From an uncultured Lutibacter sp. (lineage in GTDB: Bacteria; Bacteroidota; Bacteroidia; Flavobacteriales; Flavobacteriaceae), in NCBI RefSeq assembly GCF_947495725.1, contig NZ_CANLZZ010000006.1, forward strand, positions 62,001 to 126,000: a stretch of DNA of 64,000 nucleotides, in the 5' to 3' direction. Positions 1-64,000 of the stretch are shown piece by piece (position 1 is the stretch's first letter; each line of letters begins with the position of its first letter). The position numbers and the translations under genes are program-made. A model generated the notes under the pieces. That model was not told where the DNA came from. It was given only the letters and a program-made list of their open reading frames with translations, and did no database searches.

Positions 1-111
1 TTTAATAATAATTGTAGGAATTATAAACTGAAAAAAACATATGTACTAGTAATTTTTTGAAATGTAGTATTATAAGGAAGCTTAAAAGAGTTAATTGTGT
101 TGATAAAATTA

Positions 112-119
112 TAAATTTG
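112..119 (+). promoter_or_regulatory. Possible -7 promoter element (TAAATTTG)
   Basis: An exact match to the Bacteroidota -7 consensus TAnnTTTG lies 34 bases before the first sulfatase start. No TTTG -33 element sits at the usual 19-21 base spacing, so this is half a promoter at best. The first 153 bases otherwise show only AT-rich DNA. Confidence 0.3.
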
Positions 120-153
120 ATTTAGTTCTAAATGAATCAATACATAAGTAAAA

Positions 154-1776
154 ATGAAATTAAATAAATTTATAGTTTCAATAGCTATTATCATATTGGC
201 TGGTAATATTTATGCTCAAAAGCAAAACAAGCAAAAGCCAAATATAGTAGTAGTTTTTGCTGATGATATTAGTGCTAGAGAATTTCCAGTTTATAATTCA
301 ACAGTTTGGAATGCAGATTTTAAAGGAGAATCTACAGATTTAAAAATGAGGGCTAAGACTCCAGTTTTAAGTCGTTTAGCTGAAGAAGGTGTTTTTATTA
401 AAACAGCTTGGGCGGCAACCATATGTTCTCCAAGTAGAGCAATGATGATGACTGGTCGTTATGCAGATAAGCATAAGTGGTGGCATAATGGTGATTTGGG
501 AATGTCTATAAGTAAAGAAGGAAAAAGAAGGCCATGGCCTTTGTATGAAAGTTCAACTTTAATTGGACATATTGCTCAAAAAGCTGGCTACGCTACTATG
601 TGGTCGGGTAAAACACAAATGAAAGGATCAGATTTATTAAAATTTGGTTTTGATGAAGGCGCATTTACACCTGGAGAACAAGGTGCTCCAAACAACCCAA
701 TGACAGATTTTAAAATTATTCCAAAAAAAGTGAATGGAAAGAAGGTATATATAAACGCAGATACGGGAAAAGAAATGAATACCTATCAACAGTATGGTTG
801 GTACTGGCAGCCACATGTGCGTTTAATGAACCATCCAAGCTCTAATAAAAAATTAGATTGGTGGCCAAATACTAAAGAGTCTAAAGAAAAGTATGGTTTA
901 AATACTTTTGGGCCCGATATAGAATTGGAGTTAATTTTCGATTTTATGGAGCGTAAACAAAAAGAAAGGAAGCCATTTTTTGTGTATCATACAACCCATT
1001 TAGGTCACGGTTCTGTAGATTTTTTCAATCAGCATCCAGATAATAATTACCCGCAAACACCAAAAATAAAATGGACAGGTAATGAGTATATTAGATTTGA
1101 ACCTAATGTAACAGGAGATAAAGGAGTTTATAATACACATAATTCATTATCTGAACCTGGAATTAGAAATCATGTAAACTATTTAGATTACCAAGCCTGG
1201 TTATATATAAATAAGTTTAAACAAATGGGAATTGAAAACAATACTATTTTTATTTTCTGTGCAGATAATGGAACTCATTATTATGGAAAAGGAAGTCCGG
1301 TAAGTCAAAAAGGAACACATGTACCATTTATAGTTTATGCTCCTGGAATGCATTTAACAAAAAAAGGAGAACAAGATATTTTAGTAAATATAGCCGATGT
1401 TATGCCAACTATAGCTGATATTGTTGGAGTGAAAATAGAAAAAGATTATGAGATTGATGGTGTAAGTTTATGGCCATATTTAACAACTTCAACAAAAAAA
1501 CATAGAGAGTGGATTTATTCTTATAAAAAAGGAATGCAGTTAATTAGAGGTTTCAATGTAATGAAAGATGGAGAAGGTACTTGGTACAATGTAGCTGAAG
1601 ATGCTGATGATTTAGTAAGCTTTCCAAAAATAAAAGATTGGTCTAAAATGTCTAAAGTACATTTAGATGAAAGAGATCAATTAAACGCAATTTTACCAAA
1701 ATATGATTTGCATGCTATTGCTCACGATGCACCAGGCTATATTGATAAAAAGAAGCTAAAAAAAAGTAAAAAATAA
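154..1776 (+). CDS. Sulfatase, family S1 (CSPSR type)
   Basis: Periplasmic sulfatase of the alkaline-phosphatase fold, expected to hydrolyse sulfate esters from a sulfated glycan. A signal peptide (residues about 1-21, ending near YAQ) precedes the DD metal motif of the first strand (about 37-38). The formylglycine site is C91 in a canonical C-S-P-S-R core followed by MMMTGR. The usual GKWH motif is replaced by GKTQ, and the second metal site is CADNGTH. The protein is closely similar in layout to the sulfatase at 7733-9376 (shared ADDISARE, SRAMMMTGRYA and MNHPSS motifs), pointing to duplication. The C-terminus is lysine-rich (KKKLKKSKK). It starts an operon with the next sulfatase 24 bases downstream. 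The exact regiospecificity cannot be read from the sequence. Confidence 0.93.
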   Translation: MKLNKFIVSIAIIILAGNIYAQKQNKQKPNIVVVFADDISAREFPVYNSTVWNADFKGESTDLKMRAKTPVLSRLAEEGVFIKTAWAATICSPSRAMMMTGRYADKHKWWHNGDLGMSISKEGKRRPWPLYESSTLIGHIAQKAGYATMWSGKTQMKGSDLLKFGFDEGAFTPGEQGAPNNPMTDFKIIPKKVNGKKVYINADTGKEMNTYQQYGWYWQPHVRLMNHPSSNKKLDWWPNTKESKEKYGLNTFGPDIELELIFDFMERKQKERKPFFVYHTTHLGHGSVDFFNQHPDNNYPQTPKIKWTGNEYIRFEPNVTGDKGVYNTHNSLSEPGIRNHVNYLDYQAWLYINKFKQMGIENNTIFIFCADNGTHYYGKGSPVSQKGTHVPFIVYAPGMHLTKKGEQDILVNIADVMPTIADIVGVKIEKDYEIDGVSLWPYLTTSTKKHREWIYSYKKGMQLIRGFNVMKDGEGTWYNVAEDADDLVSFPKIKDWSKMSKVHLDERDQLNAILPKYDLHAIAHDAPGYIDKKKLKKSKK

Positions 1777-1800
1777 TAATTTAGAAAAGTATATAGAATC

Positions 1801-3366
1801 ATGAAAAGTAATTTCATAAAAAAAATTGTGGTACTAGCTATTGGAATTCTTACCGTAGTACCAAATTTTGCTCAAAGTAAAAGAAAGAAAAAAGGGAAAA
1901 AGCCAAATGTTTTGGTGATTTATACCGATGATCATAGGTTTACAGGTGTGCACGCTTTAGGTGGTATGGCTGTAAAAACACCTAATATAGATGCATTGGC
2001 ACACGATGGTATTTCATTTACAAATGCATATCTAATGGGTTCTTTTTCTGGAGCAACTTGTATGCCAAGTAGAGCTATGTTGCACACTGGTAGACAATTA
2101 TTTAATTTAAAAGAACAAGGTCGTTTAATTCCAACTACAGATACAACAATGGGGGAAGCTTTTCAACAAGCTGGATATAATTCTCATATTGTTGGTAAAT
2201 GGCATCAAGGAAATCCTTCATTAAACCGTTCATTTGATACAGGTGATAATATTATGGGGCGAAGCGCTTACCTAACCGACCATTTTAGAATGCCTTATTG
2301 GGATTTCAATAAAAATAGTAATTATACAAGAGATGAAGCATTTTTGTTAATTTATGATAAGGATGGAAATAGAAAAAGAAGAGGTTTAACCAAAGATGAT
2401 AAACGCGGACCAACCGCAACGGAAGCTTTTGGACCTCATACTTCGGAAGTTTTTGCAGAAAAGGCTTCAAAATACATTCAGGAAACAGATAAGAAAAAAC
2501 CATTTTTTATGTATCTAGCTTTTCACGCTCCCCACGATCCGCGTCAGGCACCAAAAGAATATATGGAAATGTATCCTGTAAAAGATATTAATTTACCGCC
2601 ATCGTATATGGAGCAACACCCATTTGATAATGGAGATATGGTATTAAGAGATGAAGCTTTAGCACCTTGGCCTAGAACTGAAAATGTAGCAAAAGAACAT
2701 TTGGCGAGTTATTATGCAATTATTACACATTTAGATGCCCAAATTGGTAAAGTAATTAAAACCTTAAAAGAAACTGGTGTTTACGAAAATACAATTATTG
2801 TATTGGCAGGTGATAGTGGATTGGCAGTTGGAAACCACGGTTTAATGGGGAAACAAAGTGTTTATAATGAAGATGGAATTCACGTACCTTTTATTATTTC
2901 AGGAAATTTAATTGAAGATAAAGGTAGAAGAATTGACGCGTTAACGTATATACACGATATTTTTCCAACAGTTTGTGATTTAGCGAAAATTGAAAAACCT
3001 TCTTCAATTGATGGTAAAAGTTTAGTGCCTGTAATTAATAATGAAACTAAGCAAGTTCGAAATTCTATGTATTTTGCTTATAAACAATTTCAAAGAGCTT
3101 ATAGAAAAGGCGATTATAAATTAATTGAATATGTAAGAGCAGATGGAAAACATCGTAAAACGGGTGAGTTTGTTGCAGGTTCTAGAGTAACACAATTATT
3201 TAATATTGTTAAAGATCCTTGGGAAACTACAGACCTTTCATTTTTTCCGGAGTACAAAGAAAAAGTTGATGAAATGCGTAAAGAAATGAAAGCAAATGCG
3301 ATTGAATTAGGCGATGATAAGGATAAAATCGATGCGGTAGATTTCGATTTTTGGGATTATTATTAG
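1801..3366 (+). CDS. Sulfatase, family S1 (CMPSR type)
   Basis: Secreted sulfatase. After a signal peptide (about 1-24) comes a very basic stretch (SKRKKKGKK), then the YTDDH metal motif. C87 lies in C-M-P-S-R and is the predicted formylglycine residue. The GKWH motif is intact, and the second metal loop reads GDSGLAVGNHG, which resembles the iduronate-2-sulfatase/choline-sulfatase-like branch of S1. At 521 residues it has typical length. It sits 24 bases after the preceding sulfatase and 31 bases before the GH3 gene, so the three are probably co-transcribed. Substrate position is unknown. Confidence 0.93.
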   Translation: MKSNFIKKIVVLAIGILTVVPNFAQSKRKKKGKKPNVLVIYTDDHRFTGVHALGGMAVKTPNIDALAHDGISFTNAYLMGSFSGATCMPSRAMLHTGRQLFNLKEQGRLIPTTDTTMGEAFQQAGYNSHIVGKWHQGNPSLNRSFDTGDNIMGRSAYLTDHFRMPYWDFNKNSNYTRDEAFLLIYDKDGNRKRRGLTKDDKRGPTATEAFGPHTSEVFAEKASKYIQETDKKKPFFMYLAFHAPHDPRQAPKEYMEMYPVKDINLPPSYMEQHPFDNGDMVLRDEALAPWPRTENVAKEHLASYYAIITHLDAQIGKVIKTLKETGVYENTIIVLAGDSGLAVGNHGLMGKQSVYNEDGIHVPFIISGNLIEDKGRRIDALTYIHDIFPTVCDLAKIEKPSSIDGKSLVPVINNETKQVRNSMYFAYKQFQRAYRKGDYKLIEYVRADGKHRKTGEFVAGSRVTQLFNIVKDPWETTDLSFFPEYKEKVDEMRKEMKANAIELGDDKDKIDAVDFDFWDYY

Positions 3367-3397
3367 TAAGTTTATCACACTTGAATAAAATTAAAAA

Positions 3398-5635
3398 ATG
3401 ACATATATATTTAAAAAAAGCTATCAATTACTATTGGTGGCTTTTGTTTTGTTGGTAGCGTGTAATCAAAAAGAGAATAAACCAAAAAACACAAAGGTTG
3501 ATTCTTTGATTAGCAAAATGACTCTTGAAGAAAAAGTTGGACAAATGACTCAAATTACGTTGAGTGTTTTTTATAAAAAAGGAGTTCTTCAAGAAGAAAA
3601 ACTAAAAAAATATATTGTTTCAAACGGTATTGGTTCAATTTTAAATGTAAATGAGTCTGAACCTTTATCTGTTGAAGAATGGCATGCATTAATTACAAAA
3701 ATTCAAGATTACGCAAAAGAAAGTAGGTTACAAATACCTGTTTTATATGGAATTGATGCCATTCACGGTGCAACTTATACAAAAAATGCAACATTGTTTC
3801 CTCATAATATTGGATTGGCAGCTTCTCGAAATCCTAAATTAGCTTTTGAAATTGCTGAAATTACAGCTAAAGAAGTGAGAGCAAGTGGTATTCGTTGGAA
3901 TTTTGACCCAGTTTTGGGAGTTGGAAAGCAACCATTATGGCCTCGTTTTGAAGAAACTTTTGGAGAAGATGTGTTGTTAGTTTCTGAATTTGGAACACAA
4001 GCAATTAAAGGTTATCAAAAGGACAATTTAAAAAGCAATACAAATGTAGCATCTTGTATGAAACATTTTTTAGGTTACTCAGTTCCACAATCGGGAAAAG
4101 ATAGAACACCTGCGTATATTCCTGAAATTGTATTAAGAGAAACATTTATTCCACCATTTAAAAAAGCCGTAGAATCAGGTTCTTCAACAATAATGATTAA
4201 TTCGGGTTCTATAAATGGAATTCCAGTGCATATAAATAAGTATTTATTAACTGATTTGTTGAAAAACGAGTGGGGTTTTAAAGGGTTTGTGGTTACCGAT
4301 TGGGAAGATATTATGTATTTGCACAAGGAGCATAAAGTAGCTATAAACAATAAAGATGCTGTAAAAATGGCTGTAAATGCAGGGATTGATATGAGTATGG
4401 TTCCTAATAAATTAGATTTTTATCACGATTTAATTGAGTTGGTTAATGAAGGCGAGGTTTCAATGAACCGAGTAGATGATGCAGTAAGGAGAATTTTAAA
4501 AGTAAAATTCGATTTAGAGTTATTTGATAATCCATATCCTGAAAAAGAGGCTGTTGCTAATTTTGGATTAGCTTCCTACAAAGAAACAGCTTTAAAAACG
4601 GCAGAACAAAGTATGACTTTGCTGAAAAATAATTCAATAAATAATAAACCAATTTTACCATTAAGTAAAAATTCAAAAGTGTTAATTGCGGGTCCTGCAG
4701 CAAATTCTTTAGCAACATTACACGGTAGTTGGTCGTACACTTGGCAAGGAGATAGAGAACATTTATATGCTGAATCTACTTTAACAATTAAAGAAGCTAT
4801 AGAAAACAAAATAGGAAAAGAAAACGTTATTTGTGTTGCGCCAAATAAATTTCAAAAAATAACTACTTCAGAAATAAAAAGTGTAACTCAAAAAGCTAAA
4901 AATGCAGATTGTATTATTTTGTGTTTGGGTGAAATAAGCTATGCAGAAACTAAAGGAAATATAGATGATTTAGAATTATCTAAAGATCAAATTGCACTAG
5001 CAAAGGCTGCAATTGCAACTAATAAACCTGTAATTTTAGTTTTAACAGAAGGAAGACCAAGAATTGTAAATGAATTTATTGAAGGAATAGATGGTGTTTT
5101 AATGGCATACCGACCAGGAAGTGAAGGAGCAAATGCAATTGCAAATGTGCTGTTTGGAGATTATAACCCAAGTGGAAAATTACCGTTTTCATATCCTAAA
5201 TATTCGGGCAATTTATTAAATTATGATGCTCCTATGCGTAATATAAAAACATACAAACCTCAATGGGCTTTTGGTGAAGGTTTAAGTTATACTTCATTTG
5301 AATATGATGAAATTGAATTGAGTACTAAAAGGTTGAATGAGAATGAGGCGTTAAGTGTAAAAATAAAAGTTACCAATACTGGTAAAGTTGATGGCGATTT
5401 GGTTATCGATTTATTTGTAAAAGATTTGGTTGCTTCAGTAATTCCACCAATGAAAAAATTAAGAAAGTTTGATAGAGTTTATTTGAGTTCAGCTGAATCT
5501 AAAGTAGTAGAATTTACATTAAATAAAGATGATTTATCGTTTGTAAATGCCAATTTAGAGCGAGTTACGGAAGACGGAGAATTTGAAATTTTAATAGGTG
5601 CTAAGTCAGCAAAATTTATATTTTCTAAAAAATAA
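3398..5635 (+). CDS. GH3 exo-beta-glycosidase lipoprotein
   Basis: Glycoside hydrolase family 3, which releases beta-linked monosaccharides from non-reducing ends. The N-terminus has a lipoprotein signal with lipobox LVAC (C22), so periplasmic or outer-membrane anchoring is expected. The order is TIM barrel (about 35-370), alpha/beta sandwich (about 395-620) and fibronectin III-like domain (about 650-745), the full three-domain form. The catalytic nucleophile is D301 in VVTDWED. The GH3 landmarks KHFLGY and GIDAIHGATY are present. Family members act as beta-glucosidases, beta-galactosidases or beta-xylosidases. In this sulfatase-rich operon it likely acts on desulfated oligosaccharides. Confidence 0.93.
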   Translation: MTYIFKKSYQLLLVAFVLLVACNQKENKPKNTKVDSLISKMTLEEKVGQMTQITLSVFYKKGVLQEEKLKKYIVSNGIGSILNVNESEPLSVEEWHALITKIQDYAKESRLQIPVLYGIDAIHGATYTKNATLFPHNIGLAASRNPKLAFEIAEITAKEVRASGIRWNFDPVLGVGKQPLWPRFEETFGEDVLLVSEFGTQAIKGYQKDNLKSNTNVASCMKHFLGYSVPQSGKDRTPAYIPEIVLRETFIPPFKKAVESGSSTIMINSGSINGIPVHINKYLLTDLLKNEWGFKGFVVTDWEDIMYLHKEHKVAINNKDAVKMAVNAGIDMSMVPNKLDFYHDLIELVNEGEVSMNRVDDAVRRILKVKFDLELFDNPYPEKEAVANFGLASYKETALKTAEQSMTLLKNNSINNKPILPLSKNSKVLIAGPAANSLATLHGSWSYTWQGDREHLYAESTLTIKEAIENKIGKENVICVAPNKFQKITTSEIKSVTQKAKNADCIILCLGEISYAETKGNIDDLELSKDQIALAKAAIATNKPVILVLTEGRPRIVNEFIEGIDGVLMAYRPGSEGANAIANVLFGDYNPSGKLPFSYPKYSGNLLNYDAPMRNIKTYKPQWAFGEGLSYTSFEYDEIELSTKRLNENEALSVKIKVTNTGKVDGDLVIDLFVKDLVASVIPPMKKLRKFDRVYLSSAESKVVEFTLNKDDLSFVNANLERVTEDGEFEILIGAKSAKFIFSKK

Positions 5636-5788
5636 ATTACTGGTAAATAGTATTTTATAGGGGAGTTATGTAGAATAATGTATATATACTTTTTATATAC
5701 ATAAGGCTGTTTTATGATGTTTAATCTTCTTTATTTAATTAGACATTTGTATCGGTTTTAAAATCATATGAACAGTGGTTTGTGTCTT

Positions 5789-5796
5789 TAATTTTG
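5789..5796 (+). promoter_or_regulatory. Possible -7 promoter element (TAATTTTG)
   Basis: The 221-base gap between the GH3 gene and the next sulfatase holds a TAnnTTTG match 60 bases before the start codon. No correctly spaced TTTG -33 element was found. The gap length supports an internal promoter here; no terminator hairpin is obvious in it. Confidence 0.3.
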
Positions 5797-5856
5797 TTCT
5801 TTTGGTATTGTAATTGAAATCTGCTTTTTAAGTTAGTTTTATCAAACCAATATTAA

Positions 5857-7728
5857 ATGAAGACCATATTAAAATTTTTATTCCTTTTAGTTTTAAGTTT
5901 AAAACTATCTGCACAAGAAAATAAACCAAATATTCTTTGGATTATGACCGATGACCAGAGAATGGACTCTAACGGTTATTTTAATGAAATTACAACAGGT
6001 AAAAAAGAAAGCCCGTTAGGTTATGTGGAGTCTCCAAATTTAGACGCTTTAGCAAAAGAAGGAACGGTTTATACCAATTTTCATTGTAATTCTCCGGCTT
6101 GTGCGCCTTCACGAGGTAGTATTGTAACGGGTAAATATCCACATCATGCAGGTATTTATGGTTTTGAAAAAACTCATAATAAAAATGATTTTTTCAATAA
6201 AACATTGCCTGAAGTTATGGTTGATAATGGTTACCAAACCACAATGTTTGGTAAAAAAGGATATTATATTTTTAATTTAACGTCAAAAGGAATAAATGGA
6301 GATCCTGAATTTTATGAGCAATATGTGTATGCAAATGATTTACGAAGAAATTCTAAAACAACCGATTGGGATAACAATTCAGTTTGGGGAAAAGTAAATG
6401 GAAAAAGTAAAAAAACTGATTCTAGAGTAAATTTCTACTATCCAGATGGAACTCATAAGTCTTTCTCCAGATTAGAAAGTATTTCAAAAGAAGAAAAGAA
6501 AGTTAAAGCTGAGGTAGAGAAGGAGTTAGATATATTATATGCGTATACAAGAAGCAGTTCCGATTTAATTGTTGGAGGTGTAAATTCGATGCCAGCAGGT
6601 AAAACTTTAGATGGAAATATTACAAGAGAATTTTTAGATTATTTAAAAAATGCAAATAAAAGTTATGAGTCTCCAATGGGAAGAAAGTTGAATGGAGCTG
6701 ATACTTCAAAACCAATTTTTACAAGTTTAAGTTATCATTTTCCACATACACCAGTTATGCCTCCAAAAGAATTTAGAGATCGTTTTAAAGGAAAATTATA
6801 CAACATACCTGAGTTTAGTAAGTCTGAATTAAAAAAATTACCTCCCCAGTTAAAAAAGCTATATGATAAAGGTCAAATAGATGGTTTAACCGAAGAAGAA
6901 AAGCAACAAACTATTAGAGATTACTATGCATTTTGTGCTTATGGAGATTCGGAAATAGGAAAAGCAATAAATGAGTTTAAAGCATATAGCAAAAGAAATA
7001 ACCAAGAATACATGATTTTTTATGTGTGCGGAGATCACGGATGGCAACTAGGAGAACAAGGAATTGAAACTAAGTTTTCACCTTGGGAATTATCAAACCA
7101 TACTTCTGCAATTATTGTTTCTTCAGAAAAAAAGAAATTTCCTGCAGGTAAAGTTTATAAAGGATTTACAGAATATGTAGATATTTTTCCAACAATAATT
7201 TCCGCTGGAGGTTCAGATATTTCAAAAAATGAATTCGATTTTTTAGATGGTTATGATTTGGCTGAAGTGTTAGAGAATAAAAAATTAAAAAGAGATTATG
7301 TTATTGCTGAAATGAACCACGTAATTGGTCCAAGAGCATATATACGCACTAAACACTTTTCTTTTTCTATGAGAACAAGAGAGAAAAATTCAAAAGCAAG
7401 TAATAAGTATAGACCTAATACAAATGTAAAATGGGGAGTTGAAGCAGAAAGAGATGCCGTTGAAATGGCAATGTATGATTTACGTGTTGATCCTAAAGAA
7501 AGAAATAATGTAGCCAACGATAAAGAGTATATTAAATTGGCAGACTGGTTTAGACAAAAATTAGGAAATATAGTATTAGGTGATGGTCGTGTTGAGAGTA
7601 ACTGGTCAAAACAAAATGATTACAATATTTCAAATTTTGCGAAAGGATCAGATGATAAAAAAATAAATATTCCAAGTAAGATTATTCCAGTAAAACAAAT
7701 TAAAATTCAACAAAAAATAAAATCATAA
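5857..7728 (+). CDS. Sulfatase, family S1 (CAPSR type), long form
   Basis: Secreted sulfatase of 623 residues, longer than most S1 enzymes. A signal peptide (about 1-19, cleavage near SAQ) precedes the MTDDQR metal motif. C82 in C-A-P-S-R is the predicted formylglycine. The GKWH motif is altered to GKKGYY, so the usual histidine is absent. The second metal loop is GDHGWQLGEQG. A lysine-rich insertion of roughly 120 residues (about 150-275) follows the GKK motif. The C-terminal extension is basic and low in complexity. The next sulfatase starts 4 bases after its stop codon. Confidence 0.92.
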   Translation: MKTILKFLFLLVLSLKLSAQENKPNILWIMTDDQRMDSNGYFNEITTGKKESPLGYVESPNLDALAKEGTVYTNFHCNSPACAPSRGSIVTGKYPHHAGIYGFEKTHNKNDFFNKTLPEVMVDNGYQTTMFGKKGYYIFNLTSKGINGDPEFYEQYVYANDLRRNSKTTDWDNNSVWGKVNGKSKKTDSRVNFYYPDGTHKSFSRLESISKEEKKVKAEVEKELDILYAYTRSSSDLIVGGVNSMPAGKTLDGNITREFLDYLKNANKSYESPMGRKLNGADTSKPIFTSLSYHFPHTPVMPPKEFRDRFKGKLYNIPEFSKSELKKLPPQLKKLYDKGQIDGLTEEEKQQTIRDYYAFCAYGDSEIGKAINEFKAYSKRNNQEYMIFYVCGDHGWQLGEQGIETKFSPWELSNHTSAIIVSSEKKKFPAGKVYKGFTEYVDIFPTIISAGGSDISKNEFDFLDGYDLAEVLENKKLKRDYVIAEMNHVIGPRAYIRTKHFSFSMRTREKNSKASNKYRPNTNVKWGVEAERDAVEMAMYDLRVDPKERNNVANDKEYIKLADWFRQKLGNIVLGDGRVESNWSKQNDYNISNFAKGSDDKKINIPSKIIPVKQIKIQQKIKS

Positions 7729-7732
7729 GTTT

Positions 7733-9376
7733 ATGTTTAAATACATTCAATTCATTCTAATATTTGCAATTTCTGTGTCAGTTTTAGCGCAGAAAAATAA
7801 AAAACCAAATATCATTTTAATATTTGCCGATGATATTAGTGCTCGCGAGTTACCTATATATAAATCAGATACTTGGAGTCCTCCAAAAGGAGGAGACACA
7901 CAAGATCTCCAATACAGAGCAAAAACACCAGTGCTAGATAATTTAGCAAACGAAGGTATTTATGTTAAAACGGCTTGGGCTGCAGTAGTATGTTCTCCAA
8001 GTAGAGCAATGATGATGACTGGTAGGTATGCACACATACATAAATGGTGGGCAAATAGTGATATTGGAAGGTATTCTATAGGGAAAAAGAAAACGGCAAC
8101 ATATCCTTTATTTAAGAGTTCTCCAAAATTAATTGGACACATTGCACAAGAAGGTGGTTACAAAACATTTTGGGTAGGGAAAACTCAAATGCGAAATGAT
8201 GATATAGACCAATATGGTTTTGAAGAAGGAGTTTTTACAGCCGGTAATGTTAAATTGGCGGGCGAAAATCCATATACAACTTTTCAAGTTGATCAAATTA
8301 AAAAAGATGGAAAAAAAATAGTTTTGAACAATGACAGTGGAGAAGAAGTTGTTACTTATCCGCAATCTAGTTGGTATTGGCAACCTCAAGTTATGTTAAT
8401 GAATCATCCAAGTTCAACAAAAAAATATGAATGGTGGCCAAATACTTCGAAATCTAAAAAAGAATACAGTGTTAATACTTATGGACCAGATGTTGAACTT
8501 AATTTTGCTTTAGAGTTTATGGAGCGCAAGGTCAAAAAAAATGAGCCTTTCTTTTTATATCATACCTCACATTTAGGTCATGATGCATTTGATTTTTTAA
8601 ACCCTACAGAAAAAAATAAATGGCCCGGAACGCCAATGGTTACATTTAAAAATGGAAAATATAAAAGAACAGAGCCAAATATTAAAGGTAGTAACGGAAA
8701 GTTTAATTTAAACGGTACAGTTACAAAACCTGGTATTCACAACCACATAAATTATTTAGATTATCAAGTTTCTTTGTATTTAGAAAAAATGAAAGAGCTT
8801 AAAATAGATAATAATACCATTCTTATTTTCTGCGCAGATAATGGTACTAGCGGATATGGTAAAAATAGCAATGCAGTTCAAAAAGGTGTGCATGTTCCTT
8901 TTATTATGTATGCACCAGGATTTAATTTTACAAAAAAAGGAGAACAAGATATTTTGTTAAACATTTCAGATGTATTACCAACTATTGCAGACATTGTTGG
9001 AGTTGATATTCCTGAAGATTATGAAATTAATGGAGAAAGCTTCTGGCCTTATTTAACAACTGATAAAAAAGAGCATAGAAAATGGATTTATGCTTATAAG
9101 GCAGGTACACAATTAATTAGAGGTAAAAATGTATTAAAAGATGGAACAAATAAATGGTTTGATGTAAGTAAAACCCCTACAGATTTAATTAGCTTTCCTG
9201 TGATTAAAGATTGGAAAACAGTTTCCAAAGATCTTAAAAAAGAAAAAAATGAATTAAATGCTATTTTACCGAAATTTGATTTGTTTGCAACAGCACCACA
9301 TGGACCATTAGAGCCTGGAGCTGTATTACCAAAAAAGAAAGAAAAATCTTGGTTAAAGAAGAAAAATAAAAAATAA
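7733..9376 (+). CDS. Sulfatase, family S1, paralogue of 154-1776
   Basis: Secreted sulfatase with a signal peptide ending near LAQ. C87 lies in C-S-P-S-R followed by MMMTGR. Motif order, spacing and many residues match the sulfatase at 154-1776: FADDISARE, IKDW-like C-terminal segment, GKTQM in place of GKWH, and CADNGTS. The two therefore form a recent duplicate pair flanking three other genes. The C-terminus is again lysine-rich (KKKEKSWLKKKNKK). It is the last gene before a strong terminator. The close relationship suggests related sulfate-ester targets, perhaps on different positions or residues. Confidence 0.93.
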   Translation: MFKYIQFILIFAISVSVLAQKNKKPNIILIFADDISARELPIYKSDTWSPPKGGDTQDLQYRAKTPVLDNLANEGIYVKTAWAAVVCSPSRAMMMTGRYAHIHKWWANSDIGRYSIGKKKTATYPLFKSSPKLIGHIAQEGGYKTFWVGKTQMRNDDIDQYGFEEGVFTAGNVKLAGENPYTTFQVDQIKKDGKKIVLNNDSGEEVVTYPQSSWYWQPQVMLMNHPSSTKKYEWWPNTSKSKKEYSVNTYGPDVELNFALEFMERKVKKNEPFFLYHTSHLGHDAFDFLNPTEKNKWPGTPMVTFKNGKYKRTEPNIKGSNGKFNLNGTVTKPGIHNHINYLDYQVSLYLEKMKELKIDNNTILIFCADNGTSGYGKNSNAVQKGVHVPFIMYAPGFNFTKKGEQDILLNISDVLPTIADIVGVDIPEDYEINGESFWPYLTTDKKEHRKWIYAYKAGTQLIRGKNVLKDGTNKWFDVSKTPTDLISFPVIKDWKTVSKDLKKEKNELNAILPKFDLFATAPHGPLEPGAVLPKKKEKSWLKKKNKK

Positions 9377-9400
9377 AATAGTTTGAGTTTGGTTAAGTTT

Positions 9401-9445
9401 AAACTCCGAAAATTGTGGGAAACAATTTTTGGGGTTTTTATTTTT
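9401..9445 (+). terminator. Rho-independent terminator
   Basis: A 15-base stem (9401-9415 with 9423-9437, two G-U wobbles) closes a 7-base TGGGAAA loop. It runs into a T-rich tract to 9445. It ends the first sulfatase/GH3 operon. Confidence 0.8.
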
Positions 9446-9496
9446 ACGAATAATAGTAAAAGAGCTATATAAATGTTCTATTTTAATAATAAAACG

Positions 9497-9522
9497 CAAA
9501 TAACTTGTTTAAGGGTTATTTG
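9497..9522. repeat. Small inverted repeat upstream of the phosphorylase gene
   Basis: CAAATAAC and GTTATTTG form perfect 8-base arms around a 10-base spacer. The pair lies about 85 bases before the phosphorylase start, in an intergenic region with no gene. It could be an operator or a leader hairpin; nothing decides between them. Confidence 0.35.
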
Positions 9523-9571
9523 TAAACTGCAATATGGTAAAATAGCACATAATATTAGGCGTGTAATCCTA

Positions 9572-9579
9572 TAAATTTG
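9572..9579 (+). promoter_or_regulatory. Possible -7 promoter element (TAAATTTG)
   Basis: A TAnnTTTG match lies 28 bases before the phosphorylase ATG, a suitable place for its own promoter after the upstream terminator. A -33 TTTG is not evident at the usual spacing. Confidence 0.35.
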
Positions 9580-9606
9580 GAAATAATTTTAAAATATCGA
9601 ATTTAG

Positions 9607-11247
9607 ATGGAGAATACGTACAGTAAATGGCATCATCCTTATAAAATTAACAAAAAGTTTGAAAAAAAAGTTGCATACTTTAGTATGGAGTTTGGAATTC
9701 ATCAAGCATTAAAAATATATTCTGGAGGACTTGGATTTTTAGCAGGTTCACATATGAGATCGGCTTTTGAGCTTAAGCAAAATATGATTGGTATAGGAAT
9801 GCTTTGGAAGTATGGATATTACGATCAAGCAAGAAATGAAGATCAAACACTTCGTACAGATTTTATTGAAAAAACTTACAATTTTCTTGAAGATACTGGA
9901 ATTGAAGTTGAGGTTCCTTTACATGATAACCCATCGGTTAAAGTAAGAGCATACATTTTAAAACCAGAAATTTTTGGTTGTGTTCCAATGTATTTATTAA
10001 GTACAGATGTTGAAGGAAATGATCATTTATCTAGAACAATTACAAACCATCTATACGATTCTAATGAATTAACAAGAGTTTCTCAAAGTATTATTTTAGG
10101 TATTGGAGGAGCAAAGGTTGTTGAAGCTTTAGGTGGTGCTGATGTTTATCATTTAAATGAAGGTCATGCATTACCAGCTTTCTATTATTTAAGAGATCAA
10201 GGAGTAACTAAAGACCAAATGGCCTTTACAACACATACACCTGAAAAAGCAGGTAATGAAGAACGTGACGCGCGACATCTAAACAGATGTGGATTTTTTG
10301 GAAGAAAACTTTCTGAGGAGGAATTAAGAAAGGAAATGGTAAATGACGGAATGATTAATTATACTGTATCGGCATTAAGATTTGCAAAAAAATCCAATGC
10401 AGTTTCCAAATTACACGCTGTAGTTTCTAATGATATGTGGAAAGGTTTTGATGGAATTAGTGAAATAATTCCAATTACAAACGCTCAAAATCAATCTTTT
10501 TGGCAAGATGAAGAAATTAAAAAAGCTTGGAAAAAGAAAAGTGCTAAAAAATTTAGAGAGAGAAAAACAGCGCTAAAGAATGAGTTGTTTAGTGTAGTTT
10601 TAAATCAAACTGAGAAAATTTTTGATCCAAATATTATTACAATTGTTTGGGCAAGACGATTTGCAGGTTACAAAAGAGCAGATATGTTTTTATATGATTT
10701 ACAGCGTTTTGAAAAATTATTATCTAATGAAAAGTATCCAGTACAAATAATTTGGGCAGGTAAGCCTTACCCAAAAGATTATTACGCAATTGATATTTTT
10801 AATCATCTTGTAAACTATTCTAAAAATTCTAAAAATTTAGCAGTTTTAGTTGGTTACGAAATAGATTTATCAAAAAAGTTAAAATGTGGTTCTGATATTT
10901 GGTTAAACACTCCAAGAATTACTCGCGAAGCTTCTGGAACAAGTGGTATGACAGCTGCATTTAACGGTTCGGTAAATGTTTCAATTAACGATGGTTGGAT
11001 TCCAGAATTTGAAAAACATGGCGAAAACTGTTTTGTACTTCCTGAATTAGATTACAAGTTACCTGTATGGGAACAAGACGAAAAAGATTGTGCAAACCTA
11101 TTCGATATTCTTGAAAATGAAGTATTGCCAACCTATTATGATAAGCCAAAAAAATGGCAAGAAATAGTATTTAAAGGAATGGATGATACAATTCCAGAAT
11201 TTACTAGTCAGAGAATGGCAACTCAATATTATGAGGAATTATACTAA
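9607..11247 (+). CDS. Alpha-glucan phosphorylase-like (GT35), lacking the PLP lysine
   Basis: Cytoplasmic member of the short (about 550-residue) alpha-glucan phosphorylase group, which normally phosphorolyses glycogen or maltodextrin to glucose 1-phosphate. Recognisable segments are YFSMEFG and YSGGLGFLAG at the N-terminus, HLNEGHA, TTHTPEKAGNE, WARRFAGYKRA, and EASGTSGM near 441-448. In phosphorylases the next residue is the lysine that binds pyridoxal phosphate; here it is T449 (codon 10951-10953). The protein may therefore not be a phosphorylase in the usual sense, and could be a different glucan glycosyltransferase or a non-catalytic form. The gene is isolated between terminators and looks like a glycogen-metabolism gene sitting beside the PUL, not part of it. 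Confidence 0.8.
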   Translation: MENTYSKWHHPYKINKKFEKKVAYFSMEFGIHQALKIYSGGLGFLAGSHMRSAFELKQNMIGIGMLWKYGYYDQARNEDQTLRTDFIEKTYNFLEDTGIEVEVPLHDNPSVKVRAYILKPEIFGCVPMYLLSTDVEGNDHLSRTITNHLYDSNELTRVSQSIILGIGGAKVVEALGGADVYHLNEGHALPAFYYLRDQGVTKDQMAFTTHTPEKAGNEERDARHLNRCGFFGRKLSEEELRKEMVNDGMINYTVSALRFAKKSNAVSKLHAVVSNDMWKGFDGISEIIPITNAQNQSFWQDEEIKKAWKKKSAKKFRERKTALKNELFSVVLNQTEKIFDPNIITIVWARRFAGYKRADMFLYDLQRFEKLLSNEKYPVQIIWAGKPYPKDYYAIDIFNHLVNYSKNSKNLAVLVGYEIDLSKKLKCGSDIWLNTPRITREASGTSGMTAAFNGSVNVSINDGWIPEFEKHGENCFVLPELDYKLPVWEQDEKDCANLFDILENEVLPTYYDKPKKWQEIVFKGMDDTIPEFTSQRMATQYYEELY

Positions 11248-11272
11248 ATAATAAACTAATTATCTATTAATA

Positions 11273-11292
11273 GTTAACATGAAAATGTTAAC
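11273..11292. repeat. Perfect inverted repeat with GAAA loop
   Basis: GTTAACAT, GAAA, ATGTTAAC: perfect 8-base arms closing a GNRA-type tetraloop. It lies between the phosphorylase stop and the terminator hairpin that follows 2 bases later. Confidence 0.5.
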
Positions 11293-11294
11293 AG

Positions 11295-11327
11295 AAAAAG
11301 CTCAAACCTATTGGTTTGAGCTTTTTT
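11295..11327 (+). terminator. Rho-independent terminator
   Basis: AAAAAGCTCAAACC pairs with GGTTTGAGCTTTTT around a TATT loop and ends in a T-run. It terminates the phosphorylase gene and isolates it from the GH3 gene downstream. Confidence 0.9.
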
Positions 11328-11378
11328 GTTATTAGAATACATTCAAAAAACTAATTTTTAGTATTATAATTATCACTT

Positions 11379-11407
11379 TTGGTTATAACTGTTGTACTAT
11401 TGGTTAT
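11379..11407 (+). promoter_or_regulatory. Direct repeat TTGGTTAT, 21-base period
   Basis: TTGGTTAT occurs at 11379-11386 and again at 11400-11407, start-to-start 21 bases or about two helical turns. It lies about 60-90 bases upstream of the likely -7 element of the GH3 operon. Similar repeats occur before SusC and before 39748. A helically phased direct repeat is the kind of site an AraC-type domain, such as that of the HTCS at 54969-59027, could bind; this is inference. Confidence 0.35.
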
Positions 11408-11466
11408 TTCTAATGCATAATTGAAGCAGTAGGGTTGAAGTCTAAAAATAAAACTTAAATAATTAA

Positions 11467-11474
11467 TATATTTG
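11467..11474 (+). promoter_or_regulatory. Probable -7 promoter element (TATATTTG)
   Basis: A TAnnTTTG match 37 bases before the GH3 ATG at 11511. It overlaps the upstream in-frame TTG at 11472, which argues that translation starts at 11511. No TTTG at -33 spacing is seen; this would fit a promoter needing an activator. Confidence 0.4.
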
Positions 11475-11510
11475 ATAGGATTTAATGAAACCAAAATTTT
11501 AATTTATTAT

Positions 11511-13871
11511 ATGAGAATTCTATCACTTTTGTTAATCAACTTATTTCTTTTTTCTTGCTCAACAAAACAAGAACAACCAATTCAACTAGTTTCAGATTTT
11601 TCAACTTCAGAAATTGATTCCAAAGTGGAAGCTATAATGAGTAAAATGACGTTAGACGAAAAGCTAGCCCAAATTCAAGGTATTCGTCCAAAGGAAATAA
11701 TGGAAGATGGAAAAATTTCATTAGAAAAATGTAGAGAGAAAATTCCATATGGAATTGGTCATTTTTCACAATTTTCATCGGGTTTAACTATGGAACCTGA
11801 AGAATTACGTGATTTTGTACGATCTGTTCAAAATTATTTAATGACTGAAACTAACTCTAAAATTCCTGCAATTTTTCACGAGGAAGCTATAACGGGTTTT
11901 GCAACACAAGGAGCAACAACTTTTCCTCAACAATTAGGAATGGGATGCTCGTGGAATGAAGAATTAATTTCGAAAAACACAAATTCTACCAGACTTAATA
12001 TGCGCGCTGCAGGAGCAACTTATGCACTTTCTCCAATGTTAGATATTAGTAGAACTGCGCATTGGGAGCGTATTGAAGAAAGTTATGGTGAAGATGCTTA
12101 TTTAACTTCAGCATTAGGTTTAGCTTTTGTAAAAGGTTTACAAGGAAAAGATTTAAGAAGCGGTGTTGCTTGTACAACAAAACACTTTGCAGGTTATGGT
12201 TCTCAAAATAACAATGCTAAAGAATTATACGAAGAATATTTAATGCCGCACGAAGTAGCAATTAAATTAGGAGGTGTAAAAAGTGTAATGCCTTCTTACG
12301 GAAAATACAAAGGAAAAGCAGTTGTTGCAAATAAAGAAATGCTAACAACTATGTTACGAGATATTGTTGGATTTAATGGTGTAGTTGTTAGTGATTACAG
12401 CTCAATAAACTTACTTGTAGGTGGACATAAAGAGGCTAAAAATCAAACAGAAGCTGGCGCAATGGCTTTAAATGCAGGAACTGATATTGAACTTTCAGAA
12501 GGAAGATGTTTTCCAAAATTACCACAAGCTATAGAACAAGGATTAATTACTATAGAAAAAATTGACGATGCTGTAAGACGTTCATTAATTATGAAAGCAA
12601 GACTTGGTTTGTTAGATGAAAACCCACAAATTGGTGTTGATGGCGATTTAGATTTTGATCCACCTATAAACAGAGAATTGGCCTACGAATCTGCTTGTCA
12701 GTCTATAGTTTTGTTAAAGAATAATGGAATTTTACCATTAAAAAAAGATATAAAAAAAGTAGCTTTAGTTGGTCCAAATGCAGCAAGTGTTTATGGTATG
12801 TTAGGAGATTATACGTATCAATCTATGATTTCATTTTGGTGGAGTACACCTTTTGATGCTAACAATCCTAAATTGGTTCCATTAAGCGAAGGTTTAGCAG
12901 CTAAATTAGGAGAAAATGTTACTATTCAACACGAAAGAGGTTGCGATTGGAGCGCACCGTTAGAGTCTGTAATACAAGCTGAATTAGGTGATGATAGGTT
13001 GAGTAAATTAAAAATGATGAGCATTAAGGGTGTTCCTCAACCAGATTTAGAAAATGCGTTGAAAATTTCCAAAGAGAGTGATGTTATTATCGCTGCTGTT
13101 GGCGAAAATATTTATTTAGTTGGCGAAGGTAGAAAGCGTAAAGGAATCAGACTTCCGGGAGAGCAAGAAGCTTTTGTTGAAAAACTAATAGCAACGGGTA
13201 AACCTGTAGTTTTGGTTATTATGGGAGGAAGACAACAATTGGTAAGTAAGTTTGAAGATAAATGCGCTGCAATTGTACAAGCTTGGTTTCCAGGAGAAGA
13301 AGGTGGAAATGCAATTGCTGATATTTTAGTAGGTAATGTAAACCCAACAGCTAAATTATGTGTTACATATCCTAAAACTGAAGATAAACAAGAAATTAAT
13401 TACAAAAATGGTTATGCTGAAGATAATCAACCTCAATATCCGTTTGGTTTTGGATTATCGTACACAAATTACGAGTATAGCGATTTAAAAATGGAAACTT
13501 CAGCAAACGTTGAAGATGAAAGAATTCCATTTACATTTAAAGTGAAAAATGTTGGTGAATTTGATGGAACTGAAATTGTTCAGTTATATGTTTCTCCAAA
13601 AAGTGAAACTTCAACCTTAAATAAAATTCAATTAGAAGGATTTAAAAGAGTGGAATTAAAAGCAGGAGAAGAAAAAACCGTAACATTTAAAGTTTCTCCA
13701 CAGCAATTTACTCAATATATAAATGACGAATGGATTATTGAACCTGAAAAATTTGAATTTTTAATAGGAGCTTCTTCAACAGATATAAGATTAAAAAGCG
13801 ACTTGAATTTACAAGGGACAAGAAAAGTATTAAAAAACGGTAGATCCATATTTTTCTCTGAAAATAATTAA
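11511..13871 (+). CDS. GH3 exo-beta-glycosidase lipoprotein
   Basis: Second family GH3 enzyme. I chose ATG 11511 because it gives a lipoprotein signal (MRILSLLLINLFLFSC, C16); the longer reading from TTG 11472 adds 13 residues without signal character and overlaps the likely promoter. The three-domain layout is complete: barrel (about 35-375), alpha/beta sandwich (about 395-655) and fibronectin III-like end. The nucleophile is D295 in VVVSDYSS, and KHFAGYG is intact. It resembles beta-glucosidase/xylosidase GH3s more than the GH3 at 3398-5635, so the two probably have different specificities. It heads the operon running to 22733; the GH29 gene starts 3 bases after its stop. Confidence 0.92.
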   Translation: MRILSLLLINLFLFSCSTKQEQPIQLVSDFSTSEIDSKVEAIMSKMTLDEKLAQIQGIRPKEIMEDGKISLEKCREKIPYGIGHFSQFSSGLTMEPEELRDFVRSVQNYLMTETNSKIPAIFHEEAITGFATQGATTFPQQLGMGCSWNEELISKNTNSTRLNMRAAGATYALSPMLDISRTAHWERIEESYGEDAYLTSALGLAFVKGLQGKDLRSGVACTTKHFAGYGSQNNNAKELYEEYLMPHEVAIKLGGVKSVMPSYGKYKGKAVVANKEMLTTMLRDIVGFNGVVVSDYSSINLLVGGHKEAKNQTEAGAMALNAGTDIELSEGRCFPKLPQAIEQGLITIEKIDDAVRRSLIMKARLGLLDENPQIGVDGDLDFDPPINRELAYESACQSIVLLKNNGILPLKKDIKKVALVGPNAASVYGMLGDYTYQSMISFWWSTPFDANNPKLVPLSEGLAAKLGENVTIQHERGCDWSAPLESVIQAELGDDRLSKLKMMSIKGVPQPDLENALKISKESDVIIAAVGENIYLVGEGRKRKGIRLPGEQEAFVEKLIATGKPVVLVIMGGRQQLVSKFEDKCAAIVQAWFPGEEGGNAIADILVGNVNPTAKLCVTYPKTEDKQEINYKNGYAEDNQPQYPFGFGLSYTNYEYSDLKMETSANVEDERIPFTFKVKNVGEFDGTEIVQLYVSPKSETSTLNKIQLEGFKRVELKAGEEKTVTFKVSPQQFTQYINDEWIIEPEKFEFLIGASSTDIRLKSDLNLQGTRKVLKNGRSIFFSENN

Positions 13872-13874
13872 GTT

Positions 13875-15323
13875 ATGTATTTAAATAAGTTGAAATTTAG
13901 TTCAATAATTGGCTTTGTGGTTATACTTCTTTTTAGTAATATTCAATGTTCAACTAAGGTTGAAGAGAAACTGAATAGTATAGAAATTGCTAAAAGAGAA
14001 TTTATAAATAAACGTTTTGGAATGTTTATTTGCTATAATATAATGTCTTATGGAGCAAAATGGGGTGAAGCTAACTATCCAATAGAATCATTTAATCCTC
14101 AAAAATTAGATTGTAATCAATGGGCTGATGCAGCGATTTCTGCAGGAATGAAATTTGGATTGTTAACAACAAAACATCACGAAGGTTTTTGTTTGTGGGA
14201 TAGTAAGTTTACAGACTATGATGTTGCTTCTACACCTTATAAAAAGGATATTGTTGAACAATATGCTAATGCATTTAGAAAAAAAGGTTTAGGAGTTGGA
14301 TTGTATTATTCTATTTGGGATAGTACTGAAGGAATAGACAAAGGAAGTGTAACTCCAGAAAAGCTGAAATTTATAAAAGGTCAAATAACAGAATTATTGA
14401 GTAATTATGGTAAAGTTGATTATTTTGTGATGGATGGTTGGTTTTGGAGAATGGGACATAAAGAGGTTCCATATAATGAAATAAGATCACTAATTCGTAA
14501 ATTACAACCAGATTGTTTAATTACGGATCATACGCATATGCAAGCTCCATATCATATGGATATTCCTTATTTTGAAGGTCCATTCGGGGCATATCCGTCA
14601 ACAGATAACACAATGGCCTCGGCTTTAGGACATTGTAGTGTAAAAGGAAATGGTTGGTTTTGGGATGAAAAAACTCCAAATGGACTAAAAGGAGATGATG
14701 GTGTAGATGTAGTAGTTAAAAAACTAACAGAATGTGAAGATCGTTATTGTACTTTTATGTTGAACTGTATGCCTAACCGTGATGGTTTAATGGATCCTAT
14801 TTTTATTGATATGCTTTCAGAAATAGGTGAAAAATGGAAACCAAACACAAACAGGCCGGAGCTTCCAAATCAAGGGAAACAAATTATTACAACTTATCTT
14901 GTTAAGGAAATCAAGGCTTCAAGTGGTAATTCAGAATACCTTATTGATGGAACTAAAATTGCTGGGAAGAATTATTATACTTGGTATTCTGATGAGAGTT
15001 TTCCTCAAAATATAATTTTGGATCTAGGAGAAGTAAAAGAAAATGTAGATGTATTAACAATTGTTCCTCATCATCGCTGTAAACCGGCTCCAGAAACATC
15101 ATTATCAGAAGGGAACATTACAAAATGTAAGGTTTATGTGAGTGCTGATAATAAAACCTTTTCTGAAGTAGGTGAATACACTTGGCAAGCTAATAATAAA
15201 TATAGAAACATATCTTTCGAAAAAAGTAAAGCTCGTTATATTAAACTAGAAATTTTAGAAGCAAACGGTCCAAATACAATAATAACGGAACTTGAAGTAG
15301 GAACATCAGAAAGTATTTTTTAG
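13875..15323 (+). CDS. GH29 alpha-L-fucosidase-like with C-terminal carbohydrate-binding domain
   Basis: Glycoside hydrolase family 29, a retaining exo-enzyme for alpha-L-fucose or related L-sugars such as L-galactose. An N-terminal hydrophobic signal (about 1-24) ends in SNIQC, possibly a lipoprotein site at C25. The barrel (about 35-345) carries [11 protein letters not shown] and the likely nucleophile D187 in VMDGW. Residues about 355-480 form a galactose-binding-like (F5/8 type C) beta-sandwich with the discoidin-type phrase ARYIKLEI. The spacing of 3 bases to the upstream GH3 gene indicates co-translation. It diverges from the other three GH29 proteins here and is probably a different subfamily. 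Confidence 0.87.
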
Positions 15324-15412
15324 ATCTTTTTTTCTAAAGTTAAAAAAATAGGCGAATTTTGAATTACTTAATAAATTTAGAATTAATTCTTTTTATTAAG
15401 AAAAATTAAACA

Positions 15413-18400
15413 ATGAATTTAAAATCAATATACTTCCATTTTAAATATCTGTTTATCAGCTGTATAATTCTGATTTCAAATGTGATATATGCTCAAAGTT
15501 TTGAGCGTATAGAAACAATAGCAGGATTTGGTGTTTTGGAAGAAAATAATGGAGTTGCAGTAGCTGATTATGATGGAGATTTAGATTTAGACGTTTTTGT
15601 TGTTGCCAAAGGAAAAGAAAAAATAGGCCTAGAAAAATCCTACAGTAAACTTTTTAGAAATAATAACAACGGTTCCTTTACCGATGTAACTGTTGAAGCC
15701 GGACTAGTGGATTTATTTATTGGAGATGAAGATGTTATAGAGAGTAATGGCGTTGATGGTTTTAAAATGAATGTTTCGTGGGGCGATTTTAACAATGATG
15801 GTTTTCCGGATATTTTCTTTACGTATGTTAATAAAATTCAACTTTTTCAAAATCTAGGTGATGGAACTTTTACCGAAGTTACTGAGGCTGTTGGAATTAA
15901 TTCAGAAAATGGTTGTTTCAATACAGGAGCTACTTGGGTAGATTATAATAATGATAGTTTTTTAGATGTTTTTATTTGTAATTGGGGTAATTGCAATGGA
16001 AACATACTTTATAAAAATAATGGGAACGGAACTTTTCAAAACGTATCAGAAATTATTTCTTTAGCGGATACAACAATTGCCAGTTTTGCAATGTTGCCTT
16101 TTGATGTTAATAATGATGGCTGGTTGGATTTATATGTTACCAATGATTTTACAAAACCCAATAGTCTCTTTATCAATCAAAATGGTAGTGGATTTATAGA
16201 GCAGGCTGCAGATTTTGGGCTTGATAGTAAAATGGATGATATGGGAATTTCAAGGAGTGACTTTGATAATGACGGTGATTTCGATTTATTTATAACTGGA
16301 ATTAGTGAGAATGCTATATTAGAAAATGACGGTTCCAATCAGTTTTTTGAAAATTCTAGTCAATATGCTATAACTGAAACTGGTTGGGGTTGGGGTAGTA
16401 AATTTGCTGATTTTGATTTAGATGGTGATGAAGACTTGTTTGTTGTAAATGGTTTCAAATTGGGTTTGCCAGAACAAAATGCATATTTTAAAAATTTATT
16501 AATTGAAGGTGAAAACAGATTTTTAAACAATACAGATCATCTTGGTTTTAGTGAAATGACTAGAAGTGTTGAGCCGCTAGATTTTGATTATGATAACGAC
16601 GGTGATTTAGATCTTTTTGTTTCAAATGCCGATCAGAATTCTTTTTTTTATGAAAACAAAATCATTAACTCTAATGAAATTAGCGAATTTAATTGGGTTA
16701 AGATTTCATTACAAGGAACTGTTTCCAATCGAGATGCAATTGGAGCTACAGTTTCTATTACTACCAACAAAGGGGTTTTTACAAAATATTATTCAGGAGT
16801 AGGCTATTTATCTCAAAGTTTAAAGCCTGTTCATTTTGGTTTAAATTCAGCATCTATAATTGATGAATTAAAAATAATTTGGCCTTCGGGTTTAATAGAA
16901 AAACACAATAATATTGATGCAAATGTAACTATAAAAGCAATTGAGGGTAACGGAATTGAAATTTTAAACATGGAGCCAAGTGTGAAAATAAAAGGTTGCA
17001 TAGATCCAAATTCATGTAATTACAATCCGTTAGCAACTTTTAGTGATAATAGCTGCCAATACCTTCCTTCAAAAAATATTATTGGGCCAACTATTTCAGG
17101 TTTCAATAAAGTTGATAGTTATTCATATCCGTTAAATGAAAATGCCTCAGCCATTTGGACAGTTGAAGGTGGCCATATTGTTAACGGACAAGGAACCTCA
17201 ACTATTAAAGTAAAATGGGGAGTAAATGAATTAGGAACAATTAAAGTTTTAGAAAAAGATTCAAAATGTCAAAGTGAAGTTACCTCCATTGATGTGGCGT
17301 TAAGAGTTAGTGAAATACCTGAAAATGTATCTATAGCCAGAATTTGGAACGAAGCACTTTTAGAAGCCATTAGAAAAGATTTTGCAAGACCAACGGTTCA
17401 CGCAAGAAATCTATTTCATACATCGGTTGTATTATATGATAGTTGGGCTATTTACGATTCAAAAGCTAAACCTTATTTAATGGGTAATACAGTGAATAAT
17501 TTTGAAAGTACTTTGAACGAATTTACTCCAAATGAAAATATTGATGAAGCAAGAAAAAAAACAATGAGCTTTGCCGCTTATAGACTGTTAGTACACCGAT
17601 TTAAAGATTCTCCTGGAGCTGAACAAAGTTTGGCGAGGTTTGAGTTAATTATGAATCAATTGGATTATAACACTTCTGATACATCAGTTAATTATGAATC
17701 TGGCAATGCAGCAGCTTTAGGGAATTATATTGCTGAAACAATGATTAATTACGGAGCTCTCGATGGTTCTAATGAAGCCAATGACTATCAAAATACATTT
17801 TATGAAACTGTAAATCCTCCAATAAATTTAAGTTTAAGAAATGAAGAAACTGGGCTTGAAAATCCAAACCGTTGGCAGCCTTTAAGTTTTAATACTTTTA
17901 TAGATCAAAGTGGAAATTTAATTCCAGGTGCAACACCAAGTTTTTTAAGTCCAGAATGGGGTAAAGTACTTCCTTTTGCATTATCTGAAAATGATAAGAA
18001 TATTTTTAATAGAGATGGAAACGCTTTTGAAGTTTATCATAATCCCGAATCACCACCGCAATTAAATCTAAATTCAGCAAATAATTCAAGTGACTTATAT
18101 AAATGGAATTTTTCTTTGGTTGGAATTTGGAGTTCGCATTTAGATCCAAGTGATGGTGTAATTTGGGATATTTCGCCAAAAACAATTGGTAATATTGATA
18201 TAAATTTGATTCCAAAATCATATTCTAATTATGCAAGTTTTTATAATGAATTTGAAGGAGGAGATATTAGCAAAGGGCATAATTTAAACCCTTCAACCCA
18301 AAAAGCATATAAAGAACAACTTGTTCCAAGAGCGGATTATGCAAGGGTTTTAGCCGAATTTTGGGCAGATGGACCAGATTCTGAAACACCACCGGGACAT

Positions 18401-19441
18401 TGGTTCACCATTTTAAATTATGTGAGTGATCACGACTCCTTTGAAAGAAAATTTAACGGAAAAGGAGATATGCTTTCTCCTTTAGAGTGGGATGTTAAAA
18501 GTTATTTTATACTTTCTGGAGCAATGCACGATGCTGCTGTTACAGCTTGGGGAATAAAAGGTTGGCACGATTATTTGAGACCAATTTCGGCAATACGCTA
18601 TATGTGTGAATTGGGGCAAAGCTCTAATCCTTCTCTAGATAATTACCATGTAGCAGGAATTCCTTTAGTTGATGGTTTTGTAGAAATAATTGAAAATGGT
18701 GATGACTTGAGTGGAACAAATAATGAAAATGTAGGGAGAATAAAAGTATATGCTTGGAAAGGACATGATTTTATTAACGATTCAAATACCGATGTGGCTG
18801 GAGTTGGTTGGATTTTAGGTCAAAATTGGTGGCCTTATCAGCGTCCTTCATTTGTAACACCGCCTTTTGCAGGATTTGTTTCTGGACATTCTACTTTCTC
18901 TAGAGCGGCGGCAGAAGTTATGACATTAATTACTGGAGATGAATTTTTTCCAGGCGGAATGGGTGAGTTTGTAGCTAAGAAAAATGATTTTTTGGTTTTT
19001 GAAAAAGGACCCTCAGTAGATGTGAAACTTCAATGGGCTACTTATAGAGACGCATCTGATCAATCAAGTTTGTCACGTATTTGGGGAGGTATTCACCCTC
19101 CCGTAGATGATTTACCAGGTAGATTGATAGGTGAAAAGATAGGTATTGACGCCTATAATTTTGCAATACCTTATTTTAATTCAATCGACAATATTACAGA
19201 ATTAAGTGAAATTGTTGTTTATCCAAACCCTTCGGTGGAGGGAACAGTTTATGTTTCCAATACAACAGCATTAGATAATTTCAGTTTGTATGATTTAAAT
19301 GGAAAAATATTGAGTTTCTCCGAAATTAGTTTTAACGAAATAATAGGAGTAACTAAATTATCTCTTCCAAATTATATAACTGCAGGTATTTATATTTTAA
19401 AAGTAACCGATAAGTCTAAATTGATATTTGTTAAAAAATAA
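15413..19441 (+). CDS. FG-GAP/UnbV protein fused to a vanadium haloperoxidase-like (PAP2) domain, T9SS-secreted
   Basis: A 1342-residue secreted multidomain protein. After the signal peptide (about 1-28) come FG-GAP/VCBS repeats with calcium-loop motifs such as DYDGDLDLDVF and DFNNDGFPDIF (about 40-430), then an ASPIC/UnbV domain (about 440-515). A short Cys-containing segment starts at C529, followed by an Ig/PKD-like part (about 550-645). Residues about 650-1255 form a vanadium-haloperoxidase/PAP2 domain with all three vanadate-binding motifs: K1049-x6-R1056-P1057, S1157-G-H1159, and S1221-R1222-x5-H1228-x3-D1232. A type IX sorting domain closes the protein (from about 1265, YPNPS to the VKK end). 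Such active sites serve haloperoxidases or acid phosphatases, and the sequence does not separate these. It lies inside the GH3-GH29-sulfatase operon. Confidence 0.88.
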   Translation: MNLKSIYFHFKYLFISCIILISNVIYAQSFERIETIAGFGVLEENNGVAVADYDGDLDLDVFVVAKGKEKIGLEKSYSKLFRNNNNGSFTDVTVEAGLVDLFIGDEDVIESNGVDGFKMNVSWGDFNNDGFPDIFFTYVNKIQLFQNLGDGTFTEVTEAVGINSENGCFNTGATWVDYNNDSFLDVFICNWGNCNGNILYKNNGNGTFQNVSEIISLADTTIASFAMLPFDVNNDGWLDLYVTNDFTKPNSLFINQNGSGFIEQAADFGLDSKMDDMGISRSDFDNDGDFDLFITGISENAILENDGSNQFFENSSQYAITETGWGWGSKFADFDLDGDEDLFVVNGFKLGLPEQNAYFKNLLIEGENRFLNNTDHLGFSEMTRSVEPLDFDYDNDGDLDLFVSNADQNSFFYENKIINSNEISEFNWVKISLQGTVSNRDAIGATVSITTNKGVFTKYYSGVGYLSQSLKPVHFGLNSASIIDELKIIWPSGLIEKHNNIDANVTIKAIEGNGIEILNMEPSVKIKGCIDPNSCNYNPLATFSDNSCQYLPSKNIIGPTISGFNKVDSYSYPLNENASAIWTVEGGHIVNGQGTSTIKVKWGVNELGTIKVLEKDSKCQSEVTSIDVALRVSEIPENVSIARIWNEALLEAIRKDFARPTVHARNLFHTSVVLYDSWAIYDSKAKPYLMGNTVNNFESTLNEFTPNENIDEARKKTMSFAAYRLLVHRFKDSPGAEQSLARFELIMNQLDYNTSDTSVNYESGNAAALGNYIAETMINYGALDGSNEANDYQNTFYETVNPPINLSLRNEETGLENPNRWQPLSFNTFIDQSGNLIPGATPSFLSPEWGKVLPFALSENDKNIFNRDGNAFEVYHNPESPPQLNLNSANNSSDLYKWNFSLVGIWSSHLDPSDGVIWDISPKTIGNIDINLIPKSYSNYASFYNEFEGGDISKGHNLNPSTQKAYKEQLVPRADYARVLAEFWADGPDSETPPGHWFTILNYVSDHDSFERKFNGKGDMLSPLEWDVKSYFILSGAMHDAAVTAWGIKGWHDYLRPISAIRYMCELGQSSNPSLDNYHVAGIPLVDGFVEIIENGDDLSGTNNENVGRIKVYAWKGHDFINDSNTDVAGVGWILGQNWWPYQRPSFVTPPFAGFVSGHSTFSRAAAEVMTLITGDEFFPGGMGEFVAKKNDFLVFEKGPSVDVKLQWATYRDASDQSSLSRIWGGIHPPVDDLPGRLIGEKIGIDAYNFAIPYFNSIDNITELSEIVVYPNPSVEGTVYVSNTTALDNFSLYDLNGKILSFSEISFNEIIGVTKLSLPNYITAGIYILKVTDKSKLIFVKK

Positions 19442-19477
19442 AAAGTTGATTTAATAAAAAAGAACATATAAAAAATT

Positions 19478-21067
19478 ATGAATTACGTAAACAAATTTTT
19501 AAAAGTTAGTGTTTTCTTTATAGCAACTGTTTTGTTTGCTCAAAAAAAACAACCAAATATTATTTACATAATGTCCGATGATCACGCGGCACAGGCAATT
19601 GGTGCATATGGTGGCGATTTATCAAGTTTAAACCCAACGCCAAATATTGATAAGTTGGCTTCGGAAGGAATGCTATTTAAAAATGCCTTTTGTAATAATT
19701 CAATTTGTACACCAAGTAGGGCAAGTATTATCAGTGGACAATATCCCCAAACCAATGGAGTACTTGATTTAGATATGGATTTAGAGACCGAAAAGCAGTA
19801 TTTACCAATTGAAATGAAAAAATTAGGGTATACAACTGCTATGATTGGGAAATGGCATTTAAAGAATGAACCGGTGAATTTCGATTATTATAAGGTGCTT
19901 CCAAGCCAAGGAAAGTATTTTAACCCAAGTTTTAGAGAAAAAGGGAAAGGAACCTGGCCAAAGAATATTGTAAAAACAACTGGACATTCATCAGATGTTA
20001 TTACCGATTTGGCTATTAATTATTTAGAAAATTTAGATAAATCTAAACCTTTCTTTTTAATGCATCATTACAAAGCGCCGCATGATATGTTTGAATATGC
20101 ACCACGTTATGAAGATTATTTAAAAAACACCGAGATACCGGAGCCGGCAAGTTTATACAATCAACCATATTGGGGGTCAGCAGGTACAAAAGGCGAAAAC
20201 GATAGGTTAATTAATTATATAGGAACTTCAGTTTCACCAAGACATAGAAATCCTTTAAAAGCATCAGATTATACAACACGCTTTTTTGGGGAAGAAATCG
20301 AGCCAAAATTAGGAACTCATTTAGCATATCAAAAGTATTTAAAAGATTATTTACGTTGCGTAAAAGGTGTTGATGATAATTTAGGTCGTTTATTTGAATA
20401 CTTGAAGAAAGAAGGGCTTTGGAAAAATACAGTTATTATTTACACAGGTGACCAAGGAATGATGTTAGGAGCACACGATTTAATTGATAAACGTTGGATG
20501 TACGAAGAAGCTATGCAAATGCCTTTTATTGTGCATTACCCTAAAATGATTAAAGAAGGAAAAACTACAGATTTGTTAATAAACAATACAGATTATGCGC
20601 CAACTATGATTGAGCTTGCAGGAGGTAAAACACCTGAATATATGCAAGGGAAAAGTTTTTTAAATACCTTAAAAGGGAAAAGTGAAAATAACTGGAGAAC
20701 AGCAACTTATTACCGTTATTGGATGCATATGATTCATCACGCAGTTCCTGCTCACTTTGGTGTTAGAACTAAAGATTATAAATTAATTTTTTACTACGGT
20801 TCGCATTATTTAACTGAAAAAGATTTTAAAAATCAGTATTGGATAAAAAATAAACTAGGTCATGATGTTCAAACTCCTGCAACTTGGGAATTTTATGATT
20901 TAAGAAATGATCCAAAAGAATTACATAACAGATACAACGATCCTGCTTTTAAAGAAATTATTGAAGAGTTGAAAAAAGAGTTGAAAAGACAACGAGAGGA
21001 ATTAAATGAAACAGACAATAAGTATCCTCATATTCAAAAAATTGTTAATAAACATTGGAATGATTAA
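19478..21067 (+). CDS. Sulfatase, family S1 (CTPSR type), N-acetylglucosamine-6-sulfatase-like
   Basis: Secreted sulfatase with signal peptide (about 1-22, ending FAQ). MSDDH provides the first metal motif, C77 in C-T-P-S-R the predicted formylglycine, and GKWHL is intact. The second metal loop is GDQGMMLGAHD. The overall pattern (FCNNSICTPSR, WMYEEAMQMPF, TNGV after the active site) matches the glucosamine-6-sulfatase-like/mucin-desulfating-like part of S1. Members of this branch in marine bacteria act on algal galactans and fucans, so the name need not give the substrate. It is followed after 10 bases by the GH43-like gene. Confidence 0.92.
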   Translation: MNYVNKFLKVSVFFIATVLFAQKKQPNIIYIMSDDHAAQAIGAYGGDLSSLNPTPNIDKLASEGMLFKNAFCNNSICTPSRASIISGQYPQTNGVLDLDMDLETEKQYLPIEMKKLGYTTAMIGKWHLKNEPVNFDYYKVLPSQGKYFNPSFREKGKGTWPKNIVKTTGHSSDVITDLAINYLENLDKSKPFFLMHHYKAPHDMFEYAPRYEDYLKNTEIPEPASLYNQPYWGSAGTKGENDRLINYIGTSVSPRHRNPLKASDYTTRFFGEEIEPKLGTHLAYQKYLKDYLRCVKGVDDNLGRLFEYLKKEGLWKNTVIIYTGDQGMMLGAHDLIDKRWMYEEAMQMPFIVHYPKMIKEGKTTDLLINNTDYAPTMIELAGGKTPEYMQGKSFLNTLKGKSENNWRTATYYRYWMHMIHHAVPAHFGVRTKDYKLIFYYGSHYLTEKDFKNQYWIKNKLGHDVQTPATWEFYDLRNDPKELHNRYNDPAFKEIIEELKKELKRQREELNETDNKYPHIQKIVNKHWND

Positions 21068-21077
21068 ATCCTTTAAA

Positions 21078-22733
21078 ATGAATTCACTTAAAAGATTATT
21101 TATTGTTGCATTTTTGTTAGTGTTTACTATTAATTATGCTCAGGATATTGAAAGAACAAGACCTAAAGAATGGAATGGTTTAGTTGAAGGAAGTAGATTT
21201 ATAGATCGTTTTTTACCAATACCTATAATTGGAAAAAAAGTTTCAGATACTTGGGGTGCTAAAGAAGTAATTCCTCGTTATGCCGATAATGGAATTGAAG
21301 ATAAAGAATGGTCTTATTGGGGCGGAAATATTGTTCAAGGTGATGATGGAAAGTACCATCAATTTATATGTCGTTGGCGAGAAGATTCGGAAAAAGGTCA
21401 TATGGAATGGCCAAGGTCTGAGGTTATTCATGCAATTTCAGATAATTTAATTGGTCCTTTTAAATATGTTGAAACTATTGGTAAAGGGCATAATCCTGAA
21501 ATTTATAAATTAAAAAATAATGGGTATTTAATTTCTGTAAATGGTGGGTGCTATATTTCCGAAAGTTTAAATGGCCCATGGAAATATGATAAGTTTGAAT
21601 TTGATCAACGAGAAAAGCCAATTTTAGATCATTTTACCAATAATACTTTTGCTCAACGTGAAGATGGCTCATATTTAATGGTGAGTCGTGGAGGTGAAGT
21701 TTTTTTTAGTGAAACCGGGTTGCCACCATTTTATATGGTAACAAGTGAAAGCAATTATCCTCCTTACGATGGAAGATATGAAGATCCAGTAATTTGGAGA
21801 ACTAATGTTCAATATCATATGATTGTGAATGATTGGTTGGGTAGAATTGCTTATCATCAACGTTCAAAAGATGGTATTCATTGGAAATTAGATGCTGGTG
21901 AGGCTTATATGCCAGGAATTGCAAAATACCAAGATAAAACGCTTGAAGGTTGGTATAAGTTTGAGCGTATGAAAGTATTTCAAGATAAATACGGTCGTGC
22001 AATACAAGCTAATTTTGCGGTGGCCGACACCATAAAAAAGCAAGATAAAGGAAGCGATAATCATAGTTCTAAAAATATTGGAATTCCATTAACTGTTGGT
22101 AAGCTTATTATGGTGTTAAACACTAAAAAGCTTGATGCTAATACTAAAACAATTCGTTTGAAAATTCAAGCAGAAGAAGGGTTTAATCCACATAAGGATA
22201 TAAACATAAAGTCATTACGTTTTGGAGCTTCTGAAGTTGTTAATTTTGGAGGAGGTTGTAAAGTTCTTAAAAAGGAAAAAGCCGGTGATGATTTAATTTT
22301 AACCTTTGAAGGAAAAGGTAATGGTTTTACAGAAGATAATTTTGCCGGTAAATTATTAGGTAAAACAAGAAAAGGAAAGTTGTTATTTGGCTTTGCACGA
22401 TTACCTGAAGTTAATTATTTAGAGCGAGCATTGTCAAGTAAATACCCAGTTTTAGAATTAAATGGCCGCCATTTAAAAGTTAGCCTTGAAATTCAGAATT
22501 TTGGTCAAGTTTCATCTATAGATTCACCAGTTAAAATTGAATTTAAAAAGGAAGGGAAATGGATTGAGCTTGCTAAAGGCGAAGCTCCAACTTTAAAACC
22601 TTTCGAAAAAACAATTATTCAAATGCACGCTAAAAAGTTTGCTGAAATTGGAGAAGTTGCAAATATGCGAGTAACAATTAATCAAAGTAGACAAAATCCT
22701 TTAATTTTGGAGGGGAAGGTTATAATTAGATAA
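21078..22733 (+). CDS. Predicted five-bladed beta-propeller glycosidase (GH43/GH117-like)
   Basis: I chose ATG 21078 because it begins a clean signal peptide (MNSLKRLFIVAFLL, cleavage near NYAQ) 10 bases after the upstream stop. An in-frame ATG at 21006 lies inside the preceding gene, and ATG 21060 is possible. Residues about 60-330 show repeated propeller-like phrases such as WSYWGGNIVQGDDGKYH, NLIGPFKYV, NGPWKYDKF and YEDPVIWR, the style of GH43/GH117/GH130 enzymes. A DGRYEDPVI segment could hold one catalytic carboxylate. Residues about 345-551 form beta-sandwich domains. I cannot assign it to a defined family with confidence. Its operon partners imply action on a sulfated oligosaccharide after desulfation. 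Confidence 0.6.
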   Translation: MNSLKRLFIVAFLLVFTINYAQDIERTRPKEWNGLVEGSRFIDRFLPIPIIGKKVSDTWGAKEVIPRYADNGIEDKEWSYWGGNIVQGDDGKYHQFICRWREDSEKGHMEWPRSEVIHAISDNLIGPFKYVETIGKGHNPEIYKLKNNGYLISVNGGCYISESLNGPWKYDKFEFDQREKPILDHFTNNTFAQREDGSYLMVSRGGEVFFSETGLPPFYMVTSESNYPPYDGRYEDPVIWRTNVQYHMIVNDWLGRIAYHQRSKDGIHWKLDAGEAYMPGIAKYQDKTLEGWYKFERMKVFQDKYGRAIQANFAVADTIKKQDKGSDNHSSKNIGIPLTVGKLIMVLNTKKLDANTKTIRLKIQAEEGFNPHKDINIKSLRFGASEVVNFGGGCKVLKKEKAGDDLILTFEGKGNGFTEDNFAGKLLGKTRKGKLLFGFARLPEVNYLERALSSKYPVLELNGRHLKVSLEIQNFGQVSSIDSPVKIEFKKEGKWIELAKGEAPTLKPFEKTIIQMHAKKFAEIGEVANMRVTINQSRQNPLILEGKVIIR

Positions 22734-22753
22734 AAAAGTATTTATAAATAAGT

Positions 22754-22787
22754 AAAAAGAGCATCAATTTTTTTGATGCTCTTTTTT
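22754..22787 (+). terminator. Rho-independent terminator
   Basis: GAGCATCAA (22759-22767) pairs with TTGATGCTC (22773-22781), extended by an A-run before and T-run after. It closes the operon that began at 11511 and separates it from the SusC promoter. Confidence 0.9.
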
Positions 22788-22842
22788 GTGATTTAAAAGG
22801 AAAGAACATCAATAAATTAGGGGCTCGCTTGTTTTTTTATTT

Positions 22843-22870
22843 AAGGTTAAATACTCTTTTAATTGGTTGA
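22843..22870 (+). promoter_or_regulatory. Imperfect direct repeat AAGGTTAA / TTGGTTGA upstream of SusC
   Basis: AAGGTTAA (22843-22850) and TTGGTTGA (22863-22870) are spaced 20 bases start to start. They share the GGTT core with the repeats at 11379 and 39709. They lie 36 bases upstream of the -33 element of the SusC promoter, a usual place for an activator. The match is imperfect. Confidence 0.25.
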
Positions 22871-22905
22871 TAGCTTAAAGTTTAAGTGTAAAAAGGTCAA
22901 GTATT

Positions 22906-22936
22906 TTTGCGAGATTTAATAATTATTTTAAATTTG
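22906..22936 (+). promoter_or_regulatory. Bacteroidota promoter of the susCD operon
   Basis: TTTG (22906-22909) and TAAATTTG (22929-22936) are separated by exactly 19 bases, matching the Bacteroidota housekeeping consensus TTTG-N19-21-TAnnTTTG. It precedes SusC by 55 bases, directly after a terminator. It is the best full promoter in the window. Confidence 0.75.
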
Positions 22937-22991
22937 TATGATGTATTATGTACTACTAATAAAAACTTAACATTATCTAATCAACAATTTT

Positions 22992-25900
22992 ATGAAGAAA
23001 TTACAATTAAAATTATTTGGTAAATGCAGTATTGTTTTACTGCTTTTTACAACATTATGTGCACATAGTGTGTACTCGCAAAACATTACTATAAGTGGTG
23101 TTGTGTCTGACACTCAAAATCAACCATTACCAGGTGCTAATGTATTAGTTAAAGGAGCCACAGTTGGAACACAAACAGGATTTGATGGAGATTTTACAAT
23201 TACAGCATCAAAAGATGCTATTTTAATTTTTAGTTTTATAGGTTTTAAACAACAAGAAATTGCGGTAAATGGAAGAACAAAAATAAATGTAACGTTAGAA
23301 GAGGACGCTAGCAAATTGGAGGAAGTAGTTATTGTAGGTTATGGTACTCAGAAAAAATCTGACTTAACAGGTGCCGTTTCTTCTGTGAGTTCTAAAGATT
23401 TGGATAAATTTACATTTAGTGATCCAGCGCAGGCATTGCAAGGTAAAATGTCTGGGGTAAGTGTTCAGGCTCAAGGTGGTGCACCAGGGGCTAATGCAGT
23501 AATATCAATTAGAGGTCTTGGTACTTTATCCGATGCTGGTCCTTTATTTGTAATAGACGGAATGTTAACAGGTAATATGAGTTCAGTTAACCCTGGAGAT
23601 ATTGAGTCCGTTTCTGTATTGAAAGATGCTTCTGCTAGTGCAATTTATGGTTCTAGAGCAGCCAATGGAGTTGTTATAATTACCACTAAAAAGGGTAAAA
23701 AAGGAAGAGTTACGGTAGATATTGATACTAATATTGGAACTCAAAAAGCAATTAACACTTTTAATTGGGCAAATAATAGACAATATGCAGACATTGTAAA
23801 TCAAGCAAATGATAACGATGGGGTTCCAAGAATTCCTGCAAATGATACCGATTTTAATCCAAATAATGGTAGTAATTTATATGATTCCTCGTTGAGAACT
23901 TCATCAATTCAAAATACCAATATTAGAATTGCTGGAGGTGGTGAGTCAACTACCTTTAGTTTATCCTTAAATCAATTTGAAGATGAAGGAATTGTAAAGT
24001 ATTCTGATTTTGAAAGAACTACAATTAGAGCAAATGCAGGTGTTAATAAAGGTAGGTTTGATGTTCAAACCACCATTGGTTTAACAAGAACAGTGAATAA
24101 TCCAAATCCATATTTTAATAAGGAAAGAAATTTGTTGCCAACAATTAATTTGAAGGATGAAAATGGAAACTGGAACATTAATGATGCTCCAAATGGACAA
24201 GGACTAGGTCAATTCTATGGTCAAGGAACAATTTATAATGAGCTTGGAATGGCTGCTTTAGAGGATAGAACTATTACAAGAAATACAGTTTTAGGTAATA
24301 TTGGTGCTACTTTTGAAATTATGGAAGGTCTTAAATATAAATTAAATTTAGGAATGGAATATTATAATGATAATAATTATAAATTTAGACCTACAGACCC
24401 ACTTTTTGATGCAACAGGAGGTAGCGGATTTGCGGAGCTTTCGGAAAGAAATACTACGTACCTTTCAACTTTAGTTGAGCATACTCTTAATTATAAAAAG
24501 GAATTTGATCAGCATTCTGTTGATGTTTTAGCTGGTTTCACAGAGCAAAGCACAAATTCAAGATTTTTAGGAATTGAAGCAAGAAGATTTCCTTCAAATG
24601 AAGTACGTGTAGCTTCGGCTGCAGAAGAACTTGCAAGTGCACCTTCAGCAGATAATACATCGGCAATACAATCTTATTTTGGTAGATTAAATTATACATT
24701 TGATGAAAGGTACTTATTAACAGCAACTTTAAGGCGAGATGGATCATCATTATTTACCGAGGATTTAAGATGGGGAACATTTCCTTCTGTAGCCGTTGGT
24801 TGGAATATAAGTAACGAGCCATTTATGGAAAATTTTGAAGATGTATCTAATATAAAACTGAGAGTTAGTTATGGGGAAATAGGTTCAAATAACGTTCCTG
24901 TTTATGCAACCGATCCTTCGCTTAATTTAAATAGTGAATATATTGTTGGAGACAATAGAGTTACCGGATATTCTATTACAAATGGTGTAAATAGAAATAT
25001 TACTTGGGAAACTACAAAAACAACTGATATTGGGTTGGAATTTAGAACTTTAAATGATAAGTTAAATGTAAGTATGGATTATTTCAATAAGAAATCTGAA
25101 GATGTACTTGTTGGGTTAAGATTGCCATTATATACTGGTTTTGGAAACGACATACCATTTAATACAGCGAGTATTGATAATAATGGATTTGAATTTTTGG
25201 CTAGTTACTCTGATAATATTGGCGATTTGTCATTCAATGCTTCTACAAACTTTACAATAGTAAATAATGAGGTTACATCATTGGGGCAAGCAACTGCAAT
25301 TATTCAAGGATCATTTACGTCAAATACTATTAATAGTACAAAAACAGATGTAGGTCAACCAATATCTTCCTTTTTTGGATGGGTGTTAGATGGAATTTAC
25401 CAATCAGACGCAGAGGCAATTGCAGCTAATGATCAACTAGGTAGTCCACAAGCAGGAGATTTAAAATTTAAAGATATTGATGGAGATGGAGATATAGATA
25501 ATGACGATAGAACTTATATTGGTAATCCTACACCAAATTTTGAGTTTGGTATTAACTTATCTGCAGAGTACAAAAACTTTGATATGAGTTTATTCTTTAA
25601 TGGAGTTTCTGGAAATAAAATTTTAAATGGTACTAAATATAGAGGTATATTTGATTTTAATGGTAATTATTTTGCTGAAAGATTAAATTCTTGGACACCT
25701 ACAAATACAAATACAGACATACCAAGAAATACAAGAACAGATGGAGGATTTAACCGTAGAATGTCTTCTTATTATTTAGAGGATGGAGCCTATTTTAGAT
25801 TGAGAAATGCTCAAGTAGGTTATACACTTCCAAATGAATTATTAGAAAAAATAAAAATTGAGAAAATTAGACTTTATGTGTCTGCAACCAATCTATTTAC

Positions 25901-26042
25901 TATTACAGATTATACTGGGTATTATCCAGAAGTAGGAAGAAACAGTAGAGGTGGTTCAAGAAGAATATTTAATTCAGGTGTAGATGAAGGAGCATATCCT
26001 ACACCTAGAAATTTTCAATTAGGTTTACAAGTTTCATTTTAA
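22992..26042 (+). CDS. SusC-like TonB-dependent outer-membrane transporter
   Basis: TonB-dependent importer of oligosaccharides across the outer membrane, working with the SusD lipoprotein encoded next. A signal peptide (about 1-29, ending YSQ) is followed by the carboxypeptidase-regulatory-like domain (about 32-105; VSDTQNQPLPGANVLVKG). Then come the SusC signature LEEVVIVGYGTQKKSDLTGA and the plug domain (about 120-225; IRGLGTLSDAGPLFVIDG, SAIYGSRAANGVV). The rest is a beta barrel ending in an aromatic (VSF). At 1016 residues it has the standard length. A complete promoter precedes it. SusC/D pairs are specific for one glycan class, but that cannot be read here. Confidence 0.97.
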   Translation: MKKLQLKLFGKCSIVLLLFTTLCAHSVYSQNITISGVVSDTQNQPLPGANVLVKGATVGTQTGFDGDFTITASKDAILIFSFIGFKQQEIAVNGRTKINVTLEEDASKLEEVVIVGYGTQKKSDLTGAVSSVSSKDLDKFTFSDPAQALQGKMSGVSVQAQGGAPGANAVISIRGLGTLSDAGPLFVIDGMLTGNMSSVNPGDIESVSVLKDASASAIYGSRAANGVVIITTKKGKKGRVTVDIDTNIGTQKAINTFNWANNRQYADIVNQANDNDGVPRIPANDTDFNPNNGSNLYDSSLRTSSIQNTNIRIAGGGESTTFSLSLNQFEDEGIVKYSDFERTTIRANAGVNKGRFDVQTTIGLTRTVNNPNPYFNKERNLLPTINLKDENGNWNINDAPNGQGLGQFYGQGTIYNELGMAALEDRTITRNTVLGNIGATFEIMEGLKYKLNLGMEYYNDNNYKFRPTDPLFDATGGSGFAELSERNTTYLSTLVEHTLNYKKEFDQHSVDVLAGFTEQSTNSRFLGIEARRFPSNEVRVASAAEELASAPSADNTSAIQSYFGRLNYTFDERYLLTATLRRDGSSLFTEDLRWGTFPSVAVGWNISNEPFMENFEDVSNIKLRVSYGEIGSNNVPVYATDPSLNLNSEYIVGDNRVTGYSITNGVNRNITWETTKTTDIGLEFRTLNDKLNVSMDYFNKKSEDVLVGLRLPLYTGFGNDIPFNTASIDNNGFEFLASYSDNIGDLSFNASTNFTIVNNEVTSLGQATAIIQGSFTSNTINSTKTDVGQPISSFFGWVLDGIYQSDAEAIAANDQLGSPQAGDLKFKDIDGDGDIDNDDRTYIGNPTPNFEFGINLSAEYKNFDMSLFFNGVSGNKILNGTKYRGIFDFNGNYFAERLNSWTPTNTNTDIPRNTRTDGGFNRRMSSYYLEDGAYFRLRNAQVGYTLPNELLEKIKIEKIRLYVSATNLFTITDYTGYYPEVGRNSRGGSRRIFNSGVDEGAYPTPRNFQLGLQVSF

Positions 26043-26051
26043 AAAATAATA

Positions 26052-27626
26052 ATGTATAATATGAAAAAACATATAAAATCAATAAAAAAGGGTATTGCAT
26101 TATTTGCAATATTAGCCCTGAGTACAAATTGCTCAGAGGATATATTAGATCAAGTCAATCCAAATGTAATTACACCGGCATCATTTTGGAATACAGCAGA
26201 TGATGCCAATAAAGGAATTTATGGAGCATATAGTCCATTTACACATATTTGGTATTACACTAGATTCGAAGTCTTTATTTCAGATTATAGAGATGATGTT
26301 GTGAATGGGTATAACACTTCAGAAAGAACAGCCGTTGGATATTTTAGCGGAACATCTGATAGTAATGCTACATTTTGGTGTTGGCAAGCAATGTATCAAG
26401 GAGTAACAAGAGCAAATGAAGTAATTGCAAATGTTCCCAAAATAGATATGGATACTACTTTAAGAGATAATATTACAGGAGAAGGTTATTTTATTAGAGC
26501 CTTTAACTATTTTAACCTTGTTAATAACTGGCTTAATATACCACTAATTACTACTCCAATAGGAGAGATAGAAAACCCAAGTTTAATAGAACAAGCTAAT
26601 CCTGCCGACGTTTGGGCTCAAATTGAGTCAGATTTAAAAGAAGCACAAAGTTTGTTGCCAACGAGTTGGCCAGACAGTGAAGCTGGTAGAGTTACCTCAG
26701 GTGCTGCTACGGGAATGTTGGGTAAAGTATATCTATATCAAGGAAAATATGCAGAAGCTAAGGCAGAATTTCTAAAAATTATGGATGGTCGTTACCAATT
26801 AATGGATAATTATGCAGCTAATTTTAGTGAAGAGTTTGAAAATAACGCAGAATCTTTATTTGAAATTCAATTAATCGCCGACGGTAACGGTGGTTGGGGA
26901 GGCGATGGGCCGGGAAGAGGAAAAGGTGCTGCTTTTCAACCGGATATTGCGCCAAGAGGATTTACCAATCAAAATGGAATGAGAATTAACAATTGGGTGT
27001 TAGATCTGTATAAAGATGAGCAAACTATAAATAATGAAATGGATCCTAGAGCATATGCTACATTATTTTGGAACGGAACGGAAACAACAAACTATGAAGG
27101 CGAGGTTTTAGAATCTAGAACCTATAAAAATCAAAGCTATACAGATGCAGGTTATCCGTCAACAGCTAATGATGTTTTTGCAAATAAATTTCTTGATTGG
27201 AAATTTAATGGGCACACAGATTCTCAAAATCCTGGAGCTTGGCATGGATCCGGTAATAATCTTAGAATATTAAGATATGCCGATGTACTTTTAATGTTTG
27301 CTGAAGCGGAATTTCAGTTAAATGGATCTACTGTTGCTGCTTTGAAAGCAATTAATGATGTACGTGAAAGAGCCGATATGCCACCACACACCAGTATAAC
27401 TATGCAAGATATAGAAGATGAACGTGTTAAGGAATTAAGCCTTGAGCGTACGCGTTATTTCGATTTATTACGTTGGGGTAAAGTAAAATCTAGAATTGTT
27501 GATAATCCACAATTTAAATCGGAAAGTGCTGGTACAACAGCATATAAACCTGGACGAGAATACATTGCTATTCCACAAAATGAGATTGATTCTAATCCAA
27601 ATTTTGAGCAAAACCCAGGATATTAA
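26052..27626 (+). CDS. SusD/RagB-like glycan-binding lipoprotein
   Basis: Outer-membrane surface lipoprotein that caps the SusC barrel and captures oligosaccharides. The signal ends at C27 (ALSTNC) when counted from ATG 26052; ATG 26061 is an equally good start. The N-terminal SusD-like region covers TPR-like helices (about 75-220; YFIRAFNYFNLVNNW, AATGMLGKVYLYQGKYAEA). The C-terminal RagB part includes RILRYADVLLMFAEA, VRERADMP and the usual ERTRYFDLLRWGK. It starts 9 bases after the SusC stop. Confidence 0.96.
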   Translation: MYNMKKHIKSIKKGIALFAILALSTNCSEDILDQVNPNVITPASFWNTADDANKGIYGAYSPFTHIWYYTRFEVFISDYRDDVVNGYNTSERTAVGYFSGTSDSNATFWCWQAMYQGVTRANEVIANVPKIDMDTTLRDNITGEGYFIRAFNYFNLVNNWLNIPLITTPIGEIENPSLIEQANPADVWAQIESDLKEAQSLLPTSWPDSEAGRVTSGAATGMLGKVYLYQGKYAEAKAEFLKIMDGRYQLMDNYAANFSEEFENNAESLFEIQLIADGNGGWGGDGPGRGKGAAFQPDIAPRGFTNQNGMRINNWVLDLYKDEQTINNEMDPRAYATLFWNGTETTNYEGEVLESRTYKNQSYTDAGYPSTANDVFANKFLDWKFNGHTDSQNPGAWHGSGNNLRILRYADVLLMFAEAEFQLNGSTVAALKAINDVRERADMPPHTSITMQDIEDERVKELSLERTRYFDLLRWGKVKSRIVDNPQFKSESAGTTAYKPGREYIAIPQNEIDSNPNFEQNPGY

Positions 27627-27672
27627 GAATATATTTGAGTTGAATAATAATAATTTTTTTTGATTGAGTTTA

Positions 27673-27705
27673 TGAAAGGAACCATTAATTCAATGGTTCC
27701 TTTCA
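27673..27705 (+). terminator. Perfect 14-base hairpin after SusD (terminator or attenuator)
   Basis: TGAAAGGAACCATT pairs perfectly with AATGGTTCCTTTCA around an AATTC loop, followed by AAATTTATTT. The weak T tract suggests partial termination or transcript stabilisation, so that SusC/SusD are expressed above the downstream genes. Confidence 0.65.
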
Positions 27706-27722
27706 AATTTATTTAAGTTACT

Positions 27723-30700
27723 ATGCGAAAAAGTCTTTTTTTAATTGTTTTATCTATTTTAATAATAAGTTGTAACCAAGAAAAATCAGCGTTACATAAA
27801 TTAAATTTTAGTGATTTATCGCCCGATGTTTCTGGTGTTAAGTTTTCAAATAATATTATTGAGAATGATACATTAAATTACTTTAGTTTTCCATTTTTAT
27901 ATTTAGGTTCTGGTGTTTCAGTAGGAGATATAAATAACGATGGTTTGCCTGATATTTATTTTACAGGTAACCTTGTTCCAAATAAATTATATCTTAATAA
28001 AGGAAATATGAAATTTGAGGATATTTCTAAATCAGCTGGAGTTTCAGGTGATAATAGATGGTATTCTGGGACTACAATGGCCGATGTTAATAATGATGGG
28101 TATTTAGATATATATGTATCTGTTTCTGGAAAGTTTGGGGCTACAAATAATCAATTATTTATAAATAATGGAGATAATACATTTACTGAAAGGGCAAATG
28201 AATATGGAATTGATGACTCAGGTGTCTCAATTCAATCAACATTTTTCGACTATGATAATGATGGAGATTTAGATTTGTTTGTGGCGAATTATCCAATTGT
28301 AAAAGTTACTGGTGGAAATCAATACTATAAACGTTTAATGGATTTAAATAGGATTGAAGATTCTGGTCATTTATATAAAAATAATGGGAATGGAAGTTTT
28401 ACAGATGTTACGGTTGAAGCTGGAGTTCATAATTTTGGTCTAACATTAGGTTTAGTAGCATCTGATTTTAATAATGATGGGTTTAAAGATTTATACCTTT
28501 CAAACGATTTTAATGTGCCAGATTATTTTTATCAAAATAATGGAGATGGAACATTTTCTGAAATTTCAAAAGAAACTGCACGACACACCTCTATGTTTGG
28601 TATGGGAATAGATGCTTCAGATTTTAATAATGATGGTTTTACCGACATTCTTCAAGTTGATATGACAGCCGAAGATTATAAGCGATCAAAAACAAATATG
28701 GCAAGTATGAGTCCGGCAACTTTTTATGAAGCAATAGATTTAGGGTTTAATTACCAGTATATGCAAAATTCACTTCAATTAAATCAAGGAATTAATGAAA
28801 AAGGACTTCCGATATTTAGTGAAATATCAAGATTTGCAGGATTGGCAACAACCGATTGGAGCTGGGGAGCATTATTTGCCGATTTTGATAATGATGGTTT
28901 TAAAGATGCATTTATAACCAATGGTGTAAAACGCGATGTAAATAACAACGACGTAAATGCAGAATATAAATTAGCAAGTGTTTTTGGAGGAAATAAAAAA
29001 CGAGATTATACCTTAATGCCAAGTACTCCAATTGCTAATTATGCATTTTCTAATAATGGAGATTATACTTTTTCTAACAAAACCAAAGATTGGGGATTAG
29101 ATAAAAAAGGATTTTCAAATGGGTTTGCCTATTCGGATTTAGATAACGATGGCGATTTAGATATAGTAATAAATAATATGGATGATTTCGCTTCCGTTTA
29201 TGTAAATAATTCGAGTAAAAGTAACAATAACTATATTAAAATAAAATTGCTTGGTAAAGAAGAAAATAAATGGGGAATTGGAGCAAAAGTAAGTGTAAAT
29301 ACCTCTAATTCTCAGCAAACACAAGAACTTACTCTAACACGAGGATACCAATCTAGTGTTGATCCAATATTACATTTCGGACTTGGTACAGTTGAAAAAA
29401 TTGAAGAAATTAAAATTAGTTGGCCTAATGGAAATGTTCAGATTTTGAATGATGTTGAGTTAAATCAATTGGTTGAAGTAAAATATAAAAGTAATTCAAT
29501 TGAAGAAAATAAAATTACTAGTAAAAATAAAGAATTTAAAGATATTACAAATGAAGTAGGTTTAAATGTACAGCATATTGAAGATGAATACGACGATTTT
29601 AAATATGAACCTTTACTTCCTCATATTTACTCTAAAATTGGACCAGGATTGACAGTAGGAGACGTTAACAATGATGGTTTAGATGACTTTTTTGTAGGGA
29701 ATGCAGCTGGTACATCTGGACAATTATATATGCAAAATGAAAATTCAGAATTTAATGTTATAAATGGACCTTGGCAGCAAGATGCCCAATTTGAAGATAC
29801 GGGAGCTCTATTTTTTGATGCAGATAATGATTCGGATTTAGACTTGTATGTAGTTAGTGGAGGTAACTCAGTTACAGAAAGTGATAATTTTTATCAGGAT
29901 AGGTTGTATTTAAATACGGGTACTGGATTTATTAAATCGGCCAATGTTTTACCTAATATATTGTCAAGTGGTCAACAAATAATTAAAGGTGATTATGATG
30001 GAGATGGAGATTTAGATTTATTTGTAGGAGGAAGAATAGTTCCGGGCAAGTATCCTTTTCCGGCACAAAGCTTTATATTACAAAATAACGGTAAAAAAGA
30101 TGATCAGCTTAGATTTACCAATGTTACAAGCCAAATTGCCCCAGAATTAAATGAACCTGGATTAGTAACTTCGGCTTTATGGGATGATTTTGACGCTGAC
30201 GGTAAATTAGATTTAATTGTTACTGGTGAGTGGATGCCAATTCGATTTTTTAAAAATACAGGAAATAAGTTTGAAGAAGTAACAAATTTTTTAGGATTAA
30301 AAAACAGTGTTGGTTGGTGGTATGGATTACAAAAAATAGATGTAGATTTAGATGGTGATTTAGATTATTTGGCCGGAAATTTAGGGCTTAACTATAAATA
30401 TCATACAAGTTCTAGTAATTTATTTGAAGTTTATGCAAATGATTTTGATGAAAATGGAAATTCGGATATAGTTTTAAGTTACCAAAAGAAAGGTGTTAAA
30501 TTACCTTTAAGAGGGCGAGAGTGTTCTTCTCAACAAGTTTCAGCAATTAAGCAAAGATTTAAAACATATGAAGCGTTTGCCAATGCAGAATTAGAAGATA
30601 TTTATGGTGAAAGAATGTTAAATGAGTCTTTAAATTATAAATCAAATACATTTGCTCATTTTTGGATAGAAAATGATGAGAATGGAAAAATGAAGATGCA

Positions 30701-31019
30701 TCAATTACCTAATGAAGCTCAATTTTCGTCAATCAATCAATTTCAAGTGTTCGATTATAATGGCGATAAATACCCAGATGTTTTGGTAGGTGGAAATCTT
30801 TACGGTTCAGAAGTAGAAACTCCTAGAAACGACGCGGGTTTAGGGCTTGTTCTAACTGGAAGCTCAAAAGGTTTTACAGCAGTTCCATCAAAAGAAAATA
30901 AACTTTTTATTGAAGGAGAAATAAAAGCGATTAAACCTATAAAATTGGCCTCAAAAAATTCAAAGTGTTTTTTAATTGCTATAAATAATAATGAATTAAA
31001 ATTAATAGAATATAAATAA
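27723..31019 (+). CDS. FG-GAP/VCBS repeat lipoprotein with ASPIC/UnbV domain
   Basis: Large lipoprotein (lipobox IISC, C17) expected at the cell surface or periplasm. At least a dozen calcium-binding FG-GAP/VCBS-type repeats are visible, for example VGDINNDGLPDIYF, DYDNDGDLDLFV, DFNNDGFKDLYL, DLDNDGDLDIVI and DYDGDGDLDLFVGG, spread over about 55-1060. An ASPIC/UnbV domain (about 520-590; GYQSSVDPILHFGLG) splits the two propeller-like halves. Proteins of this CRTAC1-like type often follow SusC/SusD in marine Bacteroidota PULs; their function is not settled, and glycan binding is plausible. The gene lies 17 bases after the hairpin that follows SusD. Confidence 0.88.
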   Translation: MRKSLFLIVLSILIISCNQEKSALHKLNFSDLSPDVSGVKFSNNIIENDTLNYFSFPFLYLGSGVSVGDINNDGLPDIYFTGNLVPNKLYLNKGNMKFEDISKSAGVSGDNRWYSGTTMADVNNDGYLDIYVSVSGKFGATNNQLFINNGDNTFTERANEYGIDDSGVSIQSTFFDYDNDGDLDLFVANYPIVKVTGGNQYYKRLMDLNRIEDSGHLYKNNGNGSFTDVTVEAGVHNFGLTLGLVASDFNNDGFKDLYLSNDFNVPDYFYQNNGDGTFSEISKETARHTSMFGMGIDASDFNNDGFTDILQVDMTAEDYKRSKTNMASMSPATFYEAIDLGFNYQYMQNSLQLNQGINEKGLPIFSEISRFAGLATTDWSWGALFADFDNDGFKDAFITNGVKRDVNNNDVNAEYKLASVFGGNKKRDYTLMPSTPIANYAFSNNGDYTFSNKTKDWGLDKKGFSNGFAYSDLDNDGDLDIVINNMDDFASVYVNNSSKSNNNYIKIKLLGKEENKWGIGAKVSVNTSNSQQTQELTLTRGYQSSVDPILHFGLGTVEKIEEIKISWPNGNVQILNDVELNQLVEVKYKSNSIEENKITSKNKEFKDITNEVGLNVQHIEDEYDDFKYEPLLPHIYSKIGPGLTVGDVNNDGLDDFFVGNAAGTSGQLYMQNENSEFNVINGPWQQDAQFEDTGALFFDADNDSDLDLYVVSGGNSVTESDNFYQDRLYLNTGTGFIKSANVLPNILSSGQQIIKGDYDGDGDLDLFVGGRIVPGKYPFPAQSFILQNNGKKDDQLRFTNVTSQIAPELNEPGLVTSALWDDFDADGKLDLIVTGEWMPIRFFKNTGNKFEEVTNFLGLKNSVGWWYGLQKIDVDLDGDLDYLAGNLGLNYKYHTSSSNLFEVYANDFDENGNSDIVLSYQKKGVKLPLRGRECSSQQVSAIKQRFKTYEAFANAELEDIYGERMLNESLNYKSNTFAHFWIENDENGKMKMHQLPNEAQFSSINQFQVFDYNGDKYPDVLVGGNLYGSEVETPRNDAGLGLVLTGSSKGFTAVPSKENKLFIEGEIKAIKPIKLASKNSKCFLIAINNNELKLIEYK

Positions 31020-31074
31020 TTTCATTCTGGTTAATGGAAAGAATCTTAATAATTAAATAATATATAAAAGTATA

Positions 31075-32361
31075 ATGATCAACAAACCCAAAACAAATAA
31101 ACGCTACCATATTCTTTCTATGATTTTTTTTACAGTAGTAATAAATTATTTGGATAGAAGCAATATATCTGTTGCAGCACCAGCATTAAGGGAAGAATTA
31201 GGATTAGATACAATCCAAATGGGATATATTTTTTCTGCCTTTGGATGGACTTATGCGTTATTGCAAATTCCAGGAGGAATAATAGCCGATAAGATTAAAT
31301 CGCGTGTTTTATACACTTTTATTTTAACATTTTGGTCAATTGCAACTTTGTTCCAAGGATTAATTAATTCATTTATTATTTTACTTGGATTAAGAGCAAG
31401 TATTGGAATTTTTGAGGCACCATCATACCCAATAAATAATTTGGTAGTAAGTAGATGGTTTCCCGAAAGTGAAAGAGCTTCTGCAATTGCCGTTTATACT
31501 TCAGGACAGTTTTTAGGTCTTGCTTTTTTAACACCTGTTTTAGTTGCCATTCAAGATTCATTAGGATGGCGAGGATTGTTCATAGTTTCTGGAATAATTG
31601 GAATAGTTTGGGCGGGAATCTGGTATTATTTTTACAGAGACCCAAGAGATCATAAATCTATAAGTAAATCTGAATTAGATTATATTGAAAAAGGTGGAGG
31701 CTTGGTTGGGTCAAAAAGCGTTAAAGAACCTGCTAAGAAATTTGATTGGTCAGATTTAAAATATGCTTTTAAGTATCGAAAATTATGGGGTATTTATATT
31801 GGACAATTTTGTCTTGGAGCAACAACAATATTTTTTCTAACGTGGTTTCCAACCTATTTAATTGAGTATAGAGGTTTAGACTTTTTAGAGTCAGGATTTT
31901 TAGCGTCAATACCATTTTTAGCTGCATTTTTTGGAGTTTTATTATCTGGTTTTACGTCAGATTTTTTAATTAAAAAGGGTTATTCACCAGAAATTTCAAG
32001 AAAAGCACCCATAATTTTTGGAATGTTACTATCTACTTGTATTATCGGAGCAAATTATACTGATGATACTTTTTATGTAATTCTATTTTTGGCATTAGCA
32101 TTTTTTGGAACAGGTTTAGCAAGTATAGCTTGGGTTTTTGTTTCCTTATTAGCACCTAAAAAACATTTAGGATTAGTTGGAGGAACTTTCAATTTTATTG
32201 GAGGTTTATCCGGAATTGTTATTCCAACAGTTATAGGATATTTAGTACAAGAGGGCGATTTTAAACCAGCCTTATTTTTTATTGGAGCAATAGCCTTTTT
32301 AGGTTTTTTTAGTTATACATTTATAGTAGGAAAGGTTGAACGCATTGTTACAAACGAATAA
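31075..32361 (+). CDS. MFS sugar-acid transporter (anion:cation symporter, DgoT/ExuT-like)
   Basis: Inner-membrane importer with about 12 hydrophobic segments over 428 residues. The N-terminal YLDRSNISVAAPALREELGL and the GWTYALLQIPGG segment are typical of the ACS branch of the major facilitator superfamily, which carries hexuronates, galactonate and glucarate by proton symport. The stop is 3 bases before an enolase-superfamily dehydratase, and a galactonate dehydratase follows, so an aldonate such as galactonate is the likely cargo. Monosaccharide or short oligosaccharide transport remains possible. Confidence 0.85.
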   Translation: MINKPKTNKRYHILSMIFFTVVINYLDRSNISVAAPALREELGLDTIQMGYIFSAFGWTYALLQIPGGIIADKIKSRVLYTFILTFWSIATLFQGLINSFIILLGLRASIGIFEAPSYPINNLVVSRWFPESERASAIAVYTSGQFLGLAFLTPVLVAIQDSLGWRGLFIVSGIIGIVWAGIWYYFYRDPRDHKSISKSELDYIEKGGGLVGSKSVKEPAKKFDWSDLKYAFKYRKLWGIYIGQFCLGATTIFFLTWFPTYLIEYRGLDFLESGFLASIPFLAAFFGVLLSGFTSDFLIKKGYSPEISRKAPIIFGMLLSTCIIGANYTDDTFYVILFLALAFFGTGLASIAWVFVSLLAPKKHLGLVGGTFNFIGGLSGIVIPTVIGYLVQEGDFKPALFFIGAIAFLGFFSYTFIVGKVERIVTNE

Positions 32362-32364
32362 AAT

Positions 32365-33528
32365 ATGAAAATTACCAATATTATACCATACCCAATTAAT
32401 GTGGGCTCAGGAAGTCAATTAATAGTTAAAATTGAAACAGATTCTGGATTATATGGTTGGGGAGCTTCCGGACTTTCAGGAAGAGAATTAGCAGTTGTTG
32501 GAGCAATTGAACATTATAAACCACTTTTAATTGGAAAAAATCCAATGCAAATTGGTGCAATTTGGCAAGACTTATATAGAGGTCAATATTTTGAAGGTGG
32601 TAGGGTTTTAACTGCTGCCATTTCAGCAATAGATATTGCCTTGTATGATTTAAAAGGTAAAGCACTTGACGTACCAGTTTACGAACTTTTAGGTGGGAAG
32701 CAACGAGATTTTGTACCTTGTTTTGCCTCTGTTAGATTTTCTTCATTGGATGAGTTAATGGAGCACTCAAAAAAAATGGTGAAAAATGGATGGGATATGT
32801 TACGTTTGGCACCCGCAGAATTTGAAACCTTAGGAAATACAAATCCTTATAAATTTGAGCCAAGAGAGTCTATCGCCATTATTGCAGACTGGGTAACAGC
32901 ATTGCGAAAAGAAGTTGGTACTAAAATAACAATAGGTATCGATTACCATACGCGGTTAACAATTCCAGAAACTTATTCATTTATTAAAAGAATGCCGGAA
33001 GGAACACTTGATTTTATTGAAGAACCAATAAGAGATGAAAATCCGGGAGCATATAAAGAACTTAGAAAGTTAATAAATGTGCCTTTCGCAATAGGTGAAG
33101 AGTTTTCAAGTAAATGGCAGTTTTTACCATTTTTAGAAGAAAATATTACACAATATGCTCGAATTGATGTATGCAATGTTGGAGGTATTACTGAAGCAAT
33201 GAAAGTTGCATCATTAGCAGAATCTCATTATATAGATTTAATGCCACATAATCCACTAGGTCCAATTTGTACAGCAGCAACAATTCATTTAGCAGCTGCT
33301 TGTCCTAATTTTAGTTGGTTGGAAGAAGTTAATACAGGAGCTCATGTAACAACTAACGATCCTAAATTTTATCCAAAGCAACCCAAATTAGATGGGCCCA
33401 GATATCCGGTTTCAGATATTCCAGGTTTAGGAGTAGAAGTTGATGAAGAATTTGTAAGACAACAAGAATTTAAGCAGGTGGAAATTCCTAGATTAAGACG
33501 AAACGATGGCTCTTTTACAAATTGGTAA
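32365..33528 (+). CDS. Enolase-superfamily sugar-acid dehydratase (galactonate dehydratase-like)
   Basis: Cytoplasmic, magnesium-dependent enzyme of the mandelate racemase subgroup. It has an N-terminal capping domain (about 1-120) and a modified TIM barrel. Metal ligands are read as D193, E219 and E245, with the paired histidines H195 (GIDYH) and H295 (MPHNPLGP). Their spacing is the same as in the D-galactonate dehydratase gene downstream, so a related dehydration of an acid sugar is likely, on a different stereoisomer. A 3,6-anhydrogalactonate cycloisomerase, also from this superfamily, is another possibility given the algal setting. It starts 3 bases after the MFS stop. Confidence 0.82.
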   Translation: MKITNIIPYPINVGSGSQLIVKIETDSGLYGWGASGLSGRELAVVGAIEHYKPLLIGKNPMQIGAIWQDLYRGQYFEGGRVLTAAISAIDIALYDLKGKALDVPVYELLGGKQRDFVPCFASVRFSSLDELMEHSKKMVKNGWDMLRLAPAEFETLGNTNPYKFEPRESIAIIADWVTALRKEVGTKITIGIDYHTRLTIPETYSFIKRMPEGTLDFIEEPIRDENPGAYKELRKLINVPFAIGEEFSSKWQFLPFLEENITQYARIDVCNVGGITEAMKVASLAESHYIDLMPHNPLGPICTAATIHLAAACPNFSWLEEVNTGAHVTTNDPKFYPKQPKLDGPRYPVSDIPGLGVEVDEEFVRQQEFKQVEIPRLRRNDGSFTNW

Positions 33529-33628
33529 TTTTTAAAAAGGAAGTAATAAATCTTTAAAATATAATTTAAAATTTTAGAATTTATAGTATTTCATTCTTAA
33601 TTTTACCCTAATTATTAAAGTATAAATT

Positions 33629-34354
33629 ATGTTAAATCAATTAGGTAACAAAAAATCACTTACGCAACAAATCGAAGATGAATTGACAGATGCAATTAGA
33701 CGAGGTGATTATCTTCCTGGTGAAAAACTTCCAACTGAAAATGAACTTTGTGAAATTTTTAATGTTAGTAGAACTTCAATTAGAGAAGCGGTAAAAAGAT
33801 TAAGCGCCCTTGGAATTGTTAAAGTGAAAAGAGGAAGTGGTGTTTATGTTTCAGAAATGAGTATTAAAAATACATCTGAAATATTAAATATGTTTTTTGA
33901 ACTTTCAACTAATGAAGATGTTATACTTCAAACTATTGAGGCTAGATTATTATTAGAACCTCAAATAGCGGTACAAGTAGCTAAAACAAGAACAGAAGAG
34001 CAATTAGAAATACTTAAAAGTAATATGAAAGCTATGGAAGAGTGTTCTTTGGAAAATAAAAAAAGAGAGATAGAGTTGGATAATGATTTTCATAGGACAT
34101 TACTTTTAATTGTAAATAATAAAGTCTTGAGTTTACTATTGAGCCCAATATTTAATTTAATGCCAAAATTTAAAATGAGTGTTTTCGCTAAGCCTTTAAA
34201 AGGGCATACAGTTGCCGAAGATAAAATAATAATGCTTAATCATCATAACAATATTTTAAATGCAATTATTGAACAGAATGAAGAAAAAGCGGCTAAATCA
34301 ATGATTGATCATATTAATGAAACCCGAAAAAACTATTTTAGATCTATAGACTAA
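33629..34354 (+). CDS. GntR/FadR-family transcriptional regulator
   Basis: DNA-binding regulator of 241 residues. The winged-helix GntR domain covers about 8-75 (GEKLPTENELCEIFNVSRTSIREAV split by the usual turn). The helical FCD effector domain covers about 95-225, with metal/ligand histidines around DNDFHRTLL and NHHNNILNAI. FCD regulators of this type commonly respond to sugar acids; DgoR of the galactonate operon is one. Lying between two sugar-acid dehydratases, it most likely controls this branch by sensing an aldonate or a 2-keto-3-deoxy acid. A 100-base gap precedes it, without a clear promoter match. Confidence 0.9.
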   Translation: MLNQLGNKKSLTQQIEDELTDAIRRGDYLPGEKLPTENELCEIFNVSRTSIREAVKRLSALGIVKVKRGSGVYVSEMSIKNTSEILNMFFELSTNEDVILQTIEARLLLEPQIAVQVAKTRTEEQLEILKSNMKAMEECSLENKKREIELDNDFHRTLLLIVNNKVLSLLLSPIFNLMPKFKMSVFAKPLKGHTVAEDKIIMLNHHNNILNAIIEQNEEKAAKSMIDHINETRKNYFRSID

Positions 34355-34372
34355 CAAAATAATAAAACAAAT

Positions 34373-35533
34373 ATGACGAATGACTTAAAAATTGAAAAAA
34401 TAGAGCTATTTAAAGTTCCGCCAAGATGGTTATTCGTTAAAATTACTACAAAATGTGGAGTTGTTGGATGGGGTGAGCCAGTTATTGAGGGAAAAGCAGA
34501 TACCGTATTGGCCTGCGTAAAAGAACTTGAAAAATATTTAATTGGAAAAAGTGCAAATCAGATTGAAGATATTTGGCAAGTATTGTATCGCGGAGGATTT
34601 TATCGAGGTGGTCCAATTTTAATGAGCGCTATCTCAGGTATAGATCAAGCACTATGGGATATAAAGGGTAAGTATTTAAATGTCCCAATTTATGAATTGT
34701 TGGGTGGTGCAGTTAGAAAAAAAATTAAAATGTACTGCTGGATAGGTGGAGATAATCCTGATGTTATTATAGAACAAGCAAGAGAAAAAGTTAATGAAGG
34801 TTATAGTGCTGTAAAAATGAATGCTACCGGAGGCTTAGAATGGATTGCTTCATTAAATGATGTTAAAAAAGCTACAAATAACATTAAACTTTTAAGACAA
34901 GAATTTGGAAACGATTTAGATATTGGAATTGATTTTCACGGTAGAGTTCACAAAGGAATGGTAAAACGTCTTATTGATGAATTAGCACCATATAATCCAA
35001 TGTTTATTGAAGAGCCCGTTTTAAGTGAAAATAACGAAGCTTTAAAACACATTTATCCATATACAAGTATTCCAATAGCAACGGGAGAAAGAATGTTTTC
35101 TCGTTGGGATTTTAAAAATGTTTTACAAGAAGGTACCGTAGATATCATTCAACCAGATGCAAGTCACGCAGGTGGAATATCAGAACTTAGAAGGCTAGCA
35201 ACTATGGCAGAAACATATGATGTTGCTATTGCTCCACATTGTCCGCTTGGACCTATATCTTTGGCATCTGCTATACAGGTTGATTTTGTTTCATCTAACT
35301 TTTTAATTCAGGAAAGTAGTATTGGTATCCACTACAACCAAGGTTTGGATTTCCTAAATTATATGATGAATCCTGAAGTTTTCGATGTGAAAGATGGGTA
35401 TATAAATTTATTGAGAAAACCTGGCTTAGGAATTGAAATAGACGAAGAAAAGGTTAAAGAAGGTGCAAAAATTGGTCATAATTGGAGCAATCCAATATGG
35501 AGAAATAACGATGGTAGTTTTGCTGAATGGTAA
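34373..35533 (+). CDS. dgoD: D-galactonate dehydratase
   Basis: Dehydrates D-galactonate to 2-keto-3-deoxy-D-galactonate in the De Ley-Doudoroff pathway. The sequence is very close to the Escherichia coli enzyme as I recall it, including DFHGRVHK, MFIEEPVL, IATGERMFSRWDFK, APHCPLGPI and GIHYNQG. Metal ligands D187, E213, E239 and catalytic H189 and H289 all align with the E. coli residues at a constant offset of four. The kinase and aldolase that would follow in the pathway are not in this window. It sits between the GntR regulator and the sulfatase-lactonase fusion. Confidence 0.9.
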   Translation: MTNDLKIEKIELFKVPPRWLFVKITTKCGVVGWGEPVIEGKADTVLACVKELEKYLIGKSANQIEDIWQVLYRGGFYRGGPILMSAISGIDQALWDIKGKYLNVPIYELLGGAVRKKIKMYCWIGGDNPDVIIEQAREKVNEGYSAVKMNATGGLEWIASLNDVKKATNNIKLLRQEFGNDLDIGIDFHGRVHKGMVKRLIDELAPYNPMFIEEPVLSENNEALKHIYPYTSIPIATGERMFSRWDFKNVLQEGTVDIIQPDASHAGGISELRRLATMAETYDVAIAPHCPLGPISLASAIQVDFVSSNFLIQESSIGIHYNQGLDFLNYMMNPEVFDVKDGYINLLRKPGLGIEIDEEKVKEGAKIGHNWSNPIWRNNDGSFAEW

Positions 35534-35587
35534 CCAATTTAAAATCAGTAAAGTAATTAGCTTTTTTAAAATATTAAATAAACTAAA

Positions 35588-37903
35588 ATGAGAACATCAA
35601 AGAGTGCTACGTCAAATAATTTTATAAATTATATAATTGTATTGATGTTTATTTTTATTGGAACATCTTGCAATTCTTCAAGTAAATCGTTGTTAAAAAA
35701 TAAAGAAAACAACCCTCCAAATATTATTCTAATAATGGTAGATGATTTAGGTTATGAATCTATTGGGTGCTATGGAGGTACGTCATATAAAACACCAAAT
35801 ATTGATAAGTTAGCAAGTACAGGTGTTCTTTTTAATCAAGCCTATGCACAGCCGCTATGTACAAATACGAGGGTGAAATTAATGACAGGGAAGTATAATT
35901 ATAGAAATTGGACTTCATTCGGAATTTTAGATCCAAGTCAAAAAACTTTTGGACATCTAATGCAAGATGCTGGCTATGAAACCTGCATTGTAGGTAAATG
36001 GCAATTGCAAAGCTATGACCCCATAGATTATCCTGGAGCAGAGTATAGAAGAGGTACTGGAATGGATGCAGATAAAGCAGGTTTTGACGAGTATTGTTTA
36101 TGGCATACAGGACATACAGAAGATAAAGGATCTCGTTTTGCTAATCCAACTATTTTACAAAACGGAAAAATATTGGAAAATACGAATGGGAAATATGGTC
36201 CAGATATTTTTTCTGATTATTTAAATGAATTTGTTTCACGACAAAGCGAAAAGCCATTCTTTGTTTATTATCCAATGGCTTTAACACATAATCCGTTTTC
36301 ACCAACTCCTCGAAGTAAGGAATGGAATGAAGAAAATAAAAGATTTGAAGATAAGCCGGTTTATTTTAAAGATATGGTTGAGTATACCGACAAAATTGTA
36401 GGTGATATTGTTAAGAATTTAGATAAAAATGGTTTAAGGGATAACACATTAATACTATTTTATTCTGATAATGGAACAAACCAACAAATTTATTCCAAAA
36501 TGGGCAATAAAATTGTTAGAGGAGGAAAAGGATTAACCATTAAAACAGGAATTAAAGTGCCATTTATAGCTAACTTTCCTGGGTTTGTTAAAACTGGTGA
36601 AACAGATGAATACATTGATGCAATTGATTTTTTACCATCTATTTTAGAGGTTGCTGGTAAAAAGGTTCCGACAGGTTTTCATACAGATGGAGAAAGTTTT
36701 GTTTCAGTTTTAAAAGGCGAAAATAATAATCGTAGAGATTGGATTTACATGAGTTACAATCCAAAGCCTGGTGTTGGTAAACAAAATTTTTATCCTTCGG
36801 AATTTGTATTTAATAAGAATTACAAATTATATGGAGATGGAAGATTCTATAATCTCGATAAGGACGAATTAGAAACGAAACAATTAATAAAAGCAAACTA
36901 TTCTACTAAAGAAATAGCAATAAAACAAAGGTTTGAAAAAATAATTGATTCATTAAAAAAATACCCTTCATTTGGGGAAATTGAAAGATTAGATACATCT
37001 TTAGATACAATTATTTCGAAACACGCAAGGATAGATTTAGTTGCGCAAGGATTTAATTGGTCAGAAGGTCCAGTATGGCAACCAAAAGGACAAAAGTTAA
37101 TTTTTTCAGATGTTCCAGAAAACAAGGCATATCAATGGAATGACATTTCAGGATTAAGTGTTTATTTGTCTCCTTCAGGAAGTACTCCAAACTTACCGAA
37201 CAAAAAAATAAAAGGTTCTAATGGTATTACATTAGATAACCAAGGTAATTTAATTTTATGCCAAACTGGCGATAGAATTATTAGTAGACTTGTTTCTCGA
37301 AAAGATTCTAGCGATGTGGTTTTCGAACCAATAGCCACGGAATACAATGGTAAAAAGTTTAATTCTCCAAATGATTTAGTTTACGATTCAAATGGAAATT
37401 TATATTTCACTGACCCAACATTTGGATTAGGTAAAGGTAAAAAAAGTGAAATTGGATTTAATGGAGTGTATTTTTTAGATAAAAATGGAAAAGTAAAATT
37501 AGTAAGTAAAGATGTGAAATTACCGAACGGAATTGAAATCTCTAATGATGGTAAAATTTTATACGTAGCAGATTCAGATAAAGATTTTCCAAAAGTTTGG
37601 GCATTCGATATTGTTGAAGAAGGTGTTGTAAAAAACAAAAGAATTTTTTTCGATGCAACTAAATTACATAGAGCTAGTATTAGTAAGCAATGTCCTGATG
37701 GAATGAAAATTGATAAGGATGGGAATTTATTCCTTGCAGGACCCGATGGCGTTTTAATTTTGTCTCCAACAGGAAAACATTTAGGCACCATAAGAACAAA
37801 TAAAAATACAGGAAATTGCGCTTTTAGCGATGATGGTAGATTTTTATTTATTACTTGTGACGATTTATTATTAAGAGTAAACCTTAGGCCTTATGAAAAA
37901 TAA
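35588..37903 (+). CDS. Sulfatase fused to an SMP-30/gluconolactonase domain; atypical CTNTR site
   Basis: A 771-residue lipoprotein (GTSC, C28) with two enzymatic parts in one continuous frame. Residues about 40-445 are an S1 sulfatase: MVDDLG metal motif, GKWQL, and SDNGTN. Its active-site core is C91-T-N-T-R, where the proline (or alanine) normally needed for formylglycine formation is asparagine. Residues about 478-771 are an SMP-30/gluconolactonase beta-propeller (FNWSEGPVW, DVPENKAY, SNGITLD, NSPNDLVYD, CPDGMKID), which in its family binds a divalent metal and opens sugar lactones. Placed after dgoD, it suggests a periplasmic aldonolactonase tied to desulfation. Whether the sulfatase half is active is uncertain. 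Confidence 0.88.
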   Translation: MRTSKSATSNNFINYIIVLMFIFIGTSCNSSSKSLLKNKENNPPNIILIMVDDLGYESIGCYGGTSYKTPNIDKLASTGVLFNQAYAQPLCTNTRVKLMTGKYNYRNWTSFGILDPSQKTFGHLMQDAGYETCIVGKWQLQSYDPIDYPGAEYRRGTGMDADKAGFDEYCLWHTGHTEDKGSRFANPTILQNGKILENTNGKYGPDIFSDYLNEFVSRQSEKPFFVYYPMALTHNPFSPTPRSKEWNEENKRFEDKPVYFKDMVEYTDKIVGDIVKNLDKNGLRDNTLILFYSDNGTNQQIYSKMGNKIVRGGKGLTIKTGIKVPFIANFPGFVKTGETDEYIDAIDFLPSILEVAGKKVPTGFHTDGESFVSVLKGENNNRRDWIYMSYNPKPGVGKQNFYPSEFVFNKNYKLYGDGRFYNLDKDELETKQLIKANYSTKEIAIKQRFEKIIDSLKKYPSFGEIERLDTSLDTIISKHARIDLVAQGFNWSEGPVWQPKGQKLIFSDVPENKAYQWNDISGLSVYLSPSGSTPNLPNKKIKGSNGITLDNQGNLILCQTGDRIISRLVSRKDSSDVVFEPIATEYNGKKFNSPNDLVYDSNGNLYFTDPTFGLGKGKKSEIGFNGVYFLDKNGKVKLVSKDVKLPNGIEISNDGKILYVADSDKDFPKVWAFDIVEEGVVKNKRIFFDATKLHRASISKQCPDGMKIDKDGNLFLAGPDGVLILSPTGKHLGTIRTNKNTGNCAFSDDGRFLFITCDDLLLRVNLRPYEK

Positions 37904-37947
37904 AGAGGTTTAATAAAATCCATATATTGTAGGAAATAGGACGTTTG

Positions 37948-37975
37948 TAGTTATAAAATGAAAGTTTTATAACTA
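37948..37975. promoter_or_regulatory. Inverted repeat overlapping a -7 element (candidate operator)
   Basis: TAGTTATAAAA (37948-37958) and TTTTATAACTA (37965-37975) are perfect 11-base arms with a 6-base spacer. The right arm overlaps the TAATTTTG -7 match at 37974-37981. It could be an operator or a weak terminator for the preceding gene. Confidence 0.45.
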
Positions 37976-37981
37976 ATTTTG
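37974..37981 (+). promoter_or_regulatory. Possible -7 promoter element (TAATTTTG)
   Basis: TAnnTTTG match 64 bases before the GH29 start. The nearest TTTG upstream (37944-37947) is 26 bases away, wider than normal spacing. Confidence 0.35.
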
Positions 37982-38045
37982 AGTACACTTCAATTAAAAT
38001 TAAAGAGATTTAATCTGATAATCAATAAAACTAACTGAACTCATT

Positions 38046-39578
38046 ATGAAAAATTTTAAATTAATAGCTTTTTTAATAGTTACAATGCTGTTTGGGTGTA
38101 AGTCGGAGAAAAAAGAAGCAGTAACTTCGGATGTTGCTATAGAAAAATATCAACCAAATTGGGAATCTTTAGCAACAAATAATAAAGAACCAGATTGGTT
38201 TTTAGATTCTAAATTAGGAATATATTTCCATTGGGGACCATATAGTGTTCCTGCTTTTGGAAGTGAATGGTATCCTCGTTGGATGTATGTTGAAAATAGA
38301 GAAAAGTGGGGGAAAGGAACATTCCAATATCATGAGAAGAATTTTGGTCATCCCTCAAAATTTAACTACCATGATTTTATTCCAATGTTTAAGGCTGAAA
38401 AATTTGATGCAGCAGATTGGGCAACGTTATTTGAAAGTGCTGGAGCAAAATTTGCTGGACCAGTAGCTCAACATCACGATGGTTTTGCAATGTGGGCAAG
38501 TAAGGTAAACCCTTGGAACGCTAAAGATATGGGGCCTAAGAAAGATATTCTTGGAGATTTGTATGAAGAACTAAAAAAACGTAATTTAAAAACAATAGCT
38601 ACATTTCATCACGCTCGTACTTTACAACGATACACTAAAGATACAGTAAATTGGGGTGGTAATGCAAGTCATTATCCATATAATCCAGAATATGCAACCT
38701 CTTCAACAGATCCTAAACTAAAGTATTTGTATGGTAATTTAGAAGAAGAAGAATTTAATCAATATTGGTTAGACGAAGTTACTGAAGTAGTTGATAATTA
38801 CCAACCAGATATTATTTGGTTCGACTCTTGGTTAGATAAAATTCCTGAAAATTATCTTAAAAAAATGGTTGCGCATCAATTTAATGCTGGTGTTAAGAAT
38901 AATAAAGAGAATTTAGTAGCGTATAAGCAAAAAGATATTCCTAGAAATGTTGGTGTATTAGATATTGAACAAGGAGGAATGAAAGAAATGTCTCCAGATT
39001 ATTGGTTAACAGATATTACAATTAGTGATGGTAGTTGGTGTTTTACAAACGGTCTTAAATATAAGGATGGACCACTGTTAATAAGAAATATGATTGATGT
39101 ATGGAGTAAAAAAGGAATTGTTTTGTTAAATGTTTCACCAAGAGCCGATGGAGTAATTCCAGACGAACAACGTGCTATTTTAGCTGAAATTGGTAACTGG
39201 ACTAAAACGCATGCCGAAGCTATTTACGGAACAAGAACTCATGATATTTATGGGTATGGTGTAGCTAAAATTGAAAAAGGTCATTTTGGAGGACAGTCTG
39301 CAACTATAAAATATAGTGAAAGTGATATTAGATTTACGACTTCAAAAGATAAAAAAACATTGTACATTTTTTGTTTAGGGAAACCTAAAGCAAATAGCAA
39401 AATTGAAATTAAACACATATTCCCAAATAATGCCATAAAGCAAATTAAAAAGGTTGCTTTAGTTGGAAATGGCACTAATGTTAAACGAAATATTAAAAAT
39501 AAAGTGCTAGAATTAACTACTCCAGATGCAAATTTAATGAATGATATTGCAACTGTTTTTAAGGTTGAATTCGAATAG
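38046..39578 (+). CDS. GH29 alpha-L-fucosidase lipoprotein
   Basis: Family GH29 exo-alpha-L-fucosidase-like enzyme anchored as a lipoprotein (LFGC, C18). The barrel carries the family phrase AQHHDGFAMWAS, with WNAKDMGPKKDIL after it, and the nucleophile D260 in IIWFDSW. A C-terminal beta-sandwich covers about 400-510. It belongs to the classical, broad-specificity GH29 group by its HHDGFAMW motif and total length. The gene is flanked by the inverted repeat upstream and a terminator downstream, so it may be expressed alone. Removal of alpha-L-fucose from fucan or galactofucan oligosaccharides is the likely role; alpha-L-galactose is possible. Confidence 0.92.
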   Translation: MKNFKLIAFLIVTMLFGCKSEKKEAVTSDVAIEKYQPNWESLATNNKEPDWFLDSKLGIYFHWGPYSVPAFGSEWYPRWMYVENREKWGKGTFQYHEKNFGHPSKFNYHDFIPMFKAEKFDAADWATLFESAGAKFAGPVAQHHDGFAMWASKVNPWNAKDMGPKKDILGDLYEELKKRNLKTIATFHHARTLQRYTKDTVNWGGNASHYPYNPEYATSSTDPKLKYLYGNLEEEEFNQYWLDEVTEVVDNYQPDIIWFDSWLDKIPENYLKKMVAHQFNAGVKNNKENLVAYKQKDIPRNVGVLDIEQGGMKEMSPDYWLTDITISDGSWCFTNGLKYKDGPLLIRNMIDVWSKKGIVLLNVSPRADGVIPDEQRAILAEIGNWTKTHAEAIYGTRTHDIYGYGVAKIEKGHFGGQSATIKYSESDIRFTTSKDKKTLYIFCLGKPKANSKIEIKHIFPNNAIKQIKKVALVGNGTNVKRNIKNKVLELTTPDANLMNDIATVFKVEFE

Positions 39579-39604
39579 TATTCTCTAAAATTTAGTTAAA
39601 AATA

Positions 39605-39635
39605 AAAGGCAGTATATATAATGTATACTGCCTTT
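39605..39635 (+). terminator. Rho-independent terminator-like hairpin
   Basis: AAAGGCAGTATA pairs perfectly with TATACTGCCTTT around a TATAATG loop. The trailing T-run is short, so efficiency may be moderate. It lies 27 bases after the GH29 stop. Confidence 0.7.
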
Positions 39636-39708
39636 GTTATTGAATAGTCCTAATAAAGAACATTTATGTTATAATCAAGATCATATGTTTATTTATAATC
39701 TTTAGCTA

Positions 39709-39726
39709 TTGGTTAACTTTGGTTAT
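39709..39726 (+). promoter_or_regulatory. Direct repeat TTGGTTA, 10-base period
   Basis: TTGGTTA occurs at 39709 and 39719, one helical turn apart. The same element occurs in duplicate at 11379/11400. It lies only 22 bases before the sulfatase start codon, so if it binds a regulator it may be close to or inside the transcript start. Confidence 0.3.
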
Positions 39727-39747
39727 ATTAATTTTTGAAATAAACAT

Positions 39748-41340
39748 ATGAAAAATATTAAGTTATTTAGTTTTGTAATTCTTGCATTTTACTTGCTAGT
39801 TTCTTGTGCTCAAAAAGAGAAATTAGAAAAACAAGATGAGCGTCCAAATATCATTTTTTTATTATCTGATGATCAAACTAGTATAGCTACTGGTTGCTAC
39901 GGAAACGATCAAGTAGTTACTCCTAATATGGATAATTTAGCCGCAGAAGGTGTCCTATTTGCAAACCATTACAATACAACTTCAATTTGTATGGCAAGTA
40001 GAGCAAGTATTATGACAGGTATGTACGAGTACAAAACAGGTTGTAATTTTATGCATGGATCTTTGCGTACGGAGAAATTTCAAAAATCATATCCGGTAAT
40101 TTTAAAACAAGCAGGTTATTTTACAGGTTTTGCAGGTAAATTTGGGTTTCCAGTTTCTAATGAAGATGGTTGGGACGATAAAAATATGAAGGTCATTCCA
40201 TCTGAAGAATTTGATATGTGGGGTGGTGGTCCAGGACAAACACAATATAAAACAGCTAATAATCCAAGTATAGCTAAGTATGCAAAACAATATCCGCATA
40301 GTACAAGAGCATATGGTGCTTGGGCAAACGATTTTATTTCCGAAGCAAAAAAATCTGGCAAGCCGTTTTGTATGTCCATAAGTTTTAAGGCACCACACTT
40401 ACCGTTTACACCAGATAAGTATTTCGATTATGTGTATGAAAACAAAAAATACAAAAAACCTGCAAACTATGGTGCCGAAAATGCAAAACACCTAGCTCCT
40501 CAAGCAAAATCAGGTCGACAATACAATAGTTATAATTTTTGGAGAGATTCTGAAGAAAACTACCAGGAAGCAATTACCAAATACAATCAGTTAATTCACG
40601 GTGTAGATTATGCGTTAGGAATGATTCGTAAATCGTTAAAAGAACAAGGAGTTGATGATAATACTATTATAATTTTTACAAGTGACAATGGTTATAGCTG
40701 TGGAGCACATAATTTTGGAGGAAAAGTATTGCCTTATGAAGAAGCTTCGAAATCACCTTTAATTATTTACGATCCTCGATCCCCAAAGAGTTCAAGAGGT
40801 GTTAAACGAGAAGTTGTTACCGCAAATATAGATATGGCTCCAACAATTTTAACCTACGCAGGTGTTGAAATTCCAAAAAATATGGATGGTGAAAACTTAA
40901 TTCCTTTAGTGAATAAGCAAAATGGAATTAATCGTGAAACAGTTGCTTTAACAAATATGTGGGGTAATGATGAAATTCAAGCAATGTCGGTAGTTTCAAA
41001 AGATTGGAAATATATTTATTGGCAATTTGCAAATGATGAAATGCAACCTATTGAAGAGCTTTTTAATATTGGTAAAGATCGTTTAGAAATGAATAATGTT
41101 GCCAATAATTCAGCATATAATATGCAGCTGAAAAAGATGAGAAAGCTATATGATGAACAATTAAAACATATAGAAAGTGAAGCTTTAAATTATAACGACT
41201 ATAAAAAATATGGAATTCTTTTTGATCGTAATGCAAAGGCTGCAGATAAAAAACAATATTTAACAGGTGATTATCAAGAGGTTTTAAGGCAACAGGCAAT
41301 TAATCAAGCTGAAAAAAGAAAAGCTCAAAAGAAGAAGTAG
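39748..41340 (+). CDS. Sulfatase, family S1 (CMASR type) lipoprotein
   Basis: Sulfatase anchored as a lipoprotein (LVSC, C20). LSDDQT gives the first metal motif. The predicted formylglycine C81 lies in C-M-A-S-R, with alanine in place of proline, a variant accepted in the C-x-P/A-x-R consensus. GKWH is replaced by GKFGF. The second metal loop is TSDNGYSCGAHNFGGK, typical of a large S1 subgroup. The C-terminal tail is lysine/glutamine-rich (EKRKAQKKK). The next sulfatase begins 6 bases after its stop, so the two are co-transcribed. Confidence 0.92.
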   Translation: MKNIKLFSFVILAFYLLVSCAQKEKLEKQDERPNIIFLLSDDQTSIATGCYGNDQVVTPNMDNLAAEGVLFANHYNTTSICMASRASIMTGMYEYKTGCNFMHGSLRTEKFQKSYPVILKQAGYFTGFAGKFGFPVSNEDGWDDKNMKVIPSEEFDMWGGGPGQTQYKTANNPSIAKYAKQYPHSTRAYGAWANDFISEAKKSGKPFCMSISFKAPHLPFTPDKYFDYVYENKKYKKPANYGAENAKHLAPQAKSGRQYNSYNFWRDSEENYQEAITKYNQLIHGVDYALGMIRKSLKEQGVDDNTIIIFTSDNGYSCGAHNFGGKVLPYEEASKSPLIIYDPRSPKSSRGVKREVVTANIDMAPTILTYAGVEIPKNMDGENLIPLVNKQNGINRETVALTNMWGNDEIQAMSVVSKDWKYIYWQFANDEMQPIEELFNIGKDRLEMNNVANNSAYNMQLKKMRKLYDEQLKHIESEALNYNDYKKYGILFDRNAKAADKKQYLTGDYQEVLRQQAINQAEKRKAQKKK

Positions 41341-41346
41341 CAAATT

Positions 41347-43158
41347 ATGAGAAATAAAATTTTTTATTCAGTGTTAATATTAGCAGCCATAAATTGCTGT
41401 AGAATTAACGCTCAGCATCAACCAAAACAGCCCAATGTAATTTTTATTCTTACTGACGATCAAGGTTACGGAGATATAGCTGCACATGGCAATAAAGTAA
41501 TAAAAACACCAAATTTAGACAATCTTCATAATCAGGCAGTTCGTTTAATTAATTACCATACAGGTCCAACTTGCGCTCCAAGTCGTTCTGGTTTAATGAG
41601 TGGTGCTTATGGAAACAGAGCAGGTGTATGGCACACTATAGGTGGTTGTAGTATTTTACGTGAAAAGTTTGTTGCAATGCCACAGGTTTTTAAAGAAAAT
41701 GGGTATGCAACTGGTATGTTTGGGAAATGGCACTTAGGAGATGCATATCCTTATTTACCGGAAGACAGAGGTTTTGATGAAACAGTGTATCATGGAGCTG
41801 GAGGGATTGGACAAACGCCAGATTATTGGTTAAATGATTATTTTGAAGATACTTATTTTAGAAATGGAACACCCGAAAAATTTAAAGGGTATTGTACGGA
41901 TGTGTTTTTTGAAGAAGCAATTAAATTTATTGAAAAGAAAAAGGATCAGCCATTTTTTGCTTATATATCTACAAATGCACCACACGGACCATTGAATCTT
42001 CCTAAAGATTATTACGATTTATATAAAAATGAAAAATCTATTACCGATGCTCAAAAAGCATTTTATGGAATGATTACCAATATTGATGATAATATTGGAA
42101 TTTTAGAAAAAAAATTAAAGCAATTAGGTATTCAAGATGATACTATTTTAATTTTTATGACCGATAATGGTACAGCAACTGGGCATACAGTTATAAAAGG
42201 AGAAACTTATGGTTTTAATGCCGGTATGCGTGGTCATAAGGCATCTCAATATGATGGAGGGCATCGTGTACCATTTTTTATTCGTTGGAATGGTGGAAAT
42301 GTAAATGGCGGATTTGATATAAATAACATAGCAATGAACTATGATATTTTACCAACACTTATTGACCTATGTTCGTTGTCTAAAATTGATGGGCCAGCAT
42401 TTGATGGAATAAGCTTAAAGCCGTTACTAACAAGAGAAGTTGATTCTTGGCCGCATAGATATACATTTACCGATAGCAATAAAAAACAACACCCCAAAAA
42501 ATGGTACAAATCTGCTGTTATGGATGATAATTGGAGGTTGATTGATGGTAAAGAATTGTATAATATTAAAAGTGATGTTGGGCAAAAAATAAATGTAGCA
42601 AAAAAGTTTCCTAAGAAGTTCGAAGAAATGAAAGCAGCTTATGAAAAATGGTGGAAATATGTTTCACAAGATTTTGGACGCTATGAAGCCTATAAAATTG
42701 GAGTTTCTCATATAAAAGAAACGACTCTTACTAATCATGATTTACATTCTGAATCTCCACTTGCTTGGAATCAATCATATATTCGAGATCCTTTTTATAA
42801 GAAAAAACCCGCAATGCCACAAGGTTATTGGATGATTGATGTTCAACAACGAGGTGAATATGAAATTGAATTGAGAAGATGGCCAAAAGAAGCCAATTTA
42901 GCAATGAATGCAACCGTTCCACAACAAGGAGTTAGAACAAAATGGACTGAAATTCGTCCTGCGGGAATTCAACTTAATTTTAAAAAAGCAACTCTAAAAA
43001 TTGAAGGGATTTTACAAGAGCAAGAGGTTGATATGTCTAAGAATTCAGTGAAATTTAATGCTTTTCTATCTAAAGGAAGGCAACAAATGCAAGCGTATTT
43101 TACGAATGATAACAATGAGGATTTAGCTTCTTTTTACTTATATATCACAAAAAAGTAG
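41347..43158 (+). CDS. Sulfatase, family S1 (CAPSR type) with C-terminal beta-domain
   Basis: Secreted arylsulfatase-type enzyme with a signal peptide ending NAQ. LTDDQGYGD is the classical metal motif, C76 in C-A-P-S-R the predicted formylglycine, and GKWHLGD is intact. The second metal loop is MTDNGTATGH. After the sulfatase fold (about 25-425) comes an extra region of about 170 residues (about 430-603) with beta-strand character (PQGYWMIDVQQRGEYEIELRRW), perhaps a substrate-recognition module. Homologous arrangements are common in marine sulfatases. It lies in an operon with the preceding sulfatase and likely with the GH29 139 bases downstream. Confidence 0.93.
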   Translation: MRNKIFYSVLILAAINCCRINAQHQPKQPNVIFILTDDQGYGDIAAHGNKVIKTPNLDNLHNQAVRLINYHTGPTCAPSRSGLMSGAYGNRAGVWHTIGGCSILREKFVAMPQVFKENGYATGMFGKWHLGDAYPYLPEDRGFDETVYHGAGGIGQTPDYWLNDYFEDTYFRNGTPEKFKGYCTDVFFEEAIKFIEKKKDQPFFAYISTNAPHGPLNLPKDYYDLYKNEKSITDAQKAFYGMITNIDDNIGILEKKLKQLGIQDDTILIFMTDNGTATGHTVIKGETYGFNAGMRGHKASQYDGGHRVPFFIRWNGGNVNGGFDINNIAMNYDILPTLIDLCSLSKIDGPAFDGISLKPLLTREVDSWPHRYTFTDSNKKQHPKKWYKSAVMDDNWRLIDGKELYNIKSDVGQKINVAKKFPKKFEEMKAAYEKWWKYVSQDFGRYEAYKIGVSHIKETTLTNHDLHSESPLAWNQSYIRDPFYKKKPAMPQGYWMIDVQQRGEYEIELRRWPKEANLAMNATVPQQGVRTKWTEIRPAGIQLNFKKATLKIEGILQEQEVDMSKNSVKFNAFLSKGRQQMQAYFTNDNNEDLASFYLYITKK

Positions 43159-43296
43159 TTAAAAAACCATTTGTTACTTGTTTTGCAACAATAGTTGTTA
43201 TTAGTCAAGTAAATATTTCATTATTTCGTAACCTAAAATAGTAATCAGTTAAATCTGTAACAAAAGAAAAAAAATAATAATTCAAAAATAAGAAGT

Positions 43297-44856
43297 ATGC
43301 AATTTAGTTTTTTAAGGAAACTTGTTTTATTAGTAGCAGTGGTTAGCGTCGTAGGAGTTACAACCACAAAGGCTCAAGAAAAATTTGAAGAAAATTGGGA
43401 ATCATTAAGCAAAGTTGATGAGCAACCAGAATGGTTTAGAGATGCTAAATTTGGAATTTATGCACACTGGGGCCCGGTTTCAAATGCCTTTGTAGGAGCA
43501 GATGCAAAAACACATTATGCTGGATGGCACGGTATGAAAATGTATGAAGATGGTAAAAAAGTTCCAACAAAAAATGGAAAGGCCACAACTAATTTTGTGC
43601 ATCATAAAAAGAAATATGGAGATCCAAAAAGACATGGTTATACTGAAATTATAGAAGAATTTAAACCTACGGGTTTTAACGCTAAAGAATGGGCAGATTT
43701 ATTTGCTGAATCTGGAGCTAAATTTGCTGGTCCAGTTGCAATGCATCACGATAACTTTGCAATGTGGGATGCGAAATCTACACGTTGGAATTCCATGAAC
43801 TACGGAGGAATTGATCCTTCAGCAGCTTTGAAAAAAGAAATTGAAGCTAAGGGAATGAAATTTATGGGGTCATTTCACCACGCATTTACTTGGAAATATT
43901 TTGCTCCTGCGCACAAATATGGAGGTGTTAACCCAAAGGATTACGATTTATACACAAATCCACATAGTTTAGAGTCTGATACTCCAGATGCCGATTTTTA
44001 TGAGCAATGGTGGGCTAAATTAAAAGAATTTATTGATGTTTATCAACCAGATGTAATTTGGTTCGATTGGTGGTTGGAAAATATGACAGAAGAATGTCGT
44101 CAAAAATTTCTTGCTTATTACTATAATAAAGGAATTGAATGGAATAAAGATGTAGTTGTTTGTTACAAAGAAACTACATTTCCTGAAGAAACAGCTATTA
44201 AAGATTACGAAAGAGGACGTCCAAATCAACCAAAAGAACAAGTTTGGTTAACAGATACTTCACCAGGACAATGGTTTTACCGTCCTGGAGCAAAATTTAA
44301 AACACCTAATGAATTGGTTGATATTTTAGTTGATATTGTGGCTAAAAATGGATCAATGTTATTAAATGTACCACCAAACCCAGATGGGTCAATTCCAGAA
44401 GAAATGGCCTACTTATTAAGAGAAATGGGAGGTTGGTTAAAAATAAATGGTGAAGCTATTTTTAAAACAAGACCTTGGACGGTATTTGGTGAAGGGCCAA
44501 CGCGTCTACCAGAAGGAGGGCACAAAATTGAAAAATTAAAAATTGAGTATAAAAATTCAGACATTCGATATACAAAGAAATCTGATAAAGAATTTTATGC
44601 AATTGTAATGGATAAGCCAGAAGGTGAAACTATTTTAAAAACTTTAAGTACAGATATTGGTGTTTTGAATTCAAACATTGTAAATATTGAGTTGTTAGGT
44701 AGTGATGAGAAAATTTCTTGGGAAAGAGACAGCCGAGGGTTAGTGATAAAAGCTCCAAAATCTGTACCTTCGCAATATGCACACGCGTATAAAATTACAT
44801 TAGAAGGGTATACAGAAAATAATATCGGAGGAGCTGTTGAGACGCATGTAGACTAA
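43297..44856 (+). CDS. GH29 alpha-L-fucosidase-like
   Basis: Secreted GH29 enzyme with a signal peptide (about 1-27, ending KAQ) and no lipobox. It has AMHHDNFAMWDAKSTRWN in the barrel, with asparagine where most GH29 proteins have glycine (HHDGF). The likely nucleophile is D257 in VIWFDWW. Total length of 519 residues and the C-terminal beta-sandwich agree with the family. It is followed after 26 bases by a sulfatase gene, so the pair is probably co-expressed. The HHDNF change suggests a specificity different from the GH29 at 38046-39578. Confidence 0.9.
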   Translation: MQFSFLRKLVLLVAVVSVVGVTTTKAQEKFEENWESLSKVDEQPEWFRDAKFGIYAHWGPVSNAFVGADAKTHYAGWHGMKMYEDGKKVPTKNGKATTNFVHHKKKYGDPKRHGYTEIIEEFKPTGFNAKEWADLFAESGAKFAGPVAMHHDNFAMWDAKSTRWNSMNYGGIDPSAALKKEIEAKGMKFMGSFHHAFTWKYFAPAHKYGGVNPKDYDLYTNPHSLESDTPDADFYEQWWAKLKEFIDVYQPDVIWFDWWLENMTEECRQKFLAYYYNKGIEWNKDVVVCYKETTFPEETAIKDYERGRPNQPKEQVWLTDTSPGQWFYRPGAKFKTPNELVDILVDIVAKNGSMLLNVPPNPDGSIPEEMAYLLREMGGWLKINGEAIFKTRPWTVFGEGPTRLPEGGHKIEKLKIEYKNSDIRYTKKSDKEFYAIVMDKPEGETILKTLSTDIGVLNSNIVNIELLGSDEKISWERDSRGLVIKAPKSVPSQYAHAYKITLEGYTENNIGGAVETHVD

Positions 44857-44882
44857 TAAAGTTTATATATAAAATTAATAAA

Positions 44883-46739
44883 ATGAAATTTAGATTATCG
44901 TTAGCAGTATGTTTAGTTGTTTTACAAGTGTTTACAGCTTGTAGCCAGAAAGAAAAACCGGTTGAACATCCAAATATTGTTTGGATAGTTTCAGAAGACA
45001 ATTCAAAACATTATTTAAAAATGTTTGATGAACATGGAGCTGAAACACCAAATATTGAAAGTTTAGCTGAACACGGATTAACATTTACACATGCTTTTTC
45101 AAATGCAGCTGTATGTAGTGCAGCGCGTTCTACATTAATTTCATCTTCTTATGGGCCGCGTTTAGCCACACATTTTCATAGGAAGTTACAGCAGGTTCCA
45201 ATGCCAAATGGAGTGGAAATGTTTCCAGCTTATTTAAAAAAAGCTGGCTATCATACAACAAATAATGCTAAAGAAGATTACAACATTATTAAAAACGATA
45301 ATGTTTGGGATATGTCTTCAAAAAAAGCAACTTGGAGAGATCGTAAACCAGGACAACCATTTTATCATGTGTTTAATATTGAAACAACACATGAAGGTCG
45401 TTTACATTTTTCTCGAGAGGATATGAAAAAAGGAACAATAACAGATCCAAATTCTGTTTTCGTACAACCAAATCATCCACAAACAGAGTTGTTTAAATTT
45501 ACAAATGCTTTTTACCACGATAAAATTCAGCAAATGGATAAACAAGTTGGTGAGGTAATTGTAAAATTAAAAGAAGATGGTTTGTATGATAGTACATTTA
45601 TTTTCTATTATGGTGATCACGGTGGTGTATTACCAGGAAGTAAAGGTTATATAAATGAAATGGGGGTACACGTTCCATTAGTTGTGCATATTCCATCTAA
45701 ATACCAACATTTAGTGGATGCTACTCCAGGTTCAAAAACTGATGGATTTGTAAGTTTTGTAGATTTTGGAGCAACAGTTTTAAATCTTGCAGGTGTTGAA
45801 CTGCCTAAAGGAATTGATGGAAATCCATTTTTAGGTAAAGGTGTAACTTCGGCAGACTTGGAAAGTAGAGATGAAACATTTAGTTATGCAGATCGTTTTG
45901 ATGAAAAATACGATATGGTTCGTGCGGTAAGAAAAGGAAAGTATAAATATATTAGAAATTACCAACCATTTAATTTTGATGGTTTAATGAATAATTATCG
46001 TTATAAACAATTAGCATATCAAGAATGGGCAAAATTGTATGCTGAAGGTAAACTTAACGAAGTTCAATCTCAATTTTTCGAAACAAAGCAACCAGAAGCT
46101 TTATATGATGTTGAAACGGATCCATTTGAAACAAATAATTTAGCTGACAAGGCTGAGTTTGCAACAGTATTAAAAGATCTAAGAGCAAATTTAAACAGTC
46201 GTATAAAATCTATGCCAGATTTAGCATTTTATCCAGAGTTTTATTTAAAGCAACAAGGTTTTAATAATCCAGTAGAGTTTGGTCAACAACACAAGCAAGA
46301 TATTGAAGCGTATATAGATGTTGCAAATTTAACGTATTTAAGTTTTGAAGATGCAAAATCTAAAATTCAAGAAAATTTAAAATCAGAAGATGCATGGAAA
46401 CGTTATTGGGCATTAATTGCTTGCAGTAGCTTTGGAGAAAAAGCAAATGATTTTGTTGCTATTGCAAAAGAAATTGCAAAATCAGATTCTGAATTAGTTA
46501 ATAGAGTTAGGGCCGCTGAGTTTTTAGGTTTAATAGGAGTTCAAAATCCTGTTGAAGTTATGACCAATGCACTTTATGACTCAAAAGATGGAGCCGAGGC
46601 ATTATTGATTCTAAATTCTGTAGTTTTAATGAAAGATGGAGCAAGAAAATATGTTTTTAATATTAAAGAAGATAAAATAAATAAAGAAGTACTGGAGGAA
46701 AGTCAAGTATTAAGACGATTGGAATATATCAATCAATAA
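44883..46739 (+). CDS. Sulfatase, family S1 (CSAAR type), heparan N-sulfatase-like, with HEAT-like C-terminus
   Basis: Lipoprotein sulfatase (FTAC, C20). The N-terminal phrase IVWIVSEDNS and the loop GDHGGVLPGSKG with MGVHVPLV match the N-sulfoglucosamine sulfohydrolase-like branch. The predicted formylglycine C78 lies in C-S-A-A-R; relatives usually have C-S-P-A-R, so proline is replaced by alanine. Residues about 490-618 look alpha-helical and HEAT-repeat-like (AWKRYWALIACSSFG, VNRVRAAEFLGLIG, AEALLILNSVVLM), an addition known in some of these sulfatases. It ends the operon just before a strong terminator. The glycan position attacked is unknown. Confidence 0.9.
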   Translation: MKFRLSLAVCLVVLQVFTACSQKEKPVEHPNIVWIVSEDNSKHYLKMFDEHGAETPNIESLAEHGLTFTHAFSNAAVCSAARSTLISSSYGPRLATHFHRKLQQVPMPNGVEMFPAYLKKAGYHTTNNAKEDYNIIKNDNVWDMSSKKATWRDRKPGQPFYHVFNIETTHEGRLHFSREDMKKGTITDPNSVFVQPNHPQTELFKFTNAFYHDKIQQMDKQVGEVIVKLKEDGLYDSTFIFYYGDHGGVLPGSKGYINEMGVHVPLVVHIPSKYQHLVDATPGSKTDGFVSFVDFGATVLNLAGVELPKGIDGNPFLGKGVTSADLESRDETFSYADRFDEKYDMVRAVRKGKYKYIRNYQPFNFDGLMNNYRYKQLAYQEWAKLYAEGKLNEVQSQFFETKQPEALYDVETDPFETNNLADKAEFATVLKDLRANLNSRIKSMPDLAFYPEFYLKQQGFNNPVEFGQQHKQDIEAYIDVANLTYLSFEDAKSKIQENLKSEDAWKRYWALIACSSFGEKANDFVAIAKEIAKSDSELVNRVRAAEFLGLIGVQNPVEVMTNALYDSKDGAEALLILNSVVLMKDGARKYVFNIKEDKINKEVLEESQVLRRLEYINQ

Positions 46740-46755
46740 CACATTTTAAATATTC

Positions 46756-46799
46756 AAAAAAGAGTCTGTGTCAAAGTATTTTGATACAGGCTCTTTTTT
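46756..46799. terminator. Bidirectional terminator between convergent genes
   Basis: A 20-base stem (46756-46775 with 46780-46799, two wobble pairs) closes a GTAT loop, A-rich on one side and T-rich on the other. It can serve the sulfatase operon on + and the AsnC gene on -, whose stop codon is 4 bases away. Confidence 0.9.
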
Positions 46800-46803
46800 A
46801 TGT

Positions 46804-47289
46804 TTAAATGGAATCTTTTAAAAATGTTAAATCTAAACTAGTAGTGTTTTTACTATTTTTTATTGCGATATAGCTATGAACATTTCCAAGTTCAGATATG
46901 AGAGATAATTTAGTTTGAACAAAGGTTTCATAAGCATCAATATCGGCTAAAACTATTTTTAATAAAAAATCAAAATTTCCCGATACTTGATAGCATTCAG
47001 TAACTTCATTAAAACTGTTTACTTGATTTTGAAAATTTTGTAAATAACTTCTGGTATGTCCTTTTAATTTAACTCCAATAAAAATAGTTTGTTTTAAACC
47101 AATTTTTCGTTCATTTAAAATTGCCACATATTTATCTATAAAACCCTCTTTTTCTAGCTTTTTAATTCTTTCGAAAACAGGAGTTGGCGAAAGATTCAAT
47201 TTTTCGGCTAATTTTTTTGTGGTAATCCTGCAATCTTTTTGAAGTATTTCAAGAATTTTTAAGTCTGTTTTATCAAGTCTAGATTTCAT
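46804..47289 (-). CDS. Lrp/AsnC-family transcriptional regulator
   Basis: Regulator of 161 residues, the only minus-strand gene recognised. It has an N-terminal helix-turn-helix (about 5-60; DLKILEILQKDCRITTKKLAEKLNLS in two pieces, then TPVFERIKKLEKEG) and a C-terminal RAM ligand-binding domain (about 70-155). Lrp/AsnC proteins sense amino acids. It is divergent from the aromatic amino acid operon and most likely controls it in response to phenylalanine or tyrosine. The shared control region is 47290-47476. Confidence 0.93.
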   Translation of the reverse strand: MKSRLDKTDLKILEILQKDCRITTKKLAEKLNLSPTPVFERIKKLEKEGFIDKYVAILNERKIGLKQTIFIGVKLKGHTRSYLQNFQNQVNSFNEVTECYQVSGNFDFLLKIVLADIDAYETFVQTKLSLISELGNVHSYIAIKNSKNTTSLDLTFLKDSI

Positions 47290-47315
47290 TTCAGAATATT
47301 ATTTGGTTTAATTAA

Positions 47316-47331
47316 TATGATAAATGTCATA
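47316..47331. promoter_or_regulatory. Candidate AsnC/Lrp operator (TATGA-N6-TCATA)
   Basis: A small perfect inverted repeat with a 6-base AT-rich spacer lies 26 bases upstream of the regulator start, in the divergent control region. Size and AT content fit Lrp-type sites, but in such AT-rich DNA chance is a serious alternative. Confidence 0.3.
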
Positions 47332-47427
47332 AAAGAATAAAAATACATAAAAAATGTAATAAATAGATAAATATTCTAAATATAGTAATTATAGTAGTTA
47401 AAAATAACATTAACGTTTGTTTGTTGT

Positions 47428-47435
47428 TAAATTTG
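47428..47435 (+). promoter_or_regulatory. Possible -7 promoter element of the aromatic operon (TAAATTTG)
   Basis: TAnnTTTG match 41 bases before the aminotransferase ATG at 47477. No TTTG at the standard spacing is present, so activation or a degenerate -33 would be needed. Confidence 0.4.
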
Positions 47436-47476
47436 ATAGAAGTCTAAGCTCTTATTATTTTCTAAAAAAATATATA

Positions 47477-48601
47477 ATGAATATTACTACTAAAACTATA
47501 AAATCACTTTTTAAACCTTATTTAACCGTAAAAAATGGTTATAAAGGAGGTAAGGGAGTGTCTCAAAAAAAAGAAGGTCAAAAAACATATAAATTATCTT
47601 CTAATGAAAATCCTATAGGAACATCTCCTTTAGCAATAAACGCAATTAAAGAAGCTATAAAAGATTTGCATTTATACCCAGATACAACTGATATTCGTTT
47701 GCGAGAGGCTTTGGAAGTTTATTACAATAGAGAATTAACTAAAGATCAATTTATTTGTGCAGCAAGTGGTTCCGAAATAATAGATTTAACAATTAGGGCT
47801 TTTGTAAAAGAAGGTGATGAGGTTATTGTTTCAACACCTTGTTTTGTGCCTTATAAAATGTTTTCACGTTGGTCTGGAGCAAACGTTATTGATGTTCCAT
47901 TATTTGAAAACGGTTATAGTTTAAATGTAGAGGGAATTTTAAAATCTGTAACAGAAAAAACAAGAATTGTATTTTTAACAAGTCCTAATAATCCAACAGG
48001 ATCTTATATTTCAAAACAAGAATTGAAATATTTGTTGAGCGAATTACCTCAAGATATTGTAGTTGTTTTTGATGAGGTTTATTGGCATTTTGCAAATGCA
48101 GAAGATTATACAATAGCAAAATCATATATAGCTAAATATCCTAATTTAATTGCCATTAATAGCTTTTCAAAAACTTATGGTTTGGCTTCGTTAAGAGTTG
48201 GATATGCCTATATGAATGTTGATGTAGCAGCGTATTTACGTCAAATTTGTAAACCTTTTTTAATTACAAAATTGTCTTTGGAAGGTGCAATAGCTTCGTT
48301 AAAAGATGCTGTTTTTATTCAAAAAACAGTTGAAACAATTCATTCTGAAAAAATATTTTTAGAAGTAGAATTTGAAAAATTAGGAATTCAATTTTACCCA
48401 ACGCAAGCTAACTTTTATTTAATAACACCACCAATTCCATCAAATGAGTTTGTGCAGTTTTTGGTTGAAGAAGGAATAGCAGTAAGACCTGTTGATAATT
48501 TTGGAGCGACAGGGAAAGTTAGAATTACAATTGGAACACGAGAAGCAAATATAGCTTTGATTAAAGCATTAAATAAGTTGAAATTAATTTCACTTAATTA
48601 A
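47477..48601 (+). CDS. PLP-dependent aminotransferase (HisC-like), probable aromatic aminotransferase
   Basis: Fold-type I class I/II aminotransferase of 374 residues, similar in layout to histidinol-phosphate aminotransferases. I chose ATG 47477; the longer reading from TTG 47417 starts upstream of the -7 element. Recognisable parts are LSSNENPIG, the cofactor-binding FLTSPNNPTGS, VVFDEVYWHF, the Schiff-base lysine K232 in NSFSKTYGLASLRVG, and the C-terminal arginine in VRITIGTR. As first gene of a phenylalanine/tyrosine degradation operon, it most likely converts tyrosine to 4-hydroxyphenylpyruvate, the substrate of hppD downstream. No histidine biosynthesis gene is near. Confidence 0.87.
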   Translation: MNITTKTIKSLFKPYLTVKNGYKGGKGVSQKKEGQKTYKLSSNENPIGTSPLAINAIKEAIKDLHLYPDTTDIRLREALEVYYNRELTKDQFICAASGSEIIDLTIRAFVKEGDEVIVSTPCFVPYKMFSRWSGANVIDVPLFENGYSLNVEGILKSVTEKTRIVFLTSPNNPTGSYISKQELKYLLSELPQDIVVVFDEVYWHFANAEDYTIAKSYIAKYPNLIAINSFSKTYGLASLRVGYAYMNVDVAAYLRQICKPFLITKLSLEGAIASLKDAVFIQKTVETIHSEKIFLEVEFEKLGIQFYPTQANFYLITPPIPSNEFVQFLVEEGIAVRPVDNFGATGKVRITIGTREANIALIKALNKLKLISLN

Positions 48602-48638
48602 TTGCTTATATAAAATACTAAACTAAAAAAATCACATA

Positions 48639-49799
48639 ATGGCACGTTATCACACTTTAGGGAGTATCCCTAGAAAGCGTCATACTACCTTTGAAAAAAC
48701 TGAAGGAGGTTTGTACCAAGAAGAACTTTTTGGTACTGCTGGTTTTTCAGGAATATCATCGCTTTTATACCATATTTATCCGCCAACAGTTGTAAATGAA
48801 GTTAAAGATTTAGGTTCGGTTGCACCAAAAATTGGGATAGAAAAAAATATGAAAGCATTGAGCTTTAAAGGTTTTTCAATTCAATCAGAAGAAGACTTTT
48901 TGGAGAGCAGAAAAACATTGTTTGTAAATAACGATTTACACATTGGTTTGGCTGCTCCCAAAGGTTTTTCAAAAACGTATTTTTATAAAAATGCCGATGC
49001 CGATGAAATGTTATTTATTCATAAAGGTTCAGGAAAATTAAATACTTGTTACGGTTCTATTTCTTTTAAATATGGAGATTATGTAATTATTCCCAAGGGA
49101 ATTATTTATCAGATTGAATTTGATTCAGAAGATAATAGAATTTTATATGTAGAATCTTTTGAGCCAATTTTTACACCAAAAAGATATCGAAATAATTTCG
49201 GGCAATTATTAGAACATTCACCATTTTGTGAGCGCGATTTTAGATTGCCTGAAAACTTAAAAACATTTGATGAAAAAGGTGATTTTAAGGTGAAGGTAAA
49301 AAAGCAAGGAAATATGTGGGAATACACCTATGGAAATCATCCTTTTGATGTGGTTGGCTGGGACGGATTTCATTATCCGTTTGCATTTTCAATTCACGAT
49401 TTTGAACCAATAACAGGAAGAATTCATCAACCGCCACCAGTTCATCAAACTTGGGAGTCGGCAGGTTTTGTGGTGTGTAGTTTTGTACCTAGAATGTACG
49501 ATTATCACCCAAAATCAATTCCAGCTCCGTACCATCACTCAAATATAGATTCGGATGAATTGTTGTACTACGTAGATGGCGATTTTATGAGTAGAAACAA
49601 TATTGAAATAGGTCAGTTAACATTGCATCCAGGAGGAATTCCACACGGACCACATCCGGGAGCTATTGAAAGAAGTGTAGGAAAGAAATCTACAGAAGAA
49701 TTAGCTGTAATGATTGATCCTTTTAGACCATTATCTATTACTGAAAAAGCTTTAAAATTACAAGTTGAAGATTATTATAAATCTTGGAAAACAAACTAA
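48639..49799 (+). CDS. hmgA: Homogentisate 1,2-dioxygenase
   Basis: Cytoplasmic iron(II) dioxygenase of cupin fold that opens the homogentisate ring to maleylacetoacetate. The N-terminal signature RYHTLGSIPRKRH and the segments EEDFLESRKTLFVNND and KPEDGEML-like region (NADADEMLFIHKGSG) are present. The C-terminal iron-ligand region YHHSNIDSDELLYY, with the following GGIPHGPHPG near 330-340, is intact. At 386 residues it fits the shorter bacterial form. It overlaps no neighbour; hppD starts 11 bases after its stop. Confidence 0.93.
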   Translation: MARYHTLGSIPRKRHTTFEKTEGGLYQEELFGTAGFSGISSLLYHIYPPTVVNEVKDLGSVAPKIGIEKNMKALSFKGFSIQSEEDFLESRKTLFVNNDLHIGLAAPKGFSKTYFYKNADADEMLFIHKGSGKLNTCYGSISFKYGDYVIIPKGIIYQIEFDSEDNRILYVESFEPIFTPKRYRNNFGQLLEHSPFCERDFRLPENLKTFDEKGDFKVKVKKQGNMWEYTYGNHPFDVVGWDGFHYPFAFSIHDFEPITGRIHQPPPVHQTWESAGFVVCSFVPRMYDYHPKSIPAPYHHSNIDSDELLYYVDGDFMSRNNIEIGQLTLHPGGIPHGPHPGAIERSVGKKSTEELAVMIDPFRPLSITEKALKLQVEDYYKSWKTN

Positions 49800-49810
49800 A
49801 AAAATTAAAA

Positions 49811-50977
49811 ATGTCAGCAGAAATTAAAAATTTAAAAGATTTACAAAACACCGAGTATTCATTAAAGAAATTGTTTGATGATGCGGAAGATTTTCTTCCA
49901 TTATTAGGAACAGATTATGTAGAATTATACGTAGGTAATGCCAAGCAATCGGCAAATTATTATAAAACCGCTTTTGGTTTTCAATCTGAAGCTTACGCAG
50001 GGTTAGAAACTGGAATGAAAGACCGAGTTTCGTATGTGTTAAAGCAAGATAAAATTCGTTTGGTTTTAACAACTTCTTTAGAAGAAGGTGGCGAAATAAA
50101 CGAGCATATAAATAAGCACGGAGATGGTGTAAAAGTTGTTGCTCTTTGGGTTGAAGACGCAACAAAAGCTTGGGAAGAAACCACAAAAAGAGGAGCAAAA
50201 TCGTATATGGAGCCTACACGAGAAGATGATGGTGAAAATGGCTATGTAGTTCGTTCTGGAATTCATTCATACGGTGACACCGTTCACGTTTTTGTGGAAA
50301 GAAAAAACTACAAAGGTGTGTTTTTACCAAACTATAAAAAATGGGATTCTCATTACAATCCAGAACCAGTAGGTTTAAAATTTATTGACCATATGGTTGG
50401 TAATGTTGGCTGGGATGAAATGAATAAATGGTGTGAGTTTTATGCAAAAGTAATGGGGTTTGCGCAAATAATTTCATTTGATGATAAAGATATTTCAACA
50501 GATTTTACGGCTTTAATGAGTAAAGTAATGTCTAACGGAAATGGGCGAATTAAATTCCCAATTAATGAACCTGCGGAAGGGAAAAAGAAATCTCAAATTG
50601 AAGAGTATATAGATTTTTACAATGGACCAGGAGTTCAGCATATTGCTGTTGCTACAAATGATATTGTTTCAACAGTTTCAGCAATGAGAGATAGAGGTGT
50701 TGAGTTTTTATATGTGCCTGAAAATTATTACGATGATTTATTAGAGCGTGTTGGAGAAATTGATGAGGATATTGAGGTTTTAAAAAAACACGGTATCTTA
50801 ATAGACCGAGACGATGAAGGTTATTTACTGCAATTGTTTACAAAACCTGTGGTAGACAGACCAACAATGTTTTTTGAAATTATTCAAAGAAAAGGCGCAG
50901 AATCTTTTGGAAAAGGAAACTTTAAAGCATTGTTTGAAGCTATTGAAAGGGAACAAGAAAACAGAGGAACACTTTAA
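49811..50977 (+). CDS. hppD: 4-hydroxyphenylpyruvate dioxygenase
   Basis: Non-heme iron dioxygenase converting 4-hydroxyphenylpyruvate to homogentisate. It consists of two vicinal-oxygen-chelate domains. The iron triad is read as H194 (FIDHMVG), H277 (GVQHIAV) and E356 (FFEIIQR), and the family tail RKGAESFGKGNFKALFEAIE is present. I chose ATG 49811, not the upstream in-frame TTG 49784 inside hmgA, because it matches the usual length of about 388 residues. It is followed 10 bases later by the phenylalanine hydroxylase gene. Confidence 0.95.
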   Translation: MSAEIKNLKDLQNTEYSLKKLFDDAEDFLPLLGTDYVELYVGNAKQSANYYKTAFGFQSEAYAGLETGMKDRVSYVLKQDKIRLVLTTSLEEGGEINEHINKHGDGVKVVALWVEDATKAWEETTKRGAKSYMEPTREDDGENGYVVRSGIHSYGDTVHVFVERKNYKGVFLPNYKKWDSHYNPEPVGLKFIDHMVGNVGWDEMNKWCEFYAKVMGFAQIISFDDKDISTDFTALMSKVMSNGNGRIKFPINEPAEGKKKSQIEEYIDFYNGPGVQHIAVATNDIVSTVSAMRDRGVEFLYVPENYYDDLLERVGEIDEDIEVLKKHGILIDRDDEGYLLQLFTKPVVDRPTMFFEIIQRKGAESFGKGNFKALFEAIEREQENRGTL

Positions 50978-50987
50978 AAAAATAGTA

Positions 50988-52733
50988 GTGAATTCTAAAA
51001 ATAAAATAGAATTAAATAGCGTAACAAAAAGGTTGCCAAAGCATTTGCTTAAATTCATTGTAAAGCAACCTTATGAGGAATATACAGCTCAAAACCAAGC
51101 TGTGTGGCGCTATGTTATGCGATTGAATATTGATTACCTAAAAAATACAGCACACAGTTATTATTTAGATGGCATAGAAAAAACAGGAATTTCCGTAGAT
51201 AGCATTCCTAAAATGGAAGGAATGAACAGAATTTTGAAAGAAATTGGCTGGGCAGCAGTTGCTGTTGATGGATTTATTCCTCCAAATGCTTTTATGGAAT
51301 TTCAGGCTTATAATGTGTTGGTAATTGCATCAGATATTAGAACGTTGGAACATATTGAATATACGCCGGCACCAGACATTATTCACGAAGCGGCTGGACA
51401 CGCACCTATAATTGCAAACCCTGAATATGCTGAATATTTAAGACGTTTTGGTGAGATTGGAAGCAAAGCAATTTCGTCTGATAAAGATTATGAAATGTAC
51501 GAGGCCGTTAGGCATTTATCAATTGTAAAAGAAGATCCAAATACTTCAGAAAATGAAATTGAAAAAGCTACTGAAGTGGTTAATAATCTTCAAAATAATA
51601 TGGGTGAATTGTCTGAAATGGCTCAAATTAGAAATTTGCATTGGTGGACAGTTGAGTATGGATTAATTGGAGAACTCGAAAATCCAAAAATATACGGAGC
51701 TGGTTTGCTTTCTTCAATTGGAGAGAGTAAAACTTGTTTAAAAGAAGAGGTTAAAAAGATTCCGTATTCTATTAAAGCTGCTCAACAAAATTTTGATATT
51801 ACTAAACCACAACCTCAATTATTTGTAACTCCAAATTTTGCTCATTTAAGTTATGTTTTGGAGAAGTTTGCAAATACAATGGCGGTTAGAAAAGGTGGTT
51901 TAAAAGGGATTCAGAAGTTGATTGTTTCAAAAAATATTGGAACTATTGAGTTAAGTACTGGGTTACAAATTTCAGGAGTTTTTACCAATGTAATTAGTAA
52001 TGAAAATAAACCAATTTATATTCAAACAACTGGAGAAACAGCATTAGCTTCTAGAGATAAAGAGTTAATCGGTCACGGAGTAATCTACCATAAAGAAGGT
52101 TTTGGAAGCCCTATTGGAAAGTTGGAAGGAATTAACTTGGCAATTGAAGATATGTCGCCAAAAGATTTGGAGGTGTATGGAATTTACGAAGGTTTAAATA
52201 CTGAATTATTTTTTGAAGGTGGAGTTAAGGTTAGCGGACAAATAATTACAGGAGTTAGAGATTTACAAGGAAAAATTATGCTGATTTCTTTTAAAAATTG
52301 TACGGTTACTTATGGCGATGAAGTTCTTTTCAAGCCAGAATGGGGAATTTATGATATGGCGGTAGGTAAAGATGTTGTTTCCGCATTTTCTGGACCTGCT
52401 TCAAGTGAATCTTTTGAAGATATTTACGAAGTTCCTTCAGAAAAAACTCATAAGATAAACTATTCAAAAAATGAATTAAAGCTTCATTCTTTTTATGCTG
52501 AAATAAGAAAAATGAGAGAAACCGAAGAATTAGATTTAGCTAGAATTGAAACTATTTTTAATGAAGTTGTAAATAATTTTAATAATGAATGGTTGTTGTT
52601 TTTAGAAATGTACGAACTAACTCATAAAAATGAAGGCAGTTTTTCAGAAGTTGTTTTAAAACAATTAGAAGAACTAAAGCAAGAAGACAAAAACAAGAAA
52701 TTAATTGAAGATGGTTTAAAACTACTGTCTTAA
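50988..52733 (+). CDS. Phenylalanine 4-monooxygenase, long form
   Basis: Iron- and pterin-dependent aromatic amino acid hydroxylase converting phenylalanine to tyrosine. The iron-binding core is HEAAGH (H133 and H138), preceded by the APDIIHE run and followed by AEYLRRFGEIG. I chose GTG 50988, 10 bases after the hppD stop; no ATG is available there, and the longer reading starts within hppD. That gives 581 residues, with roughly 280 residues after the catalytic domain that I cannot assign, in line with a long Bacteroidota type. No pterin carbinolamine dehydratase gene is adjacent. Start is moderately certain, function high. Confidence 0.88.
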   Translation: MNSKNKIELNSVTKRLPKHLLKFIVKQPYEEYTAQNQAVWRYVMRLNIDYLKNTAHSYYLDGIEKTGISVDSIPKMEGMNRILKEIGWAAVAVDGFIPPNAFMEFQAYNVLVIASDIRTLEHIEYTPAPDIIHEAAGHAPIIANPEYAEYLRRFGEIGSKAISSDKDYEMYEAVRHLSIVKEDPNTSENEIEKATEVVNNLQNNMGELSEMAQIRNLHWWTVEYGLIGELENPKIYGAGLLSSIGESKTCLKEEVKKIPYSIKAAQQNFDITKPQPQLFVTPNFAHLSYVLEKFANTMAVRKGGLKGIQKLIVSKNIGTIELSTGLQISGVFTNVISNENKPIYIQTTGETALASRDKELIGHGVIYHKEGFGSPIGKLEGINLAIEDMSPKDLEVYGIYEGLNTELFFEGGVKVSGQIITGVRDLQGKIMLISFKNCTVTYGDEVLFKPEWGIYDMAVGKDVVSAFSGPASSESFEDIYEVPSEKTHKINYSKNELKLHSFYAEIRKMRETEELDLARIETIFNEVVNNFNNEWLLFLEMYELTHKNEGSFSEVVLKQLEELKQEDKNKKLIEDGLKLLS

Positions 52734-52747
52734 AAAGAAAAAATACA

Positions 52748-53983
52748 ATGAAAACGTGGTTTAAAATATCTGATAATTCAGATTTTACAATATATAATAT
52801 TCCATTTGGAATTTTTTCAACTCCAACTTCAAAAAAGAGAGTTGGAATTGCAATTGGCGAGTCTATTTTAGATTTATCTGTTGCTTATGATTTGGGCTTA
52901 TTTTTAGAGTTAAACTTTTCAAAAGCTGTTTTTGAGTCGGACTTTTTAAATGATTTTATTTCATTAGGGAAATTGACAACTAATAGGGTTAGAACTATAA
53001 TTCAGCAAGAATTGTGTAATGAAAACTCTATTTTAAAATCTTCAAAAGAAGCTTTTATTCTTCAAAATGAAGCTGAAATGCATTTGCCGGTTAAAGTTGG
53101 TGATTATACCGATTTTTATTCGAGCATTGAGCACGCTACAAATGTTGGAATGATGTTTAGAGACCCTGAAAATGCTTTGTTACCAAACTGGAAACACATT
53201 CCTGTTGGTTATCACGGTAGAGCTTCGTCGATTATGGTGAGCGGAAAAAATATTCATAGACCAAAAGGACAAGTTTTAAAACCAAATGAAACTTTGCCAG
53301 TTTTTGAACCTTCAGCGAGAGTGGATTTTGAATTGGAAATGGGTTTTATAATTGGGAAGAAAACTGAAGTTGGAGATTCAATTTCAACAAAAAAAGCAGA
53401 AGATTATATTTTTGGAAAAGTATTATTTAATGATTGGTCTGCAAGAGATATTCAAAAATGGGAATATGTTCCTTTAGGTCCTTTTTTGGCAAAGAATTTT
53501 GCTTCATCAATTTCACCTTGGGTGGTAACATTAGAAGCTTTGGAGCCTTTTAGAGTTGCTGGTCCAGAGCAAAACCCAAAAGTTTTACAGCATTTAGAAT
53601 ACAATGGCTTTAAAAATTTTGATATTAATTTAGAAGTGTCAATTGCTCCAAATAATTCAGAAGAAACAGTTGTTAGTAAGTCTAACTTTAAATATATGTA
53701 TTGGAATATGTCGCAACAATTGGCACATCATACAAGTAATGGTTGTAATGTTAATGTGGGCGATATGTTAGCTTCAGGAACTATAAGTGGAAAAAGTAAA
53801 GATAGTTACGGTTCTATGTTAGAGTTATCTTGGGCTGGAAAAAATCCGGTTAAATTGAACAATGGAGAAGAACGTAAATTTATAGAAGATTATGATACTG
53901 TAATTATGCGTGGCTATTGTAAAAAAGATGAAATAAGAGTTGGTTTTGGTGAAGTAAAAGCTCAAATATTACCTTCAAAATAA
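52748..53983 (+). CDS. fahA: Fumarylacetoacetase
   Basis: Metal-dependent hydrolase that cleaves fumarylacetoacetate to fumarate and acetoacetate, the last step of the pathway. The N-terminal SH3-like domain (about 15-115) is followed by the catalytic domain with YTDFYSSIEHATNVG (catalytic H129), then VGYHGRASS, the metal-binding DFELEMGFI, and NDWSARDIQKWEYVPLGPF. At 411 residues it is of normal length. It begins 14 bases after the hydroxylase stop and 5 bases before the flavin reductase-like gene. Confidence 0.95.
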   Translation: MKTWFKISDNSDFTIYNIPFGIFSTPTSKKRVGIAIGESILDLSVAYDLGLFLELNFSKAVFESDFLNDFISLGKLTTNRVRTIIQQELCNENSILKSSKEAFILQNEAEMHLPVKVGDYTDFYSSIEHATNVGMMFRDPENALLPNWKHIPVGYHGRASSIMVSGKNIHRPKGQVLKPNETLPVFEPSARVDFELEMGFIIGKKTEVGDSISTKKAEDYIFGKVLFNDWSARDIQKWEYVPLGPFLAKNFASSISPWVVTLEALEPFRVAGPEQNPKVLQHLEYNGFKNFDINLEVSIAPNNSEETVVSKSNFKYMYWNMSQQLAHHTSNGCNVNVGDMLASGTISGKSKDSYGSMLELSWAGKNPVKLNNGEERKFIEDYDTVIMRGYCKKDEIRVGFGEVKAQILPSK

Positions 53984-53988
53984 AAATT

Positions 53989-54885
53989 ATGAAACAAGTA
54001 ACTTCCATAGATCCAAATTCAATTTCTACTAAAGAATTGCACAGTATTTTATTAACGGCAATTGCACCTAGACCAATAGCATTTGCAAGTACTGTAAATT
54101 TAAAAGGCGAAGTAAATTTAAGTCCGTTTAGTTTTTTTAACGTGTTTAGTTCTAATCCTCCAACGTTAATTTTTTCACCAGCACGTAGAGTTAGAGATAA
54201 CACTACAAAGCATACTTTACAAAATGTTGAGGCGGTAAAAGAAGTTGTGATTAACATTGTAAATTACCCAATTGTTGAGCAAATGTCTTTAGCTAGTACA
54301 GAGTATGAAGAAGGTGTAAACGAGTTTAAAAAAGCCGGATTAACAGAAGGGAAATCGGTAAAAGTGAAACCACCAAGAGTTCTAGAATCACCAGTTTCGT
54401 TTGAGTGTGTGGTTGATAATATTATTTCTTTAGGAAATGAAGGCGGAGCAGGAAATTTAGTAATTTGTAAAGTTGTTTACATTCATATTAACAATGAATT
54501 TTTAGATGAAAATAATTTATTAGATACCAAAAAATTAGATTTAGTGGCGCGCTTGGGTGGAAGTTGGTATTCTAGAATTACTGAAGATTCTCTTTTTGAA
54601 ATTCCAAAACCTATAATTTCAAAAGGTATTGGTGTAGATAATTTACCTAAACACATATTTAAAACAGATATTTTGTCTGGAAACAATATTGGAAGATTAG
54701 GTAATTATGAGGAAATTCCTTCAGAAGAGGAAATAGAAAAATTTAAAAGTTTACCAGAAATAGCTGAAATGTTAATTGATTTAGATGAAGAAGAAAAGAT
54801 GGAGCTTATTCATAAAAAGGTAAAATTAAATATAGATAGTGGAGATTTAGATATGGCTATAAAACTTCTTTTTTGTTTTAACTAG
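53989..54885 (+). CDS. Flavin reductase-like FMN-binding split-barrel protein
   Basis: Cytoplasmic protein of 298 residues with a flavin reductase-like split barrel in the N-terminal two thirds (TAIAPRPIAFASTV, NLSPFSFFNVFSSNPPTLIFSPA), expected to bind FMN. It is the last gene of the aromatic operon, 5 bases after fahA. Its role there is not known to me. It may supply reduced flavin or reductant, or do an undescribed step; the operon lacks a maleylacetoacetate isomerase. Confidence 0.83.
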   Translation: MKQVTSIDPNSISTKELHSILLTAIAPRPIAFASTVNLKGEVNLSPFSFFNVFSSNPPTLIFSPARRVRDNTTKHTLQNVEAVKEVVINIVNYPIVEQMSLASTEYEEGVNEFKKAGLTEGKSVKVKPPRVLESPVSFECVVDNIISLGNEGGAGNLVICKVVYIHINNEFLDENNLLDTKKLDLVARLGGSWYSRITEDSLFEIPKPIISKGIGVDNLPKHIFKTDILSGNNIGRLGNYEEIPSEEEIEKFKSLPEIAEMLIDLDEEEKMELIHKKVKLNIDSGDLDMAIKLLFCFN

Positions 54886-54911
54886 TATTTTTTAAAGGCG
54901 TTTAATTTTTT

Positions 54912-54942
54912 AAAGAGTTTACTATTTAGTAAGCTCTTTTTT
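54912..54942 (+). terminator. Rho-independent terminator
   Basis: AAAGAGTTTACT pairs with AGTAAGCTCTTT (one wobble) around an ATTT loop, ending in a T-run. It closes the aromatic operon 26 bases before the HTCS gene. Confidence 0.85.
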
Positions 54943-54968
54943 AATTAAAAAACACGAAATTTACCCTA

Positions 54969-57900
54969 ATGAAAAAATATGCTTTTATATTTCTTTTTTA
55001 TCTATTAACTTTTGGGTTGAGTGCATCGGAGTTCCACAAATTGACAACTTTAGATGGGCTTTCTCAAAACGATGTTAATTATATTTTTCAGGATTGTAGA
55101 GGTTTTATTTGGATTGGTACTAATGACGGATTGAATAGATATGATGGATATAATTTTAAAGTATTTAGAAAAGAACCAAGAGAGCTAGGCGGATTACGAA
55201 GTAATATTATAAATTCAATAGTTGAAGACAAACAAGGGAATTTATGGGTAGGTTCACTAGATAACGGTGTTAGTAAATACAATGTTTTAACAAATAAATT
55301 TACATCCATTATTAATAAGGATAATAATCCCAAAATTTTTGCTTCAAACGGAAGTTTAAAATTGTTGGCCGATAGTAAAGGGAATATTTGGGTACTAACC
55401 AATAAAGGAATTGAAATTATTAATTCTAAAAACAATAAGGTTGAGAGTGTTATTCAAAATAAGCACCTTGTAAATTCTCCACAAACAATTTATGAAGATA
55501 AAAGTGGTATTATATGGATTGGTACAGACAATGGACTTTTAAAATTGAACCCAAAAACATTTGAATTAGAAAAAGAGTTTAAGTTAGGAACATCTGTGAT
55601 TTATATTTCGCAGTGGGATAATAATTTAATTTTTTCCAATAATGATGGCGTTTATCAATTTAACGAAAAAGAGAGTAGTGCACATAAAATATCAAATGTT
55701 ATTGGTGGAAAATCAATCTTTGTAGATGATAATAACTTGTGGGTCGCTTCTTTTAAAAAGGGAATTTTTGTTTACAATTTATCAAATGAAAATACAATTT
55801 CGGCTAGTTCAAATAGTATAAAATGGAATTCGAGAAAGAATGATTTTATGAACTATAATGTTTCATCCTTATTAAAAGATAATTCAGGATTAATTTGGAT
55901 AGGTACAAGTGGTGGAGGTGTTGAAGTTTACAATCCAAAAGGTCAATTTTTTAAACATTATACAGCAACAAAAAATAAAGGTAGTTTATCTCATAAAACA
56001 GTTAGATCGGTTTTAGAAGATAATTATCAGAACTTGTGGATTGGAACTGAAAATGGAGGATTGAATTTCCTTCCAAAAGAACATAAGAATGATTATAATA
56101 AAGGTTTTATTTCAATTTTACCCAACCATAGCTTTGTTACGGTGTTAAGCCTTGATAAAAAAAATGATAGAGTTTGGGTAGGTTTACCTGCTGGAATCAA
56201 AATATTTAGTGCTAAAACAGGTGAAGAAATTTATTTACCTAAGAATAGTTTTAATGGAATAAACGCTGTTTTTTCAATATTAATTGATAGTAAAGGGGTT
56301 GTTTGGGTAGGAACCTACGGCAAAGGGTTGTGGCGATTAAAATTGGATAAAAATGGAAACTATTTAAAAACTCAATTTATTGCTGAAGGAAAAAATAATT
56401 CATTGTCTGCAAATATTGTAAGAAGTATTTTAGAAGATAAAAACGGTAATATTTGGGTTGGAACTTCTGCAGGTTTAAACAAAATTAAGTTTGAAGATAA
56501 ATTAAAAGAAGAACCTAATTTTGTAGTTTATAAAAATGATATTAATAACCCTAAAAGCATAAGCCATAATTATATTTTGCCCTTATTTGAATCTTCAAAA
56601 GGAGATTTATGGATTGGTACTTTGGGTGGTGGTTTAAATAAATTATGTGAAGGCGAAAATGGAATTCATTATTTTGAAACAATAACAACAAATAATGGTT
56701 TACCAAACAATGCAATAAAAGGCATTTTAGAAGATGAAAAAGGAAATTTATGGATTTCTACAAATAAAGGAATCAGTCGCTTTAATCCGGAAAATAAAAG
56801 CATTCGAAATTTTGGTGTAAGCGATGGCTTACAAGATTTTGAGTTTAGAGATTTTGCTTGTTACAAGCGTGCATCTGGAGAAATGATTTTTGGTGGAGTT
56901 AACGGATTCAATACATTTTTTCCGAATAAAATATCGCTTGATACAACTATTAATAAAGTTGTTTTTACAGATCTTGAAATTCTAAATCAACCAATTGGAG
57001 TAGGCGATGAGTATAAAGGCAGAGTTATTTTAAATCAATCTATTAATAGTTTAGATGTATTAGAACTAAAATACCAAGAAAACAGTTTTACCATTTATTT
57101 TTCAGGCTTGCATTATGCTTCGCCAAGTAAAAATCAATACAAATACAAACTAGAAGGTTTTGATGATGCTTGGGTTTCAGTAAATTCGAATACTCGATTT
57201 GCGAAATACACAAATTTAAATTCAGGAAAATATACCTTAAATGTAATTGCTTCAAATAGCGATGGACATTGGAGTACAAACCCAAAATCAATTACAATAA
57301 CTGTAAAATCACCGTGGTATTATTCGGGTTTTGCAATAGTTATTTACGTAATGTTATTTGCGTTGGCGTTGTGGTTTTTTAGGCGTTTTACCATAATAGG
57401 TGTGCAACGAAAAAGTAAGCTAGAAATGGAAAGTTTTGAGAAAGAAAAAATTCAAAATCTTTCACAAATGAAACTTCAGTTTTTTACAAATATTTCGCAC
57501 GAGTTTAGAACGCCTTTAACCTTAATATTAGGCCCTATTTCTAAATTGTTGAAAGAGAAAAAAACAATGTCAGATAATAAAGTAGCTGAGAATTATGAAA
57601 TTATTCATCGGAATGCGAATAATCTTCAACGATTAATTACCCAATTAATGGATTTTAGAAAGTTTGAACAAGGTAAAATAAACATAAAAGCAAGTGAAGG
57701 AAATCTAATTGGGTTTATTCAAAAAATAATGACTTCATTCAATTTTATTGCTGAACAAAAAGAAATTGAATTTACACTTAAGCACAAAACATCAAATTTA
57801 CCATTATGGTTTGATGCCGATAAACTTGAAAAAGTATTGATGAATTTATTATCCAATGCTTTTAAATTTACAAACAGAAACGGAAGTATTACAATTAAAG

Positions 57901-59027
57901 TTGAAGAAGATAATAATAATGTTTTTATTTCTGTAGAAGACAATGGTATTGGTATTTCAAAAGAAAAACAGGAGTTTGTATTCAATAGGTTTTTTCAAGC
58001 AGATAAAATTGATGATAAAGTTGAAGGAACCGGAATCGGTTTGTCCTATTCCAAAGGTTTGGTTGAAATGCATCACGGTAAAATTCAGTTAATTAGTGAA
58101 GAGCAAAAAGGAACCAAATTTATTGTAACTTTATTAAAAGGAAAAAAACATTTTAGCGATAAAGAGTTATTAGAGAAAGATAGTTATTCTCAGTTCAATG
58201 TTCCTGTAGAGGTTGAAAAAGAAGAAGTAAACTTCATAAGTGAAGCTGAAAATGAAAATAACATTAAAAAGCAAACACTACTTATAGTTGAAGATAATAT
58301 TGAATTGCGAAAGTTTGTAGTGAATAGCTTAAGTAGTAGGTATACAATTTTTGAAGCTGAAAATGGAGAAGAAGGTATTGAACAATGTAAAAAACATTTC
58401 CCAGATTTAATTATTAGCGATGTTATGATGCCTAAAATGGATGGCTTTGAAATGTGTAAAACCATTAAAACCACTATAGATTTAAGTCACATTCCTATCA
58501 TACTATTAACAGCAAAAACAAGTTCAGATAATAAAGTAAAAGGTTATAGTTTAGGCGCAAATGCATATGTTGAAAAACCATTTAATTTAGAAGTTTTAAA
58601 AGCTCAAATAGAAACTTTAATTAAAAATAAAGAATTACTTCAGCAAAAATTTAAAAGCACTTTAGAGATAGAACCTTCTGAATTTTCTACAACAAAAGTT
58701 GATGATAAATTATTGACTAAAATTCTTGAAATTGTTGAGTCTAAAATTACAGATGAAGTATTAACCGTACAATTTATTGCTTCAGAATGTGGAATGACAC
58801 AAACTGTATTAAATAAAAAATTAAAAGCATTAACGGGCAAAACTTCCGCTGCTTTTATTAGGTCAATCCGATTAAAAAGAGCCGCAAAATTACTTTCAAC
58901 AGGAAGATATTCTGTAAGTGATGTAACCTACGAAGTTGGCTTTACCGATTTAAAATATTTTAGAAACTGCTTTAAAAATGAGTTCTCAGTTTCACCTTCA
59001 GAATATAAAAAGAAAGCTATTCAGTAA
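54969..59027 (+). CDS. Hybrid two-component system regulator (HTCS)
   Basis: One-protein sensor/regulator of 1352 residues that controls PULs in Bacteroidota. After a signal peptide (about 1-19) come about 13 periplasmic two-component propeller repeats (GFIWIGTNDGLNRYDG, GNLWVGS, GVVWVGTYGKGL and similar, to about 660), then a Y_Y_Y domain (about 700-775). A transmembrane helix follows (about 785-805). The cytoplasmic part has a histidine kinase with H844 in NISHEFRTPL, an ATPase with VEDNGIGIS and EGTGIGLS, a receiver with D1151 in ISDVMMPK, and a C-terminal AraC helix-turn-helix (about 1245-1352). The propeller binds an oligosaccharide from the target glycan. It probably controls the surrounding PUL operons. 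Confidence 0.96.
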   Translation: MKKYAFIFLFYLLTFGLSASEFHKLTTLDGLSQNDVNYIFQDCRGFIWIGTNDGLNRYDGYNFKVFRKEPRELGGLRSNIINSIVEDKQGNLWVGSLDNGVSKYNVLTNKFTSIINKDNNPKIFASNGSLKLLADSKGNIWVLTNKGIEIINSKNNKVESVIQNKHLVNSPQTIYEDKSGIIWIGTDNGLLKLNPKTFELEKEFKLGTSVIYISQWDNNLIFSNNDGVYQFNEKESSAHKISNVIGGKSIFVDDNNLWVASFKKGIFVYNLSNENTISASSNSIKWNSRKNDFMNYNVSSLLKDNSGLIWIGTSGGGVEVYNPKGQFFKHYTATKNKGSLSHKTVRSVLEDNYQNLWIGTENGGLNFLPKEHKNDYNKGFISILPNHSFVTVLSLDKKNDRVWVGLPAGIKIFSAKTGEEIYLPKNSFNGINAVFSILIDSKGVVWVGTYGKGLWRLKLDKNGNYLKTQFIAEGKNNSLSANIVRSILEDKNGNIWVGTSAGLNKIKFEDKLKEEPNFVVYKNDINNPKSISHNYILPLFESSKGDLWIGTLGGGLNKLCEGENGIHYFETITTNNGLPNNAIKGILEDEKGNLWISTNKGISRFNPENKSIRNFGVSDGLQDFEFRDFACYKRASGEMIFGGVNGFNTFFPNKISLDTTINKVVFTDLEILNQPIGVGDEYKGRVILNQSINSLDVLELKYQENSFTIYFSGLHYASPSKNQYKYKLEGFDDAWVSVNSNTRFAKYTNLNSGKYTLNVIASNSDGHWSTNPKSITITVKSPWYYSGFAIVIYVMLFALALWFFRRFTIIGVQRKSKLEMESFEKEKIQNLSQMKLQFFTNISHEFRTPLTLILGPISKLLKEKKTMSDNKVAENYEIIHRNANNLQRLITQLMDFRKFEQGKINIKASEGNLIGFIQKIMTSFNFIAEQKEIEFTLKHKTSNLPLWFDADKLEKVLMNLLSNAFKFTNRNGSITIKVEEDNNNVFISVEDNGIGISKEKQEFVFNRFFQADKIDDKVEGTGIGLSYSKGLVEMHHGKIQLISEEQKGTKFIVTLLKGKKHFSDKELLEKDSYSQFNVPVEVEKEEVNFISEAENENNIKKQTLLIVEDNIELRKFVVNSLSSRYTIFEAENGEEGIEQCKKHFPDLIISDVMMPKMDGFEMCKTIKTTIDLSHIPIILLTAKTSSDNKVKGYSLGANAYVEKPFNLEVLKAQIETLIKNKELLQQKFKSTLEIEPSEFSTTKVDDKLLTKILEIVESKITDEVLTVQFIASECGMTQTVLNKKLKALTGKTSAAFIRSIRLKRAAKLLSTGRYSVSDVTYEVGFTDLKYFRNCFKNEFSVSPSEYKKKAIQ

Positions 59028-59322
59028 TTTCAGTTTTCATTAGCGTTTATAGTATTCAAACTAGCGCAGAATAGAAAACACCCCTGCCTTTTAAACAATT
59101 TTATCCCCTGTTTTTTGGTAAACTTATAGTTAATTTAGCTAGAGATAGAAGGTGTAATTCCTATGGTCTATCTAAATATTTGAATAAGATTTATTCTTTT
59201 TTGAATTTAATCTAAACATATTAAAAATAGAACATTTGATTAATTATTTACCACATATGGGTACTTAATTTTTTGTACTAAAAAATGAACCTAAATTGTA
59301 GAAGCACAAAAACCAAATAAAT

Positions 59323-60633
59323 ATGAAATACAAGTTTTCAATAATTTTTGCATTAGCAATATTATTCTTTTTCGGAAATGTAAATGCACAAAAAAAGAAG
59401 TCAGTAGAAATTCCAATTAACAAAAAATTTGATACCAATTCTATCATCTTAAAAACAAGATTAAGGGAACTAAATAAAGATATTGAATCTTACGGAATTT
59501 TATTAGATACTGTTATTACAAATAAAAAATTGTTAACGGGATATAGATACGAGCAATTTTACGATTGGGATTTATATTTCGAGAATATCTACATGTCTTA
59601 CTATGGAATTTCAAAATACAACTTCGATAATTTAGAAGGCTTTTTTGCAATACAACATCCTGATGGTTTTATAAAACGTTCATTTGGTCCAAAAAACTTT
59701 GGAGCCGACCATCATTTTAAACCTTTTATTGCGCAAATAATTGTGTTGGGTTCTCGCCAAACTGGAAATTGGGAATGGGCAAAAAAATATTACGAAAAAA
59801 CACAATTGTATTTAAAACATTGGTTTGAATACGATACAGATAAAAATGGTTTAGCATATTGGTCTGGACAACAAAAAGGAAGTTGGTCTGGTGCTGCAGA
59901 TCATAGTGGAATGGATAATCAAAACACACGTACTTTAGGTTTAAGCGAAGGTGTAGATTTAAACTGTTACTTGGTTCGTGAATTACAAGCAATGGCTGTA
60001 ATTGCTAAAAAAATAGGGAAGAAGAAAGATGTTAAAGGCTATTTAGCCCACGTCGAAAAATTAAAAAAATTAATTAATGAACATCTTTGGGATGAAAAAT
60101 CAGGTTTTTATTATGATAGAAATGAGGAAAACGGAAAAACAACTTATGTAAAGTCCGTTTCGTGTTTTACGCCAATTTGGGCAGGAGTTGCTTCAAAAGA
60201 ACAAGTAAAACGTATGGTTGAGGAACATTTAAAAAATCCAAAGGAGTTTTGGACAAAGTTTCCTGTTCCTGGTTACGCATTAACAGAACCAGATTACCGT
60301 CAAAATTATCAAGGTCAAAAAGGGTGTAACTGGAAAGGTTCAACTTGGATACCTACAAATTATATGATTTGTCACGGGTTAACCGATTATGGTTATAAAG
60401 ATTTAGCAAAAGAGATTGCTCACAAAACCTATAATCTGGTATTAAATAATAAAAGTACACGTGAGTTTTTTAATGCTGAAACAGGTGAAGGTTTAGGTAT
60501 GAATCCATTTTTTGGCTGGTCTTCATTAGCTTATTATTTACCGTTGGAATTAGAATTAAACTACAATCCAATGGATTTAAAAGAGAAAAATATTCAAAAG
60601 TTAAGTGAAAAAATTGGAGTTAATTTTAAATAA
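59323..60633 (+). CDS. GH63/GH37-like (alpha/alpha)6 glycosidase
   Basis: Secreted protein (signal about 1-21, ending NAQ) of 436 residues with the alpha/alpha barrel style of trehalase and GH63 enzymes. Phrases matching the clan are FYDWDLYF, HPDGFIKR, SGMDNQNTR with likely catalytic acid D198, and TREFFNAETGEG with likely base E381 ahead of FGWSSLAYYL. WNP-like and GCNWKGSTWIPTNYM segments are also typical. Clan members hydrolyse alpha-glucosides, alpha-mannosides or mannosylglycerate by inversion. Here it likely acts on a PUL oligosaccharide. The next sulfatase starts 6 bases after it. The exact family is uncertain. Confidence 0.72.
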   Translation: MKYKFSIIFALAILFFFGNVNAQKKKSVEIPINKKFDTNSIILKTRLRELNKDIESYGILLDTVITNKKLLTGYRYEQFYDWDLYFENIYMSYYGISKYNFDNLEGFFAIQHPDGFIKRSFGPKNFGADHHFKPFIAQIIVLGSRQTGNWEWAKKYYEKTQLYLKHWFEYDTDKNGLAYWSGQQKGSWSGAADHSGMDNQNTRTLGLSEGVDLNCYLVRELQAMAVIAKKIGKKKDVKGYLAHVEKLKKLINEHLWDEKSGFYYDRNEENGKTTYVKSVSCFTPIWAGVASKEQVKRMVEEHLKNPKEFWTKFPVPGYALTEPDYRQNYQGQKGCNWKGSTWIPTNYMICHGLTDYGYKDLAKEIAHKTYNLVLNNKSTREFFNAETGEGLGMNPFFGWSSLAYYLPLELELNYNPMDLKEKNIQKLSEKIGVNFK

Positions 60634-60639
60634 AATATA

Positions 60640-62103
60640 ATGATTTTTAAAGTGTTTAAGTTATTCGTTTTGGTAGTTGTTATTTCGGTTGAATTTATTT
60701 CAGCTCAAAATAAAGTAACAAAACGTCCAAATATAATTATAATTAATGCCGATGATTTAGGTTATGGAGACCCAAGTTGTTACGGTGGAAAATTATTTGA
60801 AACCAAAAATATTGATCGTCTTGCAAAAGAAGGAATCAAATTTACAAATGGTTATGTGTCGTCATCGGTGTGTTCGCCAAGTCGTCACGGATTATTAACA
60901 GGTGCATATCAAACACGTTTTGGAGTACAATGGAATCACGATACGTATGGCTTGCCTGGTCAAAAAGATAAAAAGCGTAAATCATTAATTCCAAGTGAGC
61001 ATCGTTATATCAACCAAGCATTTTCTGAAGCAGGTTATATTACTGCAATGGCTGGTAAAATTGGTATTCCAACCTATCCAGAAACAACTTTCGATCACGA
61101 GTTTTCTTTAACTTCAGCAGGATGTAATTATTTTCCAGATAAAACTGGAGGTTATGGAGGAGTTGATGGTCATCCAAAACCAAAAGGAGGTTGGACTATG
61201 ACACAATGGGGACCAGATAGAAAGGGCGAGGAATATATAACAGACAGATGTGGAAGACAAACAATTGAGTTTATTGAAGCTAATAAAAACAAAGAGAATC
61301 CATTCTTTTTCTATTTAGCTTTTAATGCTCCACATACACCTTTGCAAGCTAAAAAAGTTGATAGAAAACGTGTTAAACATATCAAATCTGAATCAATGAA
61401 ATTGTATGCTGCAATGGTGTTGGCAATTGATGATAATGTTGGAAAAATTTTAGATTATTTAGATAAAGAAGGATTGCGAGAAAATACAATTGTAGTATTT
61501 TTAAGTGATAATGGGCCTATGAACCCTATTCATTTTCAAGAACCTGATTGGTGGCCAGACAATTCACCATATCATATTATGGGACAACGCGGTGGACTTT
61601 CAGGGTACAAAGGAATTTTTAGAGAAGCCGGTATTCGTATTCCTTATATAATGAGTTGGCCAGGGCATTTAGAACAAAATACTACTTATGAAAAAACAGT
61701 AAGTACTTTAGATTTATATCCAACGTTATGTTCTGCAGCAAATGTAAAATTACCTAAAATTACCCATTTAGATGGCGTAAATATTTTACCTTATTTACAA
61801 GGAGGTTATACGAATGAAGAACCACACGATTATTTATTTTGGTATGCAAATCGAATGGGTGCTGTAAGAAGTGGAAAATGGAAATTATACATTGAGGATA
61901 ACAAGCATTATTTATTCGATTTAGAAAATGATGTATCTGAAACTACAAATGTAAGTCGAGAAAATCCTGAAGCGATGCAAGACTTGTTTGGGGCTTTTAT
62001 TGCTCATAGAAATGAAATGCCACCATTAAGAAATCCGTTTATTAGACCAATTGATCTTCCTTCAGATGCTGTTAAAAATTTGCATCCTGTAGATCCGAAG
62101 TAA
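60640..62103 (+). CDS. Sulfatase, family S1 (CSPSR type)
   Basis: Secreted sulfatase, 487 residues, with signal peptide (about 1-23, ending SAQ). The motif NADDLGYGD is the classical arylsulfatase start, C78 in C-S-P-S-R is the predicted formylglycine, and the GKWH region reads GKIGIP. The second metal loop is LSDNGPMNP, followed by GYKGIFREAGIRIPYI, a conserved S1 sequence. It lies between the GH63-like gene (6 bases) and another sulfatase (21 bases). Confidence 0.94.
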   Translation: MIFKVFKLFVLVVVISVEFISAQNKVTKRPNIIIINADDLGYGDPSCYGGKLFETKNIDRLAKEGIKFTNGYVSSSVCSPSRHGLLTGAYQTRFGVQWNHDTYGLPGQKDKKRKSLIPSEHRYINQAFSEAGYITAMAGKIGIPTYPETTFDHEFSLTSAGCNYFPDKTGGYGGVDGHPKPKGGWTMTQWGPDRKGEEYITDRCGRQTIEFIEANKNKENPFFFYLAFNAPHTPLQAKKVDRKRVKHIKSESMKLYAAMVLAIDDNVGKILDYLDKEGLRENTIVVFLSDNGPMNPIHFQEPDWWPDNSPYHIMGQRGGLSGYKGIFREAGIRIPYIMSWPGHLEQNTTYEKTVSTLDLYPTLCSAANVKLPKITHLDGVNILPYLQGGYTNEEPHDYLFWYANRMGAVRSGKWKLYIEDNKHYLFDLENDVSETTNVSRENPEAMQDLFGAFIAHRNEMPPLRNPFIRPIDLPSDAVKNLHPVDPK

Positions 62104-62124
62104 TAATTATAATACTTAAAACAA

Positions 62125-63645
62125 ATGCATAAAAGTAAAATCATTTTACTTCTGTTAAGTGTAATAGCACTAAATACTAGTTGTCAATCTAAAAAGGTTG
62201 AAAAAAAACCAAACATTCTATTTTGTATTGCAGATGATGTAAGTTTTATTCATACTTCAATAAATGGAACTGCAGAATTAAGTACACCAAATTTTGATAG
62301 AGTTGCAAATAGTGGTGTTTTGTTTAACAATGCCTATTGTAATGTGTCATCTTGTGCGCCATCAAGAGCTTCAATTTTAACAGGAAAAAACATTTGGGAA
62401 TTAGAAGAGGGCGGATTGCTTTTTGGTGGTCTGAAAAAAGAATATCCTACTTTTTCAACGGCATTAAAAAATATTGGTTATGCTACAGGCTATAGCGGAA
62501 AAGGCTATATGCCCGCAAGTCACAAAGAACCATATCAAGCACAACCTTTGGCTCCAGAGTATAATAAGATAAGAAATAAAGTTCCGCAGTTTATGTCTAA
62601 TAAAGATTATGCTGGGAATTTTGATGAATTTTTGTCTAAAAAAGACAAAGGTGCTCCTTTCTTTTTCTGGTATGGATCTCACGAAGCACACAGAAAATAC
62701 AATCCTGGAATTGGAGTAAAATCAGGGAAAGATATTTCTAAAATTAAAGTACCCGGATTTTTACCTGATAATGATTTGGTGAGAAGTGATATGGCCGATT
62801 ATTTTTATGAAATTGAATGGTTTGATACACATTTAGGAAGAATGATTAAAACTTTGGAAGAAGCTGGAGAACTAGAAAATACTATAATCATTGTAACTGC
62901 AGATAATGGTATGCCGTTTCCAAGAGCAAAAAGCACGTGTTACGATTATGGAACGCATATGCCTTTAGCAATTTGTTGGGGAAATAAAATTAAAGGAGGT
63001 GCCAAAGTAGATGATTTTGTAAACTTCACAGATTTTGCTCCAACATTACTGGAAGCCGTAGGTCTTGAAATTCCAAAAGGAACAACAGGAAAAAGTTTTT
63101 TAGATGTTTTGTTTTCAGGTAAAAGCGGTCAAGTAGATGCTAAACGAGATAGAGTTTTTACAGCATTAGAACGTCACGCATATTGTAGACCTGAAGGTTT
63201 AGGCTATCCAATACGAACTATAAGAAAAGGAGATTGGTTGTATATCATAAATTTTGAACCAGAAAGATATCCTGCAGGAAATGCAGATTTTGATTCTGTT
63301 CATCAAGGATTTTATGGGGAAATTGATGCAGGTGCAACAAGAACTTATTTAATTGAAAACAAAGACAACGATTCGGTAAAATATTATGCTGATTTAAGTT
63401 TAAAAAGACGCCCGGAAGTTGAATTATTTAATGTGAAAGAAGATCCTTATAACCTTCATAATTTAGCTTCAGAAGAAAAATATGCGGATTTATGTAAAGA
63501 GTTAAAAGCTGAACTTTTTGAGTATTTAACAGAAACTGGAGATCCTAGAATGAAAGGTGAAAACCCTTGGGATAACTATCCATATTACTTCAAAGGGTTA
63601 GAAACAAAGCATTTAAAGCCAATAGGCGAACGAGATAAAAATTAA
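62125..63645 (+). CDS. Sulfatase, family S1 (CAPSR type), heparan N-sulfatase-like lipoprotein
   Basis: Sulfatase of 506 residues anchored as a lipoprotein (NTSC, C20). ADDVS gives the first metal motif, C77 in C-A-P-S-R the predicted formylglycine, and SGKGYMPA replaces GKWHLG. The loop TADNGMPFPRAKSTCYDYG is typical of N-sulfoglucosamine sulfohydrolase-like S1 proteins. This branch is wide, and in algal PULs members act on O-sulfate esters, so the name is structural only. The GH29 gene follows after 20 bases. Confidence 0.93.
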   Translation: MHKSKIILLLLSVIALNTSCQSKKVEKKPNILFCIADDVSFIHTSINGTAELSTPNFDRVANSGVLFNNAYCNVSSCAPSRASILTGKNIWELEEGGLLFGGLKKEYPTFSTALKNIGYATGYSGKGYMPASHKEPYQAQPLAPEYNKIRNKVPQFMSNKDYAGNFDEFLSKKDKGAPFFFWYGSHEAHRKYNPGIGVKSGKDISKIKVPGFLPDNDLVRSDMADYFYEIEWFDTHLGRMIKTLEEAGELENTIIIVTADNGMPFPRAKSTCYDYGTHMPLAICWGNKIKGGAKVDDFVNFTDFAPTLLEAVGLEIPKGTTGKSFLDVLFSGKSGQVDAKRDRVFTALERHAYCRPEGLGYPIRTIRKGDWLYIINFEPERYPAGNADFDSVHQGFYGEIDAGATRTYLIENKDNDSVKYYADLSLKRRPEVELFNVKEDPYNLHNLASEEKYADLCKELKAELFEYLTETGDPRMKGENPWDNYPYYFKGLETKHLKPIGERDKN

Positions 63646-63665
63646 GAATATTACAAAACAATATA

Positions 63666-64000
63666 ATGATGAGAAATAGAATATTGATAGTTTTAGTAGC
63701 AATTATTGCTACAGTTACTTTAACCAACGCACAAGAAAAATTTAAGCCAGAATGGGAGAGTTTAAAAAAGCATAAAGTAACACCAGAGTGGTTTGCCGAT
63801 GCTAAATTGGGAGTTTATTTTCACTGGGGAGTTTACAATGTTCCAGCAAATGGAAATGAATGGTATGGTAGATTTATGTACGAGAAAGACCGTAGAAAAA
63901 CTTGGGGAAAAGATATTTATGATTACCACACAAAAACATATGGTAGAGATGTACATTACCACGATTTTATTCCGCAATGGAAAGCTGAAAAATTTTCAGC
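63666..64000 (+). CDS. GH29 alpha-L-fucosidase-like, cut by the window end
   Basis: Partial gene: 111 codons are visible to the window end. A signal peptide (MMRNRILIVLVAIIATV to TNAQ) is followed by FKPEWESLKKHKVTPEWFADAKLG, shown here in part, then VYFHWGVYNVPANGNEWYGRFMY. These match the start of the GH29 genes at 38046 and 43297. The region carrying the nucleophile lies outside the window. ATG 63666 or 63669 may be the start. It is probably the third gene after the GH63-like one in an operon. Confidence 0.88.
   Translation, partial: MMRNRILIVLVAIIATVTLTNAQEKFKPEWESLKKHKVTPEWFADAKLGVYFHWGVYNVPANGNEWYGRFMYEKDRRKTWGKDIYDYHTKTYGRDVHYHDFIPQWKAEKFS

Follow-up and report, generated by a model that had tools for sequence, protein, structure and literature searches.

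Bacterial vanadium-dependent haloperoxidases (VHPOs) are best known for their part in the biosynthesis of antibiotics and as the small Zobellia iodoperoxidases. The same vanadate motifs occur in phosphatases, and in PAP2 enzymes motif 1 is separated from motif 2 by 12–54 residues. Among propeller proteins, the fungal lectin PVL and integrins have a Ca-binding loop motif in common, according to an excerpt of PMC8023676. Here, we describe a gene that joins a CRTAC1-like (CRTAC) propeller to a VHPO domain, found in a 64,000-nt stretch of Lutibacter DNA (the window). No report of this combination was found in the one literature library searched, as judged by titles, abstract starts and term counts.

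Domain layout of the fusion protein

The fusion is one ORF at exactly the coordinates of the preliminary description, and its frame is open throughout. An artefact of two merged genes is ruled out by this open frame and by 38 other distinct genes with the CRTAC part first. The domains follow each other in the order signal peptide, FG-GAP and UnbV propeller, PKD-like linker, VHPO domain and T9SS tail:

15413..19441, + strand: CRTAC-VHPO fusion gene (ORF list; ATG start, 1342 aa)
15413..15493, + strand: signal peptide, residues ~1–27 (hydrophobic N-terminus, judged by eye)
15545..16942, + strand: FG-GAP propeller with UnbV/ASPIC, residues ~45–510 (Pfam, fold match)
17129..17278, + strand: PKD-like linker, residues 573–622 (PKD_6 E 1.9e-4, below cut-off)
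17330..19192, + strand: vanadium-haloperoxidase domain, residues 640–1260 (AF2 model, Foldseek)
18557..18583, + strand: motif 1, K1049-x6-R1056-P1057 (invariant in 48/48; W1046 three residues N-terminal)
18881..18889, + strand: motif 2, S1157-G1158-H1159 (invariant in 48/48; F1152 five residues ahead of S1157)
19073..19108, + strand: motif 3, S1221-R1222-x5-H1228-x3-D1232 (four named residues invariant in 48/48)
19217..19429, + strand: T9SS C-terminal sorting domain (PF18962; TIGR04183)

Pfam matches above cut-off comprised FG-GAP_3 (4 stretches), FG-GAP, UnbV_ASPIC (442–507), DUF6851 (672–823) and Por_Secre_tail (1269–1339); VCPO_2nd and PKD_6 scored below it. The proposed type IX secretion signal was recovered by both profiles, with TIGR04183 reaching 38 bits (cut-off 23). 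With Por_Secre_tail in the protein and SprA, the T9SS component covered by our search, encoded in the same genome, the fusion classifies as T9SS cargo.

The N-terminal half, an FG-GAP propeller followed by UnbV, belongs with the CRTAC1 and ASPIC/UnbV proteins, and murine CRTAC1 (9etn) was the best fold match of a 1200-residue model (TMt 0.68 over 516 columns). Pfam pair and fold thus both agree with the CRTAC1-like propeller predicted for this half. GlcNAc-binding fungal lectins (4tqm, 2bwm, 5mb4) also matched, ranked below several HTCS sensor propellers. At 0.58, the pTM of the 1200-residue construct is suggestive of a loose tether, but it could also stem from a shallow alignment and a cut C-terminus.

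Vanadate motifs and haloperoxidase fold

All three vanadate motifs announced for the C-terminal half are present, starting exactly at K1049, S1157 and S1221. Their ordered pattern with spacing limits occurred in 0 of 20,000 shuffles of the fusion protein. The ten motif residues are unchanged across all 48 sequences of alignment A1 (the window protein plus 47 of 80 loci; alignment A2 comprises 33 sequences). W1046 and F1152, which we take to be the counterparts of W350 and F397 in fungal chloroperoxidase, are likewise invariant among the aligned homologues. We infer that the C-terminal half binds vanadate.

The AF2 model of residues 640–1260 (pLDDT 89.7, pTM 0.92) aligned with bacterial VHPOs over the whole domain (TM 0.57/0.74). 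Foldseek returned NapH1 at E 8.9e-19 and the Zobellia iodoperoxidase at TMt 0.74–0.75. Each of the 22 PDB chains at E ≤ 0.001 was a VHPO entry or homologue; the algal chains among them had low TM (0.22–0.37). Identity to characterised VHPOs in these fold alignments was 12–16%. The motif regions align to 4cit in a superposition that is global only.

Genomic context of the fusion

The fusion lies in a same-strand cluster with SusC/SusD and CAZymes, that is, in a polysaccharide utilization locus (PUL):

11472..13871, + strand: GH3 (Pfam)
13875..15323, + strand: GH29-type fucosidase with F5/8 domain (Pfam; 89 bp upstream of the fusion)
19478..21067, + strand: sulfatase (Pfam; 36 bp downstream of the fusion)
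21006..22733, + strand: 575-aa ORF without Pfam match
22754..22786, + strand: hairpin and T-run (pattern match only; 3' of the fusion's probable transcription unit)
22992..26042, + strand: SusC/RagA receptor (profile match)
26052..27626, + strand: SusD (Pfam)
27723..31019, + strand: second CRTAC protein, 8 FG-GAP_3 stretches and UnbV, without VHPO

Three GH29 fucosidases and 11 sulfatases, all Pfam-confirmed, are encoded in the window, and the substrate of the locus is probably a fucose-containing sulfated polysaccharide. The second CRTAC protein goes beyond the preliminary description. The fusion is presumably co-transcribed with its neighbours. Promoter-like sites in the window stayed at shuffle level (98 found, mean of 93 expected), and 15 terminator-like sites were found (shuffle mean 8.3).

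SusC/D genes were detected near 9 of the 38 other CRTAC-first genes compared with 3 of 89 unfused loci (Fisher p 0.001), using only the window's own proteins as queries and flanks that vary in length among loci. The PUL link drawn in the preliminary description is thus real at the home locus, with its SusC/D, fucosidases and sulfatases, and optional elsewhere. The genome's own second copy (L112) showed no SusC/D in the 20 kb covered. Where SusC/D are present, the accompanying enzymes differ (an RG-lyase in L116; GH97, GH29 and a pectate-lyase-like protein in L113), and an operon with an unfused VHPO (L192) contains GH20 and GH109. No single glycan fits all of them.

A sulfatase-like ORF lies 3' of the gene in four of five gammaproteobacterial CRTAC-first loci (Pfam-checked in one, L085). 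A dedicated sulfatase partner is at most a possibility: the two compared, from L085 and L089, are only 25–29% identical to the window sulfatases over long alignments. Two genes named by eye from sequence recur elsewhere: an SprT-like gene common to 8 distinct fused loci and a sigma-factor-like gene common to L112 and L121. As candidates for a conserved functional neighbour outside PULs, these eye-named genes were not retained.

Fused, reversed and separate relatives

The domain-architecture search recommended in the preliminary description showed that the fusion recurs in distantly related bacteria, with 38 CRTAC-first and four VHPO-first genes found elsewhere. The CRTAC-first count includes three weak-profile FG-GAP fusions (L047, L070 and L218), of which L047 lacks a UnbV match in Pfam. 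Some relatives encode the two halves as distinct genes next to each other, at one locus in the order SusC-SusD-CRTAC-CRTAC-GH20-VHPO. Of 91 unfused VHPO genes, 6 have a separate CRTAC gene as immediate neighbour, against a background of 6 in 1139 ORFs (P 3e-4; ORFs ≥ 140 aa). The refuting observation named in the preliminary description, halves that belong to separate genes, was made in some relatives. There, the two genes are neighbours, which supports a functional pair.

A single clade of all fused genes was rejected (AU p 5e-5, on 40 hand-picked rows of 98, with the unfused L037 placed among the fused genes as a presumed loss). Given this rejection and the opposite domain orders, the pairing arose at least two times. 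We limit the claim to this number because neither a single origin of the CRTAC-first genes alone (p 0.122) nor a main clade that includes L131 (p 0.347) was rejected. A tree from which four partial domains (L100, L103, L106 and L108) were left out shows 6 changes, which could be read as five gains and one loss.

Within the flavobacterial clade, trees indicate that the propeller was apparently replaced at least two times while linker and VHPO were retained. Linker identity stays within its normal range where the propeller differs; the swap groups were defined after earlier tree and identity results had been viewed, so that the p values of the swap test are optimistic. Sampled stand-alone CRTACs (mostly the best PF07593 scorers, plus five shorter ones) fall mostly outside the VHPO-linked propellers, and a single clade of the latter was neither supported nor rejected (p 0.304). 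We read the fusion as a module of two parts, an oxidant-making core that is conserved and a targeting propeller that can be exchanged. Repeated replacement is easier to account for if the target is important.

Proposed role and alternatives

On balance, and with moderate confidence, we favour a secreted, T9SS-exported and propeller-targeted vanadate haloperoxidase. The C-terminal helical domain would bind vanadate and, with H2O2, convert halide into a hypohalous oxidant. Attached via the PKD-like linker, the CRTAC1-type propeller would serve as an exchangeable module for binding, keeping the enzyme on the surface of a polymer or cell. Because the fusion sits with a fucosidase, a sulfatase and a GH3 in a locus for what is probably a fucose-containing sulfated polysaccharide, its most likely site of action is the surface of the brown-algal matrix. 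There, the enzyme would consume algal H2O2 and iodide or bromide, and would oxidize or halogenate phenolics or other electron-rich groups shielding the polysaccharide. Halide oxidation, glycan binding and the physiological role are all deduced from domain content and context.

A pocket that binds phosphate, as in phosphatases of the same superfamily, and strips it from glycans or phospholipids is very unlikely, even though such enzymes have the motifs in common. The ~100 residues between motif 1 and motif 2 are long for PAP2 enzymes, and the domain lacks their small single-bundle fold, short chain (212–252 aa) and short motif spacing. An excerpt of PMC4859513 reports phosphatase activity for the Curvularia chloroperoxidase, and 3bb0, titled as an apochloroperoxidase dephosphorylation intermediate, was among the fold matches. 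However, acid phosphatases mostly aligned with the VHPO-half model over ~110 columns at E above 0.5, whereas VHPOs matched the whole domain. In the comparison of a structure model with both families, as first suggested, VHPOs fit far better, and on the model phosphatase activity is disfavoured.

If the fusion is a haloperoxidase, its oxidant may serve other ends. The enzyme could remove H2O2 of the algal oxidative burst via halide cycling, with a propeller that only anchors it near the cell and a polymer left unmodified. Catalase would remove H2O2 without halide, and propeller replacement speaks for a target; we consider this role unlikely, although SusC/D went undetected at 29 of the other 38 loci with CRTAC first (window queries, unequal flanks). 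Also in its favour, excerpts of PMC9296495 describe stress reactions of Zobellia on fresh macroalgae and a vanadium iodoperoxidase, vIPO3, raised on Ascophyllum. Surface hypohalous acid might also harm competitors or destroy their signals, which we regard as quite unlikely. Relatives occur in gammaproteobacterial MAGs, whose isolate codes we take to be sponge metagenome codes, and most of the VHPOs identified set free reactive hypohalites of short lifetime (PMC11871015, in excerpt). The position of the fusion with fucosidase, sulfatase and SusC/D, and the GH20 in the L192 operon, speak against such a weapon or signal quencher.

Extending the targeted haloperoxidase beyond this locus, we tentatively suggest, with low confidence, that CRTAC and VHPO make up a widespread oxidative module of two components for breaking shielded extracellular polymers. 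In it, a swappable glycan-recognising propeller would aim a conserved vanadate oxidant generator. Such a module would be the halogen-based equivalent of oxidative enzymes guided by carbohydrate modules, and would have come together repeatedly, either by fusion in both orders or as adjacent genes.

Comparison with known systems

The VHPO half has the fold of NapH1 (3w35/3w36), NapH3 (8cxl) and XhnO11 (9l8x) (TMt 0.72–0.74, TMq 0.55–0.57), and the K-x6-RP and SR-x5-H regions align. It differs from them in sequence (14–16% identity) and size, their chains having 478–531 aa compared with a ~620-aa domain in a 1342-aa protein; XhnO11 also has SGS where the window family has SGH. The iodoperoxidase 4cit/4usz, presumably from Zobellia galactanivorans, is similarly close in fold (TMt 0.74–0.75), with PPFxxxxSGHS and SRxxGGIH aligned, but its 458-aa chain is too short for a propeller. 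The phmmer match to the Zobellia iodoperoxidase covers only residues 1142–1231 (E 6e-4). The Curvularia inaequalis chloroperoxidase (1vnc; 576 aa) shares the fold at E 7.5e-13 and 13% identity.

The N-terminal half has the Pfam pair and fold of murine CRTAC1 (9etn) and UnbV/ASPIC proteins, whereas CRTAC1 has no VHPO. Its likeness to PVL, PAL and the Agrocybe lectin (2bwm, 5mb4, 4tqm) is at fold level (TMt 0.47–0.51), and those are 400-aa lectins without VHPO. Set beside these systems, a class of exported VHPOs that are physically attached to a binding propeller, and in some cases encoded in glycan-degradation loci, would give VHPOs a targeting principle and link the chemistry of halogens to the turnover of marine polysaccharides; propeller swaps and separate-gene pairs make this idea directly testable.

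The fusion gene and its surroundings

The gene at 15413-19441 on the + strand encodes a 1342-aa protein that joins a CRTAC1-type (CRTAC) propeller, a PKD-like linker, a vanadium haloperoxidase (VHPO) domain and a T9SS tail. Pfam assigned the following parts, above the cut-off unless stated:

FG-GAP repeats in the propeller part
UnbV_ASPIC at residues 442-507
DUF6851 at residues 672-823
Por secretion tail
PKD_6 and VCPO_2nd, both below the cut-off

The tail was confirmed with TIGR04183, and SprA is encoded in the same genome. All three vanadate motifs lie exactly at the residues named in the preliminary description, and the ordered three-motif pattern appeared in 0 of 20,000 shuffled versions of the protein. 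Across 48/48 aligned homologues, none of the ten motif residues checked varies; the same holds for W1046 and F1152, which we take to be the equivalents of fungal chloroperoxidase W350 and F397.

Between 154 and 46739, all listed ORFs of at least 150 aa lie on the + strand. This stretch and the DNA beyond it contain:

154-46739, +, nine sulfatases (Pfam-confirmed)
154-46739, +, two GH3 enzymes
154-46739, +, three GH29 enzymes
154-46739, +, SusC/SusD and a second CRTAC protein
154-46739, +, a phosphorylase-like protein, an MFS transporter, two enolase-superfamily enzymes and a GntR regulator
60640-63645, two further sulfatases

A GH29 gene lies 89 bp upstream of the fusion and a sulfatase gene 36 bp downstream, with terminator-like hairpins at 9401 and 22754 on either side of the probable transcription unit containing the fusion. 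The locus fits a fucose-containing sulfated polysaccharide as putative substrate and thus suggests brown algae as its source.

The second CRTAC protein (27723-31019; 1098 aa, eight FG-GAP_3 stretches plus UnbV, no VHPO domain) directly follows SusD and clusters in the tree with other stand-alone CRTACs of ~1100 aa. Downstream of the sulfatase, ORF 21006-22733 (575 aa) matched nothing in Pfam up to E 0.1. As listed, it begins 62 bp inside the sulfatase gene and may therefore really start further downstream. ORF 35588-37903 combines a sulfatase and an SMP-30/gluconolactonase-like domain in one frame. A cluster at 47417-54885, flanked by the sulfatase/fucosidase genes on one side and an HTCS-type regulator on the other, resembles tyrosine/phenylalanine degradation (aminotransferase, homogentisate dioxygenase-like, HPPD-like, biopterin-dependent hydroxylase, fumarylacetoacetase, flavin reductase-like).

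Repeated pairing of CRTAC and VHPO

VHPO-domain matches were found in 38 of 198 genomes and, with even sampling of the phylum, in 22 of 395 (own genome counted in both). In the 198 genomes, 40 matches were near full length, 23 in frames of at least 1254 aa, which carry the propeller, and 17 in shorter ones (638-771 aa). The own genome holds a second fusion copy, 65% identical to the first, and two of its four UnbV proteins are VHPO fusions. A named-genome scan found 89 relatives (80 loci kept), including some in Gammaproteobacteria, Planctomycetota, Calditrichia and Eisenbacteria.

After deduplication and with the window excluded, 38 genes place CRTAC first, four place VHPO first and 91 are unfused. 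The VHPO-first genes (loci L084, L094, L095 and L101) carry the CRTAC profile at the C-terminal end; in the two analyzed with Pfam, PKD/Big domains precede FG-GAP and UnbV. By titles or tree labels, three are alteromonad and one merely gammaproteobacterial. A tree of 98 VHPO domains requires six architecture changes. Tree tests rejected a single clade for all fused genes (p 5e-5) and did not reject one for CRTAC-first genes (p 0.122).

A CRTAC gene is the immediate same-strand neighbor of 6/91 unfused VHPO genes (ORFs of at least 140 aa), upstream at L221, L224, L227 and L234 and downstream at L231 and L041 (the latter scoring weakly); at L227 a 102-aa ORF separates the two. Against a background of 6 CRTACs among 1139 more distant ORFs of the same loci, immediate adjacency has P 3e-4. 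Extending to two genes gives 8/91, one on the opposite strand. At L192 the order is SusC-SusD-CRTAC-CRTAC-GH20-VHPO, with GH2, GH109, GH20 and MGH1-like genes lying opposite. Since the remaining 83 lack a CRTAC within two genes, the pairing is frequent when fused but not obligatory.

Two VHPO genes of this family stand side by side at L087 (a Saprospiraceae MAG; 967 and 673 aa) and L219 (1298 and 1065 aa). L037/L208, 70% identical in the VHPO domain and nested among fused genes, lacks the propeller, probably through loss. In the gammaproteobacterial fusions L085, L086, L088 and L089, the stop codon directly adjoins or overlaps an ORF that looks like a sulfatase (ORF ends set mechanically; confirmed with Pfam in L085).

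No paper on the CRTAC-VHPO pairing was found in one open-access library, judged by titles, abstract starts and term counts. The terms 'Bacteroidota', 'Flavobacter' and 'multidomain' do not occur in a 2026 halogenase-mining preprint (PMC12871659).

An exchangeable propeller

Three fusions (L032, L111 and L034) share 72-74% VHPO identity with the window protein, the highest or near-highest values, and an ordinary 46-53% in the linker, but merely 36-38% in the propeller. The remaining flavobacterial-clade fusions (VHPO 62-72%) have propellers 48-58% identical to that of the window. L123 and L129 show the same break (VHPO 61% versus propeller 36%), as do L123 and L122 within one genome (66% versus 36%). 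Propeller trees reject joining either divergent set to the main set (p 4.5e-4 and 8.8e-4, for groups defined once the data had been inspected). The nearest kin of the replaced propellers, albeit on long branches, are separate CRTAC genes near VHPO genes, at L192 (support 83) and L234 (support 99). Together, identity breaks and trees indicate exchange of the propeller on a retained linker and enzyme, as would be expected of a targeting module.

Association with polysaccharide utilization loci

SusC or SusD occurs in the fetched flanks of 9/38 CRTAC-first, 0/4 VHPO-first and 3/89 unfused loci (CRTAC-first versus unfused, Fisher p 9.5e-4), probably an undercount because detection used the window's own SusC/SusD; flanks vary in length. 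The neighboring enzymes are not the same from locus to locus: a rhamnogalacturonan lyase (L116), GH97, a pectate-lyase-like and two GH29-like ORFs (L113), and GH20/GH109 (unfused L192); SusC/D is absent in the 20 kb around the second fusion copy of the own genome. The proposed placement in a polysaccharide utilization locus (PUL) holds for the window, with its SusC/SusD, GH29 and sulfatases, but not as a general rule: the module is thus employed in PULs without being defined by them.

Proposed function and comparison with known folds

Brown-algal walls contain phlorotannins and much iodine. VHPOs use vanadate and H2O2 to oxidize halide to hypohalite (PMC11871015), and by analogy the vanadate-loaded fusion enzyme would do the same. 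PMC8307928 describes kelp haloperoxidases and oxidatively cross-linked phenolics complexing with alginates; the partners it names are alginates and proteins, not fucans. A vanadium iodoperoxidase of Zobellia is raised on Ascophyllum (PMC9296495). These lines favor oxidant production by the fusion enzyme at the polymer surface, although it may instead act as a detoxifier or in warfare.

Phosphatase activity, a further alternative, is disfavored. An AlphaFold2 model of the VHPO domain (residues 640-1260, 48 sequences; pLDDT 89.7, pTM 0.92) matched 22 PDB chains at E <= 0.001 in Foldseek, every one a VHPO or VHPO homologue, whereas acid phosphatases appeared at E > 0.5, mostly across 100-135 columns. 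NapH1 ranked first (E 8.9e-19, TMq 0.57, TMt 0.74, rmsd 5.7), followed by XhnO11, NapH3, the Curvularia enzyme and the iodoperoxidase 4cit/4usz (TMt 0.74-0.75), to which the K-x6-RP, SGHS and SR-x-GGIH regions align by sequence profile. Algal and cyanobacterial bromoperoxidases came last among these matches (TM 0.22-0.37).

A model of propeller plus enzyme (1200 residues, 45-1244) reached pLDDT 82.6 and a pTM of only 0.58, which would fit a non-rigid arrangement of the domains, with the shallower alignment (33 rows) and the C-terminus trimmed to fit as caveats. After the VHPOs, its matches were HTCS sensor propellers (4a2m) and GlcNAc-binding fungal lectins (4tqm, 2bwm, 5mb4); PMC8023676 places such lectins and integrin propellers in one supercluster. 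The best fold match of this model was murine CRTAC1 (E 1.3e-20).
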